From NCBI RefSeq assembly GCF_015476235.1, contig NZ_CP064338.1:3596001-3660000 (forward strand): a DNA stretch of 64,000 nucleotides, in the 5' to 3' direction. The translations under genes and the position numbers were made by a program. Shown one piece after another: positions 1 through 64,000 of the stretch; positions within the stretch are counted from its first letter, which is position 1; each line of letters opens with the position of its first letter. Source of the stretch: Caldimonas thermodepolymerans. GTDB lineage: Bacteria > Pseudomonadota > Gammaproteobacteria > Burkholderiales > Burkholderiaceae_C. The notes below the pieces were generated by a model, which searched no databases, had not been told where the DNA came from, and worked only from the letters and a program-made list of their open reading frames with translations.

Positions 1-572
1 AGATCCTCGAGCGCGGCCCGCAGTGGTTCGCCTCGCACGGCCGCCACGGACGCCGTGGCCTGCGCTCGTTCTCGGTCTCGGGCCGCGTGCGGCGCCCCGG
101 CGTGCACCTGGCGCCGGCCGGCATCACGCTGCGCGAGCTGATCGACGAACACTGCGGCGGCATGGCCGAGGGGCACGAGCTGTACGCCTACCTGCCGGGC
201 GGCGCGTCGGGCGGCATCCTGCCCGCGCGCCTGGCCGACCTGCCGCTGGACTTCGACACGCTGCAGCCGCACGGCTGCTTCATCGGCTCGGCCGCGATCA
301 TCGTGCTGTCGCAGCACGACCGCGCGGTCGATGCAGCGCGCAACCTGATGCGCTTCTTCGAGGACGAGTCCTGCGGCCAGTGCACGCCCTGCCGCGTCGG
401 CACCGCCAAGGCACGCCGGCTGATCGAGCAGGAGCGCTGGGACGTCGCGCTGCTCACGCAGCTGTCGCAGGTGATGCGCGATGCCTCGATCTGCGGGCTG
501 GGCCAGGCCGCGCCCAACCCGATCGACTGCGTGCTGAAGTACTTCGCCCACGAACTGGAGCCCGCCGCATGA
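1..572 (+). CDS. fdsB: NAD-dependent formate dehydrogenase beta subunit, C-terminal part
   Basis: Open from the window edge in the frame starting at base 3; about 190 C-terminal residues are present and the N-terminus is outside. The protein is the NuoF-like, FMN- and NADH-binding diaphorase subunit of a soluble molybdenum formate dehydrogenase and passes electrons from the alpha subunit to NAD+. Visible are the NuoF-type stretch ending PGVHLAPAGIT and the C-terminal 4Fe-4S ligand motif ESCGQCTPCRVGT, with a further Cys in ICGLGQ. The stop codon overlaps the start of the next gene as ATGA (569-572), indicating translational coupling with fdsA. NuoF of complex I is the main alternative, but the downstream partner is a formate dehydrogenase alpha subunit, so FdsB is strongly favoured. 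Confidence 0.93.
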   Translation, partial: ILERGPQWFASHGRHGRRGLRSFSVSGRVRRPGVHLAPAGITLRELIDEHCGGMAEGHELYAYLPGGASGGILPARLADLPLDFDTLQPHGCFIGSAAIIVLSQHDRAVDAARNLMRFFEDESCGQCTPCRVGTAKARRLIEQERWDVALLTQLSQVMRDASICGLGQAAPNPIDCVLKYFAHELEPAA

Positions 573-3361
573 GCGCGCCGACCTTCACCTTCACGCTCGA
601 CGGCCGGGACGTGGACGCCCTGCCGGGCGAGAGCATCCTGCAGGCCGCCCGGCGCCACGGCGTCGAGATCCCGCACCTGTGCCACAAGGACGGCCTCGCG
701 CCGGCCGGCAACTGCCGCGCCTGCGTGGTCGAGATCGAGAGCGAGCGCGTGCTCGCCCCTTCCTGCTGCCGCGCGCCCGCGCCCGGCATGCAGGTGCGTG
801 CGCGAAGCGAGCGCGCCCGCGCCGCGCAGAAGATGGTGCTGGAGCTGCTGCTGTCCGACATGCCGGCGCAGCCGCGCACCCGCGACGACGAGCTGGCGCA
901 CTGGGCGCGGCGACTGGGCGTGGACCGGCCGCGCTTCGCGCCGCGCGAGCAGCCCGCCCCCGACACCACGCACCCGGCCATCGCGGTCAACCTGGACGCC
1001 TGCATCCAGTGCACCCGCTGCCTGCGCGCCTGCCGCCACGAGCAGGTCAACGACGTGATCGGCCTGGCGCACCGCGGCGCGCACGCGAAGATCGTGTTCG
1101 ACATGGACGACGCGCTCGCCGCCTCGACCTGCGTGGCCTGCGGCGAATGCGTGCAGGCCTGCCCGACCGGCGCGCTGGCGCCGGCCAACGGCACGGCACT
1201 GCAGGAAGCCGAGCGGCAGGTGCCCTCGGTGTGCCCGTACTGCGGCGTGGGTTGCCAGCTGACCTACCACGTCAAGGACAACCGCATCCTGCGCGTCGAA
1301 GGCCGCGACGGCCCGGCCAACCACGGCCGGCTGTGCGTCAAGGGACGCTACGGCTTCGACTACGCGCACCACCCGCAGCGGCTGACGCAGCCGCTCGTCC
1401 GCCGCGCCGACGCGCCGCCCAAGCGCGGCGACTTCACGATGGACCCGTCGCGCTGGCAGGAGGTGTTCCGCGTCGCGACCTGGGAAGAAGCGCTCGACCT
1501 TGCCGCCTCGCGCCTGCGCGAGATCCGCGACGCGCACGGCCCGCGCGCGCTGGCCGGCTTCGGCTCGGCCAAGGGCAGCAACGAGGAGGCCTACCTGTTC
1601 CAGAAGCTGGTGCGCACCGGCTTCGGCAGCAACAACGTGGACCACTGCACGCGGCTGTGCCATGCCTCGTCGGTCGCGGCACTGCTCGAAGGCATCGGCT
1701 CGGGCGCGGTGTCCAACCCGGTGATGGACGTGCTGCAGGCCGAGCTGGTCATCGTGATCGGCGCCAACCCGACGGTGAACCACCCGGTGGCGGCCACCTG
1801 GATCAAGAACGCGGTGCGCCGCGGCACCAAGCTGGTGGTGTGCGACCCGCGCCGCCCGGACCTGGCGCGCCACGCGTGGCGCTACCTGCAGTTCAAGCCC
1901 GACACCGACGTCGCGCTGCTCAACGCGATGATGCACGTCATCGTGCACGAGGGCCTGGTCGACGCGGACTTCATCGCCGAGCGCACGCTGGACTACGAGG
2001 CGCTGCGGCGCAACGTCGAGGGCTACGCCCCCGAGGCGATGGCGCCGGTGTGCGGCATCCCGGCCGAGACCATCCGCGAGGTCGCGCGCGCCTACGCCAC
2101 CTCGCGCGCCTCCATGATCCTGTGGGGCATGGGCGTGAGCCAGCACGTGCACGGCACCGACAACGTGCGCTGCCTGATCGCGCTGGCGCTGATGACCGGC
2201 CAGGTCGGCCGCCCCGGCACCGGCCTGCACCCGCTGCGCGGCCAGAACAACGTGCAGGGCGCCTCGGACGCCGGGCTGATCCCGATGATGTACCCCGACT
2301 ACCAGCGCGTCGACGCGCCCGACGTGCGCGAGCGCTTCGAGCAGCTGTGGGGCACCAAGCTCGATGCCCGCCCCGGCCTGACGGTGGTCGAGGTGATGGA
2401 CGCCGCGCTGGCCGGCCAGGTGCGCGGCATGTACATCATGGGCGAGAACCCGGCGATGTCCGACCCCGACGCCAACCATGCGCGCGAGGCGCTGGCCGCG
2501 CTGGAGCACCTGGTCGTGCAGGACATCTTCCTGACCGAGACCGCCTACCTCGCCGACGTGGTGCTGCCCGCCAGCGCCTTCCCGGAGAAGACCGGCACCT
2601 TCACCAACACCGACCGCACGGTGCAGCTGGGCCGCCAGGCGCTGACCCCGCCCGGCGACGCACGCCAGGACCTGTGGATCATCCAGCAGATGGCGCGGCG
2701 CCTGGGGCTGGACTGGGACCACGCGCACCCGCGCGAGGTGTTCGAGGAGATGCGCCGCTGCATGCCCAGCATCGCCGGCATCACCTGGGAACGGCTGGAG
2801 CGCGAGCATGCCGTCACCTACCCCTGCCCCGAGGAAGGCGCGCCGGGCCAGCCGGTGGTGTTCACCGACCGCTTCCCGACGCCTACCGGGCGCGGGCGCT
2901 TCGTGCCGGTGGACGTGATCCCGGCCGACGAGCGCCCGGACGACGAGTACCCGATGGTGCTGATCACCGGCCGCCAGCTCGAGCACTGGCACACCGGCAG
3001 CATGACGCGCCGCACCGGCGTGCTCGACGCGCTGGAGCCCGACCCGGTGGCCCTGGTGCATCCGCTGGACCTGGAGCGCCTGGGCGTGGCCCCCGGCGGC
3101 ATCATCACGCTGCAGTCGCGCCGCGGCGAGGTGTCGCTGTACGCCCGCGCCGACGACAGCTCGCCGCCCGGCGCGGTGTTCGTGCCCTTCTGCTACTACG
3201 AGGCCGCGATCAACAAGCTGACCAACCCGGCACTGGACCCGTACGGCAAGATCCCCGAGTTCAAGTACTGCGCCGTGCGCGTGCGGCCCGGCGGCCGGGT
3301 GCCGCAGCGCACCGGTTACGCGGGCTTCACGGAGCAACCGGCCGAGAACGCGTTACCATAG
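569..3361 (+). CDS. fdsA: NAD-dependent formate dehydrogenase alpha subunit (molybdenum, bis-MGD)
   Basis: 930 residues, starting at the ATG that overlaps the fdsB stop. It oxidises formate to CO2 in the cytoplasm. Domains in order: plant-type 2Fe-2S domain (Cys38, 49, 52 and 66/67); NuoG-like segment; two 4Fe-4S sets (Cys145/148/151/155 and Cys188/191/194/198); a bis-MGD 4Fe-4S set (CPYCGVGC, Cys222/225/229 plus Cys256); then the molybdopterin oxidoreductase domain and a C-terminal dinucleotide-binding domain. The motif VDHCTRLCH places Cys364-His365 at the position of the Sec140-His141 pair of E. coli FdhH, so Cys364 is the expected Mo ligand. The C-terminus runs to the usual family end plus about 20 residues. 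No fdsC or fdsD follows; a tRNA gene begins 8 bp after the stop. Confidence 0.95.
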   Translation: MSAPTFTFTLDGRDVDALPGESILQAARRHGVEIPHLCHKDGLAPAGNCRACVVEIESERVLAPSCCRAPAPGMQVRARSERARAAQKMVLELLLSDMPAQPRTRDDELAHWARRLGVDRPRFAPREQPAPDTTHPAIAVNLDACIQCTRCLRACRHEQVNDVIGLAHRGAHAKIVFDMDDALAASTCVACGECVQACPTGALAPANGTALQEAERQVPSVCPYCGVGCQLTYHVKDNRILRVEGRDGPANHGRLCVKGRYGFDYAHHPQRLTQPLVRRADAPPKRGDFTMDPSRWQEVFRVATWEEALDLAASRLREIRDAHGPRALAGFGSAKGSNEEAYLFQKLVRTGFGSNNVDHCTRLCHASSVAALLEGIGSGAVSNPVMDVLQAELVIVIGANPTVNHPVAATWIKNAVRRGTKLVVCDPRRPDLARHAWRYLQFKPDTDVALLNAMMHVIVHEGLVDADFIAERTLDYEALRRNVEGYAPEAMAPVCGIPAETIREVARAYATSRASMILWGMGVSQHVHGTDNVRCLIALALMTGQVGRPGTGLHPLRGQNNVQGASDAGLIPMMYPDYQRVDAPDVRERFEQLWGTKLDARPGLTVVEVMDAALAGQVRGMYIMGENPAMSDPDANHAREALAALEHLVVQDIFLTETAYLADVVLPASAFPEKTGTFTNTDRTVQLGRQALTPPGDARQDLWIIQQMARRLGLDWDHAHPREVFEEMRRCMPSIAGITWERLEREHAVTYPCPEEGAPGQPVVFTDRFPTPTGRGRFVPVDVIPADERPDDEYPMVLITGRQLEHWHTGSMTRRTGVLDALEPDPVALVHPLDLERLGVAPGGIITLQSRRGEVSLYARADDSSPPGAVFVPFCYYEAAINKLTNPALDPYGKIPEFKYCAVRVRPGGRVPQRTGYAGFTEQPAENALP

Positions 3362-3369
3362 CGGTCTTT

Positions 3370-3445
3370 GCGCCCGTAGCTCAGTGGATAGAGTATTGGC
3401 CTCCGAAGCCAAGGGTCGCTGGTTCGATTCCAGCCGGGCGCGCCA
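3370..3445 (+). tRNA. tRNA-Arg (anticodon CCG)
   Basis: A complete 76-base cloverleaf can be folded by eye. The acceptor stem pairs GCGCCCG (3370-3376) with CGGGCGC (3435-3441), followed by discriminator G and an encoded CCA. The D arm is GCTC/GAGT, the anticodon stem TTGGC/GCCAA encloses loop CTCCGAA with anticodon CCG, and the T arm is GCTGG-TTCGATT-CCAGC. It reads CGG arginine codons, common at this GC content. It lies 8 bp after the fdsA stop with no terminator between, so it is probably released from the fds transcript or has a promoter inside fdsA. Confidence 0.97.
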
Positions 3446-3536
3446 GATCGACCTTCCCCGGCCGGCCGTCACGCGCTGACCTCGGGCCGCCCGAAACTCC
3501 CTCGCCTCGCTCCCCGCCGCCCTCCGTTGGCCGGTT

Positions 3537-3668
3537 GAACGCTTCCGTCAGGAATGCCAGGAACGCCTGGATCTTCGGCGCCAGGTGCTGGCGCGAGGGG
3601 TAGACCGCATGAAGCGTGGTCTCGACCGTGCGCCAGTCCTGCAGGACGCATTGCAGCCGCCCGGTAAC
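3537..3668 (-). pseudogene. Remnant of a LysR-family regulator (C-terminal end only)
   Basis: About 44 residues in one minus-strand frame resemble the end of a LysR effector domain: a GRLQCVLQDW strand, then HAVYPSRQHLAPKIQAF and FLAFLTEAF. The pattern 'V(L)xxW...HAVYPS(R)xLxPKxxAFxxFL' is characteristic of LysR C-termini. The helix-turn-helix and most of the effector domain are missing, and no stop follows the expected end because the frame runs on to 3381. Upstream, the similarity breaks at a 14-bp tandem duplication and meets a relic on the opposite strand. It is most likely a dead fragment. Family assignment is by eye. Confidence 0.6.
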
Positions 3669-3696
3669 GCGCGGGGACTGGCGCGCGGGGACTGGC
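3669..3696. repeat. Perfect 14-bp tandem duplication
   Basis: The unit GCGCGGGGACTGGC occurs twice in direct succession (3669-3682 and 3683-3696). It sits at the junction between the LysR relic and the nitroreductase relic. It may be a slippage product in decaying DNA or a scar of the rearrangement that joined the two fragments. Confidence 0.8.
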
Positions 3697-3817
3697 GTCC
3701 GGCCCCATGGCCGGCTTCGACGCCGAAGGGGTGCGGCGGGAATTCGGCCCCGGACCGGACGACGTGCCGGTGATGCGGGTCGCCGTCGGCTGCCCCGCGC
3801 CCGGAAACCGGCCGCGA
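3692..3817 (+). pseudogene. Remnant of a nitroreductase-family protein (C-terminal end only)
   Basis: About 42 residues in the plus frame that reads through ATG 3707 match the conserved end of nitroreductases: a SGPMAGFD segment, then VRREFG, then [14 protein letters not shown]. The 'PMxGFDxxxVxxxF...VPVMxxAVGxxAPGN' layout is typical of RutE/NfnB-like proteins. There is no FMN-binding N-terminal half; an in-frame stop lies just upstream (3665-3667). The frame continues into the DMT transporter gene but has no start signal of its own, and the transporter has its own Shine-Dalgarno and ATG at 3854. Interpreted as a degraded gene. Confidence 0.6.
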
Positions 3818-3853
3818 GCCTCGCCGGCCGCTGGCCGGGGTGCTGGAGTTCCC

Positions 3854-4741
3854 ATGAAGTCGAACACACGCAACGTCCTGCTGACCGCCATCGCACCGGT
3901 CGTCTGGGGCACCACCTACGCGATCACCACCGAGTTCCTGCCGGGCTACGCGCCGATCACCGTGGCGATGCTGCGCGCGCTGCCGGCCGGGCTGCTGATG
4001 CTGCTGCTGGCGCGGCAGCTGCCCACCGGCATCTGGTGGCTGCGCGTGTTCGTGCTGGGGGCGCTGAATTTCTCGATCTTCCTGAGCACCCTGTTCATCG
4101 CGACCTACCGCCTGCCCGGCGGCGTGGCCGCCACGGTGGGCGCGGTCCAGCCGCTGCTGGTGGTGTTCCTGGCCTACGCGCTGCTCGGCACGCCGATCCG
4201 CGCGCTGGCGATCGGGGCGGCACTGCTCGGCGTGGCCGGCGTGGCGCTGCTGGTGCTGACGCCCGGCGCCGCGCTGGACCCGGTCGGCATCGTCGCGGCG
4301 CTGGTCGGCGCGGTCGCGATGGCCTTCGGCACGGTGCTCAGCCGCCGCTGGCGGCCGCCCGTCCCGCTGGTGGCCTACACCGCCTGGCAGCTCACCGCCG
4401 GCGGCCTGCTGCTGGTGCCGGTGGCGCTGCTGTTCGACCCGCCGATGCCGGTGCCGACGCTTGCCAACCTGCTGGCGCTGGCCTGGCTGGGCCTGATCGG
4501 GATGGCACTGACCTACCTGCTGTGGCTGCGCGGGATCACGCGCCTGGAGCCCTCGATCGTCTCGCCGCTGCTCCTGCTCAGCCCGGTGACCGCGGTGGTG
4601 GTCGGCTGGGTGGCGCTGGGCCAGGCGCTCACCCCCTGGCAGGTCACGGGCGCCCTGCTCGTGGTGGCCAGCATCTGGCTGGGGCAGCGCTACGCGGCAC
4701 CCCGGCCGGTGGCGGGCGCCGCGGCGGACGCGGCGCGCTGA
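3854..4741 (+). CDS. DMT/EamA-family transporter, probable exporter
   Basis: 295 residues, almost entirely hydrophobic, with about ten predicted membrane helices and the internal duplication of the drug/metabolite transporter superfamily: one EamA repeat at about residues 10-140 and a second at about 150-285. The motif [17 protein letters not shown] near the N-terminus and the second-half stretch [18 protein letters not shown] are typical of the family. Such proteins usually export amino acids or other small metabolites from the cytoplasm. The start at 3854 is chosen over the in-frame ATG at 3707 because it has a GGAG five bases upstream and the earlier frame encodes nitroreductase relic sequence. 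Substrate unknown. Confidence 0.88.
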
Positions 4742-4772
4742 GGCGTCGCCCGGGTGGCGGGCGGCGCGTCCG

Positions 4773-5822
4773 TCAACCGGCCAATGCCACGGCGTCTGCG
4801 GGCAGGTTCGCCCCGCCCGTGCCGCGCGGACGTGCGCGCTCGGCGCGGGTTTCGCTCGGCGGGTGGCCGATCACGCGCTTGTAGGCGCGGCTGAACGAGG
4901 CTTCCGAGTCGTAGCCGAGGCGATGCGCGGCCACCGAAATGCGCATGCCCTCGGCGATCCAGCGGCGCGCCTGGAACATCTTGATCCTGGTGACGTACTT
5001 CGCCGGGCTTTCGCCGACGGTGCGCGTGAAGGCCTCGGCAAAGCTCGAGCGCGAGGCCCCCATCAGCGCGGCCAGTTCCGGCACGCGCCAGTCGCGCTCG
5101 GGCTCGGCGTGGATCGCCGCCAGCACCTTGCCGACGCGGGGGCAGCGCACCGCGGCGATCCAGCCGGTGGCGTCGCTGCAGGCGCATTCGACCCAGGCGC
5201 GGATGATGGTGGCGGCCACCACGTCGGCCAGCCGCGCCAGGATGCCGCAGGCGCCGATGCGGCGGAGCTCGACCTCGCGCTCCATCGCCTCCAGCAGGGC
5301 CGGCACGGTGGGGTCACGCTGCGCCAGGTCGGCCGCGCGCATCACGTCCGGCATCATCGCGACCAGCGGGTGCAGCGGGTCGAGGTTGAAGCTCATCGTG
5401 CCGCAGAACATCACGTCGGGCAGCCCGTCGTCCGACGTGCCGGCCGCGTCGCCGCGCACCAGGTAGATGTTCTCGGACACCGCGACGCGCGCGAGCGAGG
5501 CGATGTCCACCGCCGGCACCGCCGGGTCGCTGGCCAGCACGTGGGAGCTGCCGCGCGGCAGCAGCACCGCGTCGCCGGGGTTCAGGCGCATCCAGTCGTC
5601 CGAGGTCGCGGTGCGCAGCCAGCAGCCGCCGTGCGAGACGAAGTGGAACCCGGCCGCACGCTGCGCCGGAAACGCCACCGCCCAGGGCCGGCGCAGCTCG
5701 CAGCGGCCGTACTCCACCCCGTCCAGCCGCAGGCCCAGCAGGATCTCGGTGAGCGTGTCCGGCACGCCAGGCGGCGGCGCAGGCGGGCGATGGCAGACAC
5801 TGCCGGAGAAACGGTCAAGCAT
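4773..5822 (-). CDS. AraC-family transcriptional regulator with cupin-type sensor domain
   Basis: 349 residues. The N-terminal two thirds resemble the Cupin_6 AraC ligand-binding domain (about residues 25-225, including the stretch FHFVSHGGCWL and the segment LNPGDAVLLPRGSSHVL). The C-terminal 100 residues form the paired AraC helix-turn-helix: WRVPELAALMGASRSSFAEAF and, in the second HTH, ISVAAHRLGYDSEASFSRAYK. It is divergent from the MFS efflux gene with a 79-bp gap, the usual arrangement for a local activator or repressor of the pump. The start MLDRF at 5822 was chosen because the frame further upstream would run into the divergent gene. Inducer unknown. Confidence 0.9.
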   Translation of the reverse strand: MLDRFSGSVCHRPPAPPPGVPDTLTEILLGLRLDGVEYGRCELRRPWAVAFPAQRAAGFHFVSHGGCWLRTATSDDWMRLNPGDAVLLPRGSSHVLASDPAVPAVDIASLARVAVSENIYLVRGDAAGTSDDGLPDVMFCGTMSFNLDPLHPLVAMMPDVMRAADLAQRDPTVPALLEAMEREVELRRIGACGILARLADVVAATIIRAWVECACSDATGWIAAVRCPRVGKVLAAIHAEPERDWRVPELAALMGASRSSFAEAFTRTVGESPAKYVTRIKMFQARRWIAEGMRISVAAHRLGYDSEASFSRAYKRVIGHPPSETRAERARPRGTGGANLPADAVALAG

Positions 5823-5901
5823 TTCGGATTCCTCGGCATGGAAACGCCGGGATCCTATCCCTAAGCTCGCGGTTCGCACAACACGAAACCGCTTGCTCGA
5901 C

Positions 5902-7131
5902 ATGTCTTCCACCTCGCCTACCCCCTGCCTCGATGCGGGCGCGGCCCGGGCCTGCCCGGCGGCCCGCCCCACCTCCGCAGCCCAGGCCCGCTGGCCTGCC
6001 GTCGCCTCGCTGACGCTCGGCGTGTTCGGCCTGGTCACGACCGAGTTCCTGCCGGTGAGCCTGCTGACCGCGATGGCCGGCGACCTCGGCGTGACGGCCG
6101 GCATGGCCGGCCAGGCGATCACCGCCACCGCGCTGGTGGCCGCGGTCGCGGCACCGTCGCTGCCGGTGCTGACGCGCCGGCTGGACCGCCGCCACGTGGT
6201 GCTGGGGCTGACCACGCTGCTGGCGCTGGCCAACCTGCTCGCGGTGCTGGCGCACAGCTACGCGCTGCTGATGGCCGCGCGGGTGCTGCTTGGCGTCGCG
6301 CTGGGCGGTTTCTGGTCCATGGCCGCGGCGCTGACGATGCGCCTGGTGCCCGCGTCGCTGTTCGCGCGGGCGATGTCGGTGGTGCTGGCCGGCGTCTCGG
6401 TCGCGACCGTGTGCGCCGCGCCGGTCGGTGCCTGGATGGGCAACCTGTGGGGCTGGCGCAGCGCCTTCGTCGCCGCCGGCGCGGTGAGCCTGCTGGCGCT
6501 GGCCGTGCAGCTCCGGACGCTGCCGCCCCTGCCGCCGCGCGACCACCCGGACCTGCGCGCGCTGGGCGCGCTGCTGCGCCGCCCGGCGGTGCGCATCGCG
6601 CTGCTCGCGGAGCTGCTGGTGATCTCGGGGCACTTCGCCGGCTTCACCTACGTGCGTCCGCTGATGGAGGACGTCACGCGACTGAGCGTGGGCACCATCT
6701 CGGCGATCCTGCTCGGCTACGGCATCGGCGGCTTCTTCGGCAACTTCGCCGGCGGCTGGATCGCCGAGCGCAGCGAGCGCCGCGCGATCGTGTCCGGCGG
6801 CGCGCTGATCGTGGTGCTGGCCACCAGCCTGCTGCTGGCCGGCGATTCGCCGCTCGTCACCGCGGTCGCGGTGTCGCTGTGGGGCTTCGCGTTCGGGGCC
6901 TTCCCGGTCGGCTTCCAGACCTGGATCGTGCGCGCCGCGCCGGACCAGGCCGAAGGCGCCGGCGGCCTGCTGGTGGCGGCCTTCCAGGTCGCGATCGCCA
7001 CCGGCGCGATCGGCGGCGGCGTGCTGGTTGACCACATCGGCGCGCTGGGCGGGCCGGCGTTTGCCGTCACCACCCTTGCGCTCGGCACGCTGCTGACGCT
7101 GCGCCACGGCCCGCGGCCGGCGCGGGCCTGA
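5902..7131 (+). CDS. MFS efflux transporter, NepI/YdhP-like (DHA1 family)
   Basis: 409 residues with about twelve membrane helices after a roughly 30-residue cytoplasmic leader. It strongly resembles E. coli NepI, a purine ribonucleoside efflux pump, in the helix-1 motif EFLPVSLLT, in GQAITATALVA, in the intracellular motif DRRHVVLGL, in LGGFWSMAAALTMRLVP, and late in the protein in WIVRAAPDQAEGAGGLLVAAFQ. It would expel small molecules with the proton gradient. It is divergent from the AraC gene and probably under its control. The start at 5902 lies just beyond the shared promoter region. The exact substrate cannot be told from sequence. Confidence 0.88.
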   Translation: MSSTSPTPCLDAGAARACPAARPTSAAQARWPAVASLTLGVFGLVTTEFLPVSLLTAMAGDLGVTAGMAGQAITATALVAAVAAPSLPVLTRRLDRRHVVLGLTTLLALANLLAVLAHSYALLMAARVLLGVALGGFWSMAAALTMRLVPASLFARAMSVVLAGVSVATVCAAPVGAWMGNLWGWRSAFVAAGAVSLLALAVQLRTLPPLPPRDHPDLRALGALLRRPAVRIALLAELLVISGHFAGFTYVRPLMEDVTRLSVGTISAILLGYGIGGFFGNFAGGWIAERSERRAIVSGGALIVVLATSLLLAGDSPLVTAVAVSLWGFAFGAFPVGFQTWIVRAAPDQAEGAGGLLVAAFQVAIATGAIGGGVLVDHIGALGGPAFAVTTLALGTLLTLRHGPRPARA

Positions 7132-7160
7132 ACACCGCACACCTGCTCAGGGAGACCTTC

Positions 7161-8189
7161 ATGACCACCGACCTCAACCGCCGCATCGTGCTCGCCGCGC
7201 ATCCGCACGGCCTGCCCACGGTGCAGGACTTCCGCCTCGAGACCGGCCCGGTGCCCGAGCCCGGCCCCGGCCAGGTGCTGCTGCGCACGCTGTGGCTCTC
7301 GCTCGACCCCTACATGCGCAACCTGATGGAGCCCGTCGGCCCGGGCTATGCCGAGCCGGTGCCGCTGGGCGGGACCATGGTGGGCGGCACGGTCAGCCGC
7401 GTCGTCGCCTCGCGCCATCCGCGGTACGCCGCAGGCGACCTGGTGCTGGCCCAGGCGGGCTGGCAGGACTACGCGCTGTCCGACGGCGGCGACCTGCTGC
7501 CGCTGGGCGACGTGACGCCGCCCTCGCTCGCCCTGGGCGGGCTGGGCATGCCGGGCTTCACGGCCTACGTGGGCCTGCAGGACATCGGCCAGCCGCGCCC
7601 CGGCGAGACGGTCGTGGTGGCCGCGGCCACCGGGGCGGTCGGCCAGGTGGTCGGCCAGCTCGCGCGGCTGCACGGGGCCCGCGCGGTGGGCATCGCCGGC
7701 GGTGCGGACAAGTGCCGCATCGCCGTCGAGGAGCTGGGCTTCGACGCCTGCCTCGACCGCCACGACCCGCAGTGGCCGCAGCACCTGGCGGCCGCCTGCC
7801 CCGACGGCATCGACGTCTACTTCGAGAACGTCGGCGGCGCGGTGTTCGATGCCGTGCTGCCGCTGCTGAACCCCGGCGCGCGCGTGCCGGTGTGCGGCTT
7901 CATCGCGCACTACAACGACGGCGCCCCGCCGCCCGGGCCGGACCGGCTGCCGAAGCTGACCGCGACGCTGCTGGTCAAGCGCGTGCGCATGCAAGGCTTC
8001 GTCATCCTGGACCACTACGGCAAGCGCTACGAGGCCTTCCGCCGCGAGATGGGCCGCTGGGTCGCGGACGGCCGGGTCCGGCTGCGCGAAGCGCGCATCG
8101 ACGGGCTGGAACGCGCCCCCGAAGCCTTCGTCGACCTGCTGCGGGGGCGCCACGTCGGCAAGGTGGTGGTGCGGGTCGCCGGCGGCTGA
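7161..8189 (+). CDS. NADP-dependent zinc-free medium-chain reductase (CurA/leukotriene-B4-dehydrogenase family)
   Basis: 342 residues. The GroES-like N-terminal domain includes LSLDPYMRN, a signature of the MDR subfamily that reduces alkenal/enone double bonds with NADPH. The Rossmann fold includes AAATGAVGQVVGQLARL and the segment DVYFENVGG, which is highly characteristic. The C-terminus carries the ILDHYGKRYEAF segment. No zinc-ligand cysteines are present. A Shine-Dalgarno-like GGGAGA precedes the ATG. It lies 29 bp after the MFS gene, suggesting a small operon for detoxification. CurA (curcumin reductase) is one member; the natural substrate here is unknown. Confidence 0.9.
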   Translation: MTTDLNRRIVLAAHPHGLPTVQDFRLETGPVPEPGPGQVLLRTLWLSLDPYMRNLMEPVGPGYAEPVPLGGTMVGGTVSRVVASRHPRYAAGDLVLAQAGWQDYALSDGGDLLPLGDVTPPSLALGGLGMPGFTAYVGLQDIGQPRPGETVVVAAATGAVGQVVGQLARLHGARAVGIAGGADKCRIAVEELGFDACLDRHDPQWPQHLAAACPDGIDVYFENVGGAVFDAVLPLLNPGARVPVCGFIAHYNDGAPPPGPDRLPKLTATLLVKRVRMQGFVILDHYGKRYEAFRREMGRWVADGRVRLREARIDGLERAPEAFVDLLRGRHVGKVVVRVAGG

Positions 8190-8207
8190 GGCCGCGGCCC
8201 GCGGACC

Positions 8208-9254
8208 TCAGGCGGCCTGCGCCTGCGGCGCACGCAGCTGCTGCAGCGGCTGCGCGTCCACCCAGTCGTCGACGGAGAAGTCGTGCTGCAGGATGCCCCA
8301 GCGCAGCAGGAAGTCCTTGAAGTGGCGCACGGCCTCGACCTGCTGCGGCTCGAGCGAGATGCCCAGCAGCTCGTGCACCGGGCCGTTGGAGGCACGCACC
8401 GCGTCCTCGCTGGTGCCGATCTCGTTGGCGACGAAGCGCAGCGCCTCGTCGGGATGGGTCCTGGCCCACTGGCCGGCGCGGTCGACCGCGCGCAGCAGCT
8501 CCACGACCAGGTCCGGGCGCCGCTCGGCCAGCGAGGCGTCCACGGTCAGCAGGCGCGGCGTGCCGTTGTTGATGCGGATCTTCGCGTCGGGGTGGTGGCC
8601 GAACTCGACCAGCTGCTGCGCGCCGATCAGGTTGGCGACCACGATGCCCTCGGCGCCCTTGACGAAGATCGCGTCGGCCTCGCCCTGCACCAGCGCCTGC
8701 ACCTCGCGGAAGTACGGGTGGCGGCGCGGCAGGCCGAACAGGCTGGGCTCGCCGCGGAACTGGATCACCGATTCGGTGATCGGCAGGTCCACCAGCGTCA
8801 CGTCGCCGGTGCCCAGCCCGACCAGCGACAGCCCGGACTCGGCGCCCTTGAGCGCGGTGGCGCGGTGGAAGTCGATCAGGTCGTTGACGCGGCGCGGGAT
8901 GCCGATGCGCTTGCCCCTGAGCTGCCCGGCGCTCTCCAGCCCTCGGCCCGGCAGCGTGATCAGCGCCTGGAACTCGTCGGTCCAGGTGATCGCGACCAGC
9001 CGCGTGCGCCGACCTTCGGAGCGCGCCCAGATCGGCGGGATGTTGCCGCCCTGGCGGAAGGACCATTCGAGGTGGTGGTCGAAGTGGCTCTCGCGCACCT
9101 CGCGCAGCGGCGAGTCGATGATGGACTCCACCGCGATGCCCTGGCGGGCGAAGGCCTCGGCCAGCCAGCCTTGCCGCGCCGCGATGCCGAGCGGCGACGG
9201 CACGGGGCAGCGCGTGTACCAGACCTTGTCGGGTTGGGGCAGTCGTGCGTTCAT
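8208..9254 (-). CDS. DszB-like sulfinate desulfinase candidate (SsuA/THI5 fold)
   Basis: 348 residues with no signal peptide, so cytoplasmic, unlike periplasmic binding proteins of the same fold. It resembles DszB, the 2'-hydroxybiphenyl-2-sulfinate desulfinase that releases sulfite in the final step of the 4S pathway. The N-terminal RCPVPSPL matches the DszB nucleophile region NCPVPNAL, and HF-N8-R.GG.IPP matches the DszB His60-Arg70 stretch. This gives Cys16, His57 and Arg67 with the same ten-residue His-Arg spacing as DszB. GKRIGIP and later WARTHPDEA are further shared features. It is the last gene of a leftward arm with two flavoenzymes and a binding protein. Alternative: an SsuA-like binding protein or a desulfinase for another sulfinate. 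Substrate inferred only as an organosulfinate. Confidence 0.75.
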   Translation of the reverse strand: MNARLPQPDKVWYTRCPVPSPLGIAARQGWLAEAFARQGIAVESIIDSPLREVRESHFDHHLEWSFRQGGNIPPIWARSEGRRTRLVAITWTDEFQALITLPGRGLESAGQLRGKRIGIPRRVNDLIDFHRATALKGAESGLSLVGLGTGDVTLVDLPITESVIQFRGEPSLFGLPRRHPYFREVQALVQGEADAIFVKGAEGIVVANLIGAQQLVEFGHHPDAKIRINNGTPRLLTVDASLAERRPDLVVELLRAVDRAGQWARTHPDEALRFVANEIGTSEDAVRASNGPVHELLGISLEPQQVEAVRHFKDFLLRWGILQHDFSVDDWVDAQPLQQLRAPQAQAA

Positions 9255-9304
9255 GGGATGAGGCTCCAGTCGGAAGGATCGAGCGGGGGTCGGTGGCGGG
9301 CGCC

Positions 9305-10933
9305 TCACGCGTCCGCGGCGAGCCAGACGTCGGCCAGGTTGCCGGCCGTGCCGTCGGCGCCCACGGTGTGGTTGCGCACGCGCCGGTCGGCGACGGTGAA
9401 GTTCTGCTGCGCCAGCAGCGTGATGTCGGGCAGGTCGCGCGCGATGTGGCGCTGGAACTCGACGATCAGCGCGCGGCGCTTGGCGGGATCGGGCTCGGCC
9501 GAGGCGGCTTCGAGCAGGCGGTCCACCTCGGGGTTCTGGTAGCCCGAGCCGTTGGAGAACGGCAGGCCGCGCTTGAAGTTCTTCGACCAGTACAGGCGCT
9601 GGATGCCCACCGTCGGGTCGAAGGTGTTGCTCATCACGCTGACGTGCAGGTCGAAGTCGCGCTGCGTGTAGATGCGCCGCACGTAGCTCGCGAAGTCCTG
9701 CGAGGTGATGCGCAGCTCGATGCCGATGCGCCCCAACGCCTGCTTGAGGTAGTCCGCGATGCGCTGGCCGAACTCGTTGGGGATCGGCGTGGCCTGCAGC
9801 ACCAGGCGCTTGTTCGGCCCGGCCTTGCCGAGCGGCAGGCCCGCCTCGTCGAGCAGGCGCGCCGCGGCCTTGAGGTCGAACGGCAGCACCGGCAGGTCGG
9901 GCTCGTAGAAGCGCGACAGCGAGGGGTGCACCGGCCCCGGGATCACCTGGCCCTGCCCGTACCAGGCCACCTTGAGCATGTGCGCGCGGTCGACCGCATG
10001 GGCGATGGCCTGGCGCACGCGCAGGTCCTGCAGCACCGGGTTCTCGAGGTTGAACTCGATGCGGTAGACGTTGTTGATGTACTCGTAGCCGCGCGTCTCG
10101 AACACCAGGTTGGGCCGGGCCTTGAGGCGCTCGACCTCCGACAGCGGCACCGGCGACGCAGGCGCGAGCAGCACCTCGCCGTTCTCGATCGCGGCCACGC
10201 GCGCGGCGGCATCCGGGATGAAGCGCGCGATCAGCCGGTCGATGTAGGGCTTGTCGCCGTCCCAGTAGTGCGGGTTGCGCTCGTAGAGGACGTGGCTGCC
10301 GCGCACCCATTCCTTGAAGATGAACGGGCCCGTGCCGACGGGCTTGTTGTTGTACGGGTTGGTGTCGGCCTTGCCGTCGCCGTACAGGTGCCTGGGCACG
10401 ATGGGCGACTCGGAGGCCGCCAGCGCGGTGATGAGGTACGGCACCGGCTGGCTGAGCCTGAGCACCACCGTGTGCGCATCGGGCGTGCGGATCTCGGCGA
10501 CGCGCGAGAAGGTCGCGCGCCCGCGCGGGTGGAACTCCTTGAGCAGCTGGATCGAGTGCGCGACGTCGGCCGAGGTGAAGGGCTTGCCGTCGTGCCAGCG
10601 CACGCCCTGGCGCAGCTTGAAGGTGTAGGTCAGGCCGTCGGGGCTGATGGTCCAGGCGGTGGCCAGCTGCGGCTGCGGGTTGAGCTGGAAGTCGTAGGTC
10701 AGCAGCCCTTCGACCACCTTGCCCGACACCAGCACCGAGGCGCCGGCCGAGTGCGCGATGGTGGTCAGCACCGGCGGCTCGGGGAACACCAGGTAGGTCA
10801 GCGTGCCGCCGCGGCGCGGCGTTTCCCGGGTGGCTTGCGCGAGGCCGGCCACCGGCAGCGCGGCGCCGGCCAGGCCCGCGGCGCCCCATTGCAGCAGCTC
10901 GCGGCGGGAAGAATCGAAGCGATGTTGGCCCAT
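9305..10933 (-). CDS. Dipeptide/oligopeptide-type ABC transporter solute-binding protein (family 5)
   Basis: 542 residues. A twin-arginine leader (SSRRELLQWGAAG) followed by a hydrophobic stretch predicts folded export by Tat. The mature part is a classical DppA/OppA-family SBP_bac_5 protein: GGTLTYLVFPEPPVL at the start, then TWTISPDGLTYTFKLRQGVRWHDG-type sequence, NKPVGTGPFIFKEW, and a C-terminal QNPEVDRLLEAA segment. It should capture the substrate for the permease/ATPase genes on the opposite arm (13654-17614). The start at 10933 is chosen because it sits directly before the RR motif. In this setting the ligand is more likely an organosulfur compound than a peptide; that is inference from neighbours. 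Confidence 0.88.
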   Translation of the reverse strand: MGQHRFDSSRRELLQWGAAGLAGAALPVAGLAQATRETPRRGGTLTYLVFPEPPVLTTIAHSAGASVLVSGKVVEGLLTYDFQLNPQPQLATAWTISPDGLTYTFKLRQGVRWHDGKPFTSADVAHSIQLLKEFHPRGRATFSRVAEIRTPDAHTVVLRLSQPVPYLITALAASESPIVPRHLYGDGKADTNPYNNKPVGTGPFIFKEWVRGSHVLYERNPHYWDGDKPYIDRLIARFIPDAAARVAAIENGEVLLAPASPVPLSEVERLKARPNLVFETRGYEYINNVYRIEFNLENPVLQDLRVRQAIAHAVDRAHMLKVAWYGQGQVIPGPVHPSLSRFYEPDLPVLPFDLKAAARLLDEAGLPLGKAGPNKRLVLQATPIPNEFGQRIADYLKQALGRIGIELRITSQDFASYVRRIYTQRDFDLHVSVMSNTFDPTVGIQRLYWSKNFKRGLPFSNGSGYQNPEVDRLLEAASAEPDPAKRRALIVEFQRHIARDLPDITLLAQQNFTVADRRVRNHTVGADGTAGNLADVWLAADA

Positions 10934-10980
10934 GGTGGGGTGATCTCCGTACAGGGGGGTTGCGGTCGTGCCGGCAGCGC

Positions 10981-12219
10981 TCAGGCGGCGCGCGCGGCGG
11001 TCGGGGCGTCGGCAGCGGCACGCTCCAGGGCGCGGCGGCCGGCCAGGGCACGCAGCAGGCTGTTGGACGGTGCATGGATGTGCCCGCACAGCACGTTGCG
11101 CAGGTGGCGCTCGAGCGGGTTGCGGCGCGCCAGGCCATGGTTGCCGGCCAGTTCCAGCGCCAGCCGCGTGGCCTGCACCGCGTTGTCGATCACGGTGTGC
11201 TTGACGACGCCGGCCAGCTGCGGGTCGACCGGCTCGCCGCCAGCCAGGCTCTGGTCGCAGGCGCGTGCATGGGCGCGCAGCAGCAGCGCGTTGGCAGCCA
11301 GCGCCACCTCGATCTGGCCCACCGCCTCCTGCACCGTCGGCAGCGAGGCGAGGTTGGCCCCGCCCAGCGCGGCCGGGCGGCGCTCCTGCAGGAAGCCGAG
11401 CAGCCAGTCGCGCGCGGCGCGCGCCGCGCCGTCGTAGACGGTGGCCACGAGCAGGAAGTACCACGCGTTGCCCTGCACGTCGCGCTGCAGGCCCAGCCGC
11501 GCCGGGTGCAGGCCGACGGCGTGCTCGAGCGGCACCGCCACGTCCTCGAGCACCACGTCGTGGCTCGCGGTGGCGCGCATGCCGAGCTGGTTCCAGGTCG
11601 GCACCACGCGCACGCCGGGCGCGTCGCGCGGCACGAGGAAGCTGCCCAGGCGCGGTTCGTCCTCGTCGGTGACCGCCAGCACCAGGATGTAGTCCAGCAG
11701 CGGCACGCCGGTGACGTACAGCTTGTGCCCGGACAGCCGCCACTGCCCGCCGGCGCGCCGCGCGACGGTCTTCGGCAGGCCGCCGTTGGACGGCGAGCCG
11801 AGCTCGGGCTCGACCTGCGCCGAGTTGATCAGGCCACGGCCCTGCACCGCCTCGCGCGCGACGCGCTCGGCCAGCGCGCGCGGCCAGTCGCCGTGCTCGC
11901 CGCGCGCCAGCGAGCGCGCGATCGCGGCGTGCTGGCCGAGCTGCATCGACAGGATCAGCGCGACGGACGGGTCGCCCTGCGCGATCGCGCCCACCACCGC
12001 CTGCGCGGCTTCCAGCCCCAGGCCCCAGCCGCCCAGCGCCTGCGGCACGGTCAGGGTGAGCAGCCCGGCGCGGCGCAGCGCCTCGAACTGCGGTGCGGGC
12101 GCCTCGCCGCTGGCGTCGTGCCGTTCGGCCAGCGCGGCGAAGTCCTGCGCGAGCTGCTGCGCGCGATGCACCAGCTCGGTCTGCGCGAGCTGGGACGGAG
12201 CGACATCGGCCTGGCTCAT
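10981..12219 (-). CDS. Acyl-CoA-dehydrogenase-fold flavoenzyme, probable sulfur-compound monooxygenase component
   Basis: 412 residues with the full acyl-CoA dehydrogenase architecture: helical N-terminal domain (LRRAGLLTLTVPQALGG), beta domain (WRLSGHKLYVTGVPLLDY; WNQLGMRATASHDVVLEDV) and C-terminal helical domain with a GNHGLARRNPLERHLRN segment. DszC and SfnB, which use FMNH2 to oxygenate sulfur or sulfones rather than dehydrogenate CoA esters, share this fold. Clustering with an LLM monooxygenase and a DszB-like protein favours such a role. It lies 13 bp downstream of the monooxygenase gene in the same operon. A true acyl-CoA dehydrogenase is the alternative, but no CoA-metabolism genes are near. 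Confidence 0.8.
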   Translation of the reverse strand: MSQADVAPSQLAQTELVHRAQQLAQDFAALAERHDASGEAPAPQFEALRRAGLLTLTVPQALGGWGLGLEAAQAVVGAIAQGDPSVALILSMQLGQHAAIARSLARGEHGDWPRALAERVAREAVQGRGLINSAQVEPELGSPSNGGLPKTVARRAGGQWRLSGHKLYVTGVPLLDYILVLAVTDEDEPRLGSFLVPRDAPGVRVVPTWNQLGMRATASHDVVLEDVAVPLEHAVGLHPARLGLQRDVQGNAWYFLLVATVYDGAARAARDWLLGFLQERRPAALGGANLASLPTVQEAVGQIEVALAANALLLRAHARACDQSLAGGEPVDPQLAGVVKHTVIDNAVQATRLALELAGNHGLARRNPLERHLRNVLCGHIHAPSNSLLRALAGRRALERAAADAPTAARAA

Positions 12220-12232
12220 GGGATGCTCCGCC

Positions 12233-13417
12233 TCACAGCCGCAGGCCGGCCTGCTTCATCAGCGGCAGGATGCGGTCGCCGAAGAATTCCAGGTCGGGCT
12301 TGAAGTCGAAGAAGCTCAGCTGCAGGCCGTCGACGCCGGCACGCTTGAGCTGGATGAACTGCTCGACCACCTGCTCGGGCGTGCCGACCACCTCGATGTT
12401 GCCGCCGACGGCACGGCGTGCCGGCGCGTCCTTGCCCTCGCGGCCCTTCCACGCGTGCGCGTCGCTGTCGAAGCTGTGGAAGCCGCGCGGCGTGCGGTTG
12501 TCCGCATGCGCGACGATGGCGTCGTAGTACTGGCGCGTCTCCTTCTCGGTCTCGCGGCTGATCACCATCGGGTTGAGCAGCGTGCGCACCTCGCGGCCGA
12601 TGTCGCGCGCGGCGCGCTTGACGCGCGCGGTGTGCGGCGGGAGCGCCTCGATCGCGCCCTGGAAGTCCGAGCGGCCCGGGCTGGTGATGAACACCAGGTC
12701 GGAGTAGCGCGCGGCGAACGAGATGCCCGCATCCGAGCCGGTCGCATTGACCAGCAGCGGACGGCCGTAGCGCGGCTTGGGCGTCACGAAGCCGCCGTGC
12801 ATCTTCCACGACGAGATGCCCTCGAACGAGTAGTTGTCGTCCGCGGTCCACAGCTTCTGCACCACCTCGATGAACTCGGAGGCGAGCGTGTAGCGGTGGT
12901 CGTGCTCGATGCGCGGCCAGCCGAACATCTCGTGCTCGACCGCGCGGTGGCCGGTGACGATGTTGATGCCCCAGCGCCCGCCGCAGATGTGGTCCAGCGT
13001 CGCGCCCCACTTGGCCAGGTGCAGCGGGTGCAGCGGCCCGTAGAGCACGTGGATCGTCGAGATCAGGTGGATGCGCGAGGTGATCGCGGTCAGCGACGCG
13101 GTGGTCATGAACGAGTCCAGCGCGTTGCCGTCGAACACGCCGCCATAGCCGCCCTTGGGCAGCCACTGCGACAGCGCGAACACCAGGTTGAAGCCGAGCG
13201 ACTCGGCCTTGAGCACGAGGTCGCGGTTGTACTCGAAGCGCCAGTCTGTCGTGCGCGGCAGCGTGGAGGCACTCCAGCCGCCGGCCTGGATGGGCAGGAA
13301 CAGGCCGAGCAGGAGCGGCTCCTTCAGGGCCTGCGCGTAGGGACTGTCGGGGAACTCGGCAGGGGACGGGAACCGGTCGACGCCGACCAGTTCGCCGGGG
13401 CGATGGGTGAGGATCAT
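12233..13417 (-). CDS. LLM-class FMN-dependent monooxygenase (SfnG/DszA-like)
   Basis: 394 residues of the bacterial-luciferase-like TIM-barrel family. The pattern TDWRFEYNRDLVLKAESLGF, DHICGGRWGINIVTG, EHDHRYTLASEF, then TPKPRYGRP and a C-terminal GTPEQVVEQFIQLKRAGVDG closely follows the dimethylsulfone monooxygenase SfnG and related DszA/SsuD enzymes. These take reduced FMN from a separate reductase and cleave C-S bonds, yielding a sulfinate or aldehyde plus sulfite. It is the first gene of the leftward arm, transcribed from the 236-bp divergent region. No flavin reductase is encoded nearby. Substrate (sulfone versus sulfonate) cannot be fixed from sequence. Confidence 0.87.
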   Translation of the reverse strand: MILTHRPGELVGVDRFPSPAEFPDSPYAQALKEPLLLGLFLPIQAGGWSASTLPRTTDWRFEYNRDLVLKAESLGFNLVFALSQWLPKGGYGGVFDGNALDSFMTTASLTAITSRIHLISTIHVLYGPLHPLHLAKWGATLDHICGGRWGINIVTGHRAVEHEMFGWPRIEHDHRYTLASEFIEVVQKLWTADDNYSFEGISSWKMHGGFVTPKPRYGRPLLVNATGSDAGISFAARYSDLVFITSPGRSDFQGAIEALPPHTARVKRAARDIGREVRTLLNPMVISRETEKETRQYYDAIVAHADNRTPRGFHSFDSDAHAWKGREGKDAPARRAVGGNIEVVGTPEQVVEQFIQLKRAGVDGLQLSFFDFKPDLEFFGDRILPLMKQAGLRL

Positions 13418-13518
13418 GGCTGGGTGGGCAGGACGACGCTGCTTGCAATGACGATTCGGAAGCCCGCAACGGTACCCATCAACCGCCCCATCCCGAAGCC
13501 CGAAATCCGCATATCGAC

Positions 13519-13535
13519 ATGAGGCCGGGCCTCAT
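13519..13535. promoter_or_regulatory. Inverted repeat in the divergent sulfur-cluster promoter
   Basis: ATGAGGC-CGG-GCCTCAT is a perfect 7+3+7 palindrome about 100 bp upstream of the leftward monooxygenase gene. It is a plausible operator for a dimeric regulator. The octamer GCATATCG lies just before it (13509-13516). Confidence 0.45.
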
Positions 13536-13543
13536 ACGCAAAT

Positions 13544-13554
13544 GCGAAATTCGC
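13544..13554. promoter_or_regulatory. Second short palindrome, GCGAA-A-TTCGC
   Basis: A perfect 5+1+5 palindrome nine bases beyond the previous one, in the same 236-bp divergent region. Short enough to be chance; listed because three palindromes cluster here. Confidence 0.3.
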
Positions 13555-13574
13555 GCTTGGAAAACGCCGCCCCG

Positions 13575-13608
13575 CGATGAACCATAGGCGCCCTTGTGTC
13601 GTTCATCG
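13575..13608. promoter_or_regulatory. Third inverted repeat, CGATGAAC-N18-GTTCATCG
   Basis: Perfect 8-bp arms (13575-13582 and 13601-13608) separated by 18 bp, ending 46 bp before the permease start at 13654. The centre-to-centre spacing suits two helical turns and a dimeric or tetrameric regulator such as a LysR protein. Confidence 0.4.
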
Positions 13609-13653
13609 GGCCGCCCCGCCGCATCGCCGGCAACGCGGCGGCTGCGTCGTCTC

Positions 13654-14643
13654 ATGCGTTCTCTGCACCGGGTTGCTTCCGTCCTTCGCCGCACGCTGCT
13701 GCTGGCGCTGCCCACCATGCTCGGCGTGGTGGTGCTCAGCTTCCTGCTGCTGCAGCTCGCGCCCGGCGACGCGGCCGACGTGCTGGCCGGCGAATCGGGC
13801 GCAGCCACCGAGGAGACGGTGGCTGCGCTGCGCGAGCGCTTTGGCCTGAATGCACCATTGCTGGTGCAACTCAAGCAGTACCTGTTGAATCTTGCGCAGT
13901 TCAGCCTCGGCGATTCGCCGCGCTACGGCATGCCGGTGGCCGACCTGATCGCGCAGCGCCTGCCCGGCACGCTGCTGCTGATGGGCGTGGCGCTGGCCAT
14001 CGCGCTGTCGCTCGGCCTGCTGCTCGGCGCGGTGATGGCCACGTACGTGGGCCGCTGGCCGGACCGCGTGCTGTCGGTGCTGGCGCTGGTGTTCTATTCG
14101 GTGCCGAGCTTCTGGATCGGGCTGATGCTGATCGTGTGCTTCTCGATCCAGCTCGGCTGGCTGCCCAGCGGCGGCGCAGAGACCATCGGCGCCGGCCTCG
14201 CGGGCTGGGACGCGGTGGTCGACCGCGTGCGCCACATGGTGCTGCCGGCGCTGTCGCTGGCGCTGTTCTTCGTCGCGATCTATGCGCGCCTGACGCGCGC
14301 GGCGATGCTGGAGGTGCGCTCGCAGGACTTCGTGCGCACCGCCGCGGCCAAGGGCCTCGCGCCGTGGCGCATCACCGTGCACCACGTGCTGCGCAACGCC
14401 CTGCTGCCGGTCACGACCATGGCCGGCGTGCACCTGGCCAACATCCTCGGCGGCGCGGTGGTGGTCGAGACGGTCTACAGCTGGCCCGGCCTCGGGCGCC
14501 TGGCCTTCGAGGCCGTGATGGGCCGCGACTTCAACGTGCTGCTGGGCGTGCTGGTGCTGTCCTCGCTGCTGGTCATCGTGGCCAACATGCTGGTGGACCT
14601 GCTGCATGCCTGGCTGGACCCGCGCATCGACGCCGCGCATTGA
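13654..14643 (+). CDS. ABC transporter permease, DppB-like
   Basis: 329 residues with six predicted membrane helices and the DppB/OppB signature: GVVVLSFLLLQLAPGD near the N-terminus, a large first periplasmic loop (GLNAPLLVQLKQYL; FSLGDSPRYG) and the EAA loop AAKGLAPWRITVHHVLRNALLPV that contacts the ATPases. It forms the transmembrane channel with the next gene product. It opens the rightward arm, divergent from the monooxygenase operon that contains the matching binding protein. ATG 13654 is preferred; an in-frame TTG at 13594 is possible but would add a basic, atypical leader. Confidence 0.9.
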   Translation: MRSLHRVASVLRRTLLLALPTMLGVVVLSFLLLQLAPGDAADVLAGESGAATEETVAALRERFGLNAPLLVQLKQYLLNLAQFSLGDSPRYGMPVADLIAQRLPGTLLLMGVALAIALSLGLLLGAVMATYVGRWPDRVLSVLALVFYSVPSFWIGLMLIVCFSIQLGWLPSGGAETIGAGLAGWDAVVDRVRHMVLPALSLALFFVAIYARLTRAAMLEVRSQDFVRTAAAKGLAPWRITVHHVLRNALLPVTTMAGVHLANILGGAVVVETVYSWPGLGRLAFEAVMGRDFNVLLGVLVLSSLLVIVANMLVDLLHAWLDPRIDAAH

Positions 14644-14659
14644 CTCCCTGCCACCGACC

Positions 14660-15652
14660 ATGAGCTCCACCCCCACCGCAATCCGCGTCGCCGGCGCCGC
14701 TGCACGGGCGCCGGATGCCCCCGCCGTGCCGGCCGAGGCCGCGCCCGCCTGGCCCAACGTGCACGCGCCCGATGCGGCGCGCGCCCGCACCGACGAGGTC
14801 GCGCAGCCGACCAACGCGCGCCGGGCGCTGCGCGCGCTGCTGCGCAACCCCACCGCGATGGCCGGGCTGGTGATCCTCGCGCTGATGGCGCTGCCGGCGC
14901 TGGCCGCGCCCTGGCTCTACCCCGAGGACCCGCTCAGCATGGTAGACGCGCCCTTCATCCGCCCGTTCACGCAGCCCGGGTACCTCCTCGGCACCGACTC
15001 GATGGGCCGCGACGTCGCCGCCGGCATCGCGCACGGCGCGCGCGTGTCGCTGCTGGTGGGCATCAGCGCGACGCTGGTCGGCCTGGGGCTGGGCATCGCG
15101 GTCGGCGCGCCGGCCGGCTACTTCGGCGGCTGGGTCGACGAGGCGCTGCAGCGGCTGGTGATCCTGTTCCAGGCGATCCCCAACTTCATCCTGCTGATCG
15201 TGATCGTCGCGATCGCGCAGCCCTCGCTGCCGGTCATCACGCTGGCGATCGGGCTGGTCACCTGGCCGACCGTCGCGCGCCTGGTGCGCACCGAGTTCCG
15301 CGCGCTGCGCCACAAGGAGTTCGTGCTCGCGGCGCGCAGCCTGGGCTACGGGCACCTGCGCATCATCCTGCGCGAGATCCTGCCCAATGCGCTGCCGCCG
15401 CTGATCGTCTCGGCCTCGGTGATGGTGGCCACCGCGATCCTGATGGAATCGGGCCTGGCCTTCATGGGCATGGGCGACCCCAACGTGGTCAGCTGGGGCA
15501 GCATGATCGGCGCGGGGCGCGAGCAGCTGCGCACCGCGGCCTACCTGACGATGGCGCCGGGCCTGGCGATCGTGTTCACGGTGCTGGCGCTGAACCTGCT
15601 CGGCGACGGGCTCAATGACGCGCTCAACCCGCGTCTGTCGCGGGAGCGCTGA
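14660..15652 (+). CDS. ABC transporter permease, DppC-like
   Basis: 330 residues. An unusually long, Ala/Pro-rich cytoplasmic leader of about 60 residues precedes the first helix (RNPTAMAGLVILALMAL). The DppC hallmarks follow: PFTQPGYLLGTDSMGRDV, GAPAGYFGGWVDE and the EAA loop RSLGYGHLRIILREILPNALPP, with five to six membrane helices. It pairs with the DppB-like protein. The start at 14660 lies 17 bp after the preceding stop; an upstream in-frame ATG at 14606 lies inside the previous gene and is less likely. Substrate inferred from neighbours as an organosulfur compound. Confidence 0.9.
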   Translation: MSSTPTAIRVAGAAARAPDAPAVPAEAAPAWPNVHAPDAARARTDEVAQPTNARRALRALLRNPTAMAGLVILALMALPALAAPWLYPEDPLSMVDAPFIRPFTQPGYLLGTDSMGRDVAAGIAHGARVSLLVGISATLVGLGLGIAVGAPAGYFGGWVDEALQRLVILFQAIPNFILLIVIVAIAQPSLPVITLAIGLVTWPTVARLVRTEFRALRHKEFVLAARSLGYGHLRIILREILPNALPPLIVSASVMVATAILMESGLAFMGMGDPNVVSWGSMIGAGREQLRTAAYLTMAPGLAIVFTVLALNLLGDGLNDALNPRLSRER

Positions 15653-15656
15653 CGCC

Positions 15657-16663
<1,007 letters not shown>

Positions 16664-16667
<4 letters not shown>

Positions 16668-17614
16668 CCGCCCCGCTGCTTGCCGCCACCGACGTCCAGG
16701 TCCACTTCAAGCTGCCGCAGGGCACGCTGCGCGCGGTCGACGGCGTGTCGCTCACGCTCGCGCGCGGCGAGACCGTCGGGCTGGTCGGCGAATCCGGCTG
16801 CGGCAAGTCCACGCTGGGCCGCGCACTGCTGCGCCTGGAACCGCTCACCGGCGGGCGCGTGACGGTCGACGGCGAGGACATCTCGCGCCTGGGCCACCGC
16901 GCGCTGCACCCGTACCGGCGCCGCCTGCAGATGGTGTTCCAGGATCCGTTCGCCTCGCTCAACCCGCGCCAGACCATCGGCGACATCCTCGAGACGCCGC
17001 TGAAGGTGCACGGCCTGCGCGACGCGCGCCAGCGCCGCGAGCGCGTCGCGCAGCTGGTCGACCGCGTGGGCCTGCCGCGCAGCGCGCTGGGGCGCTACCC
17101 GCACGAGTTCTCCGGCGGGCAGCGCCAGCGCATCGGCATCGCGCGCGCGCTGGTGCTGCAGCCGGACGTGATCGTCTGCGACGAGCCGGTGTCGGCGCTG
17201 GACCTGTCGATCCAGGCGCAGATCCTCAACCTGCTGGCCGCGACCAAGGCCGAGTTGGGGCTGTCGTACCTGTTCATCTCGCACGACCTGTCGGTGGTGC
17301 AGTACTTCGCCGACCGCGTCATCGTGATGTACCTCGGGCGCGTCGTCGAGAGCGCCGACAGCCGCCGGATCTGGGCCCGGCCGCGCCACCCGTACACGCA
17401 GGCGCTGCTCGCCGCGGTGCCCGGCGCCCACCGGGGCCGCGAGGCCGCGCCGCTGCCGGGCGAGCTGCCCAGCCCGCTGGCGCCGCCCCCGGGATGCCGC
17501 TTCCACCCCCGCTGCCCGCGGGCCACGGCCCTGTGCCGCCAGCAGGAGCCGGTCCTGCAATCCGTTTCAGCAACCTCGGGCGACCACGCCGTCGCCTGCC
17601 ATCACCCCGACTGA
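16664..17614 (+). CDS. ABC transporter ATP-binding protein, DppF-like
   Basis: 316 residues, second ATPase of the importer. Walker [11 protein letters not shown]-loop [13 protein letters not shown], signature [15 protein letters not shown] and Walker [13 protein letters not shown] are followed by the switch His in ISHD. The C-terminal oligopeptide-type extension [11 protein letters not shown] contains the conserved cysteines. It completes a five-component family-5 importer whose binding protein is encoded on the opposite arm (9305-10933). The start overlaps the preceding stop by four bases. Confidence 0.92.
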
Positions 17615-17629
17615 GGGGCCACGACCACC

Positions 17630-18673
17630 ATGAGCATCACCTACCGCTACCTGGGCCGCAGCGCCCTCAAAGTCTCCAACCTCGCCCTGGGCACGATGAT
17701 GTTCGGCGGCCCCACGCCGGAAGCCGAGGCGCGCGAGATCATCGCCCGCGCCAAGTCGCAGGGCGTCAACTTCATCGACACCGCCGACGTCTACCAGAAG
17801 GGCGAGACCGAGCGCGTCGTCGGCCGCGCGATCAAGCAGGACCGCGACGACTGGGTGCTGGCCACCAAGTTCGGCAACCCGCTGGGCGAAGGCGTCAACC
17901 GCGGCGGCCAGTCGCGCAAGTGGATCATCGAGGCGGTGAACAACAGCCTGCGCCGGCTCGACACCGACTACATCGACCTGCTGTACTTCCACCGCGCCGA
18001 CTTCGACGCCCCGCTGGGCGAGGCGGTGCGCGCCGTCGGCGACCTGATCCGCGCCGGCAAGGTGCGCTACTTCGGCGTCTCCAACTTCCGCGGCTGGCGC
18101 ATCGCGGAAGTCGCGCATCTGGCCGACGCCGAAGGCATCGACCGCCCGATCGCCAGCCAGCCCCTCTACAACCTGGTCAACCGCACCGCCGAGGCCGAGC
18201 AGCTGCCCGCGGCCGCCGCCTACGGCCTGGGCGTGGTGTCCTACAGCCCGCTGGCGCGCGGGGTGCTGACCGCCAAGTACGAATCGCTGGACCATGCCGA
18301 GCCGGGCTCGCGGGCCGCGCGCAAGGACAAGCGCCTGCTCGAGACCGAATGGCGTGCCGAGTCGATCGAGATCGCGAAGAAGATCCGCGACTACGTGGCC
18401 GCACGCGACATCGACCCGGTGGACTTCGCGGTGGGCTGGGTGCTGAACAACCGGCTGGTCACCGCGACGCTGGCCGGCCCGCGCACGCTGGCGCAGTGGG
18501 AAGGCTACGTGAAGGCGCTCGAGTACCGCTTCACGCCGGAAGACGAGGCGCTGGTCGACAGCCTCGTCGCGCCGGGCCACCCGTCCACCCCCGGCTTCAC
18601 CGATCCAGGCCATCCGGTCGAAGGGCGCGTGCCCTGCGTCGCGCCGGCCGGCAACGCGCAGGTGTCCGCATGA
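17630..18673 (+). CDS. Aldo/keto reductase
   Basis: 347 residues of the NADPH-dependent AKR family, a TIM barrel. Asp50, Tyr55, Lys80 and His121 fit the catalytic tetrad (FIDTADVY, ATKFG, YFHRAD). KVRYFGVSNF and the late cofactor-binding segment TATLAGPRTLAQWEG are also typical. It probably reduces an aldehyde or ketone released by oxygenolytic C-S cleavage, which is inference from the operon. It lies 15 bp after the ATPase gene, and its stop overlaps the next start (ATGA at 18670-18673). It may equally act on the imported substrate itself. Confidence 0.9.
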   Translation: MSITYRYLGRSALKVSNLALGTMMFGGPTPEAEAREIIARAKSQGVNFIDTADVYQKGETERVVGRAIKQDRDDWVLATKFGNPLGEGVNRGGQSRKWIIEAVNNSLRRLDTDYIDLLYFHRADFDAPLGEAVRAVGDLIRAGKVRYFGVSNFRGWRIAEVAHLADAEGIDRPIASQPLYNLVNRTAEAEQLPAAAAYGLGVVSYSPLARGVLTAKYESLDHAEPGSRAARKDKRLLETEWRAESIEIAKKIRDYVAARDIDPVDFAVGWVLNNRLVTATLAGPRTLAQWEGYVKALEYRFTPEDEALVDSLVAPGHPSTPGFTDPGHPVEGRVPCVAPAGNAQVSA

Positions 18674-19893
18674 GCGCCGTCGCCGCCTTTGCCTCGCCGC
18701 GCCCGCGCACGCGCGAGGAGATCCTGGCCGGCCTGCCGGCGCTGGCAGCGGCCATTGCCGAGGGCGCCTCCGAGCGCGAGAAGCAGCACGTGCTGCCGTT
18801 CGAGCAGTTCAAGCTGGTGCGCGCCTCGGGGCTGGGCACGCTGCGCATCGGCCGCGAACAGGGCGGCCCGGGCGGCAGCATCGAGGACGTGATCCACGCC
18901 GTCACCACGCTGGCGGCGGCAGACTCCAACGTCGCCCACGCACTGCGCACGCACTTCAACACCTGCGAGCTGCTGCGCCTGGGTCCGCCCGAGCCGCACC
19001 GCCTGCGCCACATCCGGCTCATCCTCGAGGGCGCGCTGTTCGGCGGCGCGTTCACCGAGCAGGGCACGGCGCGCGCCGGGCAGAACACCACGCGCCTGGT
19101 GCGCGTGGGCAACGGCTGGCGCCTGCGCGGGCGCAAGTACTACACCACCGGCACCGCGTTCGCCGACTACGCCTCGGTGTTCGCCTTCGACGACGAGGAG
19201 CGCGGCGTCAACGCGGTGATCCCGGTCACGCGCGAGGGCGTGGAGATCCTCGACGACTGGGACGGCATGGGCCAGAACCTCACCGCCAGCAGCTCGATGG
19301 TGCTCAACGACGTGGAGGTGTTCGAGGACGAGATCGCCCCCGGCGAGCGCGACGACCTGGCCGGCCGGCACGCCTCGGCGCTGCGCCAGCTGATCCTGGT
19401 CGCCACCGCCGCGGGCATCGTGCGCAACGTGGTGTCCGATGCGGTGAACTACGTGCGCAGGCACGGCCGCCCGGCCATGCACAGCCCGGCCGAGACCGCG
19501 CGAGAGGACCACTTCGTGCAGCTGGTGATCGGCGAGCTGGGCGCGGCCAGCCATGCGATCGACGTGCTGGTGGCCGACGCCGCGCGCCAGCTGGACCGCA
19601 GCGCCGAGGCCATCCTGCGCCAGGCGCCCGATGCCGACGACGTGGTGCTGCAGGGCGCGCTCACCACCGCGCGCACGCAGCTGGTGGTCAGCCGCCTGGC
19701 GCTGGCCGCGGCCGAGCGCATGTTCGAGGCCGGCGGCGCCTCGGCCACCTCGCGCAAGCACAACTTCGACCGCCACTGGCGCAACCTGCGCACCATCTTC
19801 AGCCACAACCCGCTGCAGCACAAGGCGCGCATCCTGGGCGACCACGCGCTCAACGGGACGAAGACGCACCTGGTCGAAGGGCGCGTGTTCTGA
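18670..19893 (+). CDS. SfnB/DszC-like flavin-dependent monooxygenase (acyl-CoA-dehydrogenase fold)
   Basis: 407 residues. The N-terminal helical domain (FKLVRASGLGTLRIGREQGGPG) and the beta domain with GGAFTEQGTARAG, WRLRGRKYYTTGTAFADY and DDWDGMGQNLTASSSMVLNDVEV match the SfnB/DszC branch, in which 'GRKxYxTGxxFA' and 'DWxGxGQxxTASG' are characteristic. These enzymes use FMNH2 and O2 to oxidise sulfides or sulfones. The C-terminal domain has MFEAGGASATSRKHNFDRHWRN, typical of the group. It is translationally coupled to the aldo/keto reductase and ends the rightward arm before a terminator. The cluster therefore encodes two such paralogues, suggesting consecutive oxidations. Confidence 0.85.
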   Translation: MSAVAAFASPRPRTREEILAGLPALAAAIAEGASEREKQHVLPFEQFKLVRASGLGTLRIGREQGGPGGSIEDVIHAVTTLAAADSNVAHALRTHFNTCELLRLGPPEPHRLRHIRLILEGALFGGAFTEQGTARAGQNTTRLVRVGNGWRLRGRKYYTTGTAFADYASVFAFDDEERGVNAVIPVTREGVEILDDWDGMGQNLTASSSMVLNDVEVFEDEIAPGERDDLAGRHASALRQLILVATAAGIVRNVVSDAVNYVRRHGRPAMHSPAETAREDHFVQLVIGELGAASHAIDVLVADAARQLDRSAEAILRQAPDADDVVLQGALTTARTQLVVSRLALAAAERMFEAGGASATSRKHNFDRHWRNLRTIFSHNPLQHKARILGDHALNGTKTHLVEGRVF

Positions 19894-19915
19894 CGCGCCG
19901 GCCCGGCGCCCGGCC

Positions 19916-19947
19916 CGCCGGCGCCAGCCGCAGGGCCGGCGTCCTTT
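19916..19947 (+). terminator. Probable Rho-independent terminator of the rightward sulfur arm
   Basis: CGCCGGC (19916-19922) pairs with GCCGGCG (19935-19941) around a 12-base loop and is followed by TCCTTTT. It lies just after the SfnB-like gene and before the convergent cystine-type permease gene. Confidence 0.6.
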
Positions 19948-19965
19948 TCGTTGGCGGTGGCGGCC

Positions 19966-20619
19966 TCAGTGCGGAAACGCCAGCCGCCGCTCCATGAAGC
20001 GCTGCACGCGCTCGAACAGCAGGCTCAGCACCCAGTAGATGCCGGCCGCCCCCAGGTACAGCGGGAACGGTTGGAAGGTAGTGGAGATCAGTTCCTTGGT
20101 CGCGAGCATCAGCTCGGTCACCGCGATCACCGAGACCAGCGAGGTGTCCTTGATCAGGCTGATCAGGCTGTTGCTGAGGCTGGGCACGGCCATGCGCAGC
20201 GCCTGCGGCGCGACGACGTGGCGCAGCGTCTGGATGCGCGTCAGGCCCAGGCTCGTGCCGGCCATCCACTGGCCCTGCGGCACGCCCAGCACCGCACCGC
20301 GCAGGCTCTCGGACAGGTACGCCGCGACGTTGAGCGTCAGCGCCAGGATGCCGGCGGTCACCGGCGTGAACTCGATGCCCACGCTGGGCAGCCCGTAGTA
20401 GACGAGGAACACCTGCACCAGCAGCGGCGTGCCGCGCATCGCGCTGACGTAGACCGCGGCCGCCTGCGCCAGCACCGGCACCTGCAGCACGCGCAGCAGC
20501 GCGACGATGCTGGCCAGCGCCAGCCCCAGCACCATGGCCGAGACGGCGAACAGCAGCGTGTAGCCGGTGGCCTTGAGCATCACCGGCGCGGCGAATTCGA
20601 ACAGCGCGATCAGGTCCAT
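19966..20619 (-). CDS. Polar amino acid (cystine-type) ABC transporter permease
   Basis: 217 residues with about five membrane helices. Family marks are MRGTPLLVQVFLVYYGLP and the EAA loop GLTRIQTLRHVVAPQALRMAVPSLSNSLISLIKDTSLVSVIAVTEL-like region, matching the HisM/GlnP/TcyL group. The C-terminal LISTTFQPFPLYLGAAGIYW resembles cystine permeases. It forms a homodimeric channel for the binding protein encoded just upstream. No ATPase gene of the set is present in the window. The start MDLIAL at 20619 is chosen over an ATG at 20661 that lies in the terminator hairpin region. Substrate assignment is tentative but agrees with the adjacent sulfur cluster. Confidence 0.85.
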   Translation of the reverse strand: MDLIALFEFAAPVMLKATGYTLLFAVSAMVLGLALASIVALLRVLQVPVLAQAAAVYVSAMRGTPLLVQVFLVYYGLPSVGIEFTPVTAGILALTLNVAAYLSESLRGAVLGVPQGQWMAGTSLGLTRIQTLRHVVAPQALRMAVPSLSNSLISLIKDTSLVSVIAVTELMLATKELISTTFQPFPLYLGAAGIYWVLSLLFERVQRFMERRLAFPH

Positions 20620-20644
20620 GAGGGGTGCATCCTCCCGTCCAACG

Positions 20645-20672
20645 AAAAAAGCCCTCTGCACGGGCAGAGGGC
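20645..20672 (-). terminator. Rho-independent terminator between binding-protein and permease genes
   Basis: On the minus strand GCCCTCTGC and GCAGAGGGC form a perfect 9-bp stem with a 4-base loop (20651-20672), followed by six T residues (A at 20645-20650). It sits after the binding-protein gene (ends 20701) and before the permease start at 20619, so it should reduce permease expression relative to the binding protein. Confidence 0.88.
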
Positions 20673-20700
20673 CGTCACGCCCCGGTGGCCGGCGGGCCTC

Positions 20701-21501
20701 TTATTGGGCCACAGGCGGCTTGCTCACGTCACGCCCGAACCACTTGTTCGAGATCTGCGCGAACGTGCCGTCGGCCTTGAGCGACTCCAGCGCCGCGTCG
20801 ATGGCCTGCTTGAACTTCGGGTTGCCCTTGCGGAACGGGATCGCGTTGGTCTCGACCTTGCCGATCGGCGCGCCGGCCTTGACCGGCAGGCGGCTCTTCT
20901 GCGCCAGGTAGGGGATCAGCAGGCTGTCGTTGAGCGCGACGTCCACGCGGCCGGTGACCAGGTCCTGCAGGTACTCCGGCGCGCCGGGGTAGACCTTGAC
21001 CGTCGCGCCAGGGATCGAGCGCGCCAGGTCCGCGTAGTTGCTGCCCTGGCTGACGCCGATGGTCAGGCCCTTGAGGTCGGCCTCGGAGCGGATCGGGCGC
21101 GTCTCGTTGGCGCGCACGATCAGCTGCGGGCTGGAGACCACGTAGGGCGCGCTGAAGTCGAACACCTGCTGGCGCTGCGGCGTGGCCGCCACCTGGTTGA
21201 CGATCACGTCGTACTTGCCGGCCTGCAGGCCGGCCAGGATGCCGCTCCACTCGGTGGTGGTGAACTCGGCCTTGACGCCCAGCTTGCCCGCGATCGCCTC
21301 GGCGATCTCGACGTCGAAGCCGGTCAGCCGGCCCTGCTCGTCACGGAAGTTGAACGGCGGGTAGGTGCCCTCCACCGCGACGCGCAGCGTGCCACGCTGC
21401 TGGACCTCGTCGAGCAGGTCGGCCGCGTGGGCCACAGGCGCCGCGGCCAGGAAGGCGAGCATGAGGCCGGCCGAGGCCAGCCAGGTCTTGAGCAATCCCA
21501 T
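20701..21501 (-). CDS. Amino acid (cystine-type) ABC transporter solute-binding protein
   Basis: 266 residues. A Sec signal peptide occupies about residues 1-27 (hydrophobic core GLMLAFLAAAPVAHA, cleavage near AHA-A). The mature protein is an SBP_bac_3 family member: GTLRVAVEGTYPPFNF, LTGFDVEIAEAIA, YDVIVNQVAATPQR and SAPYVVSSPQLIV. TYPPF and FDVE form the canonical ligand-binding start. It resembles FliY/TcyJ cystine-binding proteins, which fits the permease type and sulfur neighbourhood. Transcribed leftward from an AT-rich promoter region near 21509-21560. Other polar amino acids cannot be excluded. Confidence 0.87.
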   Translation of the reverse strand: MGLLKTWLASAGLMLAFLAAAPVAHAADLLDEVQQRGTLRVAVEGTYPPFNFRDEQGRLTGFDVEIAEAIAGKLGVKAEFTTTEWSGILAGLQAGKYDVIVNQVAATPQRQQVFDFSAPYVVSSPQLIVRANETRPIRSEADLKGLTIGVSQGSNYADLARSIPGATVKVYPGAPEYLQDLVTGRVDVALNDSLLIPYLAQKSRLPVKAGAPIGKVETNAIPFRKGNPKFKQAIDAALESLKADGTFAQISNKWFGRDVSKPPVAQ

Positions 21502-21508
21502 ATATCTA

Positions 21509-21560
21509 TCCTGGAATTAAGATTGAAAACGTTATACGCCAGGAATCTATGGGAAAGCCA
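21509..21560 (-). promoter_or_regulatory. AT-rich promoter region of the cystine-type transporter
   Basis: The only markedly AT-rich stretch in this part of the window. On the minus strand a TATAAC box (21531-21536) lies downstream of a weak TTGGCT with about 19-bp spacing. TCCTGG (21509-21514) and CCAGGA (21539-21544) form an inverted repeat flanking the likely start of transcription, a possible operator. Assigned by eye. Confidence 0.35.
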
Positions 21561-21570
21561 AAACCCTTGT

Positions 21571-21597
21571 CGCCCGGTGGGTTGTGGCCACCGGGCG
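21571..21597 (-). terminator. Hairpin terminator after the tannase-family gene
   Basis: CGCCCGGTGG and CCACCGGGCG form a perfect 10-bp stem with a 7-base loop, followed on the minus strand by ACAAGGGTTTT. It lies ten bases beyond the end of the leftward esterase gene. Confidence 0.6.
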
Positions 21598-21606
21598 CCG
21601 CTGCCC

Positions 21607-23232
21607 TCACTCGCAGCGGAAGCTGGCCGCGTCGTTCGGATCGCCTTGGCCGTCGTACACCGCCTGCTTCGGGTAGGCGCACAACGGCCGGGTCAGCGTC
21701 ACCTGACCGCCCGCGACCCGCGAGGCGATGAAGTCGTCGGGCGCCTGGCCGGTTTCGACCCAGCGGTCCATCGCGGCCAGCAGGTCCCGCTGCGGCGCGA
21801 CCGGCACCGCCGTGCCATCCCCGCGCAGCGTCGTCGCGCCGCTGCCGCCGCTGCAATGCCCCATGCCGGGGACGAGGAACAGACGGTAGAACGCATCGAC
21901 CGCTTCCTGCGATCCCTGCGCGGTGCGCACGCCCTCGTAATAGTTGATGCTGTCGAAGGCGCTGACCACCGGATCGCTCCAGCCGTGGTAGACGAGCAGC
22001 TTGCCGCCGGCGGCCTTGAAGGCGGACAGGTCGGTGCTGGTCTGGTCCACCAGCGGCGAGATCTTCGCCCGGGCATAGCTGACATCGCGGTCGAAGTCGA
22101 AGGTCCACCAGTTCCAGTGCGGATCCTCGAAGACCCAGTACCGCCAGAAGTCGGCGCGCACCGGCTCGCCGGCCCCCATGTAGCTCGACCAGCCGGCCTC
22201 GCTGCCCACCGGCCAGCCGGGGTACAGCTGTTCGCCCGTGCGCGGGTTGCGCGGGCCCTGGTAGATGAGCTGGGCCGCACGGACCTGGTCGGCCGTCAGG
22301 CAGTCGGGCGCCTCGGCACCGGTGCATTGCAGCGACGTGACATCGAAGTGCGCGCTGGTGCAGGCCCGCGGGTCGTTGATGACGCCGTCGGTGACACCGT
22401 CGAGCGCGTCGCAGGCCGCGACCGCGCGCTCGGTGATCAGGCGCAGCTTCTGCGGCGTCACGTACTGCGTGAGGTTGTCGTTCTGCGGCCGGTTGGCGCG
22501 GAAGCGCCACATGAACTCGATGTTCAGCGCGGTCCGGTTGTTGCCCGGCGCGCCGGCGATGATCCCGTCGAAGTCCTCGGGGTAGCGCTGCGCCTCGGCG
22601 AATCCCTGGTGCCCGCCGGTCGAGCAGCCCAGGTAGTAGGCGCGCTGCGCCGCCTGCCCGCGTTTGGCCTCGAGCAATGCCTTGCCGGCCACGGTGATGG
22701 CATGGATCGAGCGGCTTCCCCAGTCGACGATGCGCTCGGGATAGGTCACGCCCCACAGCATGTCTTCGGTCTGGTGCCCGGTGTCGCCGCCCATCACCGC
22801 GTAGCCCTGGCGCATCGCGTAGGCCATGTCGCCATAGCTGAGCGCGGGACTGTAGCCACCGTTGCCGGTGGTCACGAGCTTGCCGTTCCAGGCCTCGCCT
22901 TCGGGCACCCACAGCTCGAAATGGATCTCGGATTGCGACGTCGGCGTCGCGACGGCTTCGATGCGGCAGAAGGCCGGCAGGTCGGCCAGCTGCTGCATCG
23001 TGCCGGGCGGGTTGTAGGTGCCGGCCTCGACCGGCGTCACGGCCTTGATCGTGGCCTGCTCGAGCTGCACGTCGGCAAAGGCCTCCAACGTGCAGGCGCG
23101 CGCTGCCGCCACGGGCGGCTCGTCCGCGGGGCTGCCCCCGCCTCCCCCTCCGCCGCCGCAAGCGGCCAGCAGCAGGGCCATCCAGGCGGGTGTGCAGCGC
23201 GCCAGGCGATGGTGCATGGTCTTCATCTTCAT
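21607..23232 (-). CDS. Tannase/feruloyl esterase-family lipoprotein
   Basis: 541 residues. A lipobox (LAAC, Cys25) followed by a run of glycines predicts an exported lipid-anchored enzyme. The body is a tannase/feruloyl esterase fold: nucleophile motif GCSTGG with Cys203-Ser204, acid Asp420 in GWSDPVVS and His459-Cys460 in PGMGHCSGG. This is the 'CS-D-HC' arrangement in which the two cysteines bond next to the catalytic Ser and His. Such enzymes hydrolyse gallate, ferulate or other aromatic esters outside the cell. It is the last gene of a leftward set with another lipoprotein hydrolase and a Bug-type binding protein. Exact substrate unknown. Confidence 0.9.
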   Translation of the reverse strand: MKMKTMHHRLARCTPAWMALLLAACGGGGGGGGSPADEPPVAAARACTLEAFADVQLEQATIKAVTPVEAGTYNPPGTMQQLADLPAFCRIEAVATPTSQSEIHFELWVPEGEAWNGKLVTTGNGGYSPALSYGDMAYAMRQGYAVMGGDTGHQTEDMLWGVTYPERIVDWGSRSIHAITVAGKALLEAKRGQAAQRAYYLGCSTGGHQGFAEAQRYPEDFDGIIAGAPGNNRTALNIEFMWRFRANRPQNDNLTQYVTPQKLRLITERAVAACDALDGVTDGVINDPRACTSAHFDVTSLQCTGAEAPDCLTADQVRAAQLIYQGPRNPRTGEQLYPGWPVGSEAGWSSYMGAGEPVRADFWRYWVFEDPHWNWWTFDFDRDVSYARAKISPLVDQTSTDLSAFKAAGGKLLVYHGWSDPVVSAFDSINYYEGVRTAQGSQEAVDAFYRLFLVPGMGHCSGGSGATTLRGDGTAVPVAPQRDLLAAMDRWVETGQAPDDFIASRVAGGQVTLTRPLCAYPKQAVYDGQGDPNDAASFRCE

Positions 23233-23309
23233 GGTCGGTCTCCTTCACGTCTCCAGGTCGGTCCTGCCGGCACGGCCCGTCACCCCGGACCGCACCGCGC
23301 AGGCGTGCG

Positions 23310-25433
23310 TCAGGGCAGCACGGGGTTGTCGATGGCCTGCTGGATCAGTCGGTCGGCGTCGCGCTGCAGCAGGAAGCGCTCGGCCACCAGGGCTTCGGCC
23401 GCCGTCCGGACGGCAGCGACATAGCCGGCTTGGTTGCCATAGAGCGATTCGAGCGAGGGGCGCGTGTCCCCCGCCGCAATGCGCTCGGCCTCGGTGCGAT
23501 GGAACGGGATGAACGCGCCGCTCAGGTTGGCAAGGTCGTCCCACGCCGGGTTGGCAACGTAGTTGAACTCGATGCTGGTCCCGACGGGCGCGCGCACCGC
23601 AACGCTGCGGATGCCTGCCAGCGTGAGTCCCGTGTGCGGGTCGACCTGCGGCACGAGGATCGCGTAGTCGCGCCCGGTGTAGTGGGGCGGCAGGTACGTC
23701 GCGATGCCGGACTCGTCCTCGGGGATGTACTGCGGGCCGAAGTCGAGCAGCTTGAAGCCGTTGTGCAGCGCGCGGTACTGGAACTCCGGGATCTCGGTCG
23801 GCGTGCCGTCGACCGGCCACTTGACGCCACGCATCACCGGGAACGTCACCTGGTGCGGGCGCACCAGCGTGCCGTCGTCGATGCGCGGCACCTGGCTGTC
23901 CGGTGGCGGCACGTCGCGCACCACCCAGTCTTCCAGCGCGATGAAGAGGGCCCGGAACGTGTCGTTGAACTCGGCCACGGTGCCGCGCGGATACACGGTC
24001 GACGACGGCGACCAGCTGATGCTGGACAGCCCCCCGAGCCCGCCATGCTGGGTGCTCGAGTAGTAGTAGATGCGCACGTTGTCCGGCTGCTCGAGGTCGC
24101 GCAGGCCGAGCGCGTCGGTCAGCACCGGCGAGCCCTGCAGCTGCCAGAACTCCGTGCCCGACAGGCCAAGGAAGAACTTCGGACAGGCGTTGCTCTGCGT
24201 GCAACGCCGCATCACGCCGCCGCGCCGGCCCGCCACGTCGTCCTGATAGTCGGCGGCCAGCCCCCGCGGGGCGGTCTGCCCGAAGGCCGTATGGTCCGTG
24301 CGCAGCCCGCCACCGCCTCCCGGCACCGCGAAGCGCATGTTGACGTTGGTCTGGCGCGCCGCGACGTGCGCGAACATGCCGTCGCACACGCGCCGGCCGT
24401 CGCGTCCCTCGTTGAAGCCGAGGTGCAGGAACGTCTTCATCGCGTTGCCCGACTGCGACGTGCCCTGGCACAGCGTGTGGGTGATCCGCCCGGCCAGCGG
24501 GTTGGGATTGCCGTCGGCGTCGGCCTGCGCGTCGCGGAAGAAGCTGATGGTGTCGCGCAGCGCGGCCAGCCCCACGCCCATCACCAGCGGGTCGCGCGCC
24601 ACGTAGACCAGCTCGTAGAGGTAGTCCGGGTCGAACCCTTCCTTCAGGCAGATGCGCGTCTCGTCGGGCGTGCCGGGAAAGGGGTTGTCGGTGGTGTTGC
24701 AGTCGGCGAACTTCCAGTCGCTCGCGGGAATCGGGATGCGCGGGTCGGTCTCCTTGACCCGCTTGGTCAGCGAATAGCCGGGCTGGGTGTTGTCCAGGCT
24801 GGCCGGCGGGTACGGCATCATCGTGCCGTTGAAGACGCCTCCGGGCAGGCTCATCACCGGGGTCGGCACGGCAGGCACCAGCTCGGCGCGGTACGGGCCG
24901 GTGATCGGCGAGCCGTCCGGGTTGCGCGCCACCGGCACGGTGACGGTCAGGCGGTTCGGGCTGCTCTTGGGCACGTCGCCCTGCCAGGCCGAGTACAGCA
25001 GCACGTAGCCGCGCTCGAAGTAGATCGCGTCGCTCGGGGCCGTGGCCAGGTTGGGCTCGGTCAGGACATTGCCGCGGTTGGGCGCGTCGTAGCGCAGCAC
25101 CCCGCTGGCACGGCTCATGTCCTTGGGCTTGAGCATCATGAACTCGGCCGTGTACTCGACCATGCCGCGGTCGTTCACCGGCGCGAGCTCCAGGTCCTGG
25201 ATGATCGCGTTGCGGGGATCGCGCGGATCGACCTCGCCCTGCAGCATGCCGCGCACCCGCTCGTATTCGCCCACGTCGCCGAAGCTGCCGGGGTAGGGCT
25301 CGACACTGGTGATGGTCAGGCGCATCTGCGGCTGCGGTCGGGGTTCGGGGCGGGTGCCTCCGCCGCCGCCACAGCCGGCCGCCAGGACCAACGCGCAGGC
25401 CCAGGGAAGGATGCGCAGGAAACCTCGTTTCAT
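23310..25433 (-). CDS. Exported alpha/beta-hydrolase-domain lipoprotein
   Basis: 707 residues. The start MKRGFLRIL at 25433 gives a lipoprotein signal with lipobox LAAGC (Cys21) and a Gly-rich linker. The body matches the large 'alpha/beta hydrolase domain-containing' family of secreted proteins: QGEVDPRDPRNAIIQDLELAP-like N-terminal region, a nucleophile elbow GTSQSG (Ser328), and the C-terminal YVAAVRTAAEALVAERFLLQRDADRL segment. Function within the family is poorly known; esterase activity is likely. It lies 77 bp before the tannase-family gene and 152 bp after the Bug-type gene, and probably belongs to the same catabolic operon. Confidence 0.82.
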   Translation of the reverse strand: MKRGFLRILPWACALVLAAGCGGGGGTRPEPRPQPQMRLTITSVEPYPGSFGDVGEYERVRGMLQGEVDPRDPRNAIIQDLELAPVNDRGMVEYTAEFMMLKPKDMSRASGVLRYDAPNRGNVLTEPNLATAPSDAIYFERGYVLLYSAWQGDVPKSSPNRLTVTVPVARNPDGSPITGPYRAELVPAVPTPVMSLPGGVFNGTMMPYPPASLDNTQPGYSLTKRVKETDPRIPIPASDWKFADCNTTDNPFPGTPDETRICLKEGFDPDYLYELVYVARDPLVMGVGLAALRDTISFFRDAQADADGNPNPLAGRITHTLCQGTSQSGNAMKTFLHLGFNEGRDGRRVCDGMFAHVAARQTNVNMRFAVPGGGGGLRTDHTAFGQTAPRGLAADYQDDVAGRRGGVMRRCTQSNACPKFFLGLSGTEFWQLQGSPVLTDALGLRDLEQPDNVRIYYYSSTQHGGLGGLSSISWSPSSTVYPRGTVAEFNDTFRALFIALEDWVVRDVPPPDSQVPRIDDGTLVRPHQVTFPVMRGVKWPVDGTPTEIPEFQYRALHNGFKLLDFGPQYIPEDESGIATYLPPHYTGRDYAILVPQVDPHTGLTLAGIRSVAVRAPVGTSIEFNYVANPAWDDLANLSGAFIPFHRTEAERIAAGDTRPSLESLYGNQAGYVAAVRTAAEALVAERFLLQRDADRLIQQAIDNPVLP

Positions 25434-25585
25434 GGCTGTCTCCTTTCTTCCGGTGGAAGTCGGGGCGCGCGCAGGCAAAGCGCCGCCCCAGGGGCGGTTG
25501 CGCCGCCTCTGTCTGGTCGTCGCTGGATGACCGGGCTGCCGCGATGCAGCGCGCAGGGGCGCCGCATCACGCATCCGTCAGGGCG

Positions 25586-26560
25586 TCACTCGGGCTGGAT
25601 GCCGGCGGCCTTGATGATCTCGCCCCACTTGCGCGTCTCGGCCGCCTGGAACTGCGCCAGCTCCTCGGGCGTGCCGGTGAACGGCTCGGAGCCGCTCGCC
25701 TCGAAGAAGGCCTTCGCGGCCGGGCCGTTCGTGGCGCGCCGCAGCAGTTCGTTGAGCCGCTGCACCACCGGCGCGGGCGTGCCGGCCGGCACGTAGGCCG
25801 CGAACCAGTAGCCGATCTCGTAGCCCGGCACGCCGGCCTCGGCGATGGTGGGCACCTGCGGCAGCAGCGGCGAGCGCTTGGCCGCGGTGACGCCCAGCGC
25901 GCGCAGCTTGCCGCCCTGGATCTGCGGCACGCCGGTGGACATGTCGGCGAACATCATGTCGATCTGCCGGCCCAGCAGGTCGGTGATCGCGTTGGGATTG
26001 CTCTTGTAGGGCACGTGCAGCAGCTGCACCTTGGCCATCTGCTGGAACAGCTCGCCGGCGGTGCGGCTGGACGAGCTGCCGCTGCCGAAGGACAGCTTGC
26101 CGGGGTTCTTGCGCGCGTGCTCGATGACGTCGGCCACCGTCTTGAACGGCGATTCCGGATGCACCACCAGCACCTGCCCGCCCTTGCCGAGCGCGGTGAC
26201 CGGGGCGAAGTCCTTCACCGGGTCGTAGCCGATCTTCTTGTACAGGTGCTCGTTGGCCGCGTGCGTGGTGTTGGTCGTGATCAGCACGGTGTACCCGTCG
26301 GCCGGGGCGCGCGCCACCGCCTGCGCGGCCAGCATCCCGCTCGCACCGGCCTTGTTCTCGATCACCACGGGCTGCCGGGTCTCGGCCGTGAAGGCCTCGG
26401 CCAGCGCCCGCGCGATCTGGTCGGTGGCACTGCCGGCCGCGAACGGCACGACGAAGGTCACCGGCTTGTCGGGGTACGCCGAGGCGGCCGTGGCCGTGAT
26501 GCCCAGGGCCAGCAAGGCGGTGGCAACAAGGCACTGGCGGCGGTTGAGGACGTGGGCCAT
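25586..26560 (-). CDS. Bug-family (tripartite tricarboxylate transporter) solute-binding protein
   Basis: 324 residues with a Sec signal peptide (about residues 1-28; LLALGITATAASA). The mature part is a TctC/Bug protein: YPDKPVTFVVPFAAGSATDQIAR, VVIENKAGASGMLAAQAVA, and GKLRALGVTAAKRSPLLPQVPTIAEAGVPGYE, all hallmark segments. Bug proteins bind carboxylates or aromatic acids in the periplasm and are often orphan, as here: no TctA/TctB membrane genes are nearby. Its position between the AtuA-type genes and two exported hydrolases suggests it captures the organic acid released or consumed by the pathway. Confidence 0.92.
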   Translation of the reverse strand: MAHVLNRRQCLVATALLALGITATAASAYPDKPVTFVVPFAAGSATDQIARALAEAFTAETRQPVVIENKAGASGMLAAQAVARAPADGYTVLITTNTTHAANEHLYKKIGYDPVKDFAPVTALGKGGQVLVVHPESPFKTVADVIEHARKNPGKLSFGSGSSSSRTAGELFQQMAKVQLLHVPYKSNPNAITDLLGRQIDMMFADMSTGVPQIQGGKLRALGVTAAKRSPLLPQVPTIAEAGVPGYEIGYWFAAYVPAGTPAPVVQRLNELLRRATNGPAAKAFFEASGSEPFTGTPEELAQFQAAETRKWGEIIKAAGIQPE

Positions 26561-26618
26561 GGTTTGTCTCCTTTTCTCTGTTGGATGTGGATGGGCGGGG
26601 AAGCGAAGCAGCGACGCC

Positions 26619-26990
26619 CTAGGGCGCGGGTGGCGGGCCGGCCAGCAGCAGGCCCAGCTCGGCCGGCAGCTCGACCGGCAGGTCCAGCAGCCAGAACGCC
26701 AGCGACTTGCCGTGCGTGTCGAGGTTGAGCGCGTCGTTGACGCCGCCGTCGAGCACGCCGTCGAGCACGAAGTTCATCGCGTGCAGCTGCGGCAGCAGGT
26801 AGCGCCGCACGCTGGTCGGCCCGCGGTGCGCGAAGTGCGCCTGCACGGCCTGCTCGGTGAGCTGCTCGACCAGCACCGGCCAGAAGTCGGGATGCCAGGC
26901 GATCACGCTGATGTTGGAGCGGTCGCCCTTGTCGCCGGCGCGCCCGTGCGCCAGGCGGTACAGCGGGACCTGCAGGGTCGCGGCGTTCAT
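26619..26990 (-). CDS. AtuA-related small protein (C-terminal AtuA-like domain)
   Basis: 123 residues, equivalent to the C-terminal domain of longer AtuA proteins: VPLYRLAHGRAGDKGDRSNISVIAWHPD and the later stretch NFVLDGVLDGGVNDALNLDTHGK are the diagnostic segments ('ARSGDKGDxxNIGVxAR' type). It overlaps the upstream gene by four bases (26987-26990), so the two are translationally coupled and probably form one complex. In Pseudomonas, atu genes act in acyclic terpene (citronellol/geraniol) utilisation; biochemical function of this domain is not established. Confidence 0.85.
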   Translation of the reverse strand: MNAATLQVPLYRLAHGRAGDKGDRSNISVIAWHPDFWPVLVEQLTEQAVQAHFAHRGPTSVRRYLLPQLHAMNFVLDGVLDGGVNDALNLDTHGKSLAFWLLDLPVELPAELGLLLAGPPPAP

Positions 26991-28354
26991 GCGGGAGCTC
27001 CCTGGTCGTCGACCATGAAGTAGCCGGCCGGCACCGCCTCGCGCGGCACCAGGCAGGACGCGATGCCCAGCCGCGGGCGCAACGCGGTGCGCACGCCACC
27101 GCCGCCGGCCGGGCCGCAGGTGTACAGCGCGGTGACCTCGCGCACCAGCACCTCGGCCGCCTCGCGCTGCGCGTGGTTGAGCGCGACGCGCAGGCGCACG
27201 TCGCGGGCGTCGCCGGCAGGATGGCCGTCCCACCAGCGACCGTCGTCGTCGGCGAACACGCTGGCCACCCCGACCAGGTCGAAGCGCAGCGGGCCGAGCC
27301 CGTCGAGCCGGCGGCGCAGGATGTCGGCCGCCAGCCGCGCCCGTGCCTCGGCGCGCGGGCCGGCATAGGAGATCTCGCCTTCGGCCAGCCAGCCGTTCTC
27401 GAAGCAGACGTTCACCTTGAGTCGCGCCGGGCGCGGATGCCCGCGCACGCCGGACAGCCGCACGCGGTCCGGGCCGACCTGGACGACCTCGGCGGCGGTG
27501 AGGTCGGCCACCACGTCCGGCGTCAGGTAGGCGGCCGGGTCGTGCACCTCGTACAGCAGCTGCTCCTTGACCGTGCGCACGTCGACCAGCCCGCCGGTGC
27601 CGGCGGGCTTGCCGATCACGCAGCTGCCGTCGTCGGCGATCTCGGCGATCGGGTAGCCGACGTGCGCGAGGTCGGGCACGTCCTTGTAGCCGGGATCGGC
27701 GAAGTAGCCGCCCGTGACCTGCGCGCCGCATTCGAGCAGGTGGCCGGCCATCGTCGCGCCGGCCAGGCGGTCCCAGTCGTCAGGCGCCCAGCCGTAGTGG
27801 GCCAGCACCGGGCCGACGGTCAGCGAAGGGTCGGCCACGCGCCCGGCCACGACGATCTCGGCGCCGGCGCGCAGCGCCTGCGCGATGGCCTCCGCGCCGA
27901 GGTAGGCGTTGGCGCTGACCACCGGCTGCGTCGGTGCCGCAGCGCCGAGCGCCTGCATCAGCATCGCGCGGTGTTGCGGGCCGCTCAGGTCGTCGCCGCG
28001 CACCACCGCGATGCGCGGCGGGCGCAACCCCAGCTCGCGTGCCAGCGCCTGGAGGCGCCGCGCCGCGCCGAGCGGATGGGCCGCGCCGAAGTTGCCGACG
28101 ATGCGGATGCCCGCGTCCAGGCAGGCACCCAGCACCGGGCGCAGCATCAGGTCCAGCAGCGGCTCGTAGCCGGCCTGCGGCTGCTGGCGGCGCGCCAGCT
28201 GGGCCAGGGCCAGCGTGCGCTCGGCCAGCGTCTCGAAGATCAGCACGGCGGGGCCGCCGCTTTCTGCCAGCGCCTGCACCACGGGGCCGGCCGCATCGAT
28301 GCGGTCCCCCGAGAAGCCGGCCGCGCAACCGACTCGCAGCAAGGGTGGGGTCAT
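26987..28354 (-). CDS. Acyclic terpene utilisation AtuA family protein (DUF1446)
   Basis: 455 residues. Characteristic DUF1446 segments are the N-terminal RVGCAAGFSGDR, LIFETLAERTLA and YEPLLDLMLRPVL, then RIVGNFGAAHP, VVAGRVADPSLTVGPV and HLLECGAQVTGGYFADPGYKDVP. The fused form in other bacteria carries the small domain encoded by the next gene; here it is split. It is the first gene of a leftward operon and is divergent from a LysR gene with a 108-bp gap containing palindromes. The atu link suggests a role in branched acyl or terpenoid metabolism, but many DUF1446 proteins sit in unrelated catabolic operons. Confidence 0.88.
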   Translation of the reverse strand: MTPPLLRVGCAAGFSGDRIDAAGPVVQALAESGGPAVLIFETLAERTLALAQLARRQQPQAGYEPLLDLMLRPVLGACLDAGIRIVGNFGAAHPLGAARRLQALARELGLRPPRIAVVRGDDLSGPQHRAMLMQALGAAAPTQPVVSANAYLGAEAIAQALRAGAEIVVAGRVADPSLTVGPVLAHYGWAPDDWDRLAGATMAGHLLECGAQVTGGYFADPGYKDVPDLAHVGYPIAEIADDGSCVIGKPAGTGGLVDVRTVKEQLLYEVHDPAAYLTPDVVADLTAAEVVQVGPDRVRLSGVRGHPRPARLKVNVCFENGWLAEGEISYAGPRAEARARLAADILRRRLDGLGPLRFDLVGVASVFADDDGRWWDGHPAGDARDVRLRVALNHAQREAAEVLVREVTALYTCGPAGGGGVRTALRPRLGIASCLVPREAVPAGYFMVDDQGAPA

Positions 28355-28421
28355 GGTCTCCTCGTTGCAGGACGGCCATGCCCGCCGCCCTGTCGTCAGG
28401 GGCCGACTCTAGGGCGTCGCG

Positions 28422-28435
28422 TTTCATCTGTGAAA
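28422..28435. promoter_or_regulatory. Candidate LysR operator, TTTCA-TCTG-TGAAA
   Basis: A perfect 5+4+5 palindrome between the divergent AtuA-type and LysR genes, containing a T-N11-A LysR box. It lies 68-81 bp from the AtuA start and 28 bp from the LysR start. Confidence 0.5.
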
Positions 28436-28455
28436 TCGAAAGTTGGTATAGATTG

Positions 28456-28470
28456 ATCTGTCATGCAGAT
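28456..28470. promoter_or_regulatory. Palindrome across the LysR start codon
   Basis: ATCTG-TCATG-CAGAT is a perfect 5+5+5 inverted repeat that spans the ATG at 28463. It could be an autoregulatory operator or a hairpin in the leader of the mRNA. Confidence 0.35.
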
Positions 28471-29383
28471 GAATCTGTCGACCCGGCAGCTGCGTGCCTT
28501 CCTGCACCTGGTGGAGGAACGCAGCTTCACCCGTGCGGCGACACTGTCGCACCTGTCGCAACCGGCCTTCAGCGCGCTGATCCGCTCGCTCGAGGACGAG
28601 CTGGGCGTGCGCCTGTTCGACCGCACCACGCGCAGCGTCGAGCTCACCGCCGAGGGTCGCGCCTTCGAAGCCGCGGCGCGGCGCGTGCTGCGCGAGGCCG
28701 AGGACGCCTGGACCGACGTGCGGCAGCTGGCGGCGCGCCAGCGCGGGCGCGTCGCGCTGGCCGTGCTGCCGGCACTGGCCGCCGGCTGGCTGCCGCAGGT
28801 GCTGGCGCGCTTCCATGCGCAGTGGCCGGGCATCCAGCTCGACGTGGCCGACGTGCTCTCGGAGGACTGCATCGAGCGCGTGCGCAGCGGACGCGCCGAC
28901 CTGGCGCTGGCCGCCACGCGGGTGGACACGCCCGAGCTGCGCACCGAGCTGTTCTGCACCGACGACTTCCACCTCGTGTGCCGGCGTGACCATCCGCTGG
29001 CCACGCAGCCGCAGCTGCGGCTGGCCGACATCGCGGCGCACCCGATGATCCAGCTGTCGCGCTCGAGCAGCGTGCGGCAGTACGTCGAGGCCGCGATCCA
29101 CCCGCTGCAGCTGAACACGATGATGGAGCTGGACCAGCTCAGCACCGTCGCGGGCATGGTGCGCGCCGGACTGGGCATCAGCGTGGTGCCGGCGCTGACG
29201 CTGTTCCACTTCGAGCACCCGCAGCTCGCCACGCGGCCGCTGCCGCTGCGCGGGCTCAAGCGGCAGATCTTCCTGGTGCGCCGACGCGACCGCAGCCTGT
29301 CGGTGGCGGCGCAGGCGATGTACGAGCAGCTGATGGCCCTGCGGCCCCGGCAGACCGCGCCGAACCGGCGGCGCGGCGCGTGA
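28463..29383 (+). CDS. LysR-family transcriptional regulator
   Basis: 306 residues. N-terminal winged helix-turn-helix (LSTRQLRAFLHLVEERSFTRAA, then LSQPAFSALIRSLEDELGVRLFDR) and a LysR_substrate effector domain (GRVALAVLPALAAGWLP onwards; AGMVRAGLGISVVPAL late). Divergent from the AtuA-type operon and most likely its regulator, with candidate operators at 28422-28470. The first ATG is used; the one two codons later is equally possible. The C-terminus ends in a basic Arg-rich tail. Inducer unknown. Confidence 0.92.
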   Translation: MQMNLSTRQLRAFLHLVEERSFTRAATLSHLSQPAFSALIRSLEDELGVRLFDRTTRSVELTAEGRAFEAAARRVLREAEDAWTDVRQLAARQRGRVALAVLPALAAGWLPQVLARFHAQWPGIQLDVADVLSEDCIERVRSGRADLALAATRVDTPELRTELFCTDDFHLVCRRDHPLATQPQLRLADIAAHPMIQLSRSSSVRQYVEAAIHPLQLNTMMELDQLSTVAGMVRAGLGISVVPALTLFHFEHPQLATRPLPLRGLKRQIFLVRRRDRSLSVAAQAMYEQLMALRPRQTAPNRRRGA

Positions 29384-29398
29384 GCGCGTCGTGCGGGA

Positions 29399-29815
29399 TC
29401 AAGCGGCGCGTTCCGGTGCCACGGGGGCGGCCTCGCGCGCCTCGCGCCCGATGCGGCCCAGGTGCGTGCAGCCGAAGCCGCGCGCGTACTTGAGGCCGTA
29501 GCCGAGCATGCGGTCGAAGCCGATGTGGGCGCACCAGATCAGCCCCGCGGCCAGCCACGCCGGCGAGGCCACGAGCACGCCCGCCACCAGGCAGGCCAGC
29601 GCGCCGGGATAGGCGTGCGTCGTGTTGTAGGCGAGCGCGCCCGCGCGCGCGCCGCCGAGGTAGGCCAGCAGCGCCAGGTCGGGCAGCAGGAAGCAGGCGG
29701 CAAACCAGCCCCAGCCGGCCCCGTGGTGCGCGTAGCAGGCGACGGACGCCGCCAGGACGCAGGCGCCCTCCAGCCGCAGCAGGGTGCGGACGCCTCCCGT
29801 GGTGATGCCTTGCAT
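29399..29815 (-). CDS. DUF4260-like small membrane protein
   Basis: 138 residues with about four hydrophobic helices. Segments such as LLRLEGACVL, HHGAGWGWFAACFLLPDLALLAYLGG, YNTTHAYPGAL and GLIWCAHIGFDRMLGYGLKYA fit the DUF4260 family, in which 'LPDLxxxGY', 'YNxxHxY' and 'HIGxDRxLGYGLKY' recur. Function unknown. A good GAGGAGG lies upstream of the ATG at 29815. It converges with the LysR gene (15-bp gap) and stands alone on its strand, since the efflux operon behind it starts further right. Confidence 0.8.
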   Translation of the reverse strand: MQGITTGGVRTLLRLEGACVLAASVACYAHHGAGWGWFAACFLLPDLALLAYLGGARAGALAYNTTHAYPGALACLVAGVLVASPAWLAAGLIWCAHIGFDRMLGYGLKYARGFGCTHLGRIGREAREAAPVAPERAA

Positions 29816-29915
29816 GGGCCTCCTCGATGCGTTGACAACGTGGTGCGATGCGCCACGCGCAGGACGTGCGCGGCGCGCGAGCCCCCATTCTGTCAGGCGG
29901 CGCGCCGCCTTGCGC

Positions 29916-31328
29916 TCAGATCGAGCCGCCCAGGGCCAGGTACAGCGCCACCTGGTTGTTCAGCTGCGCGAGCCGGTTCTCGGCCAGTGCATCCTCGGCG
30001 CGGCGGCGGCTTTCCTGGGCATCGAGCCAGTTCTTCAGCGGCACTGCGCCGTTGCGGTAGCGCACCTCGTAGAGCCGCTCGACCTCGCGCGCCGACTGCA
30101 GCGATTGCAGCAGCCGCGCGCCCTGCTCGGCCAGCTCGGCGCGCGCCGACAGCGCGTCCTCGACCTCGCCGAAGGCGGTGTAGAGCGTCTGGCGGAACTG
30201 CACCACCGCGCGCTCGTAGGCGGTGTGCGCCAGCTCGTTGTCGAGCTGGCGCTGCTGCACCTGCAGGAACGGCAGTGTCAGGCCCGCGCCCAGCACCGCA
30301 TACGGGTTGGACAGCAGGTTGACCAGCGCGGTGCTCGCGCTGCCCAGGCCCGCCGTGAGGCTGAGCGCCGGGTAGTAGCTCGCGCGCGTCGCGTCGGCGT
30401 CGGCCAGCAGCGCGCGCAGCCGCGCCTCGGCGGCGCGCAGGTCGGGGCGGCGCCCCAGCAGCTCGGCCGGCAGGCCCGGCGCGACCGGCGGCAGCTCCAG
30501 GTCGGGCAGCGCCTGCGGCTCCTGCGGCAGCACATCGGCCAGCGCGCCGGCCCCCGGGGCGCGGTCGAACAGCAGCGCCAGCGCATGGCGCGTCTCGGTG
30601 CGCTGCTGCTGCAGGGCCGACAGCGAGGCGCGCTGCGAGGCCACGGCCTGCGCCGCCTCGTTGAGCTCCAGCGACGACACCGCCCCGGCCTGGTACTGCG
30701 TGCGCACCAGCTCCTGGGTGCGCTCGGCATGGGCGACGCTGGCCTCCGCGCTGGCAATGCGCTGGTTCAGGTAGCCCAGCTGCCAGTACAGGCGCGCCAC
30801 CGTCGCGGCCATCGACAGCGTGGCCGCCTGCAGGTCCTCTTCGGTGGCCGTGGCTTCCCACTGCGCGGCGTCGTTGACGCTCGCGACGCGGCCCCACAGG
30901 TCGATCTCGTAGCTGACGTTGACGCTGGCGCCGAAGCTGCGCGTGGTGCGGGCGTCGCCGTCCAGCTCGCGGCGGCCCTGGGCGCTCACCGAGCCGGACA
31001 CCGAGGGCCGGCCGGCCGCATCCACCAGCCCGGCCTGCAGCTGCGCACGGCGCAGGTCCAGCGCGGCGGCGGCCAGGTCGTTGTTGCGCGCGAAGGCGGC
31101 GTCGACCAGCGCGTCGAGCGTCGGGTCATCGAAGGCGCGCCACCAACGGTCGGCCGGGGCGGCCGCTGCCGAGGTCGACGCCGCCGGGGTGGTCGACCAC
31201 GCGGCGGGCAGCTCGGCGGCCGGCCGCTCGTAGGGCGTGCGCAGCGTGCTGCAGCCTGCCATCGCAAGCGCCAGGGCCAGTGCGCCCAGACGCAGGGAAA
31301 CGGAGGGACGGGAGGAAAGTCGGTTCAT
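29916..31328 (-). CDS. Outer-membrane efflux factor lipoprotein (NodT/OprM family)
   Basis: 470 residues. Lipobox LAMAGC (Cys26) anchors it to the outer membrane. The body has two repeats of the TolC-like outer membrane efflux domain (about 60-250 and 270-460): the GRVASVNDAAQWEA segment, AQAVASQRASLSALQQQRTETRHALALL, LPPVAPGLPAELLGRRPDLRAAEARL and the C-terminal YEVRYRNGAVPLKNWLDAQ are family hallmarks. It is the outer-membrane exit duct for the MacAB pump encoded immediately upstream. The start at 31328 lies 7 bp beyond the macB stop; the longer frame to 31379 would overlap macB and lacks a proper leader. Confidence 0.92.
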   Translation of the reverse strand: MNRLSSRPSVSLRLGALALALAMAGCSTLRTPYERPAAELPAAWSTTPAASTSAAAAPADRWWRAFDDPTLDALVDAAFARNNDLAAAALDLRRAQLQAGLVDAAGRPSVSGSVSAQGRRELDGDARTTRSFGASVNVSYEIDLWGRVASVNDAAQWEATATEEDLQAATLSMAATVARLYWQLGYLNQRIASAEASVAHAERTQELVRTQYQAGAVSSLELNEAAQAVASQRASLSALQQQRTETRHALALLFDRAPGAGALADVLPQEPQALPDLELPPVAPGLPAELLGRRPDLRAAEARLRALLADADATRASYYPALSLTAGLGSASTALVNLLSNPYAVLGAGLTLPFLQVQQRQLDNELAHTAYERAVVQFRQTLYTAFGEVEDALSARAELAEQGARLLQSLQSAREVERLYEVRYRNGAVPLKNWLDAQESRRRAEDALAENRLAQLNNQVALYLALGGSI

Positions 31329-31335
31329 CGCTCGA

Positions 31336-33348
31336 TCAGTCGCGCGACAGCGCGTCCACCGGATTGAGGCGCGCCGCACTGCGCGCCGGAAGGAAGCCGA
31401 ACACGATGCCGATCAGCGTCGAGCAGGCGAACGCCGCCAGCATCGACAGGCCGGAGAACGACAGCGTGAAGTCGCTCGAGAAGCGGGCGAACACGGCGCC
31501 GAACGCCAGCGCGCCCAGGATGCCCAGGATGCCGCCGCACAGGCACACCAGCACCGCCTCGATCAGGAACTGCTGCTGGATGTCGGCCTGCCGCGCGCCC
31601 ACGGCCATGCGCACGCCGATCTCGCGGGTGCGTTCGGTGACGCTGACCAGCATGATGTTCATCACGCCGATGCCGCCCACCAGCAGCGAGATCACCGCGA
31701 TCGACGAGATCAGCAGCGTCATCGTGCGCGTGGTGCTCTCGATGGTCTGGCGGATGCTGTCGGTGTTGAGGATGTAGAAGTCCTCGCGGCCGTGCAGGCG
31801 CGTCATCAGCTGCTTGATGCCGGATTCGGCGGCGCTCATCGGCGCGTCGTCGGCCACCCGCACCGTGATGCTGCGCAGGTAGGGCTGGCCCAGCAGTCGG
31901 TACATCGCGGTGGTGTACGGCACGTAGACGTTGAGGCTGTCGGCGCTGGCGCCGAAGCCGGTGCTCTTGCCCGTCACGCCCACCACGTAGACCGGCATGC
32001 CCCCCAGCAGCAGCACCTGGCCGACCGGGTCGGTGCGCGGGAACAGCGCGCGGCGCGCGTTGTCGTCGATCACCGCGACCTGCGCGTACTGCTGCACCGC
32101 GGCACGGTCGAAGGCCATGCCCTCGGCGATGGTGAGCCCCCGCACGCGGAAGTACTGCTCGCCCACGCCGCTGACCGTCACCGAGGCCTCGGTGTTGCCG
32201 AAGCGCGCGGTCAGCGACGTGCTCACGTTGGGCGTGACGCTGTCCACGTAGGCCTGCTGCGCCAGTGCGTCGGCATCCGAAGGCTTGAGCGTGCGGATGC
32301 GGCTGGCGCGCGGGTCGCCGAAGCCGGTGCCGGAGTAGATCTCGATGGTGTTGGTGCCCATCGCGCTGATGTTGGCCAGCACCTGCTGGCGCGATCCCTC
32401 GCCCAGCGCGACCACCGACACCACCGAGGCGATGCCGATGATGATGCCGAGCATGGTCAGGAAGGTGCGCATGCGGTGCGCGTTCATCGCCATCAGCGCC
32501 ATGCGGAAGGCTTCGGCCAGCCGGTCGGCATGGCGCCCCAGGCTCGCGTAGGTGCCGCCGCGTTCCTGCAGCGCCCCCGGTGCGGCGCCCTGCGGCACGG
32601 TGGCGGTCGGCGCGTCCGGGTTGGCCCGGTCGGAGACGATCTCGCCGTCGCGGATCTCGACGATGCGCTGCGCGTGCGCCGCGACCTTCATGTCGTGCGT
32701 GACGATCACGACGGTGTGGCCCTGGGCGTGCAGCTCGCTCAGGATCTTCAGCACCTCCTCGCCGGAATGCGTGTCCAGCGCGCCGGTCGGCTCGTCGGCC
32801 AGGATCACGCTGCCGCCGTTCATCAGCGCCCGCGCGATCGAGACGCGCTGCTGCTGGCCGCCCGAGAGCTTGCCCGGCACGTGCTGCATGCGCTCGCCCA
32901 GGCCCAGCCGCTCGAGCAGCTGGCGCGAACGCTCGTGGCGCTGCTCGCGCGGCACGCCGGCATAGACCGCCGGCACTTCGACGTTGCCCTGCGCGGTCAG
33001 GTCCGACAGCAGGTGGTAGCGCTGGAAGATGAAGCCGAAGTACTCGCGCCGCAGTGCGGCCAGCTCGTCGGCATCCAGGGTGGCGACCTCGCGCCCGCCG
33101 ATGCGGTAGCTGCCGCGCGTGGGCTGGTCCAGGCAGCCGAGGATGTTCATCAGCGTCGACTTGCCCGAGCCGGACTGGCCGACGATGGCCACCATCTCGC
33201 CGGCACGGATGTCGAGGTTGATGTCCTTGAGCACCGCCAGCGTGCCTTCGCCGGCCGGGAACTCGCGCCAGATGCCGCGCAGGCTCAGCAGCGGCTCGTC
33301 GGCGGCCGCGGCACCGGCCAGCTGACGGGGGTCGGGGCGCTCCATCAC
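31336..33348 (-). CDS. macB: Macrolide-type ABC exporter MacB (fused ATPase-permease)
   Basis: 670 residues. The N-terminal ABC domain (about 20-250) has Walker [10 protein letters not shown], signature [15 protein letters not shown] and Walker [13 protein letters not shown]. The permease half has one helix near residue 290, a large periplasmic MacB_PCD domain (about 310-530) and three C-terminal helices with the FtsX-like segment [21 protein letters not shown]. It drives export of macrolides, lipopeptides or siderophores through MacA and the outer-membrane factor. The start ATG overlaps the macA stop. Specific substrate cannot be inferred; it is often a natural product. Confidence 0.93.
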
Positions 33349-34559
33349 AGCCTCCGCGGCATGCGCATCGGCTGCCCGCCTTGCGGGGCGCTGGCCGGGG
33401 CGGCGGTGCCGGTGATGACCTTCTCGCCTTCGTTCAGGCCTTCGAGCACCTGGGCCTGCACGTTGTTGTCCATGCCCACGCGCACCAGGCGCTCCTGCAC
33501 GCGCCCCTGCGCGTCGAGCACCTTGACCACGCGGCGGCCGTCACCCTGCACTGCGCCCAGCGCCGAGGACGGGATGATCAGCGCATCGCGCGCCTCGCCG
33601 CGCACGATGTGCACGTTGGCCGTCATCGAGATGCGCAGCTTGCCGTCCGGGTTGGGCACGTCGAACAGGCCGTTGTAGTAGATCGCCGTGGCGCTGGTCG
33701 CGCTGCTGGACGAGCTGCCGCCTGCGCCGCCGGAGCTGCTGCTGGCGATCGCGTCGGTGGCCGGCTCGATGGTGCGCAGCGTGGCTTCATAGCGGTGCTC
33801 GGGCTCGCCCAGCACGGTGAAGTACACGCGCTGGCCCGGCTTGACGGTGACCACGTCGGCCTCGGAGATCGATGCCTTGACGGTCATCACGTCGGTCTGC
33901 GCGACGATGATGATGGTCGGGGCCGACTGGTTGGCGTTGACCGTGGTGCCCTCCTCGGTGACGACCGCCACCACCTGGCCGTCGATCGGCGAGGTGATCT
34001 GCGTGTAGCCGAGGTTGACCTTGGCGGTCTCCAGGCTGATGCGCGCCTGCTCGACCTGGGCCTTGAGCGCCTCGACGTTGGCCTGGCTGGTGCGGAACGC
34101 CGCCTGCGCCGCTTCGAGGTCCGCCTGCGAGGTGGCGTCGGCCGCGCGCATCTGCTCCTGGCGGCGCAGCGTCAGGCGCTGCTGCTCGAGCTGGGCCTCG
34201 GCCGAGCGCAGCTGCGCGCGCACGTTGGCCAGCGCCGCCTCGGCGTTGAGCAACGCGTTGCGCTGGGTCATCGAGTCGATCTCGGCGACCAGCTGGCCCT
34301 TCTTCACGCGGTCGCCCAGCGCGACCTTGAGCGACTTGACCTGGCCGGACACCTGCGCGCCGACGTTGACCTGCTTGTAGGCCATCAGCGTGCCGGTGGC
34401 CAGCACGGTGTCCTCGATCGCGCCACGGCGCACCTCGGCCGTGACGTAGGTCGGTTGCGCCGTGCGGGCGGCGTAGTAGCGCCAGCCGGCGAAGGCGGCC
34501 ACCGCGACGACGGCGGCCAGCAGGACGTTGCGTACGAGGGGAGAAACACGGAATGCCAT
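33345..34559 (-). CDS. macA: MacA-type periplasmic adaptor (membrane fusion protein)
   Basis: 404 residues with one N-terminal membrane anchor (about 8-25) and no lipobox. The lipoyl and coiled-coil hairpin core follows: [26 protein letters not shown], a long alpha-helical region rich in Ala, Gln and Arg (about 90-190), then [17 protein letters not shown]-like sequence and the beta-barrel domain. A Ser/Gly-rich insertion at about residues 272-287 interrupts the barrel. It links MacB to the outer-membrane factor. It is first in a three-gene operon with overlapping or near-abutting stops and starts. Confidence 0.93.
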
Positions 34560-34717
34560 GGTGCGGGATGATGGGGCACGCGCTTGGCGCGCACGTGTCC
34601 GACAGGTAAAGCCTTTGTAAAGCGATGCGATGCTCGCACAACACGGGCGCGCCGGGCGTGCGACCGGTCACGAATCGCGCTTGAGCAGGGCGGGCCGGGT
34701 CGTTTACGCTTCGCCCC

Positions 34718-35737
34718 ATGTCTGGCCTGCCCCCCTCCCTGCGCGCGCCGGCACTGGCCGCGGCCCTGTGTGCAGCCGCCGTGCTGGCCGGTTGCGGCTC
34801 GGCGCCCAAGCGCGGCGGCGGCTACTACAAGGACGACGGCCCGGGCGCCAACCCGCCCGCCGGACTGTCCTCGAAGCCGGATGCCGAACCCCGCATCGAG
34901 CCCTATGCCCGCGGCACGCTGCGTCCGTACACGGCGCTCGGACGCAGCTTCATGCCGATCACCGACGACCGACCGTTCCGCCAGCGTGGGCTCGCGTCCT
35001 GGTACGGACGCAAGTTCCACGGCAAGCCCACGGCCAGCGGCGAGCCCTACGACATGTACGAGATGACCGCCGCGCACCCGACGCTGCCGCTGCCCAGCTA
35101 CGCACGCGTGCGCCACCTCGCCTCGGGGCGCGAGGTCATCGTGCGCGTCAACGACCGGGGGCCCTTCCACGACGGCCGCATCATCGACCTCAGCTATGCC
35201 GCGGCGCTGAAGCTGGGCTTCGTGCAGCAGGGCAGCGCGATGGTGGAAGTCGAGCGCATCACGCACGCCGACATCCGTGCCGGCACCTGGCAGCGCAGCC
35301 CCGCCCCCGAGGCCACCGCGGTGGCCCAGGCCCCTGCCCCGCCGCCCCCCGCACCCGCACCGGCACCCGTCCCTGCGCCCGCCCCGGCGGTCGTCCCGGT
35401 CGCCGCCCCGGTGACGGTGGCCGCCGCCCCCGCGGCGCCTGCACCTGCGGCCGAACCCGCGCCGGCGCCCCCACCCGCCCCGGCGCCTGCGGCGGCGCCC
35501 GCGAGCGGCGGCTTCTGGGTGCAGCTGGGTGCGTTCCGCCAGCGCGAGGGCGCCGACAGCTTCCGGCGCCAGGTGGCGGACGAGGCAGGCTGGCTCTCGC
35601 CGCTGCTGGCGGTGTTCGACGACGCCTCGCTGTTCCGGCTGCAGGCCGGGCCGTATGCGACGCGCGACGAGGCCGCGGGCATCGCCGAGCGCATCCGCGA
35701 CGCGCTCAAGCTGGTGCCGCTGATCGTCGAGCGCTGA
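34718..35737 (+). CDS. rlpA: RlpA septal-ring lytic transglycosylase family lipoprotein
   Basis: 339 residues. Lipobox LAGC near residue 26, then the double-psi beta-barrel RlpA domain (about 85-180) with GLASWYGRKFHGKPTASGE and the VRVNDRGPFHDGRIIDLS segment that carries the catalytic Asp. A long Ala/Pro linker of about 60 residues follows (PAPAPAP repeats), then a C-terminal SPOR domain (about 266-339) starting GGFWVQLGAFRQREGAD, which binds denuded glycan at the division septum. It cleaves naked glycan strands to separate daughter cells. Convergent with rsmI, three bases apart. Confidence 0.93.
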   Translation: MSGLPPSLRAPALAAALCAAAVLAGCGSAPKRGGGYYKDDGPGANPPAGLSSKPDAEPRIEPYARGTLRPYTALGRSFMPITDDRPFRQRGLASWYGRKFHGKPTASGEPYDMYEMTAAHPTLPLPSYARVRHLASGREVIVRVNDRGPFHDGRIIDLSYAAALKLGFVQQGSAMVEVERITHADIRAGTWQRSPAPEATAVAQAPAPPPPAPAPAPVPAPAPAVVPVAAPVTVAAAPAAPAPAAEPAPAPPPAPAPAAAPASGGFWVQLGAFRQREGADSFRRQVADEAGWLSPLLAVFDDASLFRLQAGPYATRDEAAGIAERIRDALKLVPLIVER

Positions 35738-35740
35738 GCC

Positions 35741-36640
35741 TCACTCGCCCTTGAGCTGCAGCGCGCGCTCGTAGAGCGGGTTGCGCGGCGCGCCGGTCAG
35801 CTGTGCGGCCAGCGCGACGGCCTGCTTGAGCGGCAGCGCCTCCATCAGCGCCCGCAGCGCCGGCTCGGCCCGCGCCAGCGCATCGTCGGCGGCCTGCGCC
35901 TGGCCGTGCAGCACCAGCACGAACTCGCCCTTGCGCCGGTTCGCGTCCGTCCCGAGCCAGGCGGGCAGCTCGGCGGCCGTCATCGTCGCGATGGTCTCGA
36001 ACTGCTTGGTCAGCTCCCGGCACATGGTGAGCCGCCGCGCGCCGGCGGCCTGCGCCAGCGCGGCGGCCAGCGCCTCGATGCGGTGCGGCGCCTCGAAGAG
36101 AACCTGTGCCTCGGGCCGGCGCGCCAGGTCCTGCACGGCCTGCTCGAGCTCGCGCGCCTTGGTGGGCAGGAAGCCCACGAAGCGGAAGCCGCCGGGCTGC
36201 ACGTCGCCTGCGGCGCTGAGCGCCGCGGTGGCGCTGCTGGCGCCGGGCACCGGCACCACGGCGTGGCCGGCCTGCTGCACCGCCGCCACCAGCCGCGCGC
36301 CGGGATCGGACACCGCCGGGGTGCCGGCGTCGCTCACGTAGGCGACGCGCTCCCCGGCGGCGAGCCGCTCGACCACGCGCTGCGCGGCCTCGCGCTCGTT
36401 GTGCTCGTGCACCGCCAGCAGCGGCCGCTCGATGCCGTAGTGGCGCAGCAGCGCCGCGGTATGGCGGGTGTCCTCGCAGGCCACGGCGTCGACCAGCTGC
36501 AGCACGTGCAGCGCGCGCAACGTGATGTCGGCCAGGTTGCCGATCGGCGTGGCGACCACGTAGAGCGCGCTTGCGGGATACTGCTGGCCGCCTGCCGCCT
36601 CGGCGGCAGCCTGCAACAACAACGAGGCGTCGATGGTCAC
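35741..36640 (-). CDS. rsmI: 16S rRNA (cytidine1402-2'-O)-methyltransferase
   Basis: 299 residues from a GTG start. SAM-dependent tetrapyrrole-methylase fold: LYVVATPIGNLADITLRAL, ACEDTRHTAALLRHYGI, VAYVSDAGTPAVSDPGARLV and PVPGASSATAALSAAG are all diagnostic of RsmI/YraL. It methylates C1402 in the ribosomal P site. The GTG at 36640-36638 gives the usual N-terminal length; no ATG exists between it and the conserved YVVATPIGN. This start overlaps the divergent yraN start by eight bases (36633-36640). The rsmI | yraN-diaA-dolP order matches the E. coli yra locus. Confidence 0.93.
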   Translation of the reverse strand: MTIDASLLLQAAAEAAGGQQYPASALYVVATPIGNLADITLRALHVLQLVDAVACEDTRHTAALLRHYGIERPLLAVHEHNEREAAQRVVERLAAGERVAYVSDAGTPAVSDPGARLVAAVQQAGHAVVPVPGASSATAALSAAGDVQPGGFRFVGFLPTKARELEQAVQDLARRPEAQVLFEAPHRIEALAAALAQAAGARRLTMCRELTKQFETIATMTAAELPAWLGTDANRRKGEFVLVLHGQAQAADDALARAEPALRALMEALPLKQAVALAAQLTGAPRNPLYERALQLKGE

Positions 36641-37001
36641 GACGAAGGCCCTGGGTGATGAAGGGGAGGAACGCGCGCTGGCGCACCTGCGGCGCGCGGG
36701 GCTGGAACTGGTGCAGCGCAATTATCGCGTCGCGGGCGGCCCGGGACGGCCGGCCGCCGAGGTCGACCTGATCCTGCGCGAGCGCGACGGCACGCTGGTG
36801 TTCGTCGAGGTGCGGCAGCGCCGCTCGAGCGGCTTCGGCGGCGCGGCGGCCAGCGTCACGCCGGCCAAGCAGCGCCGCATCGTGCGCGCCGCGCAGCACT
36901 ACCTGCTGCAGCTGCGCACCCCGCCGCCCTGCCGCTTCGACGTGGTGGCCATCGACGGCGACGGCCTGCAGTGGTTCAAGGCGGCATTCGAGGCCTCGTA
37001 G
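36633..37001 (+). CDS. yraN: YraN/UPF0102 family endonuclease-like protein
   Basis: 122 residues of the UPF0102 family with a restriction-endonuclease-like core: GDEGEERALAHLRRAGL, RNYRV, AEVDLILRERDGTLVFVEVRQR and a Lys/Arg-containing helix (TPAKQRRIVRAAQHYL). The EVD...(V)EV motif resembles the PD-(D/E)XK fold; the usual VEVK is VEVR here. Cellular role is not settled. A GAGG lies five bases before the ATG. Head-to-head with rsmI, their start codons overlapping. Confidence 0.9.
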   Translation: MVTTKALGDEGEERALAHLRRAGLELVQRNYRVAGGPGRPAAEVDLILRERDGTLVFVEVRQRRSSGFGGAAASVTPAKQRRIVRAAQHYLLQLRTPPPCRFDVVAIDGDGLQWFKAAFEAS

Positions 37002-37065
37002 CACGCCGTTGCGAACCCCGTGGAACCCTGCCGGAAACATGGGGTCACACGGCCGTGACTTATGA

Positions 37066-38405
<1,340 letters not shown>

Positions 38406-38422
38406 GACCCGCCTCGCCCCAA

Positions 38423-38454
38423 ACGCAAAAGGCTCCCGCGGGAGCCTTTTGCGT
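38423..38454. terminator. Perfect 32-bp palindromic bidirectional terminator
   Basis: A GGCTCCC/GGGAGCC stem with a two-base centre is flanked by AAAA and TTTT and extended by ACGC/GCGT, giving a perfect palindrome. It serves dolP from the left and the convergent dehydrogenase gene from the right. Confidence 0.93.
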
Positions 38455-38472
38455 CGCCCGGGTGGCAGCGCT

Positions 38473-39366
38473 TCAGCGCAGCCGGCGGATCAGGCTGGAA
38501 GTGTCCCAGCGCCCGCCGCCCATGGCCTGCACCTCGGCGTAGAACTGGTCGACCAGCGCGGTGACCGGCAGGCACGCGCCGTTGCGGCGGGCTTCGTCCA
38601 GGCACAGGCCCAGGTCCTTGCGCATCCAGTCGACCGCGAAGCCGAAGTCGAACTCGTCGCGCACCATGGTCGGTCCGCGGTTCTCCATCTGCCAGCTCTG
38701 CGCCGCGCCCTTGCTGATCACGTCGAGCACCGCGTTCATGTCCAGGCCCGCCTTCTGGCCGAAGGCGATCGCCTCGGACAGGCCCTGCACCAGGCCGGCG
38801 ATGCAGATCTGGTTGACCATCTTGGCCAGCTGCCCTGCGCCGCTGTCGCCCAGCAGCGTGACCGCCTTCGAATAGGCCATCGCGACCGGCTTCATCTTCT
38901 CGAACGCGGCCGCGTCGCCGCCGCACATCACGGTCAGCACGCCATTGATGGCGCCCAGGTTGCCACCCGAGACCGGCGCGTCGACGAACGCGAAGCCGCG
39001 CTTGCGGGCGATCGCGCTCAGCTCGCGCGCGACGTTGGCCGAGGCGGTGGTGTGGTCGACGAAGATCGCGCCGGCCTTCATGGCGGCGAAGGCGCCGTGC
39101 TCGCCGGTCGTGACGCTGCGCAGGTCGTCGTCGTTGCCCACGCAGGCGAACACGATGTCCGCGCCCTGCGCCGCTTCGGCCGGGGTCTTCGCCAGCGTGC
39201 CGCCGTACTCCTGCACCCAGCGCTCGGCCTTGGCCGTGGTGCGGTTGTAGACCGTCACCTTGTGCCCGGCACGGGCCAGGTGGCCGGCCATCGCATAGCC
39301 CATCACGCCCAGGCCGATGAAGGCGACGGCATGCGGGGTGATGGGGTCGTAGGTCTTCGTGCTCAT
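38473..39366 (-). CDS. NAD(P)-dependent 3-hydroxyisobutyrate-dehydrogenase-family protein
   Basis: 297 residues of the beta-hydroxyacid dehydrogenase family. Rossmann motif AFIGLGVMGYAMAGHLARAGH, substrate loop DAPVSGGNLGAINGVLTVMCGG, catalytic Lys in GAGQLAKMVNQ, and a C-terminal helical domain with FGFAVDWMRKDLGL-type sequence. It oxidises a beta-hydroxy acid such as 3-hydroxyisobutyrate, tartronate semialdehyde or glyoxylate derivatives; members cannot be told apart reliably by sequence alone. It stands alone between dolP and pilU with terminators on both sides. Confidence 0.87.
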   Translation of the reverse strand: MSTKTYDPITPHAVAFIGLGVMGYAMAGHLARAGHKVTVYNRTTAKAERWVQEYGGTLAKTPAEAAQGADIVFACVGNDDDLRSVTTGEHGAFAAMKAGAIFVDHTTASANVARELSAIARKRGFAFVDAPVSGGNLGAINGVLTVMCGGDAAAFEKMKPVAMAYSKAVTLLGDSGAGQLAKMVNQICIAGLVQGLSEAIAFGQKAGLDMNAVLDVISKGAAQSWQMENRGPTMVRDEFDFGFAVDWMRKDLGLCLDEARRNGACLPVTALVDQFYAEVQAMGGGRWDTSSLIRRLR

Positions 39367-39388
39367 TCGATGCTCCTCAAGCGACGAA

Positions 39389-39419
39389 GGCCCCGAGCCG
39401 CTCGGCGGGGCTCGGGGCC
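39389..39419 (-). terminator. Hairpin downstream of pilU
   Basis: GGCCCCGAGCC and GGCTCGGGGCC form a perfect 11-bp stem with a 9-base loop between pilU (stop at 39434) and the next leftward gene. The following tract on the minus strand (TTCGTCGCTT) is poor in T, so termination may be partial. Confidence 0.6.
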
Positions 39420-39433
39420 GGGTGGCGACGGGC

Positions 39434-40570
39434 TCAGACGATGGTCAGGTGCTCGGTGCCGGCCGCCAGGTCGGCGTTGCGCGCGCGCTGGCTGTTGAGC
39501 TTGATCTGCAGCCGCAGGTCGTTGACCGAATCGGCGTTGCGCAACGCGTCCTCGTAGGTGATGAAGTTGCCTTCGTAGAGGTCGAACAGCGCCTGGTCGA
39601 AGGTCTGCATGCCCAGCTCGCGGCTCTTCTTCATGATCTCCTTGATCTCGGCGACCTCGCCCTTGAAGATCAGCTCGGAGATCAGCGGCGTGTTCAGCAG
39701 GATCTCGACCGCCGCGATGCGGCCCTTGCCCTCCTGGCGCGGCAGCAGGCGCTGCGAGACCATGGCCTTGAGGTTGAGCGACAGGTCCATCAGCAGCTGG
39801 GCGCGGCGCTCCTCGGGGAAGAAGTTGATGATGCGGTCCAGCGCCTGGTTCGCGCTGTTGGCGTGCAGCGTGGCCATGCACAGGTGGCCGGTCTCGGCGA
39901 AGGCCACCGCGTGCTCCATCGTCTCGCGGTCGCGGATCTCGCCCATCAGGATCACGTCCGGCGCCTGGCGCAGCGTGTTCTTCAGCGCCGCCTCCCAGCC
40001 GTCGGTGTCGATGCCGACCTCGCGCTGGGTGACGATGCAGTTCTTGTGCGGATGCACGAACTCGACCGGGTCCTCGATCGTGATGATGTGGCCGTAGGAG
40101 TTCTCGTTGCGGTAGTCGACCATGGCCGCCAGCGTCGTGCTCTTGCCCGAGCCCGTCGCGCCCACCATGATGACCAGGCCGCGCTTGGTCATCGCGATTT
40201 CCTTGAGCACCTGCGGCAGGCCCATCGCGTCGATGGTCGGCAGCGTCTGCGGGATCACCCGCAGCACCAGGCCGACCTGGCCCTGCTGCACGAAGGCGTT
40301 GACGCGGAAGCGCCCGATGCCCTGCGGCGCGATCGCGAAGTTGCATTCCTTGGTGCGCTCGAACTCCGCGGCCTGCTTGTCGTTCATGATGGAGCGCGCC
40401 AGCGCCATCGTGTGCTGCCCGGTCAGCGGCTGGGGCGAGACCTTGGTGACGCGGCCGTCGACCTTGATGGCCGGGGGAAAGTCGGCCGTCAGGAACAGGT
40501 CCGAGCCGTTGCGGGCGATCATCAGCCGCAGCAGGTCGTTGATGAATTTGGAGGCCTGATCTCGTTCCAT
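39434..40570 (-). CDS. pilU: Type IV pilus retraction ATPase PilU
   Basis: 378 residues. Secretion ATPase of the PilT/PilU group: N-terminal PAS-like part, Walker A GATGSGKST, Asp box IITIEDPVEFVH, Walker B region ILMGEIRDRET and His box TGHLCMATLHANSA. The N-terminus MERDQASKFINDLLRLMIARNGSDLF and length (PilU about 380, PilT about 345) mark it as PilU, the accessory retraction motor of twitching motility. Encoded downstream of pilT with one gene between, the order found in many betaproteobacteria. Confidence 0.93.
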   Translation of the reverse strand: MERDQASKFINDLLRLMIARNGSDLFLTADFPPAIKVDGRVTKVSPQPLTGQHTMALARSIMNDKQAAEFERTKECNFAIAPQGIGRFRVNAFVQQGQVGLVLRVIPQTLPTIDAMGLPQVLKEIAMTKRGLVIMVGATGSGKSTTLAAMVDYRNENSYGHIITIEDPVEFVHPHKNCIVTQREVGIDTDGWEAALKNTLRQAPDVILMGEIRDRETMEHAVAFAETGHLCMATLHANSANQALDRIINFFPEERRAQLLMDLSLNLKAMVSQRLLPRQEGKGRIAAVEILLNTPLISELIFKGEVAEIKEIMKKSRELGMQTFDQALFDLYEGNFITYEDALRNADSVNDLRLQIKLNSQRARNADLAAGTEHLTIV

Positions 40571-40622
40571 GGCGTCGGTCCGATCGGTGTCAGCAAACTC
40601 GAAATGATGCGCAGCGCCGTGT

Positions 40623-41276
40623 TCAGCTGCGCGACAGCAGCGCGCTCAGGCGGGCACTGACCTGGCGCAGGCGCAGCGACAGCCGCCGCGCCAGCGAGGC
40701 CAGCAGCGCGAGCCCGAGGCGCGGCTCCTGCATGATCATGCGATCCAGCCCCTGCGCGTCGACCACCGCGAGCACGCACGGCGTGACGGTGGTGCAGGCG
40801 GAAAAGCGCGAGCCGGCGTCGAGCAGCGACATCTCGCCCAGCATGTCACCGGCATGCGCCTCGGCCAGCCGTGCCCGGCCGCCCCAGGGCTGCACGCGGT
40901 CGACCGCGATGGTGCCGTCGAGCACGATCAGCATGTAGTCGCCCTGCTCGTCCTGCCCGATCACTTCCTTGCCGGCGGGCACCTCGACGAACTCGAGGTA
41001 CTGCGCCATGCGCTCCAGCTCGTCGCGCTCCAGCGTCGCGACATAGCGGTCCACCCCCCACAGCTCGGCGAAGCGCGCGGCGCCGCGCGCGCGGTCATGG
41101 GGCTGCGCCTCCACCTCGCGGGCGCGCTCCGCCCAGGTGGCGAACCGGGCATCCTCGTCGGAACGCTCCTGGAACATGGTGGAGAAGAAGCCGGAGTCTT
41201 CGCCGCTGGCTGCCGCGGAAGCCGGTTGCGAAGGGGTGGAAGCGCCGCCTTTGAGTTTCTCGATCAGCTTTTTCAT
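40623..41276 (-). CDS. Cyclic-nucleotide-binding-domain protein between pilT and pilU
   Basis: 217 residues. A variable charged leader (about 1-85) is followed by a cNMP-binding beta-roll (about 90-190): YLEFVEVPAGKEVIGQDEQGDYMLIVLDGTIAVD and GDMLGEMSLLDAGSRFSACTTV, which contains the phosphate-binding-cassette-like GEMSLLDAGSRFS. No DNA-binding HTH follows, so it is not a CRP-type regulator. The position suggests it tunes pilus retraction in response to a nucleotide, which is inference. ATG 41276 (MKKLIEKL) is preferred to one five codons upstream. Confidence 0.85.
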   Translation of the reverse strand: MKKLIEKLKGGASTPSQPASAAASGEDSGFFSTMFQERSDEDARFATWAERAREVEAQPHDRARGAARFAELWGVDRYVATLERDELERMAQYLEFVEVPAGKEVIGQDEQGDYMLIVLDGTIAVDRVQPWGGRARLAEAHAGDMLGEMSLLDAGSRFSACTTVTPCVLAVVDAQGLDRMIMQEPRLGLALLASLARRLSLRLRQVSARLSALLSRS

Positions 41277-41315
41277 GGGGGATGCTTGCACTCGCGGGCG
41301 GCCGCGCCCGGCGCG

Positions 41316-42359
41316 TCAGCCGGGGAAGTTCTCCGGGAACTTGGCCTTGGCGCGCGCTTCGGCCGGCGAAATCAGGTTGCGGCGCACCAGGTCGGACAGG
41401 CACTGGTCCAGCGTCTGCATGCCCATGCTGTTGCCGGTCTGGATCGCGGAGTACATCTGCGCGATCTTGTTCTCGCGGATCAGGTTGCGGATGGCCGCCG
41501 TGCCCAGCATGATCTCGTGCGCCGCGATGCGGCCCGAGCCGTCCTTGAGCTTGCACAGCGTCTGCGAGATCACCGCGACCAGCGACTCGGACAGCATCGC
41601 GCGCACCATCTCCTTCTCGGCCGCGGGGAACACGTCGACGATGCGGTCGATGGTCTTGGCCGCGCTCGAAGTGTGCAGCGTGCCGAACACCAGGTGGCCG
41701 GTCTCGGCCGCGGTCAGCGCCAGGCGGATGGTCTCCAGGTCGCGCATCTCGCCCACCAGGATCGCGTCCGGGTCCTCGCGCAGCGCCGAGCGCAGCGCGT
41801 TGGCGAAGCTCAGCGTGTGCGGGCCCACCTCGCGCTGGTTGACCAGGCACTTCTTGGATTCGTGCACGAACTCGATCGGGTCCTCCACCGTCAGCACGTG
41901 GCCGTACTGGTTCTCGTTGAGGTGGTTGATCATCGCCGCCAGGGTGGTGGACTTGCCGGAGCCGGTCGGCCCGGTCACCAGCACCAGGCCGCGCGGCTTG
42001 AGCGCGAGCTCGGCGAACACCTTGGGCGCGTTGAGCTGCTCGAGCGTGAGGATCTTGGACGGGATGGTCCGGAACACGGCGCCCGCGCCCCGGTTCTGGT
42101 TGAACGCGTTGACGCGGAAGCGCGCCAGCCCCTGGATCTCGAACGAGAAGTCGCACTCCAGCGTCTCCTCGTAGGCCTTGCGCTGGGCGTCGTTCATGAT
42201 GTCGTACACCATGTCGTGGACCTGCTTGTGGTCCAGCGGGTCGACATTGATGCGACGCACGTCGCCATGCACGCGAATCATCGGCGGCAGGCCGGCAGAC
42301 AGGTGCAGGTCGGATGCCTTGTTCTTGACCGAGAAGGCCAGCAGCTGGGTGATGTCCAT
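41316..42359 (-). CDS. pilT: Type IV pilus retraction ATPase PilT
   Basis: 347 residues. MDITQLLAFSVKNKASDLHLSAGLPP is the standard PilT start; Walker A GPTGSGKST, Asp box VLTVEDPIEFVH, Walker B ILVGEMRDLET, His box TGHLVFGTLHTSSA, and the C-terminal AIRNLIRENKIAQM (AIRNLIREGK motif needed for retraction) are all present. It is the main motor that disassembles pilin and pulls the cell. Divergent from yggS with a 74-bp gap, a conserved betaproteobacterial and pseudomonad arrangement. Confidence 0.96.
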   Translation of the reverse strand: MDITQLLAFSVKNKASDLHLSAGLPPMIRVHGDVRRINVDPLDHKQVHDMVYDIMNDAQRKAYEETLECDFSFEIQGLARFRVNAFNQNRGAGAVFRTIPSKILTLEQLNAPKVFAELALKPRGLVLVTGPTGSGKSTTLAAMINHLNENQYGHVLTVEDPIEFVHESKKCLVNQREVGPHTLSFANALRSALREDPDAILVGEMRDLETIRLALTAAETGHLVFGTLHTSSAAKTIDRIVDVFPAAEKEMVRAMLSESLVAVISQTLCKLKDGSGRIAAHEIMLGTAAIRNLIRENKIAQMYSAIQTGNSMGMQTLDQCLSDLVRRNLISPAEARAKAKFPENFPG

Positions 42360-42433
42360 GTGTGCTCTTGCCGGCGGGCACCGCCGTACGGAAATGCGCG
42401 TAGGGCCAGGGAAGGCAGTAAGCTCGCGCCATT

Positions 42434-43120
42434 ATGGCGACGATCGCGGAGAACATACAACAAGTGCGCCAGCGCATCGCGGCGGCCTGCGCGCAGGCCG
42501 GGCGCGACGTGCAAAGCGTCACGCTGCTGGCAGTGAGCAAGACCTTCCCGGCCGAGGCCGTGCGCGAGGCCATCGACGCGGGGCTGACGCGCTTCGGCGA
42601 GAACTACGTGCAGGAAGGCGTCGAGAAGATCGGCGCGCTGGCCGGGCTGCGCGAGCGCCTCGAATGGCACCTGATCGGCCCGCTGCAGAGCAACAAGACC
42701 CGGGTGGTCGCGGAGCACTTCGACTGGGTGCACTCGGTGGACCGGCTCAAGATCGCCGAGCGCCTGTCGGCGCAGCGCCCCCCCCACCTGCCGCCGCTGC
42801 AGCTGTGCCTGCAGGTGAACATCAGCGGCGAGGCGACCAAGAGCGGCATCGCGCCCGAGGCGGTGCGCGAGCTGGCGCTGCAGGTGTCGCGGCTGCCGCA
42901 CGTGCGGCTGCGCGGGCTGATGGCGATTCCCGAACCGGCCGCCGATGCGCAGGCCCAGCGCCGTCCGCACCGCGCGCTGCGCGAGCTGCTCGACGCGCTG
43001 AACCGCGAAGGGCTGGGGCTGGACACGCTGTCGATGGGCATGACCGCCGACCTGGAAGCGGCGATCCTCGAGGGCGCCACCATCGTGCGCGTGGGCACCG
43101 CGATCTTCGGCAGGCGCTGA
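42434..43120 (+). CDS. YggS-family pyridoxal-phosphate homeostasis protein
   Basis: 228 residues, single-domain alanine-racemase-like TIM barrel. PLP lysine Lys36 in LLAVSKTFP, then FGENYVQEG, WHLIGPLQSNK, VHSVD, LQVNISGEATKSG, LRGLMAIPEP and the terminal LSMGMTADLEAAILEGATIVRVGTAIFG. It binds PLP without a known reaction and affects B6 and amino/keto-acid balance. Divergent from pilT, and in the wider neighbourhood of proC, with which this family commonly co-occurs. Confidence 0.93.
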   Translation: MATIAENIQQVRQRIAAACAQAGRDVQSVTLLAVSKTFPAEAVREAIDAGLTRFGENYVQEGVEKIGALAGLRERLEWHLIGPLQSNKTRVVAEHFDWVHSVDRLKIAERLSAQRPPHLPPLQLCLQVNISGEATKSGIAPEAVRELALQVSRLPHVRLRGLMAIPEPAADAQAQRRPHRALRELLDALNREGLGLDTLSMGMTADLEAAILEGATIVRVGTAIFGRR

Positions 43121-43135
43121 CCGGCAGGTGCCGGG

Positions 43136-43618
43136 TCAGATCGGCAGCATGGTGGTGTTCTTGACCTCCTCCATCACCGCGTAGGTGTGGGTCTCGCGCA
43201 CGCCGGGCAGCGACCAGATCACCGAGCCGATCAGTTCGCGGTAGGCCTGCATGTCGGCCACGCGGGTCTTGATGAGGTAGTCGAAGCCGCCGGCCACCAG
43301 GTGGCATTCGAGGATCTCGGGCCGCGCCTGCACCGCGGCCTTGAAGGCGTTCATCACGTCGGGGGTGGTGCGGTCGAGCACCACCTCGACGAACACCATC
43401 ATGCCGGCAGCGAGCTTCTGCGGGTTGAGCCGCGCCTCGTAGCCGAGGATGTAGCCGTCGCGGGTCAGGCGCTTGACGCGCTCGAGCACCGCCGTCGGAG
43501 ACAGGTGCACGGCCTCGGCGAGCTTGAGGTTGGCGATGCGACCATCCTGCTGCAGCACACGCAGGATCTTGCGGTCGATCTTGTCGAGGTCGTTGACGTC
43601 GCTGCCCCCGTTCTTCAT
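43136..43618 (-). CDS. Lrp/AsnC-family regulator, probable proline-utilisation regulator
   Basis: 160 residues. N-terminal HTH (LDKIDRKILRVLQQDGRIANLKLAEAV, then LSPTAVLERVKRLTRDGYI) and C-terminal RAM ligand domain (VDRTTPDV region; ECHLVAGGFDYLIKTRVADMQAYREL). Divergent from putA with a 97-bp gap. Because this PutA lacks its own DNA-binding domain, the divergent Lrp-type protein is the likely proline-responsive activator (PutR-like); the link is inferred from position. A 7-bp inverted repeat in the gap is a candidate site. Confidence 0.9.
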   Translation of the reverse strand: MKNGGSDVNDLDKIDRKILRVLQQDGRIANLKLAEAVHLSPTAVLERVKRLTRDGYILGYEARLNPQKLAAGMMVFVEVVLDRTTPDVMNAFKAAVQARPEILECHLVAGGFDYLIKTRVADMQAYRELIGSVIWSLPGVRETHTYAVMEEVKNTTMLPI

Positions 43619-43660
43619 CCTTGATTTTCCCCCGTCGGCGACCTATTGAATGGTGAATGA

Positions 43661-43687
43661 TGCTAGGAGATCCCCCCTAACCTAGCA
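43661..43687. promoter_or_regulatory. Inverted repeat TGCTAGG-N13-CCTAGCA in the lrp/putA gap
   Basis: Perfect 7-bp arms (43661-43667 and 43681-43687) in the divergent region, 28 bp before the putA start. Candidate binding site of the Lrp-type regulator. Confidence 0.5.
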
Positions 43688-43715
43688 AGTCATCCAAAAC
43701 CCTGAGGCGAGGACG

Positions 43716-46700
43716 ATGGCTGCCGACACCCCGTTCCCGACGCCGCCCGAGCGCATGCGCCTGCCGCGGCCCGACCGTCCCGAAGCCGACGTGGTGCAGG
43801 CCCTGCTGCGACAGCCCGCGCTGCGCTGGGACGCCGTGCGGCAGGCGGCCACGCCCTGGGTGCAGGCGGTGCGCGAGCACCCGGCGCCGTTCTGGGCGAT
43901 GGAGTCGCTGCTCAAGGAGTACCCGTTGTCGCGCCCCGAAGGGCTGGCGCTGATGCGGCTGGCCGAGGCCCTGCTGCGCGTGCCGGACGTCGAGACCGCG
44001 ATGGCGCTGGCCGCCGACCAGCTGGGCCGCGCCCGCTTCGACGCCGGCGGCGGCAGCGCGCACCCGCTGCTGGCCGGGCTGTCGGCGCGCGTGCTGGAGC
44101 TCGGCCGCCGGCTGCTGCCGGCCGAAGGCAGCGCGCCCGGCCTGCTGCAGCGCCTGGGTGCGCAGACGGTGGTGGCCGCCGCGGTGCGCGCGCTGCAGCT
44201 GCTGGGACGGCAGTTCGTGCTCGGCCGCCACATCGACGAGGCCCTGCACGAGGCGCAGGCGCAGCGCGCCGGGCAGCCGGCGCTGCGCTTCAGCTTCGAC
44301 ATGCTGGGCGAAGGCGCGCGCACCGGGCGCGACGCCGAGCGCTACCTCGCGGCCTACCACCATGCGATCGAACGCATCGCCCGCGAGCAGCCGGCCGATG
44401 CCGCGCCCGAGCAGGCCGACGGCATCTCGATCAAGCTCAGCGCCCTGCACCCGCGCTACGAGCCGGCGCAGCGCCAGCGGCTGTTCGCCGAACTGCTGCC
44501 GCGCCTGTGGACGCTGGTCGAGCGCGCCGCGCGCGCGAACATGAACCTCACCATCGACGCCGAGGAAAGCGAGCGGCTGGAGCTGTCGCTGGACCTGTTC
44601 GAGGCGCTGGCCGCGCGGGTCGCGCAGGCCTGGCCGCAGTGGCAGGGCCTGGGGCTGGCGGTGCAGGCCTACCAGACCCGTTCGCTGGAGGTGGTGCAGG
44701 AGGTCGCGCGCCTGGCCGCGGCGTACCGGCTGCGCCTGATGGTGCGCCTGGTCAAGGGCGCGTACTGGGACGACGAGATCAAGCGCGCGCAGGAGCTGGG
44801 CCTGGCCGGCTACCCGGTGTACACCCGCAAGCAGCACACCGACCTCGCCTACCTCGCCTGCGCGCGCGTGCTGCTGGACCACGCGCCGCAGGTCTTTCCG
44901 CAGTTCGCGACGCACAACGCCGGCACGATCGCCGCGGTGCTGCAGATGGCGCGCGAGCGCGGTGCCGCCTTCGAGATGCAGCGCCTGCACGGCATGGGCG
45001 AAGGCATCTACCGCGAGGTGCTCAAGCGCGAGCCGGTCGCGCTGCGCGTCTACGCGCCGGTGGGCGAGCACCGCGACCTGCTCGCCTACCTGGTGCGCCG
45101 CCTGCTGGAAAACGGCGCGAACTCGTCCTTCGTGCACCAGCTGGCCGACGCGCGCGTGCCGCTCGACGCCCTGCTGGTCTCGCCGTTCAACCTGCAAGGC
45201 GATCCCGGCCTGCCGCTGCCTGCGGCGCTGTACGGCCCGGCACGCCCCAACTCGGCAAGCGTGGACCTCGCCTGCCTGGCCGACCGCGAGCCGCTGTACG
45301 CCACGGCCCGCGACACGGCCGTGCCCACGGTGCCCGAGGCGGATGCCGCGGCCGTCGACGCCGCAATGCAGCGGCTGCACGCCGGCTTCGCGCGCTGGGA
45401 CGCCACCCCGGTGGCCGGGCGCGGCGCAGCGCTGCGCCGCGCCGCCGAGGCGCTGGAGGCGCGCCGGGCCGAGTTCTGCGGGCTGCTGGTGCGCGAGGCC
45501 CGCAAAGTGATGGCCGATGCGGTGGCCGAGGTGCGCGAGGCGGTCGACTTCCTGCGCTACTACGCGGCCGAGGCCGAGCAGCGCTTCGCCCCGCTCGCCC
45601 TGCCCGGGCCGACCGGCGAGTCGAACGAGCTGCGCCTGCGCGGGCGCGGCGTGTTCGTCTGCATCAGCCCGTGGAACTTCCCGCTGGCGATCTTCACCGG
45701 CCAGGTGGCCGCCGCCCTGGTGGCCGGCAACAGCGTGGCGGCCAAGCCGGCCGAGCAGACGCCGGCGGTGGCGCAGCGCATGGTCGCGCTGCTGCATGGC
45801 TGCGGCGTGCCGGAAGACGCGCTGCAGCTGCTGCACGGCCCGGGCGAGACGGTGGGCGCGGCGCTGGTGCGCGACGCGCGCTGCGCGGGCGTGGCCTTCA
45901 CCGGCTCGACCGAAGTGGCCAAGGCGATCCAGCGCAGCCTGGCCGACAAGGACGGCCCCATCGTGCCGCTGATCGCCGAAACCGGCGGCATCAACGCGAT
46001 GCTGGTCGACTCCACCGCCCTGCCCGAGCAGGTGGTCGATGCGGTGATCCAGAGCGCATTCCGCTCCGCCGGCCAGCGCTGCTCGGCGCTGCGCCTGCTG
46101 TGCCTGCACGTGCACATCGCCGATGCCGTGCTGCGGATGCTGGCCGGCGCGATGCAGGAACTGGTGGTGGGCGACCCGCTGCAACGGTCCACCGACGTCG
46201 GCCCGGTGATCGACGCCCAGGCGCACGCGGCGCTGGCCCGCCATGTCGCGCGGCTGGATGCACAGGCGCGCCTGGTCGCGCGCACGCCGCTGCCCGCAGG
46301 GCTGGCCGGCGATCACCTCGCGCCGGTGGCCTACGAGGTGCGCGACATCGCCGAGGTGCGCGAGGAGGTGTTCGGCCCGGTGCTGCACGTGGTGCGCTGG
46401 GGCTCGGGCGAACTGGCCACGCCCGAGGCGGTGATCGACCGCGTCAACGCGCTGGGCTACGGTCTGACGCTGGGCGTGCAGACCCGCATCGAAGGCCGTG
46501 CACTGCAGGTCGCGCAGCGGGCGCGGGTCGGCAACGTCTACGTCAACCGCAACATGATCGGCGCGGTGGTCGGCGTGCAGCCCTTCGGCGGCGAGGGCCT
46601 GAGCGGCACCGGTCCCAAGGCCGGCGGGCCGCACTACCTGCTGCGCTTCGCCAGCGAGCAGACCCTGACCATCAACACCGCGGCCGCGGGCGGCAACGCG

Positions 46701-46724
46701 GCGCTGCTCGCCGGCGGCCGTTGA
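43716..46724 (+). CDS. putA: Bifunctional proline dehydrogenase / P5C dehydrogenase
   Basis: 1002 residues: a short (type A) PutA that begins directly with the arm region and has no ribbon-helix-helix DNA-binding domain. The FAD proline dehydrogenase barrel covers about 90-480 (ISIKLSALHPRYEPAQ, LTIDAEESERLELSLDL, RLVKGAYWDDEIKRAQ, TRKQHTDLAYLACAR). The aldehyde dehydrogenase part covers about 510-990 (ISPWNFPLAIFTGQVAAAL, FTGSTEVAK, IAETGGINAML with catalytic Glu, GQRCSALRLL with catalytic Cys). It converts proline to glutamate with channelling between sites. The start lies 28 bp after an inverted repeat, with GAGG upstream. Confidence 0.96.
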   Translation: MAADTPFPTPPERMRLPRPDRPEADVVQALLRQPALRWDAVRQAATPWVQAVREHPAPFWAMESLLKEYPLSRPEGLALMRLAEALLRVPDVETAMALAADQLGRARFDAGGGSAHPLLAGLSARVLELGRRLLPAEGSAPGLLQRLGAQTVVAAAVRALQLLGRQFVLGRHIDEALHEAQAQRAGQPALRFSFDMLGEGARTGRDAERYLAAYHHAIERIAREQPADAAPEQADGISIKLSALHPRYEPAQRQRLFAELLPRLWTLVERAARANMNLTIDAEESERLELSLDLFEALAARVAQAWPQWQGLGLAVQAYQTRSLEVVQEVARLAAAYRLRLMVRLVKGAYWDDEIKRAQELGLAGYPVYTRKQHTDLAYLACARVLLDHAPQVFPQFATHNAGTIAAVLQMARERGAAFEMQRLHGMGEGIYREVLKREPVALRVYAPVGEHRDLLAYLVRRLLENGANSSFVHQLADARVPLDALLVSPFNLQGDPGLPLPAALYGPARPNSASVDLACLADREPLYATARDTAVPTVPEADAAAVDAAMQRLHAGFARWDATPVAGRGAALRRAAEALEARRAEFCGLLVREARKVMADAVAEVREAVDFLRYYAAEAEQRFAPLALPGPTGESNELRLRGRGVFVCISPWNFPLAIFTGQVAAALVAGNSVAAKPAEQTPAVAQRMVALLHGCGVPEDALQLLHGPGETVGAALVRDARCAGVAFTGSTEVAKAIQRSLADKDGPIVPLIAETGGINAMLVDSTALPEQVVDAVIQSAFRSAGQRCSALRLLCLHVHIADAVLRMLAGAMQELVVGDPLQRSTDVGPVIDAQAHAALARHVARLDAQARLVARTPLPAGLAGDHLAPVAYEVRDIAEVREEVFGPVLHVVRWGSGELATPEAVIDRVNALGYGLTLGVQTRIEGRALQVAQRARVGNVYVNRNMIGAVVGVQPFGGEGLSGTGPKAGGPHYLLRFASEQTLTINTAAAGGNAALLAGGR

Positions 46725-46741
46725 TACGTACACTGCCGGGC

Positions 46742-47560
46742 ATGGACACGTCGACTGCAATTGCCTTCATCGGCGGCGGCAACATGGCCTCCGCCCTCAT
46801 CGGCGGGCTGCGCGCCAGCGGCCACGCCGCCTCGGACCTCATCGTCATCGAGCCCAGCGCCGAGCAGCGCGAGCGGCTGGCCCGGCAGTACGGCGTGCAG
46901 GCGCTGGCCGCCGCCGGCCCGGAGCTGGCGCGCGCCGGCACCGTGGTGTGGGCGGTCAAGCCCCAGCTGTTCAAGGCCGCGGCCGAGCCCTGCCGCGCAC
47001 ACCTGCCGCCGGCGCTGCACCTGAGCGTGATGGCCGGCATCCGCAGCGACGCGATCGTCGCGGCCACCGGCAGCGTGCGCGTGGTGCGCGCGATGCCCAA
47101 CACGCCGGCATTGATCGGCCAGGGCATCTCGGGGCTGTACGCGCGCCCGGAGGTGTCGGCCGGGGAACGCGAGGCGGTGGCGCAGCTGATGGCCCCCACC
47201 GGCCGCACCGTGTGGGTGGCGCAGGAGGCCGAGCTGGATGCGGTGACGGCGCTGTCGGGCTCGGGCCCGGCCTATGTCTTCTACTTCATCGAGGCGATGA
47301 TCGAGGCCGCGCAGGCCATGGGCCTGAGTGCGGACCAGGGCCGCGAGCTGGCGCTGGCCACCTTCGCCGGCGCGACGGAACTGGCGCGCCGCTCGGACGA
47401 GCCGCCCGAGGTGCTGCGCGAGCGCGTGACCTCCAAGGGCGGCACCACCTATGCCGCGCTGACCTCGATGGAGGCCGCGCAGGTCAAGCACGCCTTCATC
47501 CAGGCCATGCAGGCAGCCCGCCAGCGCGCCCAGGAGCTGGGCGACGAGTTCGGGCGCTGA
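46742..47560 (+). CDS. proC: Pyrroline-5-carboxylate reductase
   Basis: 272 residues. Rossmann start AIAFIGGGNMASALIGGL, VVWAVKPQLFK, VVRAMPNTPALIGQGISGL, and the conserved C-terminal domain ALSGSGPAYVFYFIEAMIEAA with RVTSKGGTTYAAL. It makes proline from P5C with NAD(P)H. It starts 17 bp after putA on the same strand, so enzymes for proline breakdown and for the last step of proline synthesis lie in tandem and may be cotranscribed. Confidence 0.95.
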   Translation: MDTSTAIAFIGGGNMASALIGGLRASGHAASDLIVIEPSAEQRERLARQYGVQALAAAGPELARAGTVVWAVKPQLFKAAAEPCRAHLPPALHLSVMAGIRSDAIVAATGSVRVVRAMPNTPALIGQGISGLYARPEVSAGEREAVAQLMAPTGRTVWVAQEAELDAVTALSGSGPAYVFYFIEAMIEAAQAMGLSADQGRELALATFAGATELARRSDEPPEVLRERVTSKGGTTYAALTSMEAAQVKHAFIQAMQAARQRAQELGDEFGR

Positions 47561-47575
47561 ATCCCGGCCGCACAG

Positions 47576-47616
47576 AAAAAGACGCGCCCGGCAGGCGTGA
47601 ACCTGCAAGGCGCGTC
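47576..47616 (-). terminator. Strong two-tier hairpin terminator in the proC-ubiA gap
   Basis: GACGCGCC (47581-47588) pairs with GGCGCGTC (47609-47616), and inside it GCAGG with CCTGC; the minus strand continues with five T (A at 47576-47580). It is 315 bases beyond the ubiA stop, and 15 bases after proC on the other strand, where it lacks a T tract. Confidence 0.85.
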
Positions 47617-47815
47617 GCAACGCGCGGTGCCCTGCCGCAATGAGAGCATCGGCCGAAGGATGCACCAGCGCCCGGGCCCGCAGTGCCCGCGCTTGTCGTC
47701 CCGGCAGGCGGCCTCCCTGGCATGGCTGCGGGCCAAGGCGAGGCGTTGAACCTCTCGCAAGCCACATGCCATGCCGGATGGCCCATCCGGGTGCACATTC
47801 GCGTCGTTGCGGGCA
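47576..47815 (-). ncRNA. Candidate structured small RNA (possibly 6S-like)
   Basis: On the minus strand TGCCCGC (47809-47815) pairs with GCGGGCA (47684-47690), enclosing GGCATGGC (47768-47775) paired with GCCATGCC (47719-47726). The apical part is a GCGAG-type hairpin around TTCAAC. The result is a rod of about 130 bases with internal bubbles, ended 70-100 bases later by a strong terminator that is far from any coding end. A rod with a central bubble is the shape of 6S RNA, but I cannot confirm conserved 6S positions by eye. The alternative is a long ubiA 3' UTR. Confidence 0.33.
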
Positions 47816-47930
47816 GCGCACCCGCAGGGTGGGCGGGCATTGCGCAGCGCGCCACAAGAATCCGACACGCGCGGCTACATGTGCCCGTCCAGGCTGGTGC
47901 AGCGCGAGGAAACGGTGCGCGTGCGCCGCG

Positions 47931-48791
47931 TCAGGCGCAGGCCGCGACCACCCCGACGAAGACGGCGAAGCCGACCCAGTGGTTGAGCCGGAAGGCACGG
48001 AAGCAGCCCTCGCGGGTGCGCCCGCGGATCAGCTGGTAGTGCCAGGCGACCTGCGCCGCGGCGGCCAGCAGGCCGAGCGCATAGGGCCAGCGCAGCTGCA
48101 GGTGCCAGCCGATCGCGCCCCAGGTGAGGAGGTAGGCGACGTACAGCGCCATCACCGCGACGACGTCATGGCGCCCGAAGGTGATCGCCGAGGTGCGGAT
48201 GCCGATCCTGAGGTCGTCGTCGCGGTCGACCATCGCGTACTCGGTGTCGTAGGCGATGACCCAGAACAGGTTGCCCAGCAGCAGCAGCCAGGCCAGCGCC
48301 GGCACCTGGTCCTGCACCGCGGCGAAGGCCATCGGGATGCCGAAGCTGAAGGCCACCCCGAGCACCGCCTGCGGCATCGAGAAGAAGCGCTTGGTGTACG
48401 GGTAGACGAGGGTGACGGCCAGCGCGACGAAGGACCACAGCACGGTGGTCCGGTTGGTCGTCAGCACCAGCGCGAACGAGACCAGCGCCAGCACGGCGCC
48501 CACGGCCAGCGCCTCGCGCGGCGAGACGGCGCCGCTGGTCACCGGGCGGTCGGTGGTGCGCTTGACGTGGCGGTCGAACTCGCGGTCGGCCACGTCGTTG
48601 ACCGCGCAGCCGGCCGAGCGCATCAGGAAGGTGCCGAGCGTGAAGACGGCCAGCAAATGCCAGCCCGGGAAGCCGCCGGCGGCGATCCACAGGGCGGCCA
48701 GCGTCGGCCACAGCAGCAGCAGCGAGCCGACCGGCTTGTCCCAGCGGATGAGTTGCAGGTAGAGCGGAAACTTCAGGTGCAGCGTGGACAT
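47931..48791 (-). CDS. ubiA: 4-hydroxybenzoate octaprenyltransferase
   Basis: 286 residues, integral membrane prenyltransferase with about eight to nine helices. The two Asp-rich motifs are present: NDVADREFD with [11 protein letters not shown], and [22 protein letters not shown]-terminal [21 protein letters not shown] is typical. It attaches the polyprenyl chain to 4-hydroxybenzoate in ubiquinone synthesis at the inner membrane. Encoded alone between the structured gap and dps. Confidence 0.95.
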
Positions 48792-48860
48792 GCCGCGAGT
48801 TTAGAACCGCGGCGCCCAGCGCGCCCGGGGGCCCGGGCCGCGACGGCCCGGGCGGCGCGA

Positions 48861-49376
48861 TCAGCTCTCGAGCAGGCTGCGCAGCATCCAGGCGGCCTTC
48901 TCGTGCACGTCCAGGCGCTGCGTCAGCAGGTCGGAGGTCGGCTCGTCGTTGGCCTTGTCGACCAGCGGGAACAGGTTGCGGGCGGTGCGCGCCACGCCTT
49001 CGTTGCCGACCACCAGGATGCGGATCATCTCCTCGGCCTTGGGCGGCTGGCTCGGCACGTCCGGCAGCGAGGTCAGCTTGCCGAAGTCCTTGTAGGAGGC
49101 CACCGCGACGTGGCCCAGCGCGCGGATGCGCTCGGCGATCGGGTCGACGGCGTTCCACAGCTCGGTGTACTGGGTCATGAACATCGCGTGCAGCGTGTTG
49201 AACATGGGCCCGGTCACGTTCCAGTGGAAGTTGTGGGTGGTCAGGTACAGCGTGTAGGTGTCGGCCAGCAGGCGGTTCAGGCCTTCGGCGATCGCGGCGC
49301 GGTCCTTGTCGGAAATGCCGATGTTGACCTGCGGTACGCCGGTCGCGGCGGCCTTGTTCTTGCTCTTGGTTGCCAT
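48861..49376 (-). CDS. dps: Dps-family DNA-binding ferritin
   Basis: 171 residues. Ferritin-like four-helix fold with the dimer-interface ferroxidase residues in [19 protein letters not shown] and [11 protein letters not shown] (His51, His63, Asp78 and Glu82 fit the family pattern). The Lys-rich N-terminus (ATKSKNKAA) may contact DNA. It oxidises and stores iron using peroxide, protecting DNA. It is directly downstream of oxyR on the same strand with a 66-bp gap, consistent with OxyR control or cotranscription. Confidence 0.93.
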
Positions 49377-49442
49377 GGGGGTCTTGCTCCTGGGGGTGGT
49401 TGAGGAATGAGGTCAGTCTATGCCAATGGTGCCGCGCCTGCA

Positions 49443-50363
49443 TCACGAAAGCCGGCGCACGCCCGGCAGCTCGCAGGCGTAGATCGCGTTGCGCAGCGCC
49501 GCGATCGCCTCGTAGCGGGTGAAGGTGCGCCGCCAGGCCAGCACCACGCGGCGCGTGGGCGTCGGCTCGGCAAAGGGAATGTAGGCCACGTGCGGGTGCG
49601 GTTCCTTGGGCACGCTCAACTGCGGCACGACGGTCACGCCCATGCCGGAGGCCACCATGTGCTTGATGGTCTCCAGCGACGAGCCTTCGAAGCTCTTGCG
49701 GATGCCTTCGGCGTCGCTGGAGAAGCGCGCGAACTCGGGGCAGACCTCCAGCACGTGGTCGCGGAAGCAGTGCCCGGTGCCCAGCAGCAGCATGGTCTCG
49801 CGCTTGAGCTCCTCGGAGGCGATGCGCTCGCGCTGCGCGAGCGGATGGCTGCGCGGCACGGCCACCATGAACGGCTCGTCGTACAGGGGCGCCAGCGCCA
49901 GCCCGGTGTCGGGGAAGGGCTCGGCCATGATGGCAGCGTCCAGCTCGCCGGTGCGCAGCATCTCCAGCAGCTTGACGGTGAAGTTCTCCTGCAGCATCAG
50001 CGGCATCTGCGGCACCCGCTCGATGGTCTGCTTGACCAGGTCGGGCAGCAGGTAGGGCGCGACGGTGTAGATCACGCCCAGGCGCAGCGGGCCGGCCAGC
50101 GGGTCCTTGCCGCGCTTGGCGATCTCCTTGATCGCGGCGGCCTGGTCGAGCACGGCCTGGGCCTGGCGCACGATCTCCTCGCCCAGCGGCGTCACGGTCA
50201 CCTCGGAGGCACCGCGCTCGAAGATCTTGACGTCCAGCTCGTCCTCGAGCTTCTTGACCGCGACGCTCAGGGTCGGCTGCGACACGAAGCAGGCTTCCGC
50301 CGCCCGCCCAAAGTGCCGCTCGCGAGCGACAGCGACGATGTAGCGCAGTTCGGTCAGGGTCAT
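49443..50363 (-). CDS. oxyR: Hydrogen-peroxide-sensing LysR regulator OxyR
   Basis: 306 residues. HTH: MTLTELRYIVAVARERHFGRAA and FVSQPTLSVAVKKLEDEL, the OxyR-type start. The redox pair is in GTGHCFRDHVLEVCPE, with cysteines at 199 and 208, the same numbers as in E. coli OxyR; peroxide forms the disulfide that switches it to activator. The effector domain follows (GPLRLGVIYTVAPYLLP). Encoded upstream of dps and downstream of recG, a common betaproteobacterial order. A partial OxyR-like site lies in its own leader. Confidence 0.97.
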   Translation of the reverse strand: MTLTELRYIVAVARERHFGRAAEACFVSQPTLSVAVKKLEDELDVKIFERGASEVTVTPLGEEIVRQAQAVLDQAAAIKEIAKRGKDPLAGPLRLGVIYTVAPYLLPDLVKQTIERVPQMPLMLQENFTVKLLEMLRTGELDAAIMAEPFPDTGLALAPLYDEPFMVAVPRSHPLAQRERIASEELKRETMLLLGTGHCFRDHVLEVCPEFARFSSDAEGIRKSFEGSSLETIKHMVASGMGVTVVPQLSVPKEPHPHVAYIPFAEPTPTRRVVLAWRRTFTRYEAIAALRNAIYACELPGVRRLS

Positions 50364-50385
50364 GACGTCTCTCCCGTGCCGGGGG

Positions 50386-50411
50386 CAAGCAAAAAACTAT
50401 CGCAAGGATGG
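50386..50411. promoter_or_regulatory. Partial OxyR-like site upstream of oxyR
   Basis: On the minus strand CCAT-N7-ATAG-N7-CTTG (plus: 50386-50411) matches part of the ATAG-N7-CTAT tetrad pattern of OxyR sites and overlaps the likely promoter. Two of the elements are imperfect. Candidate for autoregulation. Confidence 0.35.
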
Positions 50412-50471
50412 CGCGATTGTGCGCGCACCGGCCAGGGTACCGGTAGTGCGGGGGTACTCCCCTGACCGGGC

Positions 50472-52532
50472 TCAGGCCTTGAGGTACTCGGACCTGCCGC
50501 CCAGCCAGCGGGCCACGTGGGCCGCGGCGGCCTGCGGGTGGCGCTCGAGCAGCAGCTGCGCGGCGCTGCGTGCGCGCGCCACCCAGGGCGCGTCCTCCTG
50601 CAGGTCGGCAAAGCGCAGCAGCGGCGCGCCGGACTGGCGCGCGCCGAGGAACTCGCCCGGGCCGCGGATCTCCAGGTCGCGGCGCGCGATCTCGAAGCCG
50701 TCGTTGGTCTCGACCATGGCCTTCAGGCGCGCCTTGCCGGTGTCCGACAGCGGCGGGGTGTACAGCAGCACGCACACGCTGGCCACCGCGCCGCGGCCGA
50801 CCCGCCCGCGCAGCTGGTGCAGCTGCGACAGCCCGAAGCGCTCGGCGTGCTCGATCACCATCAGGCTGGCGTTGGGCACGTCCACGCCGACCTCGATCAC
50901 GGTGGTGGAGACCAGCACGCTCATCTGCCCCTGGCTGAACAGCGACATCACCGCGGCCTTCTCGGCCGGCGGCATGCGCCCGTGCAGCAGCCCGACCATG
51001 TGCCCGGACAGGGCCTCGCTCAGCTGCGCGTGGGTCTCGGTGGCGTTCTGCAGGTCCAGCTTCTCGCTTTCCTCGATCAGCGGGCAGACCCAGTAGACCT
51101 GCCGGCCCTGCCCGACCTCGTGGCGGATGCGCTCGATCACCTCGGCGCGCCGGGCGTCGGAGAACACCTTGGTGACGATGGGCATGCGCCCGGGCGGCAG
51201 CTCGTCGATGGTGCTGACGTCCAGGTCCGCGTAGTAGGTCATCGCCAGGGTGCGCGGGATCGGCGTGGCGCTCATCATCAGCAGGTGCGGCTCCAGCCCG
51301 CGGCCCTGCAGCTTCTGGCGCAGCTGCAGGCGCTGCTGCACGCCGAAGCGGTGCTGCTCGTCGATGATGGCCAGGCCCAGCCGGGCGAACTCGACCTGGT
51401 CCTGGATCACCGCATGGGTGCCGACCACCAGCGAGGCGGCGCCGCTGGCCACGCGCTCGAGCATCTCGCGGCGCGCGCGGCCCTTCTGGCTGCCGGTCAG
51501 CCAGGCCACGCCCACGCCCAGCGGCTCCAGCCAGCCGACCAGCTTGCGGAAATGCTGCTCGGCCAGAATCTCGGTGGGCGCCATCAGCGCGCACTGCCAG
51601 CCCGCGCCGACGGCCACCGCCGCGGCCAGCGCCGCCACCACCGTCTTGCCGGAGCCGACGTCGCCCTGCAGCAGCCGGTGCATGGGCTGCGGGCGGGCCA
51701 GGTCCTGCGCGATCTCCTCGACCACGCGGCGCTGCGCCTCGGTGAGCCGGAACGGCAGCGCGGCGAGCAGCCGCTCGTGCAGCCCCTCGCGTTCGGCGCG
51801 CAGCGGCGGCGCCTGCAGGCGCGCGCGCTCGCGCTGGGCCTGCAGCTGCGACAGCTGCTGGGCCAGCAGCTCCTCGAACTTGAGCCGCAGCCAGGCGGGG
51901 TGGCTGCGGTCCTCCAGCGTCGCGAGCGACACCCTGGGCGACGGATGGTGCAGGAAGTGCAGCGCCTCGCGCAGCGTCGGCAGGCCGGGCGGCACCACCT
52001 CGGGCGGCAACACCTCGGACAGGTCGGCACGCGCCAGCGCCGCGCCCACCGCCTTGCGCAGGTAGGCCTGCGGCAGCTGGGCCGAGGCCGGGTAGACCGG
52101 CGTCAGCGCCTCGGCCAGCGGGGTGTCGGGCGTGACCGCCTTGAAGCTCGGGTGCACCATCTCGCGGCCGAGGAAGCCGCCGCGCAGCTCGCCGCGCGCG
52201 CGGATGCGCTGGCCCACCGCGAGCGTCTTCTGGTGCGAGGGGTAGAAGCTGAAGAAGCGCAGCCGCACGGTGTCGCTGCCGTCGTCCAGCGTGACGACCA
52301 GCTGGCGGCGCGGGCGCAGGCTGACCTGGCTGTCGGTCACCACGCCCTCGACCTGCACCGTGTCGCCGTCGCGCGCGTCGGCCAGCCGGGTGATGCGCGT
52401 CTCGTCCTCGTAGCGCAGCGGCAGGTGCAGCGCAAGGTCGATGTCGCGCACCAGGCCGAGCTTCTCCAGCGCCTTCTGCGGCGCGGACTTCTCGCGCTTG
52501 GCGGCAGGGGGGGAATCCGGGGCCGACGACAT
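50472..52532 (-). CDS. recG: ATP-dependent DNA helicase RecG
   Basis: 686 residues from MSSAPDSPP at 52532; an in-frame ATG at 52595 would add a weak leader and lies closer to queA. N-terminal wedge/OB domain (about 60-180; [20 protein letters not shown]), then SF2 helicase motifs: [12 protein letters not shown], Walker [50 protein letters not shown], and the C-terminal [14 protein letters not shown] with [10 protein letters not shown]. It remodels stalled replication forks and branched DNA. Divergent from queA. Confidence 0.95.
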
Positions 52533-52624
52533 GGCCTGCATTCTGCCCGCGCCCGGCGGGGCCGGCGCGTGAGGGACAATCGCCGCTTCTTCCACGGGAA
52601 CGGGTCCGTCCGGCCCTCCATCCG

Positions 52625-53665
52625 ATGCAACGCACCTACACCCTGAGCGACTTCGACTTCGCTCTGCCTGCCGAACTCATCGCCCAGCATCCGGCCCCGC
52701 AGCGCAGCGCCTCGCGCCTGCTGGACGCCACCGGGGACGCCCCCGCCGACCGCGTGTTCCGCGACCTGCCGCAACGCCTCGCGCCCGGCGACCTGCTGGT
52801 GTTCAACGACACCCGCGTCATCAAGGCGCGCCTGTACGGCGCCAAGGCCACCGGCGGCAGCGTCGAGGCACTGGTCGAGCGCATCCTGCCCGGCCACGAG
52901 GTGCTGGCACACCTGCGCGCGAGCAAGTCGCCGCGCCCGGGCACGGTGGTGCGCTTCGCCGGGACCTTCGACGCCGAGGTGCTGGGCCGTGGCGGCCCGG
53001 ACGGCGGGCTGTTCCACCTGCGCTTTCCCGACGACCCGCTGGTGCTGCTGGAGCGCCACGGCCACGTGCCGCTGCCGCCCTACATCACCCACGCCGACAC
53101 CGACGAGGACGAGCGCCGCTACCAGACCGTGTTCGCCGACAAGCCGGGCGCGGTGGCCGCGCCGACCGCGGCGCTGCACTTCGACGACGCGGTGCTGCAG
53201 GGGCTGGCGCAGCGCGGCGTGCGCACCGCCAACGTGACGCTGCACGTGGGCGCGGGCACCTTCCAGCCGGTGCGCACCGAGAACCTGGCCGAGCACCGCA
53301 TGCACACCGAATGGTTCGAGGTGCCGGCGGCGACCGTGCAGGCCATCGAGGCCACCCATGCGACCGGCGGCCGGGTGGTGTCGGTGGGCACCACGACGCT
53401 GCGCGCGCTGGAATCGGCCGCACGTGGCGGCGCGCTGCGCGCCGGCTGCGCCGAGACCGACATCTTCATCACGCCGGGCTTCGAGTTCCGCGTGGTGGAC
53501 CTGCTGATCACCAACTTCCATCTGCCCAAGAGCACGCTGATGATGCTGGTCAGCGCCTTCGCCGGCTACGAGCGCGTCATGGCGCTGTACCGCCACGCGA
53601 TCGCGCAGCGCTACCGCTTCTTCAGCTACGGCGACGCGATGCTGCTGGACCGGCGCCCGGCCTGA
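52625..53665 (+). CDS. queA: S-adenosylmethionine:tRNA ribosyltransferase-isomerase
   Basis: 346 residues. [49 protein letters not shown](T)[29 protein letters not shown] and [17 protein letters not shown] are all QueA signatures. It adds the cyclopentene moiety to 7-aminomethyl-7-deazaguanine in tRNA during queuosine synthesis. The partner tgt is in the same orientation but 8.9 kb downstream, separated by an unrelated envelope/signalling module. Confidence 0.96.
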
Positions 53666-53683
53666 GGCCGGCGCCGGCCGGCG

Positions 53684-55369
53684 TCAGTCGAAGCTGATCC
53701 GGTCGCCGTTCTTGACGAAGCGCAGCACGCGCGCCCTCTCGCCCGAACGCGTCAGCACGCCGGTGCGCACCTGCGAGTGGCCCCCCGCGGCGTTGACCGT
53801 GACGACGTAGCGCGTCGGTTTCCTGCCGGCATGGAGCTTGACGTCCACGAAGTATGAGCCGTCCGGCGCATTGCCGTTCCAGTAGATGTTCTCGGGGCCG
53901 AAGCCGTCGCGGTCGTCGCGGTCCAGGCGCCCGCCGCTGGCGCTGGAAGGACGAGCGAAGTAGATCGTCTGGCCGCCGGGTTCGCGCACGTGCAGGTCCA
54001 CGTCGGTGCCGTCGGTGTTCCACGACAGCGAGATCTGCAGCGTGCCCGAGCCCAGCTTCAGCGCCTTCAGGCACGCCTTCTCGGTGTTGCTGACCTGCCC
54101 GGCGCGGTCCTCCACCGCGAACAGCACGCAGAAGTTGCCGGCCAGCAGCTCGGTGGGCAGGCGCAGCGCGACCTCGCCGTCGCATTCGGTGCCGGCGGCG
54201 GCGCTGTCCAGGCGCAGGTGGCGGCTCGCGCCCTCGACCTGGACATAGGTGCGCCGCAGCGGCTGCCGCGCATGGCATTCGAACGGGATCTGCGCGGTGC
54301 TGCCGTTGGAGGTGGTGACCTCGCGCACCAGCGCGCGGATGCGCGGGCGGCTGTCCGGGGTGCCGCTGGCCGCCGGCAGGCCGCCGTAGGTGGCGGTGGC
54401 GCCGTCCATCGTGACCGCGCGCGACAGCGCTTGCGGGTTGCGCGGGTCGATGCCGCCCTGGCGGCCGGTGCCGGTGCCGGCGGTGCGGTCCAGCGGGTCG
54501 GCGGACGCGTCGCAGTCACCGGTCGCGCCGGCGGTGCGGTCCAGCGGATCCACCGGGCCGCCGCGGCAGCCGGCGGCCGCGCGCGGCGCCCGGCGCTCGG
54601 GCTCGTCGTCCTGCGAGGCGGGTGCCTCCTGCGGCTTGTGCCCCTTGCGCGGAGCGCACCAGGACGGCCGCAGCGCGGCCCCCCCGTCGCACACCTCGCG
54701 GATCGCGCGGCTGAGGGCGCTGGTGTTGCCCACCGAGCTGAGGTTGGCGCAGAACACCGAGGCGCCGACGATGGTCGGCGCCAGCGTCAGCTCGCCGCGC
54801 ATCAGCGTCTTCGCGGTGCCGGCCGAGGCCCATGCCGGCGGCGACGCCACGCAGTGGTAGACCCGGCCCGTCCCGGTGGCATGCACCTGCGGGGCCGCGG
54901 TGTGGAACAGCTTCGCCCAGTCCGGGCTGCCCGGCACGTTGTACGACGGCGTGCCCTGCCGGGTGGGGCTGCCCGAATCCAGGCGCAGCCAGGGAAACGC
55001 GGCCACGCCGGGGGTGCGCACGCCGGCATCCATCACCACGTGCAGCTCCAGGCGCCGCGCCGCCTCGTGCAGCGCCGGCGGCAGGTTGGCCCGCCAGGCG
55101 ACGGTGCCCGCTGGGGTGGCGATCGCGAAGTCGGTCACCTTCCAGTCCGCCAGCACGGCATTCACCGCGGCTTCGCCCATCAGGCTGAACAGGCGCCAGT
55201 GCAGCGTGTACTCGATGCACAGGTGGCGCAGCACGCCCTGCGGCTGGGGCGAGAAGCAGACGCGCTCCTTGTCGAACGCGCCGCGGAAGTCCGCCGCCTG
55301 GGCCGCGCCGCCGAGCAGCAGGGCCAGCACCATTGCCGGGACACCCCGCCAGCGCACGGTCGCCCCCAT
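53684..55369 (-). CDS. Exported DUF2135 (YfaP-like) protein
   Basis: 561 residues with an N-terminal signal (VPAMVLALLLGGAAQA). The first ~230 residues have no family I recognise and contain several Cys. A low-complexity middle holds two copies of DPLDRTAG. The C-terminal ~110 residues form a DUF2135 domain: LQISLSWNTDGTDVDLHVREPGG, then DRDDRDGFGPENIYWNGNAPDGSYFVDV, a beta-sandwich with Asp-rich, probably calcium-binding, loops. Third gene of a leftward set after the TPR-like lipoprotein and the exported WD40 protein; it starts 2 bp after the WD40 stop. Role unknown; perhaps periplasmic adhesion or envelope maintenance. Confidence 0.78.
   Translation of the reverse strand: MGATVRWRGVPAMVLALLLGGAAQAADFRGAFDKERVCFSPQPQGVLRHLCIEYTLHWRLFSLMGEAAVNAVLADWKVTDFAIATPAGTVAWRANLPPALHEAARRLELHVVMDAGVRTPGVAAFPWLRLDSGSPTRQGTPSYNVPGSPDWAKLFHTAAPQVHATGTGRVYHCVASPPAWASAGTAKTLMRGELTLAPTIVGASVFCANLSSVGNTSALSRAIREVCDGGAALRPSWCAPRKGHKPQEAPASQDDEPERRAPRAAAGCRGGPVDPLDRTAGATGDCDASADPLDRTAGTGTGRQGGIDPRNPQALSRAVTMDGATATYGGLPAASGTPDSRPRIRALVREVTTSNGSTAQIPFECHARQPLRRTYVQVEGASRHLRLDSAAAGTECDGEVALRLPTELLAGNFCVLFAVEDRAGQVSNTEKACLKALKLGSGTLQISLSWNTDGTDVDLHVREPGGQTIYFARPSSASGGRLDRDDRDGFGPENIYWNGNAPDGSYFVDVKLHAGRKPTRYVVTVNAAGGHSQVRTGVLTRSGERARVLRFVKNGDRISFD
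54479..54547. repeat. In-frame 18-bp direct repeat inside the DUF2135 gene
   Basis: GGCGGTGCGGTCCAGCGG occurs at 54479-54496 and 54530-54547, 51 bp (17 codons) apart. It encodes the repeated DPLDRTA element in the linker before the C-terminal domain, so the unit could expand or contract without changing frame. Confidence 0.75.
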
Positions 55370-55371
55370 GC

Positions 55372-56694
55372 TCAGAAGCCGCTGACGTTCCACCAGCGCA
55401 GCATGCCCAGCTGGTCGCCGGAGACCAGCGTGCGGCCGTCGGGGCTGAAGGCCAGCGCCTGCACGCTGGTGACCAGCGGCGCCACCAGCCGGCCCACGGC
55501 CTGGCCGCTGCGCAGGTCGTACAGCTCGACGCGCTCGGCGCGTCCGACGGCCAGCAGCGAGGCCGAGCGCGCCAGCACGTTGGCGGCCGCCTTCGGGTCC
55601 GTGGCCAGCCGGCGCCAGGTCTTGCCGTCGCGGGGCCTCCAGGCGCCCACGGCCCGGCTGTCGCTGTCGAGGAAGTACACCGTCGAACCGTCGGCGGAGA
55701 ACAGCGCGTCCGCCACCTCGCCGCGGGTGAGCAGCGCGCCCGCCTCCGCCCACGACCCGGTACGGCGCACGCTCAGCTCGCTGCCCGTGCCGGCGCGCGC
55801 GGCCACCAGCAGCTGCTGGCCGTCGTCGCTGTAGGCCAGGGCCGTGACCGGGCCCTTGAACTTCAGCAGGTTCTGGTAGCTGCGCTCGGCCAGGTCCCAC
55901 AGGCGCACCTGCCCGTCGTCGCCGCCGGTGACCATCCACAGGCCGTCCGGGCTGAACGCGACCCGCCCCGTGGGCTGCGCGAGCGTCGAGCCGCGCAGCT
56001 CGACGCCGTCGACGGCGGTCCACACGCCGGCCTGCTTGGTGGTGGCGACCGCCACGTGGCGCGTCACCGGGTTCGGGGCCAGGCTGCGCACCGCCCCGTC
56101 GACCGCCCCCTCGGCCTGCCGCACGGCCCGCTCGGCGTTCCAGACGAGCAGCCGGCCGTGACGGTGCCCGCTGGCCAGCAGCCGGCCGTCGGGGCTGAAG
56201 GCCAGCGCGGCCACGCCCGCCCCCGTGCCCTGCTGGTGGCGGATCAGCGCGCGCGAACGGCTCTCGTCCTCGCGGTGCTGGCGCAGGGCCTCCTCCTGGG
56301 CCTCGCGCGCGGCCACCTCGCGGGCCTGCTGCGCCGCGGGCGCCTCGAGCTCGCCGAGCATCTCCAGCGCCTGCTGGTAGAAGCGCGCCTGGCGGCCCTG
56401 CTGGGTCAGGTAGGTCTCCAGCGCCTTCTTCGCGTCCAGGTAGCGCTGCAGCTCGGCCAGCGCACGCGCGCGGTGGTAGTGGTAGTTGACCGGCAGCGCG
56501 GCATCCAGCTTCGCCATCGCGTCCAGCGCCTTCAGCGCGCCTTCCCAGTCGCGTGCCTCGATCGCGGCCGCGGCGCGCGTGTTGAGGCGGTCGAGTTCGA
56601 TCTCGGGCGGCAGCTGCGCCCAGGCGGGCGCGCTCAGGCCCAGGCTGAGGACGGCCGGCGCCAGCAGGCGCAGCAAGGTCGGCATCTTGGACAT
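55372..56694 (-). CDS. Exported WD40-repeat protein with N-terminal TPR-like helices
   Basis: 440 residues. Signal peptide about residues 1-27 (LLAPAVLSLGLSAPAWA). Residues about 35-125 are helical and TPR-like (ALKALDAMAKLD, YHYHRARALAELQRYLDAKKALETYL), followed by a Glu/Arg-rich helix. About seven WD40-type blades follow: VAALAFSPDGRLLASG, GRVAFSPDGLWMVTGGDDGQVRLWDL, and the last VQALAFSPDGRTLVSGDQLGMLRWWNV. A periplasmic beta-propeller scaffold is expected. Encoded between the TPR-like lipoprotein and the DUF2135 protein, all leftward, so the three probably form one envelope complex. Function unknown. Confidence 0.8.
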   Translation of the reverse strand: MSKMPTLLRLLAPAVLSLGLSAPAWAQLPPEIELDRLNTRAAAAIEARDWEGALKALDAMAKLDAALPVNYHYHRARALAELQRYLDAKKALETYLTQQGRQARFYQQALEMLGELEAPAAQQAREVAAREAQEEALRQHREDESRSRALIRHQQGTGAGVAALAFSPDGRLLASGHRHGRLLVWNAERAVRQAEGAVDGAVRSLAPNPVTRHVAVATTKQAGVWTAVDGVELRGSTLAQPTGRVAFSPDGLWMVTGGDDGQVRLWDLAERSYQNLLKFKGPVTALAYSDDGQQLLVAARAGTGSELSVRRTGSWAEAGALLTRGEVADALFSADGSTVYFLDSDSRAVGAWRPRDGKTWRRLATDPKAAANVLARSASLLAVGRAERVELYDLRSGQAVGRLVAPLVTSVQALAFSPDGRTLVSGDQLGMLRWWNVSGF

Positions 56695-56744
56695 GGCAGC
56701 AGGCAATGCGGGGTGGATCGGGGCACGGCGCGTCGGGGACGCGC

Positions 56745-57689
56745 TCACAGGCCGGACAGCAGGCGCCGGGCTTCGGCGGCGTGCTCGCCGTTGCCGCCGG
56801 TGCGGGCCAGGTACTGCTCGAGCTTCCGGCGCGCCGCGGCGTTGCGGCGCAGCTTGACCAGCGTGTTGGCGTGCAGGAACTGGATCTCGGCCGGTGGCTC
56901 GGGATTGACCTGCTCGATGCGCTCGAAGATCTTCTGCGCCGCCTCGTGGTTGCCGGCGCGCAGCGCAGGTGCCAGGCGTGCCCGGTAGACCCGCAGCTGC
57001 TCGGCCGGCGGCAGCCACTGGTCGGCGTCGAGCTGCAGGTCGGTGACGAGGTGCCCCGGGACGCTGGCGAGCAGCGGCTCGGCCACGCCCGGCGCCTTGG
57101 CCTCGACCAGCAGGGTGGTCGGCCGCTTCGGCAGGCGCTGCGCCATCGCCGCCAGCGGCACGCGCAGCTCGCCCTCGGTGGAGGCGATGACGCGCTGCAC
57201 CTCGCCCACCGGACGCTCCCTGGGGTCCAGCCCCTGCACGCGCACCGTGAACGACAGCGGCCGCTGCAGCGGCTCCAGCGGTCCGCGGCGTTCGTTGTCG
57301 GTGGAGCGCTCGTTGCGGCGCTGGGTCTGCCGTTCCTCCCACTCGCCGTATTCGCCGAAGCAGCCTTCGGTGTCGATGGCGCAGCCCAGGCCCAGCGTGG
57401 CCGCCCCGAGCGCGAGCGACACCATGTCCGGCTCGCGGGTGCGACGCCCCTCGATGCGGTAGACCTCGTAGGTCCACTGGCGTTCGACCGTGTACTGCCC
57501 GACGTCCGCCACCAGCAGCGCATCACGCGCGCGCGGCTTGGTCACCACGACGGGCTGGTCGGTGCGGCCGGGTGCCTTGCGCCACTCGCTGTACTGGCCG
57601 ACCAGGACGGCGCGCTCCTGGTAGTGGACGGAGCCGCAGCCGGCCAGCACCAGCATCGCGCAGGCCAGGACGAATGCACGCAGGGACAT
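56745..57689 (-). CDS. Lipoprotein of unknown function with C-terminal TPR-like helices
   Basis: 314 residues. Lipobox LAGC at about residue 19 (ACAMLVLAGCGSVHYQ) predicts a lipid-anchored envelope protein. The middle part contains two Cys (GCAIDTEGCFGEYGEW) and a charged stretch with no recognised domain. The last 80 residues resemble TPR units (YRARLAPALRAGNHEAAQKIFERIEQ, LHANTLVKLRRNAAARRKLEQYL). First gene of the three-gene leftward envelope set; MSLRAF at 57689 gives the signal peptide. I do not recognise the family. Confidence 0.75.
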   Translation of the reverse strand: MSLRAFVLACAMLVLAGCGSVHYQERAVLVGQYSEWRKAPGRTDQPVVVTKPRARDALLVADVGQYTVERQWTYEVYRIEGRRTREPDMVSLALGAATLGLGCAIDTEGCFGEYGEWEERQTQRRNERSTDNERRGPLEPLQRPLSFTVRVQGLDPRERPVGEVQRVIASTEGELRVPLAAMAQRLPKRPTTLLVEAKAPGVAEPLLASVPGHLVTDLQLDADQWLPPAEQLRVYRARLAPALRAGNHEAAQKIFERIEQVNPEPPAEIQFLHANTLVKLRRNAAARRKLEQYLARTGGNGEHAAEARRLLSGL

Positions 57690-57800
57690 GACAGCTTCCA
57701 GAACGGGATGACGGACAGGTTCGGAGGGCCTGGCGTGCGGTGCGCGGTGGTCGTTCCCGGCCTCGGGAAGACGGACGCCCCGCGACGGGACCCGGAAGGC

Positions 57801-57829
57801 AAAACGGGGCCGGCGCTGGCCGGCCCCGT
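57801..57829 (-). terminator. Terminator after the Gly-rich lipoprotein gene
   Basis: GGGGCCGGC (57806-57814) pairs with GCCGGCCCC (57819-57827) around GCTG, extended by AC/GT, and is followed on the minus strand by TTTT. It separates the 57860-59146 gene from the downstream three-gene envelope set. Confidence 0.85.
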
Positions 57830-57859
57830 GGCGTGGAGGCGGATACCGATGCGTGCGGT

Positions 57860-59146
57860 TTACCGGCCGATGCGGACCATCCGCACCGAGCCTTCCTTGG
57901 CGCCCGACTCGACGTGGACGTCGGCAGTGAACGAGTTGCCGTCGGCCGCGAACCGGATGTTGCGCAGCTGGCCGCGGCCGGTGCCGCCGGTGTCGTTCAG
58001 GCCGGCGCAGCCGTTGGTGTCCTGCAGCACCTGCTGCTGGACCGCCAGCGTGCCGTTCGCGTAGCTGTACTTGGCGTTCTCGATGCCGAGGCGGCCGCAT
58101 TCCTCGTCGCCCACCGGGTCGAGCATCAGGTAGGTGTTGTCGGCGAAGAAGCTGAAGGTCTGGGTGACGATGGGCAGCTCGTCGGCCGCCGCGTCGAAGT
58201 CGTCGCCGACCACGGCCCAGGTCCCGAGCAGCCGGTTGCCCGAGGACGTCGGCACGCGGACGAAGTCGGCGCCGTCGTCGTGTTCCTCGGTGTCGTGGAT
58301 CTTCAGCATGTAGCCGTCATAGGCGATGCTCCACTTGCCGCTCGGCGGGTGCGACATGCCCCATTCGCCGTTGTCGTCGATGTCCCACATGACCTGCGCG
58401 TCGCGGGTGAGCGGATCCCAGTTGATGATCCCCTGCTCGACGCTCGGGCTGCCGTCGCTGTCGGGCTGGCCGGTCTCGCCGATCAGGTAGCGGCCCTGGG
58501 CGTCGACCACCAGGAGCACGTGGCTGTCCTCGTCCTCGGCCTTGAAGTGCCAGGCGCCGGCGACCTGCGACCAGAACTGCGCCGTGGCGTGCTCCTTGGC
58601 GACCTCGACCGAAACCACTTCACCACCCGCGGCGTCGACCGCGCTGGTGAAGGCGGGGGTCGCCACGAAGATTTCCGGGTCTTCGGTCAGGGTCAGGCCG
58701 GTCAGGCTGACCGACTGGGGCAGGCTGATGTCGATGACCCCGTCGCTCGGGTCGTCGAGCGACTGCAGCAGCACCAGCAGGTTGGCCACGACGTTCGGGT
58801 CATCCGACAGCACCGACGGCGTCACCACGCCGCCTTCCTCTTCCAGCGTCATGCTGCCCAGGGTCAGCCCGCCCAGCTCGAAAGTGACGGTGTCGCCGGG
58901 TTCGTACGAGAAGGTGCCCGCGCCGCCCGCGTCGCCGGTCACGCCGGCCTTGCCCGAGGGGGCGGCGGAGTAGCTCAGGCCGTTGACGGGTGCGTCGACG
59001 AACACGCCCACCGCGGGGCCATTGCCGCCGCCGCCATTGCCGCCGCCGCTGCTGCCGCCACCACCGCCACCGCAGGCGGCCAGCGCTGCGGTCATGGCCA
59101 GGGCGATTGCCGCCTTCTTCCAGGTCGGTCGGGTTGCAAATGTCAT
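57860..59146 (-). CDS. Glycine-rich exported lipoprotein of unknown function
   Basis: 428 residues. Lipobox LAAC (about residue 25) followed by a Gly/Ser/Asn linker (GGGGGGSSGGGNGGGGN). The segment VGVFVDAPVNGLSYSAAPSGKAGVTGDAGGAGTFSYEPGDTVTFELGGLTLG is a recurrent first domain of secreted proteobacterial proteins; the later ~200 residues (WHFKAEDEDSHVLLVVDAQGRYLIGE; LLGTWAVVGDD; FFADNTYLMLDPVGDEECG) resemble beta-rich lipocalin-like repeats that begin with 'GxW'. Acidic overall, with two late Cys. Divergent from a sensor kinase across a perfect inverted repeat, so it may be its target. Function unknown. Confidence 0.78.
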   Translation of the reverse strand: MTFATRPTWKKAAIALAMTAALAACGGGGGGSSGGGNGGGGNGPAVGVFVDAPVNGLSYSAAPSGKAGVTGDAGGAGTFSYEPGDTVTFELGGLTLGSMTLEEEGGVVTPSVLSDDPNVVANLLVLLQSLDDPSDGVIDISLPQSVSLTGLTLTEDPEIFVATPAFTSAVDAAGGEVVSVEVAKEHATAQFWSQVAGAWHFKAEDEDSHVLLVVDAQGRYLIGETGQPDSDGSPSVEQGIINWDPLTRDAQVMWDIDDNGEWGMSHPPSGKWSIAYDGYMLKIHDTEEHDDGADFVRVPTSSGNRLLGTWAVVGDDFDAAADELPIVTQTFSFFADNTYLMLDPVGDEECGRLGIENAKYSYANGTLAVQQQVLQDTNGCAGLNDTGGTGRGQLRNIRFAADGNSFTADVHVESGAKEGSVRMVRIGR

Positions 59147-59227
59147 GGGAAAACCTTTCTGCAGAACTTCAGTGGGGGCACAGCGCGCAATCGCCGTTGC
59201 GCGCAGTGTCGCCATGGATCCCGGCCG

Positions 59228-59255
59228 GGCATATCGGCCATTCGGACGATATGCC
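59228..59255. promoter_or_regulatory. Perfect 9-bp inverted repeat GGCATATCG-N10-CGATATGCC
   Basis: Arms at 59228-59236 and 59247-59255, in the 159-bp region between the lipoprotein gene (leftward, start 59146) and the kinase gene (rightward, start 59306). The spacing of about 19 bp between arm centres suits a dimeric response regulator. The core GCATATCG recurs at 62442-62449, upstream of the response-regulator gene. Confidence 0.6.
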
Positions 59256-59305
59256 GTGATTTGTTCACAGGTGAAAGGCCCCGAAATCCCTGTAGGCTGC
59301 GCGGC

Positions 59306-61648
59306 ATGCAGTTGTTGAAGTCGTGGCGCGACCGGCTGAAGGGCTGGCAGCCGGTCCTGCCCCCTCCCGCCGGCCTCGCGCTCTGGCTGGCGGGAGCCGC
59401 GCTGGCCTTGCTGGCCGCCGTGGTGTTCGCCCCGCCCGCCGTCCCTGACCATCCCGGACCGGACGTGCAGCGCGTGACCGAGGCCTGGTTCGAGGTGCCC
59501 GGCCGCGTCCCGGAGCGCGTGCGCCTGCCCGACACCTGGGCCTATCGCGGCGTCGACCACGCGACGCCCGGCCGCTACCGCTTCACCTTCGAGCTGGACG
59601 GGATGCCCGGCGAGGCGCTGGCGCTGATCTTCACGCGCCTGAGCACCTGGCACCAGATCCACGTCAACGGCGAGCTGGCCGACGGCCGCGCCCAGGGCCC
59701 CGGCGAAGCCAACCCCGGCGTGCCGGTACCGGCCCTGGTCAGCGTGCCGCCCTCGCTGCTGCGCCCCGGCCTGAACGAAGTGACCGTGGACGTGCGCTAC
59801 ACGACACGCGCCGGGCTGTCGGACGTGGAGATCGGGCCGATGTCCACGCTGCGCCAGACCCACCAGCGCCGCCTGATCTCCAGCGTCGCCCTGCCCCAGG
59901 CGCTCAACCTGGGCGCGGCGGGCCTGGCGGTGTTCCTGCTGCTGATCTGGCGCCAGCGGCGCAAGGACCTGACCCTGGGCAGCTTCGGCGCGCTGATGCT
60001 GCTCGGCTCGGTGCGCAACTACACCTACTTCATGGACACCGCCCTGGTGCCGGCGCGCGCGTCGGACTGGTTCTTCTACACCGCGCAGGTGTGGAGCGCC
60101 GTGCTGCTCGGCGTCTTCGCGCAGGCCTACGCCCGGCAGCGCTGGCCGCGCTACACCCGGCTGCTGGTAGCCGCCGCCGTGGTGCTGCCGGTCGTCGGGG
60201 CGTGGGCGGCGGCTTACGAGGCGCTGCAGGCGGTGCGCATCTACACCTACCCCCTGCTGTTGCTGTCCTGCCTGCCGGTGCTGTGGCTGACCGGGCGCGC
60301 GGCCTGGATGCGCGGCGGCAGGGCGGCCGCGGCGCTCGCGATCGGCGTCGCCTGCATGCTCGCCGCGGTGCTGCACGACTATGCGATGCAGACGGCCAAC
60401 TGGCTGCCGATCACCGAGAGCTACCTGCTGCCCTACGTGATGCCGCTGTCGCTCGGCGCCTTCTCGATGGCCCTGCTGCAGCGCATGGTGCGTGCGATGA
60501 GCGAGGTCGAGGTGCTCAACGTGCACCTGGAGCGGCGCGTCGCCGAGCGCACCGCGGAGATGGAGCGCGCCAACGCCGCCAAGACCCGCTTCCTCGCCTC
60601 GGCCAGCCACGACCTGCGCCAGCCGCTGGTGACCATCGGCCTGCTGGTGGGCATGGTCAAGGACAGCAGCGTCTCGCCCCCGCCGCAGGTGCGCAAGCTG
60701 CTGGACCGCCTGGACGAGGCGGTGGGCGCGATGGAAGGGCTGCTGACCGGGCTGCTGGACCTGTCGCAGCTGGAGTCGGGCAGCGTGACGCCGCACCGCG
60801 CGCCGGTGCGCGTGTCGGACCTGTTCGACGCGATCGAGGTGCACGAGCAGCCCGCCGCGGCGATGAAGGGGCTGCGCCTGCGCCTGCGTCCGACCGCGCT
60901 GGTCGTCGAGTCCGACCCGGTGATGCTGGACCGCATCGTGCGCAACCTGGTCGGCAACGCGGTGAAGTACACCCGGGAAGGCGGCGTGCTGGTCGCGGCG
61001 CGCCGGCGCGGCGACCGGGTGCGCATCGAGGTCTACGACACCGGCATCGGCATCGCGCCGGAACACCAGGAGGCGATCTTCCAGGAGTTCGTGCAGCTGA
61101 ACAACCCGCAGCGCGAGCGCTCGCGCGGCATGGGCCTCGGCCTGGCGATCGTGCAGCGCTCGGCGGCGATGCTGGGCCATCCGGTCGGCCTGCGCTCGCA
61201 GCCCGGGCAGGGCTCGTGCTTCTGGATCGAGCTGCCGCTGGTGCCCGAGGCAGTCCCGGCGCCGGCGGCGCCGCAGCCGGTGCCGCGCCTGCGGGGCCGG
61301 TGCGTGGTGATCGTGGAGGACGACCCCGCGGTGCGCGAGGCGCTGAACGCGCGCATGGAACTGTGGCAGGCGCAGGTGGACGTGTTCGAGTCGGTCGCGG
61401 CGCTGCGGCGCTGGCTGGACGGCCCCCGCGCCAGGCGCCCGGACCTGCTGGTGTCGGACTACCGCCTGCCCGACGGCGACGGGCTGCAGGTGATCGCCGC
61501 GGTCCGCGAGCGCTTCGGCGCGCTGCCGGCGGTCATCATCACCGGCGACACCGCCCCGGCCGAGCTGGCGCGCATGACCGCCGCCGGCGTGCGCGTGCTG
61601 CACAAGCCGTTCCGCGCCGAGGCCCTGCTCGACGCGCTGCAGGCCTGA
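59306..61648 (+). CDS. 7TM hybrid sensor histidine kinase
   Basis: 780 residues. One N-terminal helix (about 22-43), a periplasmic beta-sandwich (about 55-185; TPGRYRFTFELDGM, WHQIHVNGELADGRAQ) reminiscent of sugar-binding jelly rolls of family-2 glycosidases, then a 7TM DISM-type membrane block (about 195-395) and a short coiled coil. HisKA phospho-acceptor His435 is in SASHDLRQPL; HATPase N box NLVGNAVKYT, G1 DTGIGIAP and G2 GMGLGLAI follow. A C-terminal receiver (about 664-780) has acidic pocket EDD, phospho-acceptor Asp718 in SDYRLPDGDG and Lys in HKPF. It senses an unknown periplasmic or membrane cue. Convergent with the response-regulator gene, 21 bp apart. Confidence 0.9.
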   Translation: MQLLKSWRDRLKGWQPVLPPPAGLALWLAGAALALLAAVVFAPPAVPDHPGPDVQRVTEAWFEVPGRVPERVRLPDTWAYRGVDHATPGRYRFTFELDGMPGEALALIFTRLSTWHQIHVNGELADGRAQGPGEANPGVPVPALVSVPPSLLRPGLNEVTVDVRYTTRAGLSDVEIGPMSTLRQTHQRRLISSVALPQALNLGAAGLAVFLLLIWRQRRKDLTLGSFGALMLLGSVRNYTYFMDTALVPARASDWFFYTAQVWSAVLLGVFAQAYARQRWPRYTRLLVAAAVVLPVVGAWAAAYEALQAVRIYTYPLLLLSCLPVLWLTGRAAWMRGGRAAAALAIGVACMLAAVLHDYAMQTANWLPITESYLLPYVMPLSLGAFSMALLQRMVRAMSEVEVLNVHLERRVAERTAEMERANAAKTRFLASASHDLRQPLVTIGLLVGMVKDSSVSPPPQVRKLLDRLDEAVGAMEGLLTGLLDLSQLESGSVTPHRAPVRVSDLFDAIEVHEQPAAAMKGLRLRLRPTALVVESDPVMLDRIVRNLVGNAVKYTREGGVLVAARRRGDRVRIEVYDTGIGIAPEHQEAIFQEFVQLNNPQRERSRGMGLGLAIVQRSAAMLGHPVGLRSQPGQGSCFWIELPLVPEAVPAPAAPQPVPRLRGRCVVIVEDDPAVREALNARMELWQAQVDVFESVAALRRWLDGPRARRPDLLVSDYRLPDGDGLQVIAAVRERFGALPAVIITGDTAPAELARMTAAGVRVLHKPFRAEALLDALQA

Positions 61649-61669
61649 GCGGCCCCACCCGGGGCGTGG

Positions 61670-62350
61670 TCAGGACAGGGGCTGGCGGCTGCGTGCGGCC
61701 GCCGGTGTCGGCAGCTGCAGGCCCAGGCGGGCCGCGGCGACGACCGCCTGCGTGCGCGAGCTCGCCCCCAGCTTGCGGAAGATCGCCGCCAGGTGGGTCT
61801 TGACCGTCGACTCCGACAGGCCCAGGTCGCGGCAGATCAGCTTGTTCGGCTTGCCCTCGATCAGCAGCCGCAGCACGTCGCCCTGGCGCGGCGACAGCCC
61901 GAGCGCGGTGATGCTGCCCGCTTCCGGGCGGGGCGTGGTGGAGCCGGCCGGCTCGGCGGCCAGCACCGTGGTCGGCAGGTAGACGCCGCCGTTCATCATC
62001 TGCTGCAGCGCCCGCCGCAGCTCGCCGTGCCGGGTCGTCTTCGGCAGGAAGCCGGCCGCGCCGCGGTCCAGCGCCGCCAGGATGGTGCCGGGGCGCTCGT
62101 CGGCCGACATCACGACGCACACCACGTCCGGCCGCAGCTGGTGCACCCGCTCCAGCGCGGCGATGCCGTCGCTGTCGGGCAGGCCCAGGTCCAGCAGCAC
62201 CCAGTCGATGCCGGCATCGCCCGTCAGCAGCGCCTCGGCCTCGGCCAGGCTCTGCGCCTGCAGGACCTCGGCGTGCGGGAACTCCTGCGCAAACAACAGC
62301 GACAGGCCATCAAGGAACAGCGGGTGGTCGTCAATCAGCAGGATCTTCAT
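61670..62350 (-). CDS. NarL/LuxR-type response regulator
   Basis: 226 residues from MKILLIDDH at 62350. Receiver domain about 1-120: acidic Asp7/Asp8, phospho-acceptor Asp54 in LLDLGLPDSDG, Ser in VMSADE and Lys in GFLPK. C-terminal LuxR HTH about 150-210: LSPRQGDVLRLLIEGKPNKLICRDLGLSESTVKTHLAAIFRKLG. It is the probable output partner of the adjacent convergent kinase. A longer upstream frame exists but the residues before MKILLIDDH are not receiver-like. Upstream sequence has the octamer GCATATCG and a 16-bp palindrome, possible autoregulatory sites. Confidence 0.92.
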   Translation of the reverse strand: MKILLIDDHPLFLDGLSLLFAQEFPHAEVLQAQSLAEAEALLTGDAGIDWVLLDLGLPDSDGIAALERVHQLRPDVVCVVMSADERPGTILAALDRGAAGFLPKTTRHGELRRALQQMMNGGVYLPTTVLAAEPAGSTTPRPEAGSITALGLSPRQGDVLRLLIEGKPNKLICRDLGLSESTVKTHLAAIFRKLGASSRTQAVVAAARLGLQLPTPAAARSRQPLS

Positions 62351-62441
62351 GGAAAGGAGGACGGCGCGAACCAGCGTCCGGATTGTTTCACGGCGTATCC
62401 GTCCGCCGCATGCAAGCCGCGCGCCTGCCGCGCACAAGTGC

Positions 62442-62464
62442 GCATATCGCGCATCCGGATGCGC
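62442..62464. promoter_or_regulatory. GCATATCG octamer followed by a perfect 16-bp palindrome
   Basis: GCATATCG (62442-62449) runs directly into GCGCATCC-GGATGCGC (62449-62464), in the 182-bp gap between the response-regulator gene (leftward) and tgt (rightward). The octamer equals the core of the inverted repeat at 59228-59255. Candidate response-regulator site or tgt promoter element. Confidence 0.42.
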
Positions 62465-62487
62465 CCCCGACGGGTTCGCTACACTAG

Positions 62488-63711
<1,224 letters not shown>

Positions 63712-63726
63712 CGCCCCGGCGCGGCC

Positions 63727-64000
63727 TCAGACCGCGTGCTGCTCGAGCAGGAAGCTGGCGCCGTCGTACTGCGCCAGCGCCTGCGTCAGCCAGGGCATCA
63801 CCTGCTGCAGCGTGTCGTGCAGCACCCAGGGCGGGTTGATCACGAACATGCCGCTGCCCAGCAGCCCGAACCCGTCCGGGCCCGGGCGCTGCACCGTCAT
63901 GCGCACGTGCAGCCAGCCCTTGGGCGCCGCGGACTTGAGCCGCTGCGGCAGCTGCTGCGACTCGATGCGCGGCAGCTGCGGGTACCACACCATGACGACG
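63727..64000 (-). CDS. rlmJ: 23S rRNA (adenine2030-N6)-methyltransferase RlmJ, C-terminal part
   Basis: About 91 C-terminal residues; the gene continues beyond the right edge. VVWYPQLPRIESQQLPQRL-like sequence, then FGLLGSGMFVINPPWVLHDTLQQVMPWLTQAL. The NPPW motif is the methyltransferase catalytic motif, and the GSGM(F)xVINPPW stretch is characteristic of RlmJ (YhiR/ComJ). It modifies A2030 of 23S rRNA with SAM. It converges with tgt, 15 bp apart. Confidence 0.88.
   Translation of the reverse strand, partial: VVMVWYPQLPRIESQQLPQRLKSAAPKGWLHVRMTVQRPGPDGFGLLGSGMFVINPPWVLHDTLQQVMPWLTQALAQYDGASFLLEQHAV

Follow-up and report, generated by a model that had tools for sequence, protein, structure and literature searches.

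Does the leftward gene at positions 8208 to 9254 of the window, the whole 64,000-nucleotide stretch of the Caldimonas thermodepolymerans genome analysed here, encode the binding protein of an ABC importer, or an enzyme that removes sulfur from an organic compound? The minus-strand frame is open for 348 codons plus a stop, the protein starts with MNARLPQPDKVWYTRCPVP, and a GGAG motif lies nine bases 5' of the start codon. The 348-residue product (P0001), in which Cys16 is the sole cysteine, is a candidate DszB-like sulfinate desulfinase by sequence, fold and tree. It is probable, at roughly 0.77 in our analysis, that the protein is a cytoplasmic, cofactor-free, cysteine-dependent desulfinase like DszB and that it frees sulfite as the last step of an oxygenase route. 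This interpretation is supported by the sequence, the fold, the tree, the conservation of residues and the absence of an identifiable signal peptide, and the gene neighborhood adds independent support.

A sequence-only reading had placed Cys16, His57 and Arg67 at the positions of the catalytic residues Cys27, His60 and Arg70 of DszB. The motifs on which it relied, RCPVP, HF and R.GG.IPP, are all found in the translation, and the correspondence holds both in the phmmer alignment to 2DE2 and in a 21-row alignment, A1. On the minus strand, the codon of Cys16 (9207..9209) aligns with that of the proton donor Cys27, His57 (9084..9086) with His60, Arg67 (9054..9056) with Arg70 of the RXGG motif, and Gly69-Gly70 (9045..9050) with Gly72-Gly73; residues R67-Q-G69-G70 form the RXGG motif of the candidate. 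The spacing between His and Arg is ten in both proteins, as had been claimed, whereas the Cys-His spacing differs (41 in the candidate versus 33 in DszB). Thr14 (9213..9215, minus strand), rather than serine, occupies the hydroxyl position of Ser25, which is described as the partner of His60 in DszB (alignment A1; PMC6100217). The same source describes Cys27 as the proton donor, C27S as inactive, the activity of H60Q as down about 17-fold, R70 as part of a conserved RXGG motif with insoluble mutants, and Ser25 and Gly73 as completing the modelled active site (PMC6100217). By analogy with DszB, Arg67 and Gly70 would hold the sulfinate, His57, tuned by Thr14, would stabilise the thiolate, and Cys16 would donate a proton to the sulfur-bearing carbon, giving R-H and SO2/sulfite from R-SO2(-). 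The pocket of the candidate differs from that of the HBPS desulfinase. Mutations of Tyr63 and Gln65 are reported to alter DszB activity (PMC6100217), and these two columns hold His60 and Leu62 in the candidate; HBPS is therefore improbable as substrate, and a different one is expected. The candidate is not the HBPS desulfinase itself (DszB sensu stricto).

The nearest relative of the protein is DszB and not SsuA, a conclusion on which the PDB search, the fold comparison and the tree agree. A phmmer search of 177,635 distinct PDB sequences, reporting E up to 1, returned two matches at E<=1 over residues 9-334, and both are DszB (2de2, 1.5e-13; C27S entries, 4.8e-12). Identity between the candidate and DszB is 24-28%. 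A DszB-free profile built from 85 family members matched DszB in the PDB at 2.2e-23, and the next match was E. coli SsuA at 0.099. This profile is the one relied on; the profile from A1 gives DszB an E of 4.5e-88, but A1 includes DszB and the value is hence dependent. By phmmer and the DszB-free profile alike, the comparison with the DszB and SsuA families that had been suggested as a check places the candidate closer to DszB. In the reverse direction, the DszB sequence matched 81 of 72,556 plasmid records. Among the matches listed (60 of the 81 records), one is a true dszB, that of Mycobacterium pMyong1 (65.5%), and the remaining ones have 25.6-30.0% identity to DszB, many coinciding in record and position with matches of the candidate itself. 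In a tree of 55 rows, DszB and the DszB-like family lie on one side and ten binding proteins lie opposite, with support of 99/95 and with long branches among the binding proteins. The position of DszB inside its own side is poorly resolved (82/41), and it joins L029/L168 weakly.

The predicted fold points the same way. An AlphaFold2 model from an 85-row alignment has a pLDDT of 89.9 and a pTM of 0.89, residues 161-180 being the least certain inner part. Among the Foldseek matches listed, 2de2 is first at 1.0e-19, and SsuA is found at 4.9e-14. A structural comparison with DszB had been called for by the sequence-only reading; among the VIA-align matches listed, substrate-bound DszB 2de3 is the best (Z 30.6, 311 residues, 3.3 A, 25%), followed by 2de2 (Z 29.3) and by SsuA at Z 25.3 and 24.3. 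The model aligns with 2DE3 across residues 9-343, and residues 56-59, His57 among them, are predicted to form a short helix. In DszB, loop 55-62 is described as turning helical on substrate binding, which moves His60 in (PMC6100217).

The fold houses several enzyme types, and the weaker VIA-align matches listed include Thi5 (Z 17), the 4,5-dihydroxyphthalate decarboxylase 9JP7 (Z 14.6) and MqnD (Z 14.5). The candidate could accordingly be a same-fold enzyme whose substrate is not a sulfinate, such as a decarboxylase (compare 9JP7) or another C-X lyase that takes the product of a flavin monooxygenase; proton donation from cysteine to carbon could serve decarboxylation too. This alternative is unlikely. 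All three enzymes are far weaker matches than DszB, and the genes beside the candidate encode relatives of the sulfur oxygenases SfnG, SfnB and TdsC.

That the candidate is instead an ordinary sulfonate- or sulfone-binding protein of an ABC importer, of the SsuA/TauA type, is very unlikely. The annotation of its relatives would suggest so; as had been foreseen, the deposited records mostly read "ABC transporter substrate-binding protein". The candidate also exceeds the Pfam NMT1 cut-off (PF09084, NMT1/THI5-like; 36.4 bits versus 20.5, residues 185-271), a match that shows the shared fold superfamily only, and SsuA structures are matched at Z 22-25. However, the SsuA family model of NCBIfam, TIGR01728, gives 66 bits against a cut-off of 163.5, over residues 185-337 only, the importer encoded next door has a family 5 binding protein of its own, and the tree sets binding proteins apart from DszB and the DszB-like family. 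The Cys, His and Arg are moreover wholly absent from 7/7 correctly read binding proteins, seven of nine rows being counted and L002 and L003, read in the wrong frame, being left out.

The N terminus also does not look like that of an exported protein. The sequence-only reading had noted the lack of a signal peptide, and none is recognisable: no more than 15 residues lie ahead of Cys16, and the in-frame sequence 5' of the ATG is markedly hydrophilic. That upstream stretch together with the first 15 residues peaks at a 10-residue hydropathy of -0.66, while the leaders of four binding proteins from the same genome reach 2.08-2.62 in the same measure. These four alone serve as the control, six binding proteins from other genomes having been trimmed by the same start rule as the family rows. 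Across 130 family rows (the DszB piece left out), 10-29 residues (median 13) lie ahead of the Cys column and hydropathy there peaks at 1.05, none with a hydrophobic core, in a simple measure with starts picked nearest that of the candidate, which favours short N termini. The candidate is thus predicted to be cytoplasmic from its N-terminal hydropathy. A plain SsuA/TauA binding protein is rejected on the lack of an identifiable leader, the score below the SsuA cut-off, the residue set and the tree.

Conservation of the catalytic residues bears on whether the candidate is active. Nine columns are invariant in A1 (C16, H57, R67, G69, G70, L188, G191, D194 and W263), an invariance that is partly a matter of row choice, rows L010 (near other rows), L018, L021 (partial), L023 and L030:7227, both with Ser for Cys, L028:4225, in which the His is missing, and L030:13051 having been left out. 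The counts from relatives fetched by whole-protein similarity, with no Cys filter, are more trustworthy. This set has 44 rows, of which 43 span the catalytic site (L154, an incomplete piece, was left out). The Cys, His and Arg trio is present in 35 of the 43 relatives and the Arg in all 43; Cys is replaced by Ser in seven, one of which also lacks the His, and one further relative has the Cys without the His. In the pattern-scan rows the Cys is present in 84/85, but the pattern demands Cys, so these rows are evidence for His and Arg only. The loss of Cys (7/43), or of His with Cys kept (1/43), in some relatives indicates that the family scaffold can serve without catalysis.

It is very unlikely, all the same, that the C. 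thermodepolymerans protein is a pseudoenzyme, descended from DszB but now without catalysis and with a role in sulfinate binding or regulation. The Cys-to-Ser relatives show that such proteins may exist, and inactive DszB C27S is reported to have been crystallised with bound substrate (PMC6100217). The candidate nevertheless retains Cys16, His57, Arg67, Thr14 and Gly70, and equivalents of all five are retained in L010, L011 and L025, its closest relatives in the search without a Cys filter (73-76% identical). Because DszB C27S is inactive yet was crystallised with substrate, the Ser copies may be natural non-catalytic partners or sensors. A Cys copy adjoins a Ser copy in 5/5 genomes with full-length members of the f16 family (L115, L135, L117, L118 and L133), and a Ser copy lies near a Cys copy in three further genomes (L162 with L015, L030 and L072). 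On a plasmid of Sphingobium sp. TomTYG65 (L028, 4225-11068), three DszB-like genes lie amid monooxygenase, ssu and arylsulfatase genes; they were deposited as "monooxygenase", one being called soxB, and one copy lacks the His. Finally, the suicide enzyme Thi5 carries a multi-cysteine motif, and a Thi5-like suicide enzyme is rejected, since that motif is impossible with a single Cys.

The reading as a desulfinase gains from the genes that surround the candidate. It belongs to a leftward run that starts with a luciferase-like FMN monooxygenase (LLM) related to the dimethylsulfone monooxygenase SfnG (12233..13417, minus strand, 394 aa; SfnG TIGR04021, 205 bits versus a cut-off of 382.95), continues with ACD1, a flavoenzyme of the acyl-CoA-dehydrogenase fold related to SfnB and DszC (10981..12219, minus strand, 412 aa; SfnB TIGR04022, 137 bits versus a cut-off of 430.9; DszC NF043015, 81 bits), and proceeds through a family 5 (peptide/nickel type) periplasmic binding protein with an RR-type leader (9305..10933, minus strand, 542 aa; SBP_bac_5, 310.9 bits; TAT_signal below threshold; start set by inspection) to the DszB-like gene. 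A divergent rightward run on the plus strand encodes OppB-type (13594..14643) and OppC-type (14606..15652) permeases and an OppD-type ATPase (15615..16667), the starts of all three being uncertain, then an OppF-type ATPase (16664..17614), an aldo-keto reductase (17630..18673; Pfam PF00248, 221 bits) and ACD2, a second flavoenzyme of the acyl-CoA-dehydrogenase fold and a candidate S-monooxygenase related to SfnB, TdsC and DszC (18670..19893; SfnB, 288 bits versus a cut-off of 430.9; DszC, 126.5 bits). When the divergent intergenic region that separates the runs (13418..13593) was scanned for promoters and terminators, neither was found, nor was a sigma-70-like site. Just past the end of ACD2, on the opposite strand, lie an apparent amino-acid type ABC permease and a binding protein (19966-21501, by eye), followed, also on the minus strand, by two large proteins with lipoprotein-like leaders (21607-25574), the first resembling tannase by eye; no link to sulfur was seen in these two.

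The oxygenases are relatives and not members of SfnG and SfnB, since the LLM, ACD1 and ACD2 all fall below the NCBIfam cut-offs. The best PDB matches of the LLM are SfnG (8t0u, 4.9e-43) and, in a near tie, RutA (2.1e-42), with DszA at 4.9e-23; the neighbour is thus SfnG-like rather than the DszA-type monooxygenase of a dszABC operon. ACD2 matches TdsC best (5xb8, 9.2e-41), then a probable monooxygenase (8cda), MsuC (6u76, 3.1e-32) and DszC (6e-30). The role of ACD1 as an S-oxygenase is the least sure, since numerous genuine acyl-CoA dehydrogenases are among its matches and the E-values for TdsC and DszC are no better than about 5e-16 to 1e-15; its best PDB match is 5z8t/5gj7, and its identity to DszC is 28%. 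Within the genome, the two best SfnB-like genes (of nine) and the best SfnG-like gene (of two) sit in the cluster with the DszB-like gene.

From this gene content, a pathway may be proposed. The Opp-type importer would take up an organosulfur compound by way of a periplasmic binding protein of its own, and the SfnB/DszC-like flavoenzymes would oxidise the sulfur of that compound to a sulfone. Cleavage of the first C-S bond by the SfnG-like monooxygenase would then yield a sulfinate plus a carbonyl compound, the latter presumably removed by the aldo-keto reductase, and the DszB-like enzyme would cut the last C-S bond and release sulfite for assimilation. A tension remains within this scheme. 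The proton-transfer mechanism of DszB suits an sp2 carbon, whereas cleavage of the SfnG type usually gives alkyl sulfinates.

The arrangement is conserved among the closest relatives. These were taken as the best 79 of at least 585 confirmed stretches from a pattern scan, and a gene was counted when it scored at least 150 bits within at most 10 kb on each side. At least one flavin oxygenase lies near the DszB-like gene in 79/79 of these loci. The binding protein was counted in 78 of the 79, the LLM in 53, ACD1 in 62, ACD2 in 60 and the aldo-keto reductase in 64; for the importer, the counts were 67 for OppB, 69 for OppC, 64 for OppD and 56 for OppF, with OppB and OppC together in 67. The LLM occurs together with an ACD in 48/79 loci, and in 30/79 the LLM, the DszB-like gene and ACD1 are direct neighbours among the scored genes, which is the dszA-dszB-dszC order seen in pMyong1. 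As a control, 12 stretches of 20 kb covering 13 other places with NMT1-family genes in the same genome contained an oxygenase in 0/12 at 150 bits and, with a profile of greater sensitivity, in 2/12 (an LLM in one, an ACD in the other). In Variovorax paradoxus VAI-C (L025, 1-24984), genes for a sulfurtransferase, a cysteine dioxygenase and a cystathionine beta-lyase come after the cluster, which itself also encodes three ABC binding proteins of the family 5 type and an amidase; these genes hint at an amino-acid-derived or amide substrate.

The oxygenase neighborhood is not universal in the family. In a wider set of 20 loci, some from close and some from distant members, an oxygenase was found in 8/20 at 150 bits. 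The more sensitive profile raised this to 14/20 (LLM 13/20, ACD 6/20), the LLM profile being built in part on two genes of L150 and L151, loci that are themselves counted. By that profile, neither an LLM nor an ACD was found at six of the 20 (L159, L160, L161, L163, L167 and L168). At the two loci examined from f16, a family of the same class and perhaps Pseudomonas, the members lie instead beside genes related to those of SsuBC-type transporters and SsuD-type monooxygenases.

The sequence-only reading had presented the candidate as a single odd protein in a proteobacterium, a framing that proves too narrow; it belongs to a large proteobacterial family that often lies within a conserved gene cluster. 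A scan of genome contigs with a Cys-containing pattern gave at least 595 stretches, of which at least 585 were confirmed, and the best 79 loci belong to Burkholderiales and Rhizobiales, with the cluster seen in Comamonadaceae and Rhizobiales. At 1e-10, matches were found in 13/299 genomes of the same GTDB family, own genome included, and the three congeneric genomes also sampled had none. The phylum sample gave matches at 1e-10 in 18/397 genomes; eight of these, own genome included, have full-length matches of at least 375 bits and ten have weak ones only, below 106 bits. Matches to the candidate occur in 92 of the 72,556 plasmid records, mostly of Sinorhizobium and Rhizobium and including pSymA of S. 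meliloti; the copies on pSymA make the desulfinase idea testable in a standard laboratory strain. Among the papers listed in a search of open-license PMC articles, none deals with the DszB-like family or its cluster.

The cluster probably imports a sulfur compound and strips its sulfur, and it is common to root-nodule and other soil bacteria. A larger proposal is offered tentatively, as a possibility we hold to be less probable than its opposite: the cluster may be a proteobacterial equivalent of the 4S pathway, widespread but so far unrecognised, in which one particular organosulfur compound from soil or plants is imported by the Opp-type system and stripped of its sulfur by a dedicated oxygenase-desulfinase set. 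It might then also supply the missing desulfinase of Gram-negative bacteria that use sulfones, Sinorhizobium KT55 and a sulfolane degrader among them, with the Cys-to-Ser paralogues beside active copies acting as non-catalytic partner subunits. Sinorhizobium KT55 is described as a Gram-negative bacterium that desulfurises benzothiophene (PMC3868597) and is said to use dimethyl sulfone (PMC6630823), and a sulfolane-degrading Rhodoferax MAG is reported, in the account given in PMC6395730, to be without dszB. Desulfinase genes of Gram-negative users of benzothiophene or sulfolane could be missed where annotation calls them ABC binding proteins. In biodesulfurisation, the DszB step is described as slow and inhibited by its product (PMC12168087). 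New enzymes might be found in a large family that has the catalytic set of DszB but an altered pocket.

DszB and BdsA are already known as desulfinases of the DszB type, as is TdsB. The candidate resembles DszB (PDB 2DE2, 2DE3, 2DE4) in its Cys, His and Arg, its RXGG motif, the hydroxyl partner of its His and its fold, and differs in its low identity and in having His and Leu at Tyr63 and Gln65. Binding proteins of the SsuA/TauA type share the NMT1 fold superfamily with it; unlike the candidate, they are exported as parts of SsuBC/TauBC importers, and the ones examined lack the Cys, His and Arg set. The SfnB/SfnG system for dimethylsulfone is similar in that the LLM is nearest to SfnG, ACD2 to SfnB/TdsC, and ACD1 scores best on SfnB among the NCBIfam models. 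In the SfnB/SfnG route of Pseudomonas, the sulfinate is oxidised to a sulfonate, which is then cleaved by MsuD/SsuD; the cluster described here differs in that all three oxygenases score below the SfnG and SfnB cut-offs and in having a desulfinase candidate in place of sulfinate oxidation. As in the dsz system, DszC-like and luciferase-like monooxygenases adjoin the gene, but the monooxygenase here is SfnG-like and not DszA-like, an Opp importer and an aldo-keto reductase are present, and the hosts are Proteobacteria. By layout, the nearest system is bdsABC of Gordonia terrae C-6, which serves benzothiophene desulfurisation; the likeness is drawn from gene descriptions, which place the BdsA desulfinase gene beside genes of FMNH2-dependent and alkanesulfonate-type monooxygenases, give ABC transporter genes neighbouring locus numbers, and describe the similarity of bds to dsz as low (PMC3868597). 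As described there, that transporter is of the sulfonate/nitrate/taurine type in an actinomycetote, whereas the cluster of the candidate pairs its putative desulfinase with an importer of the Opp type.
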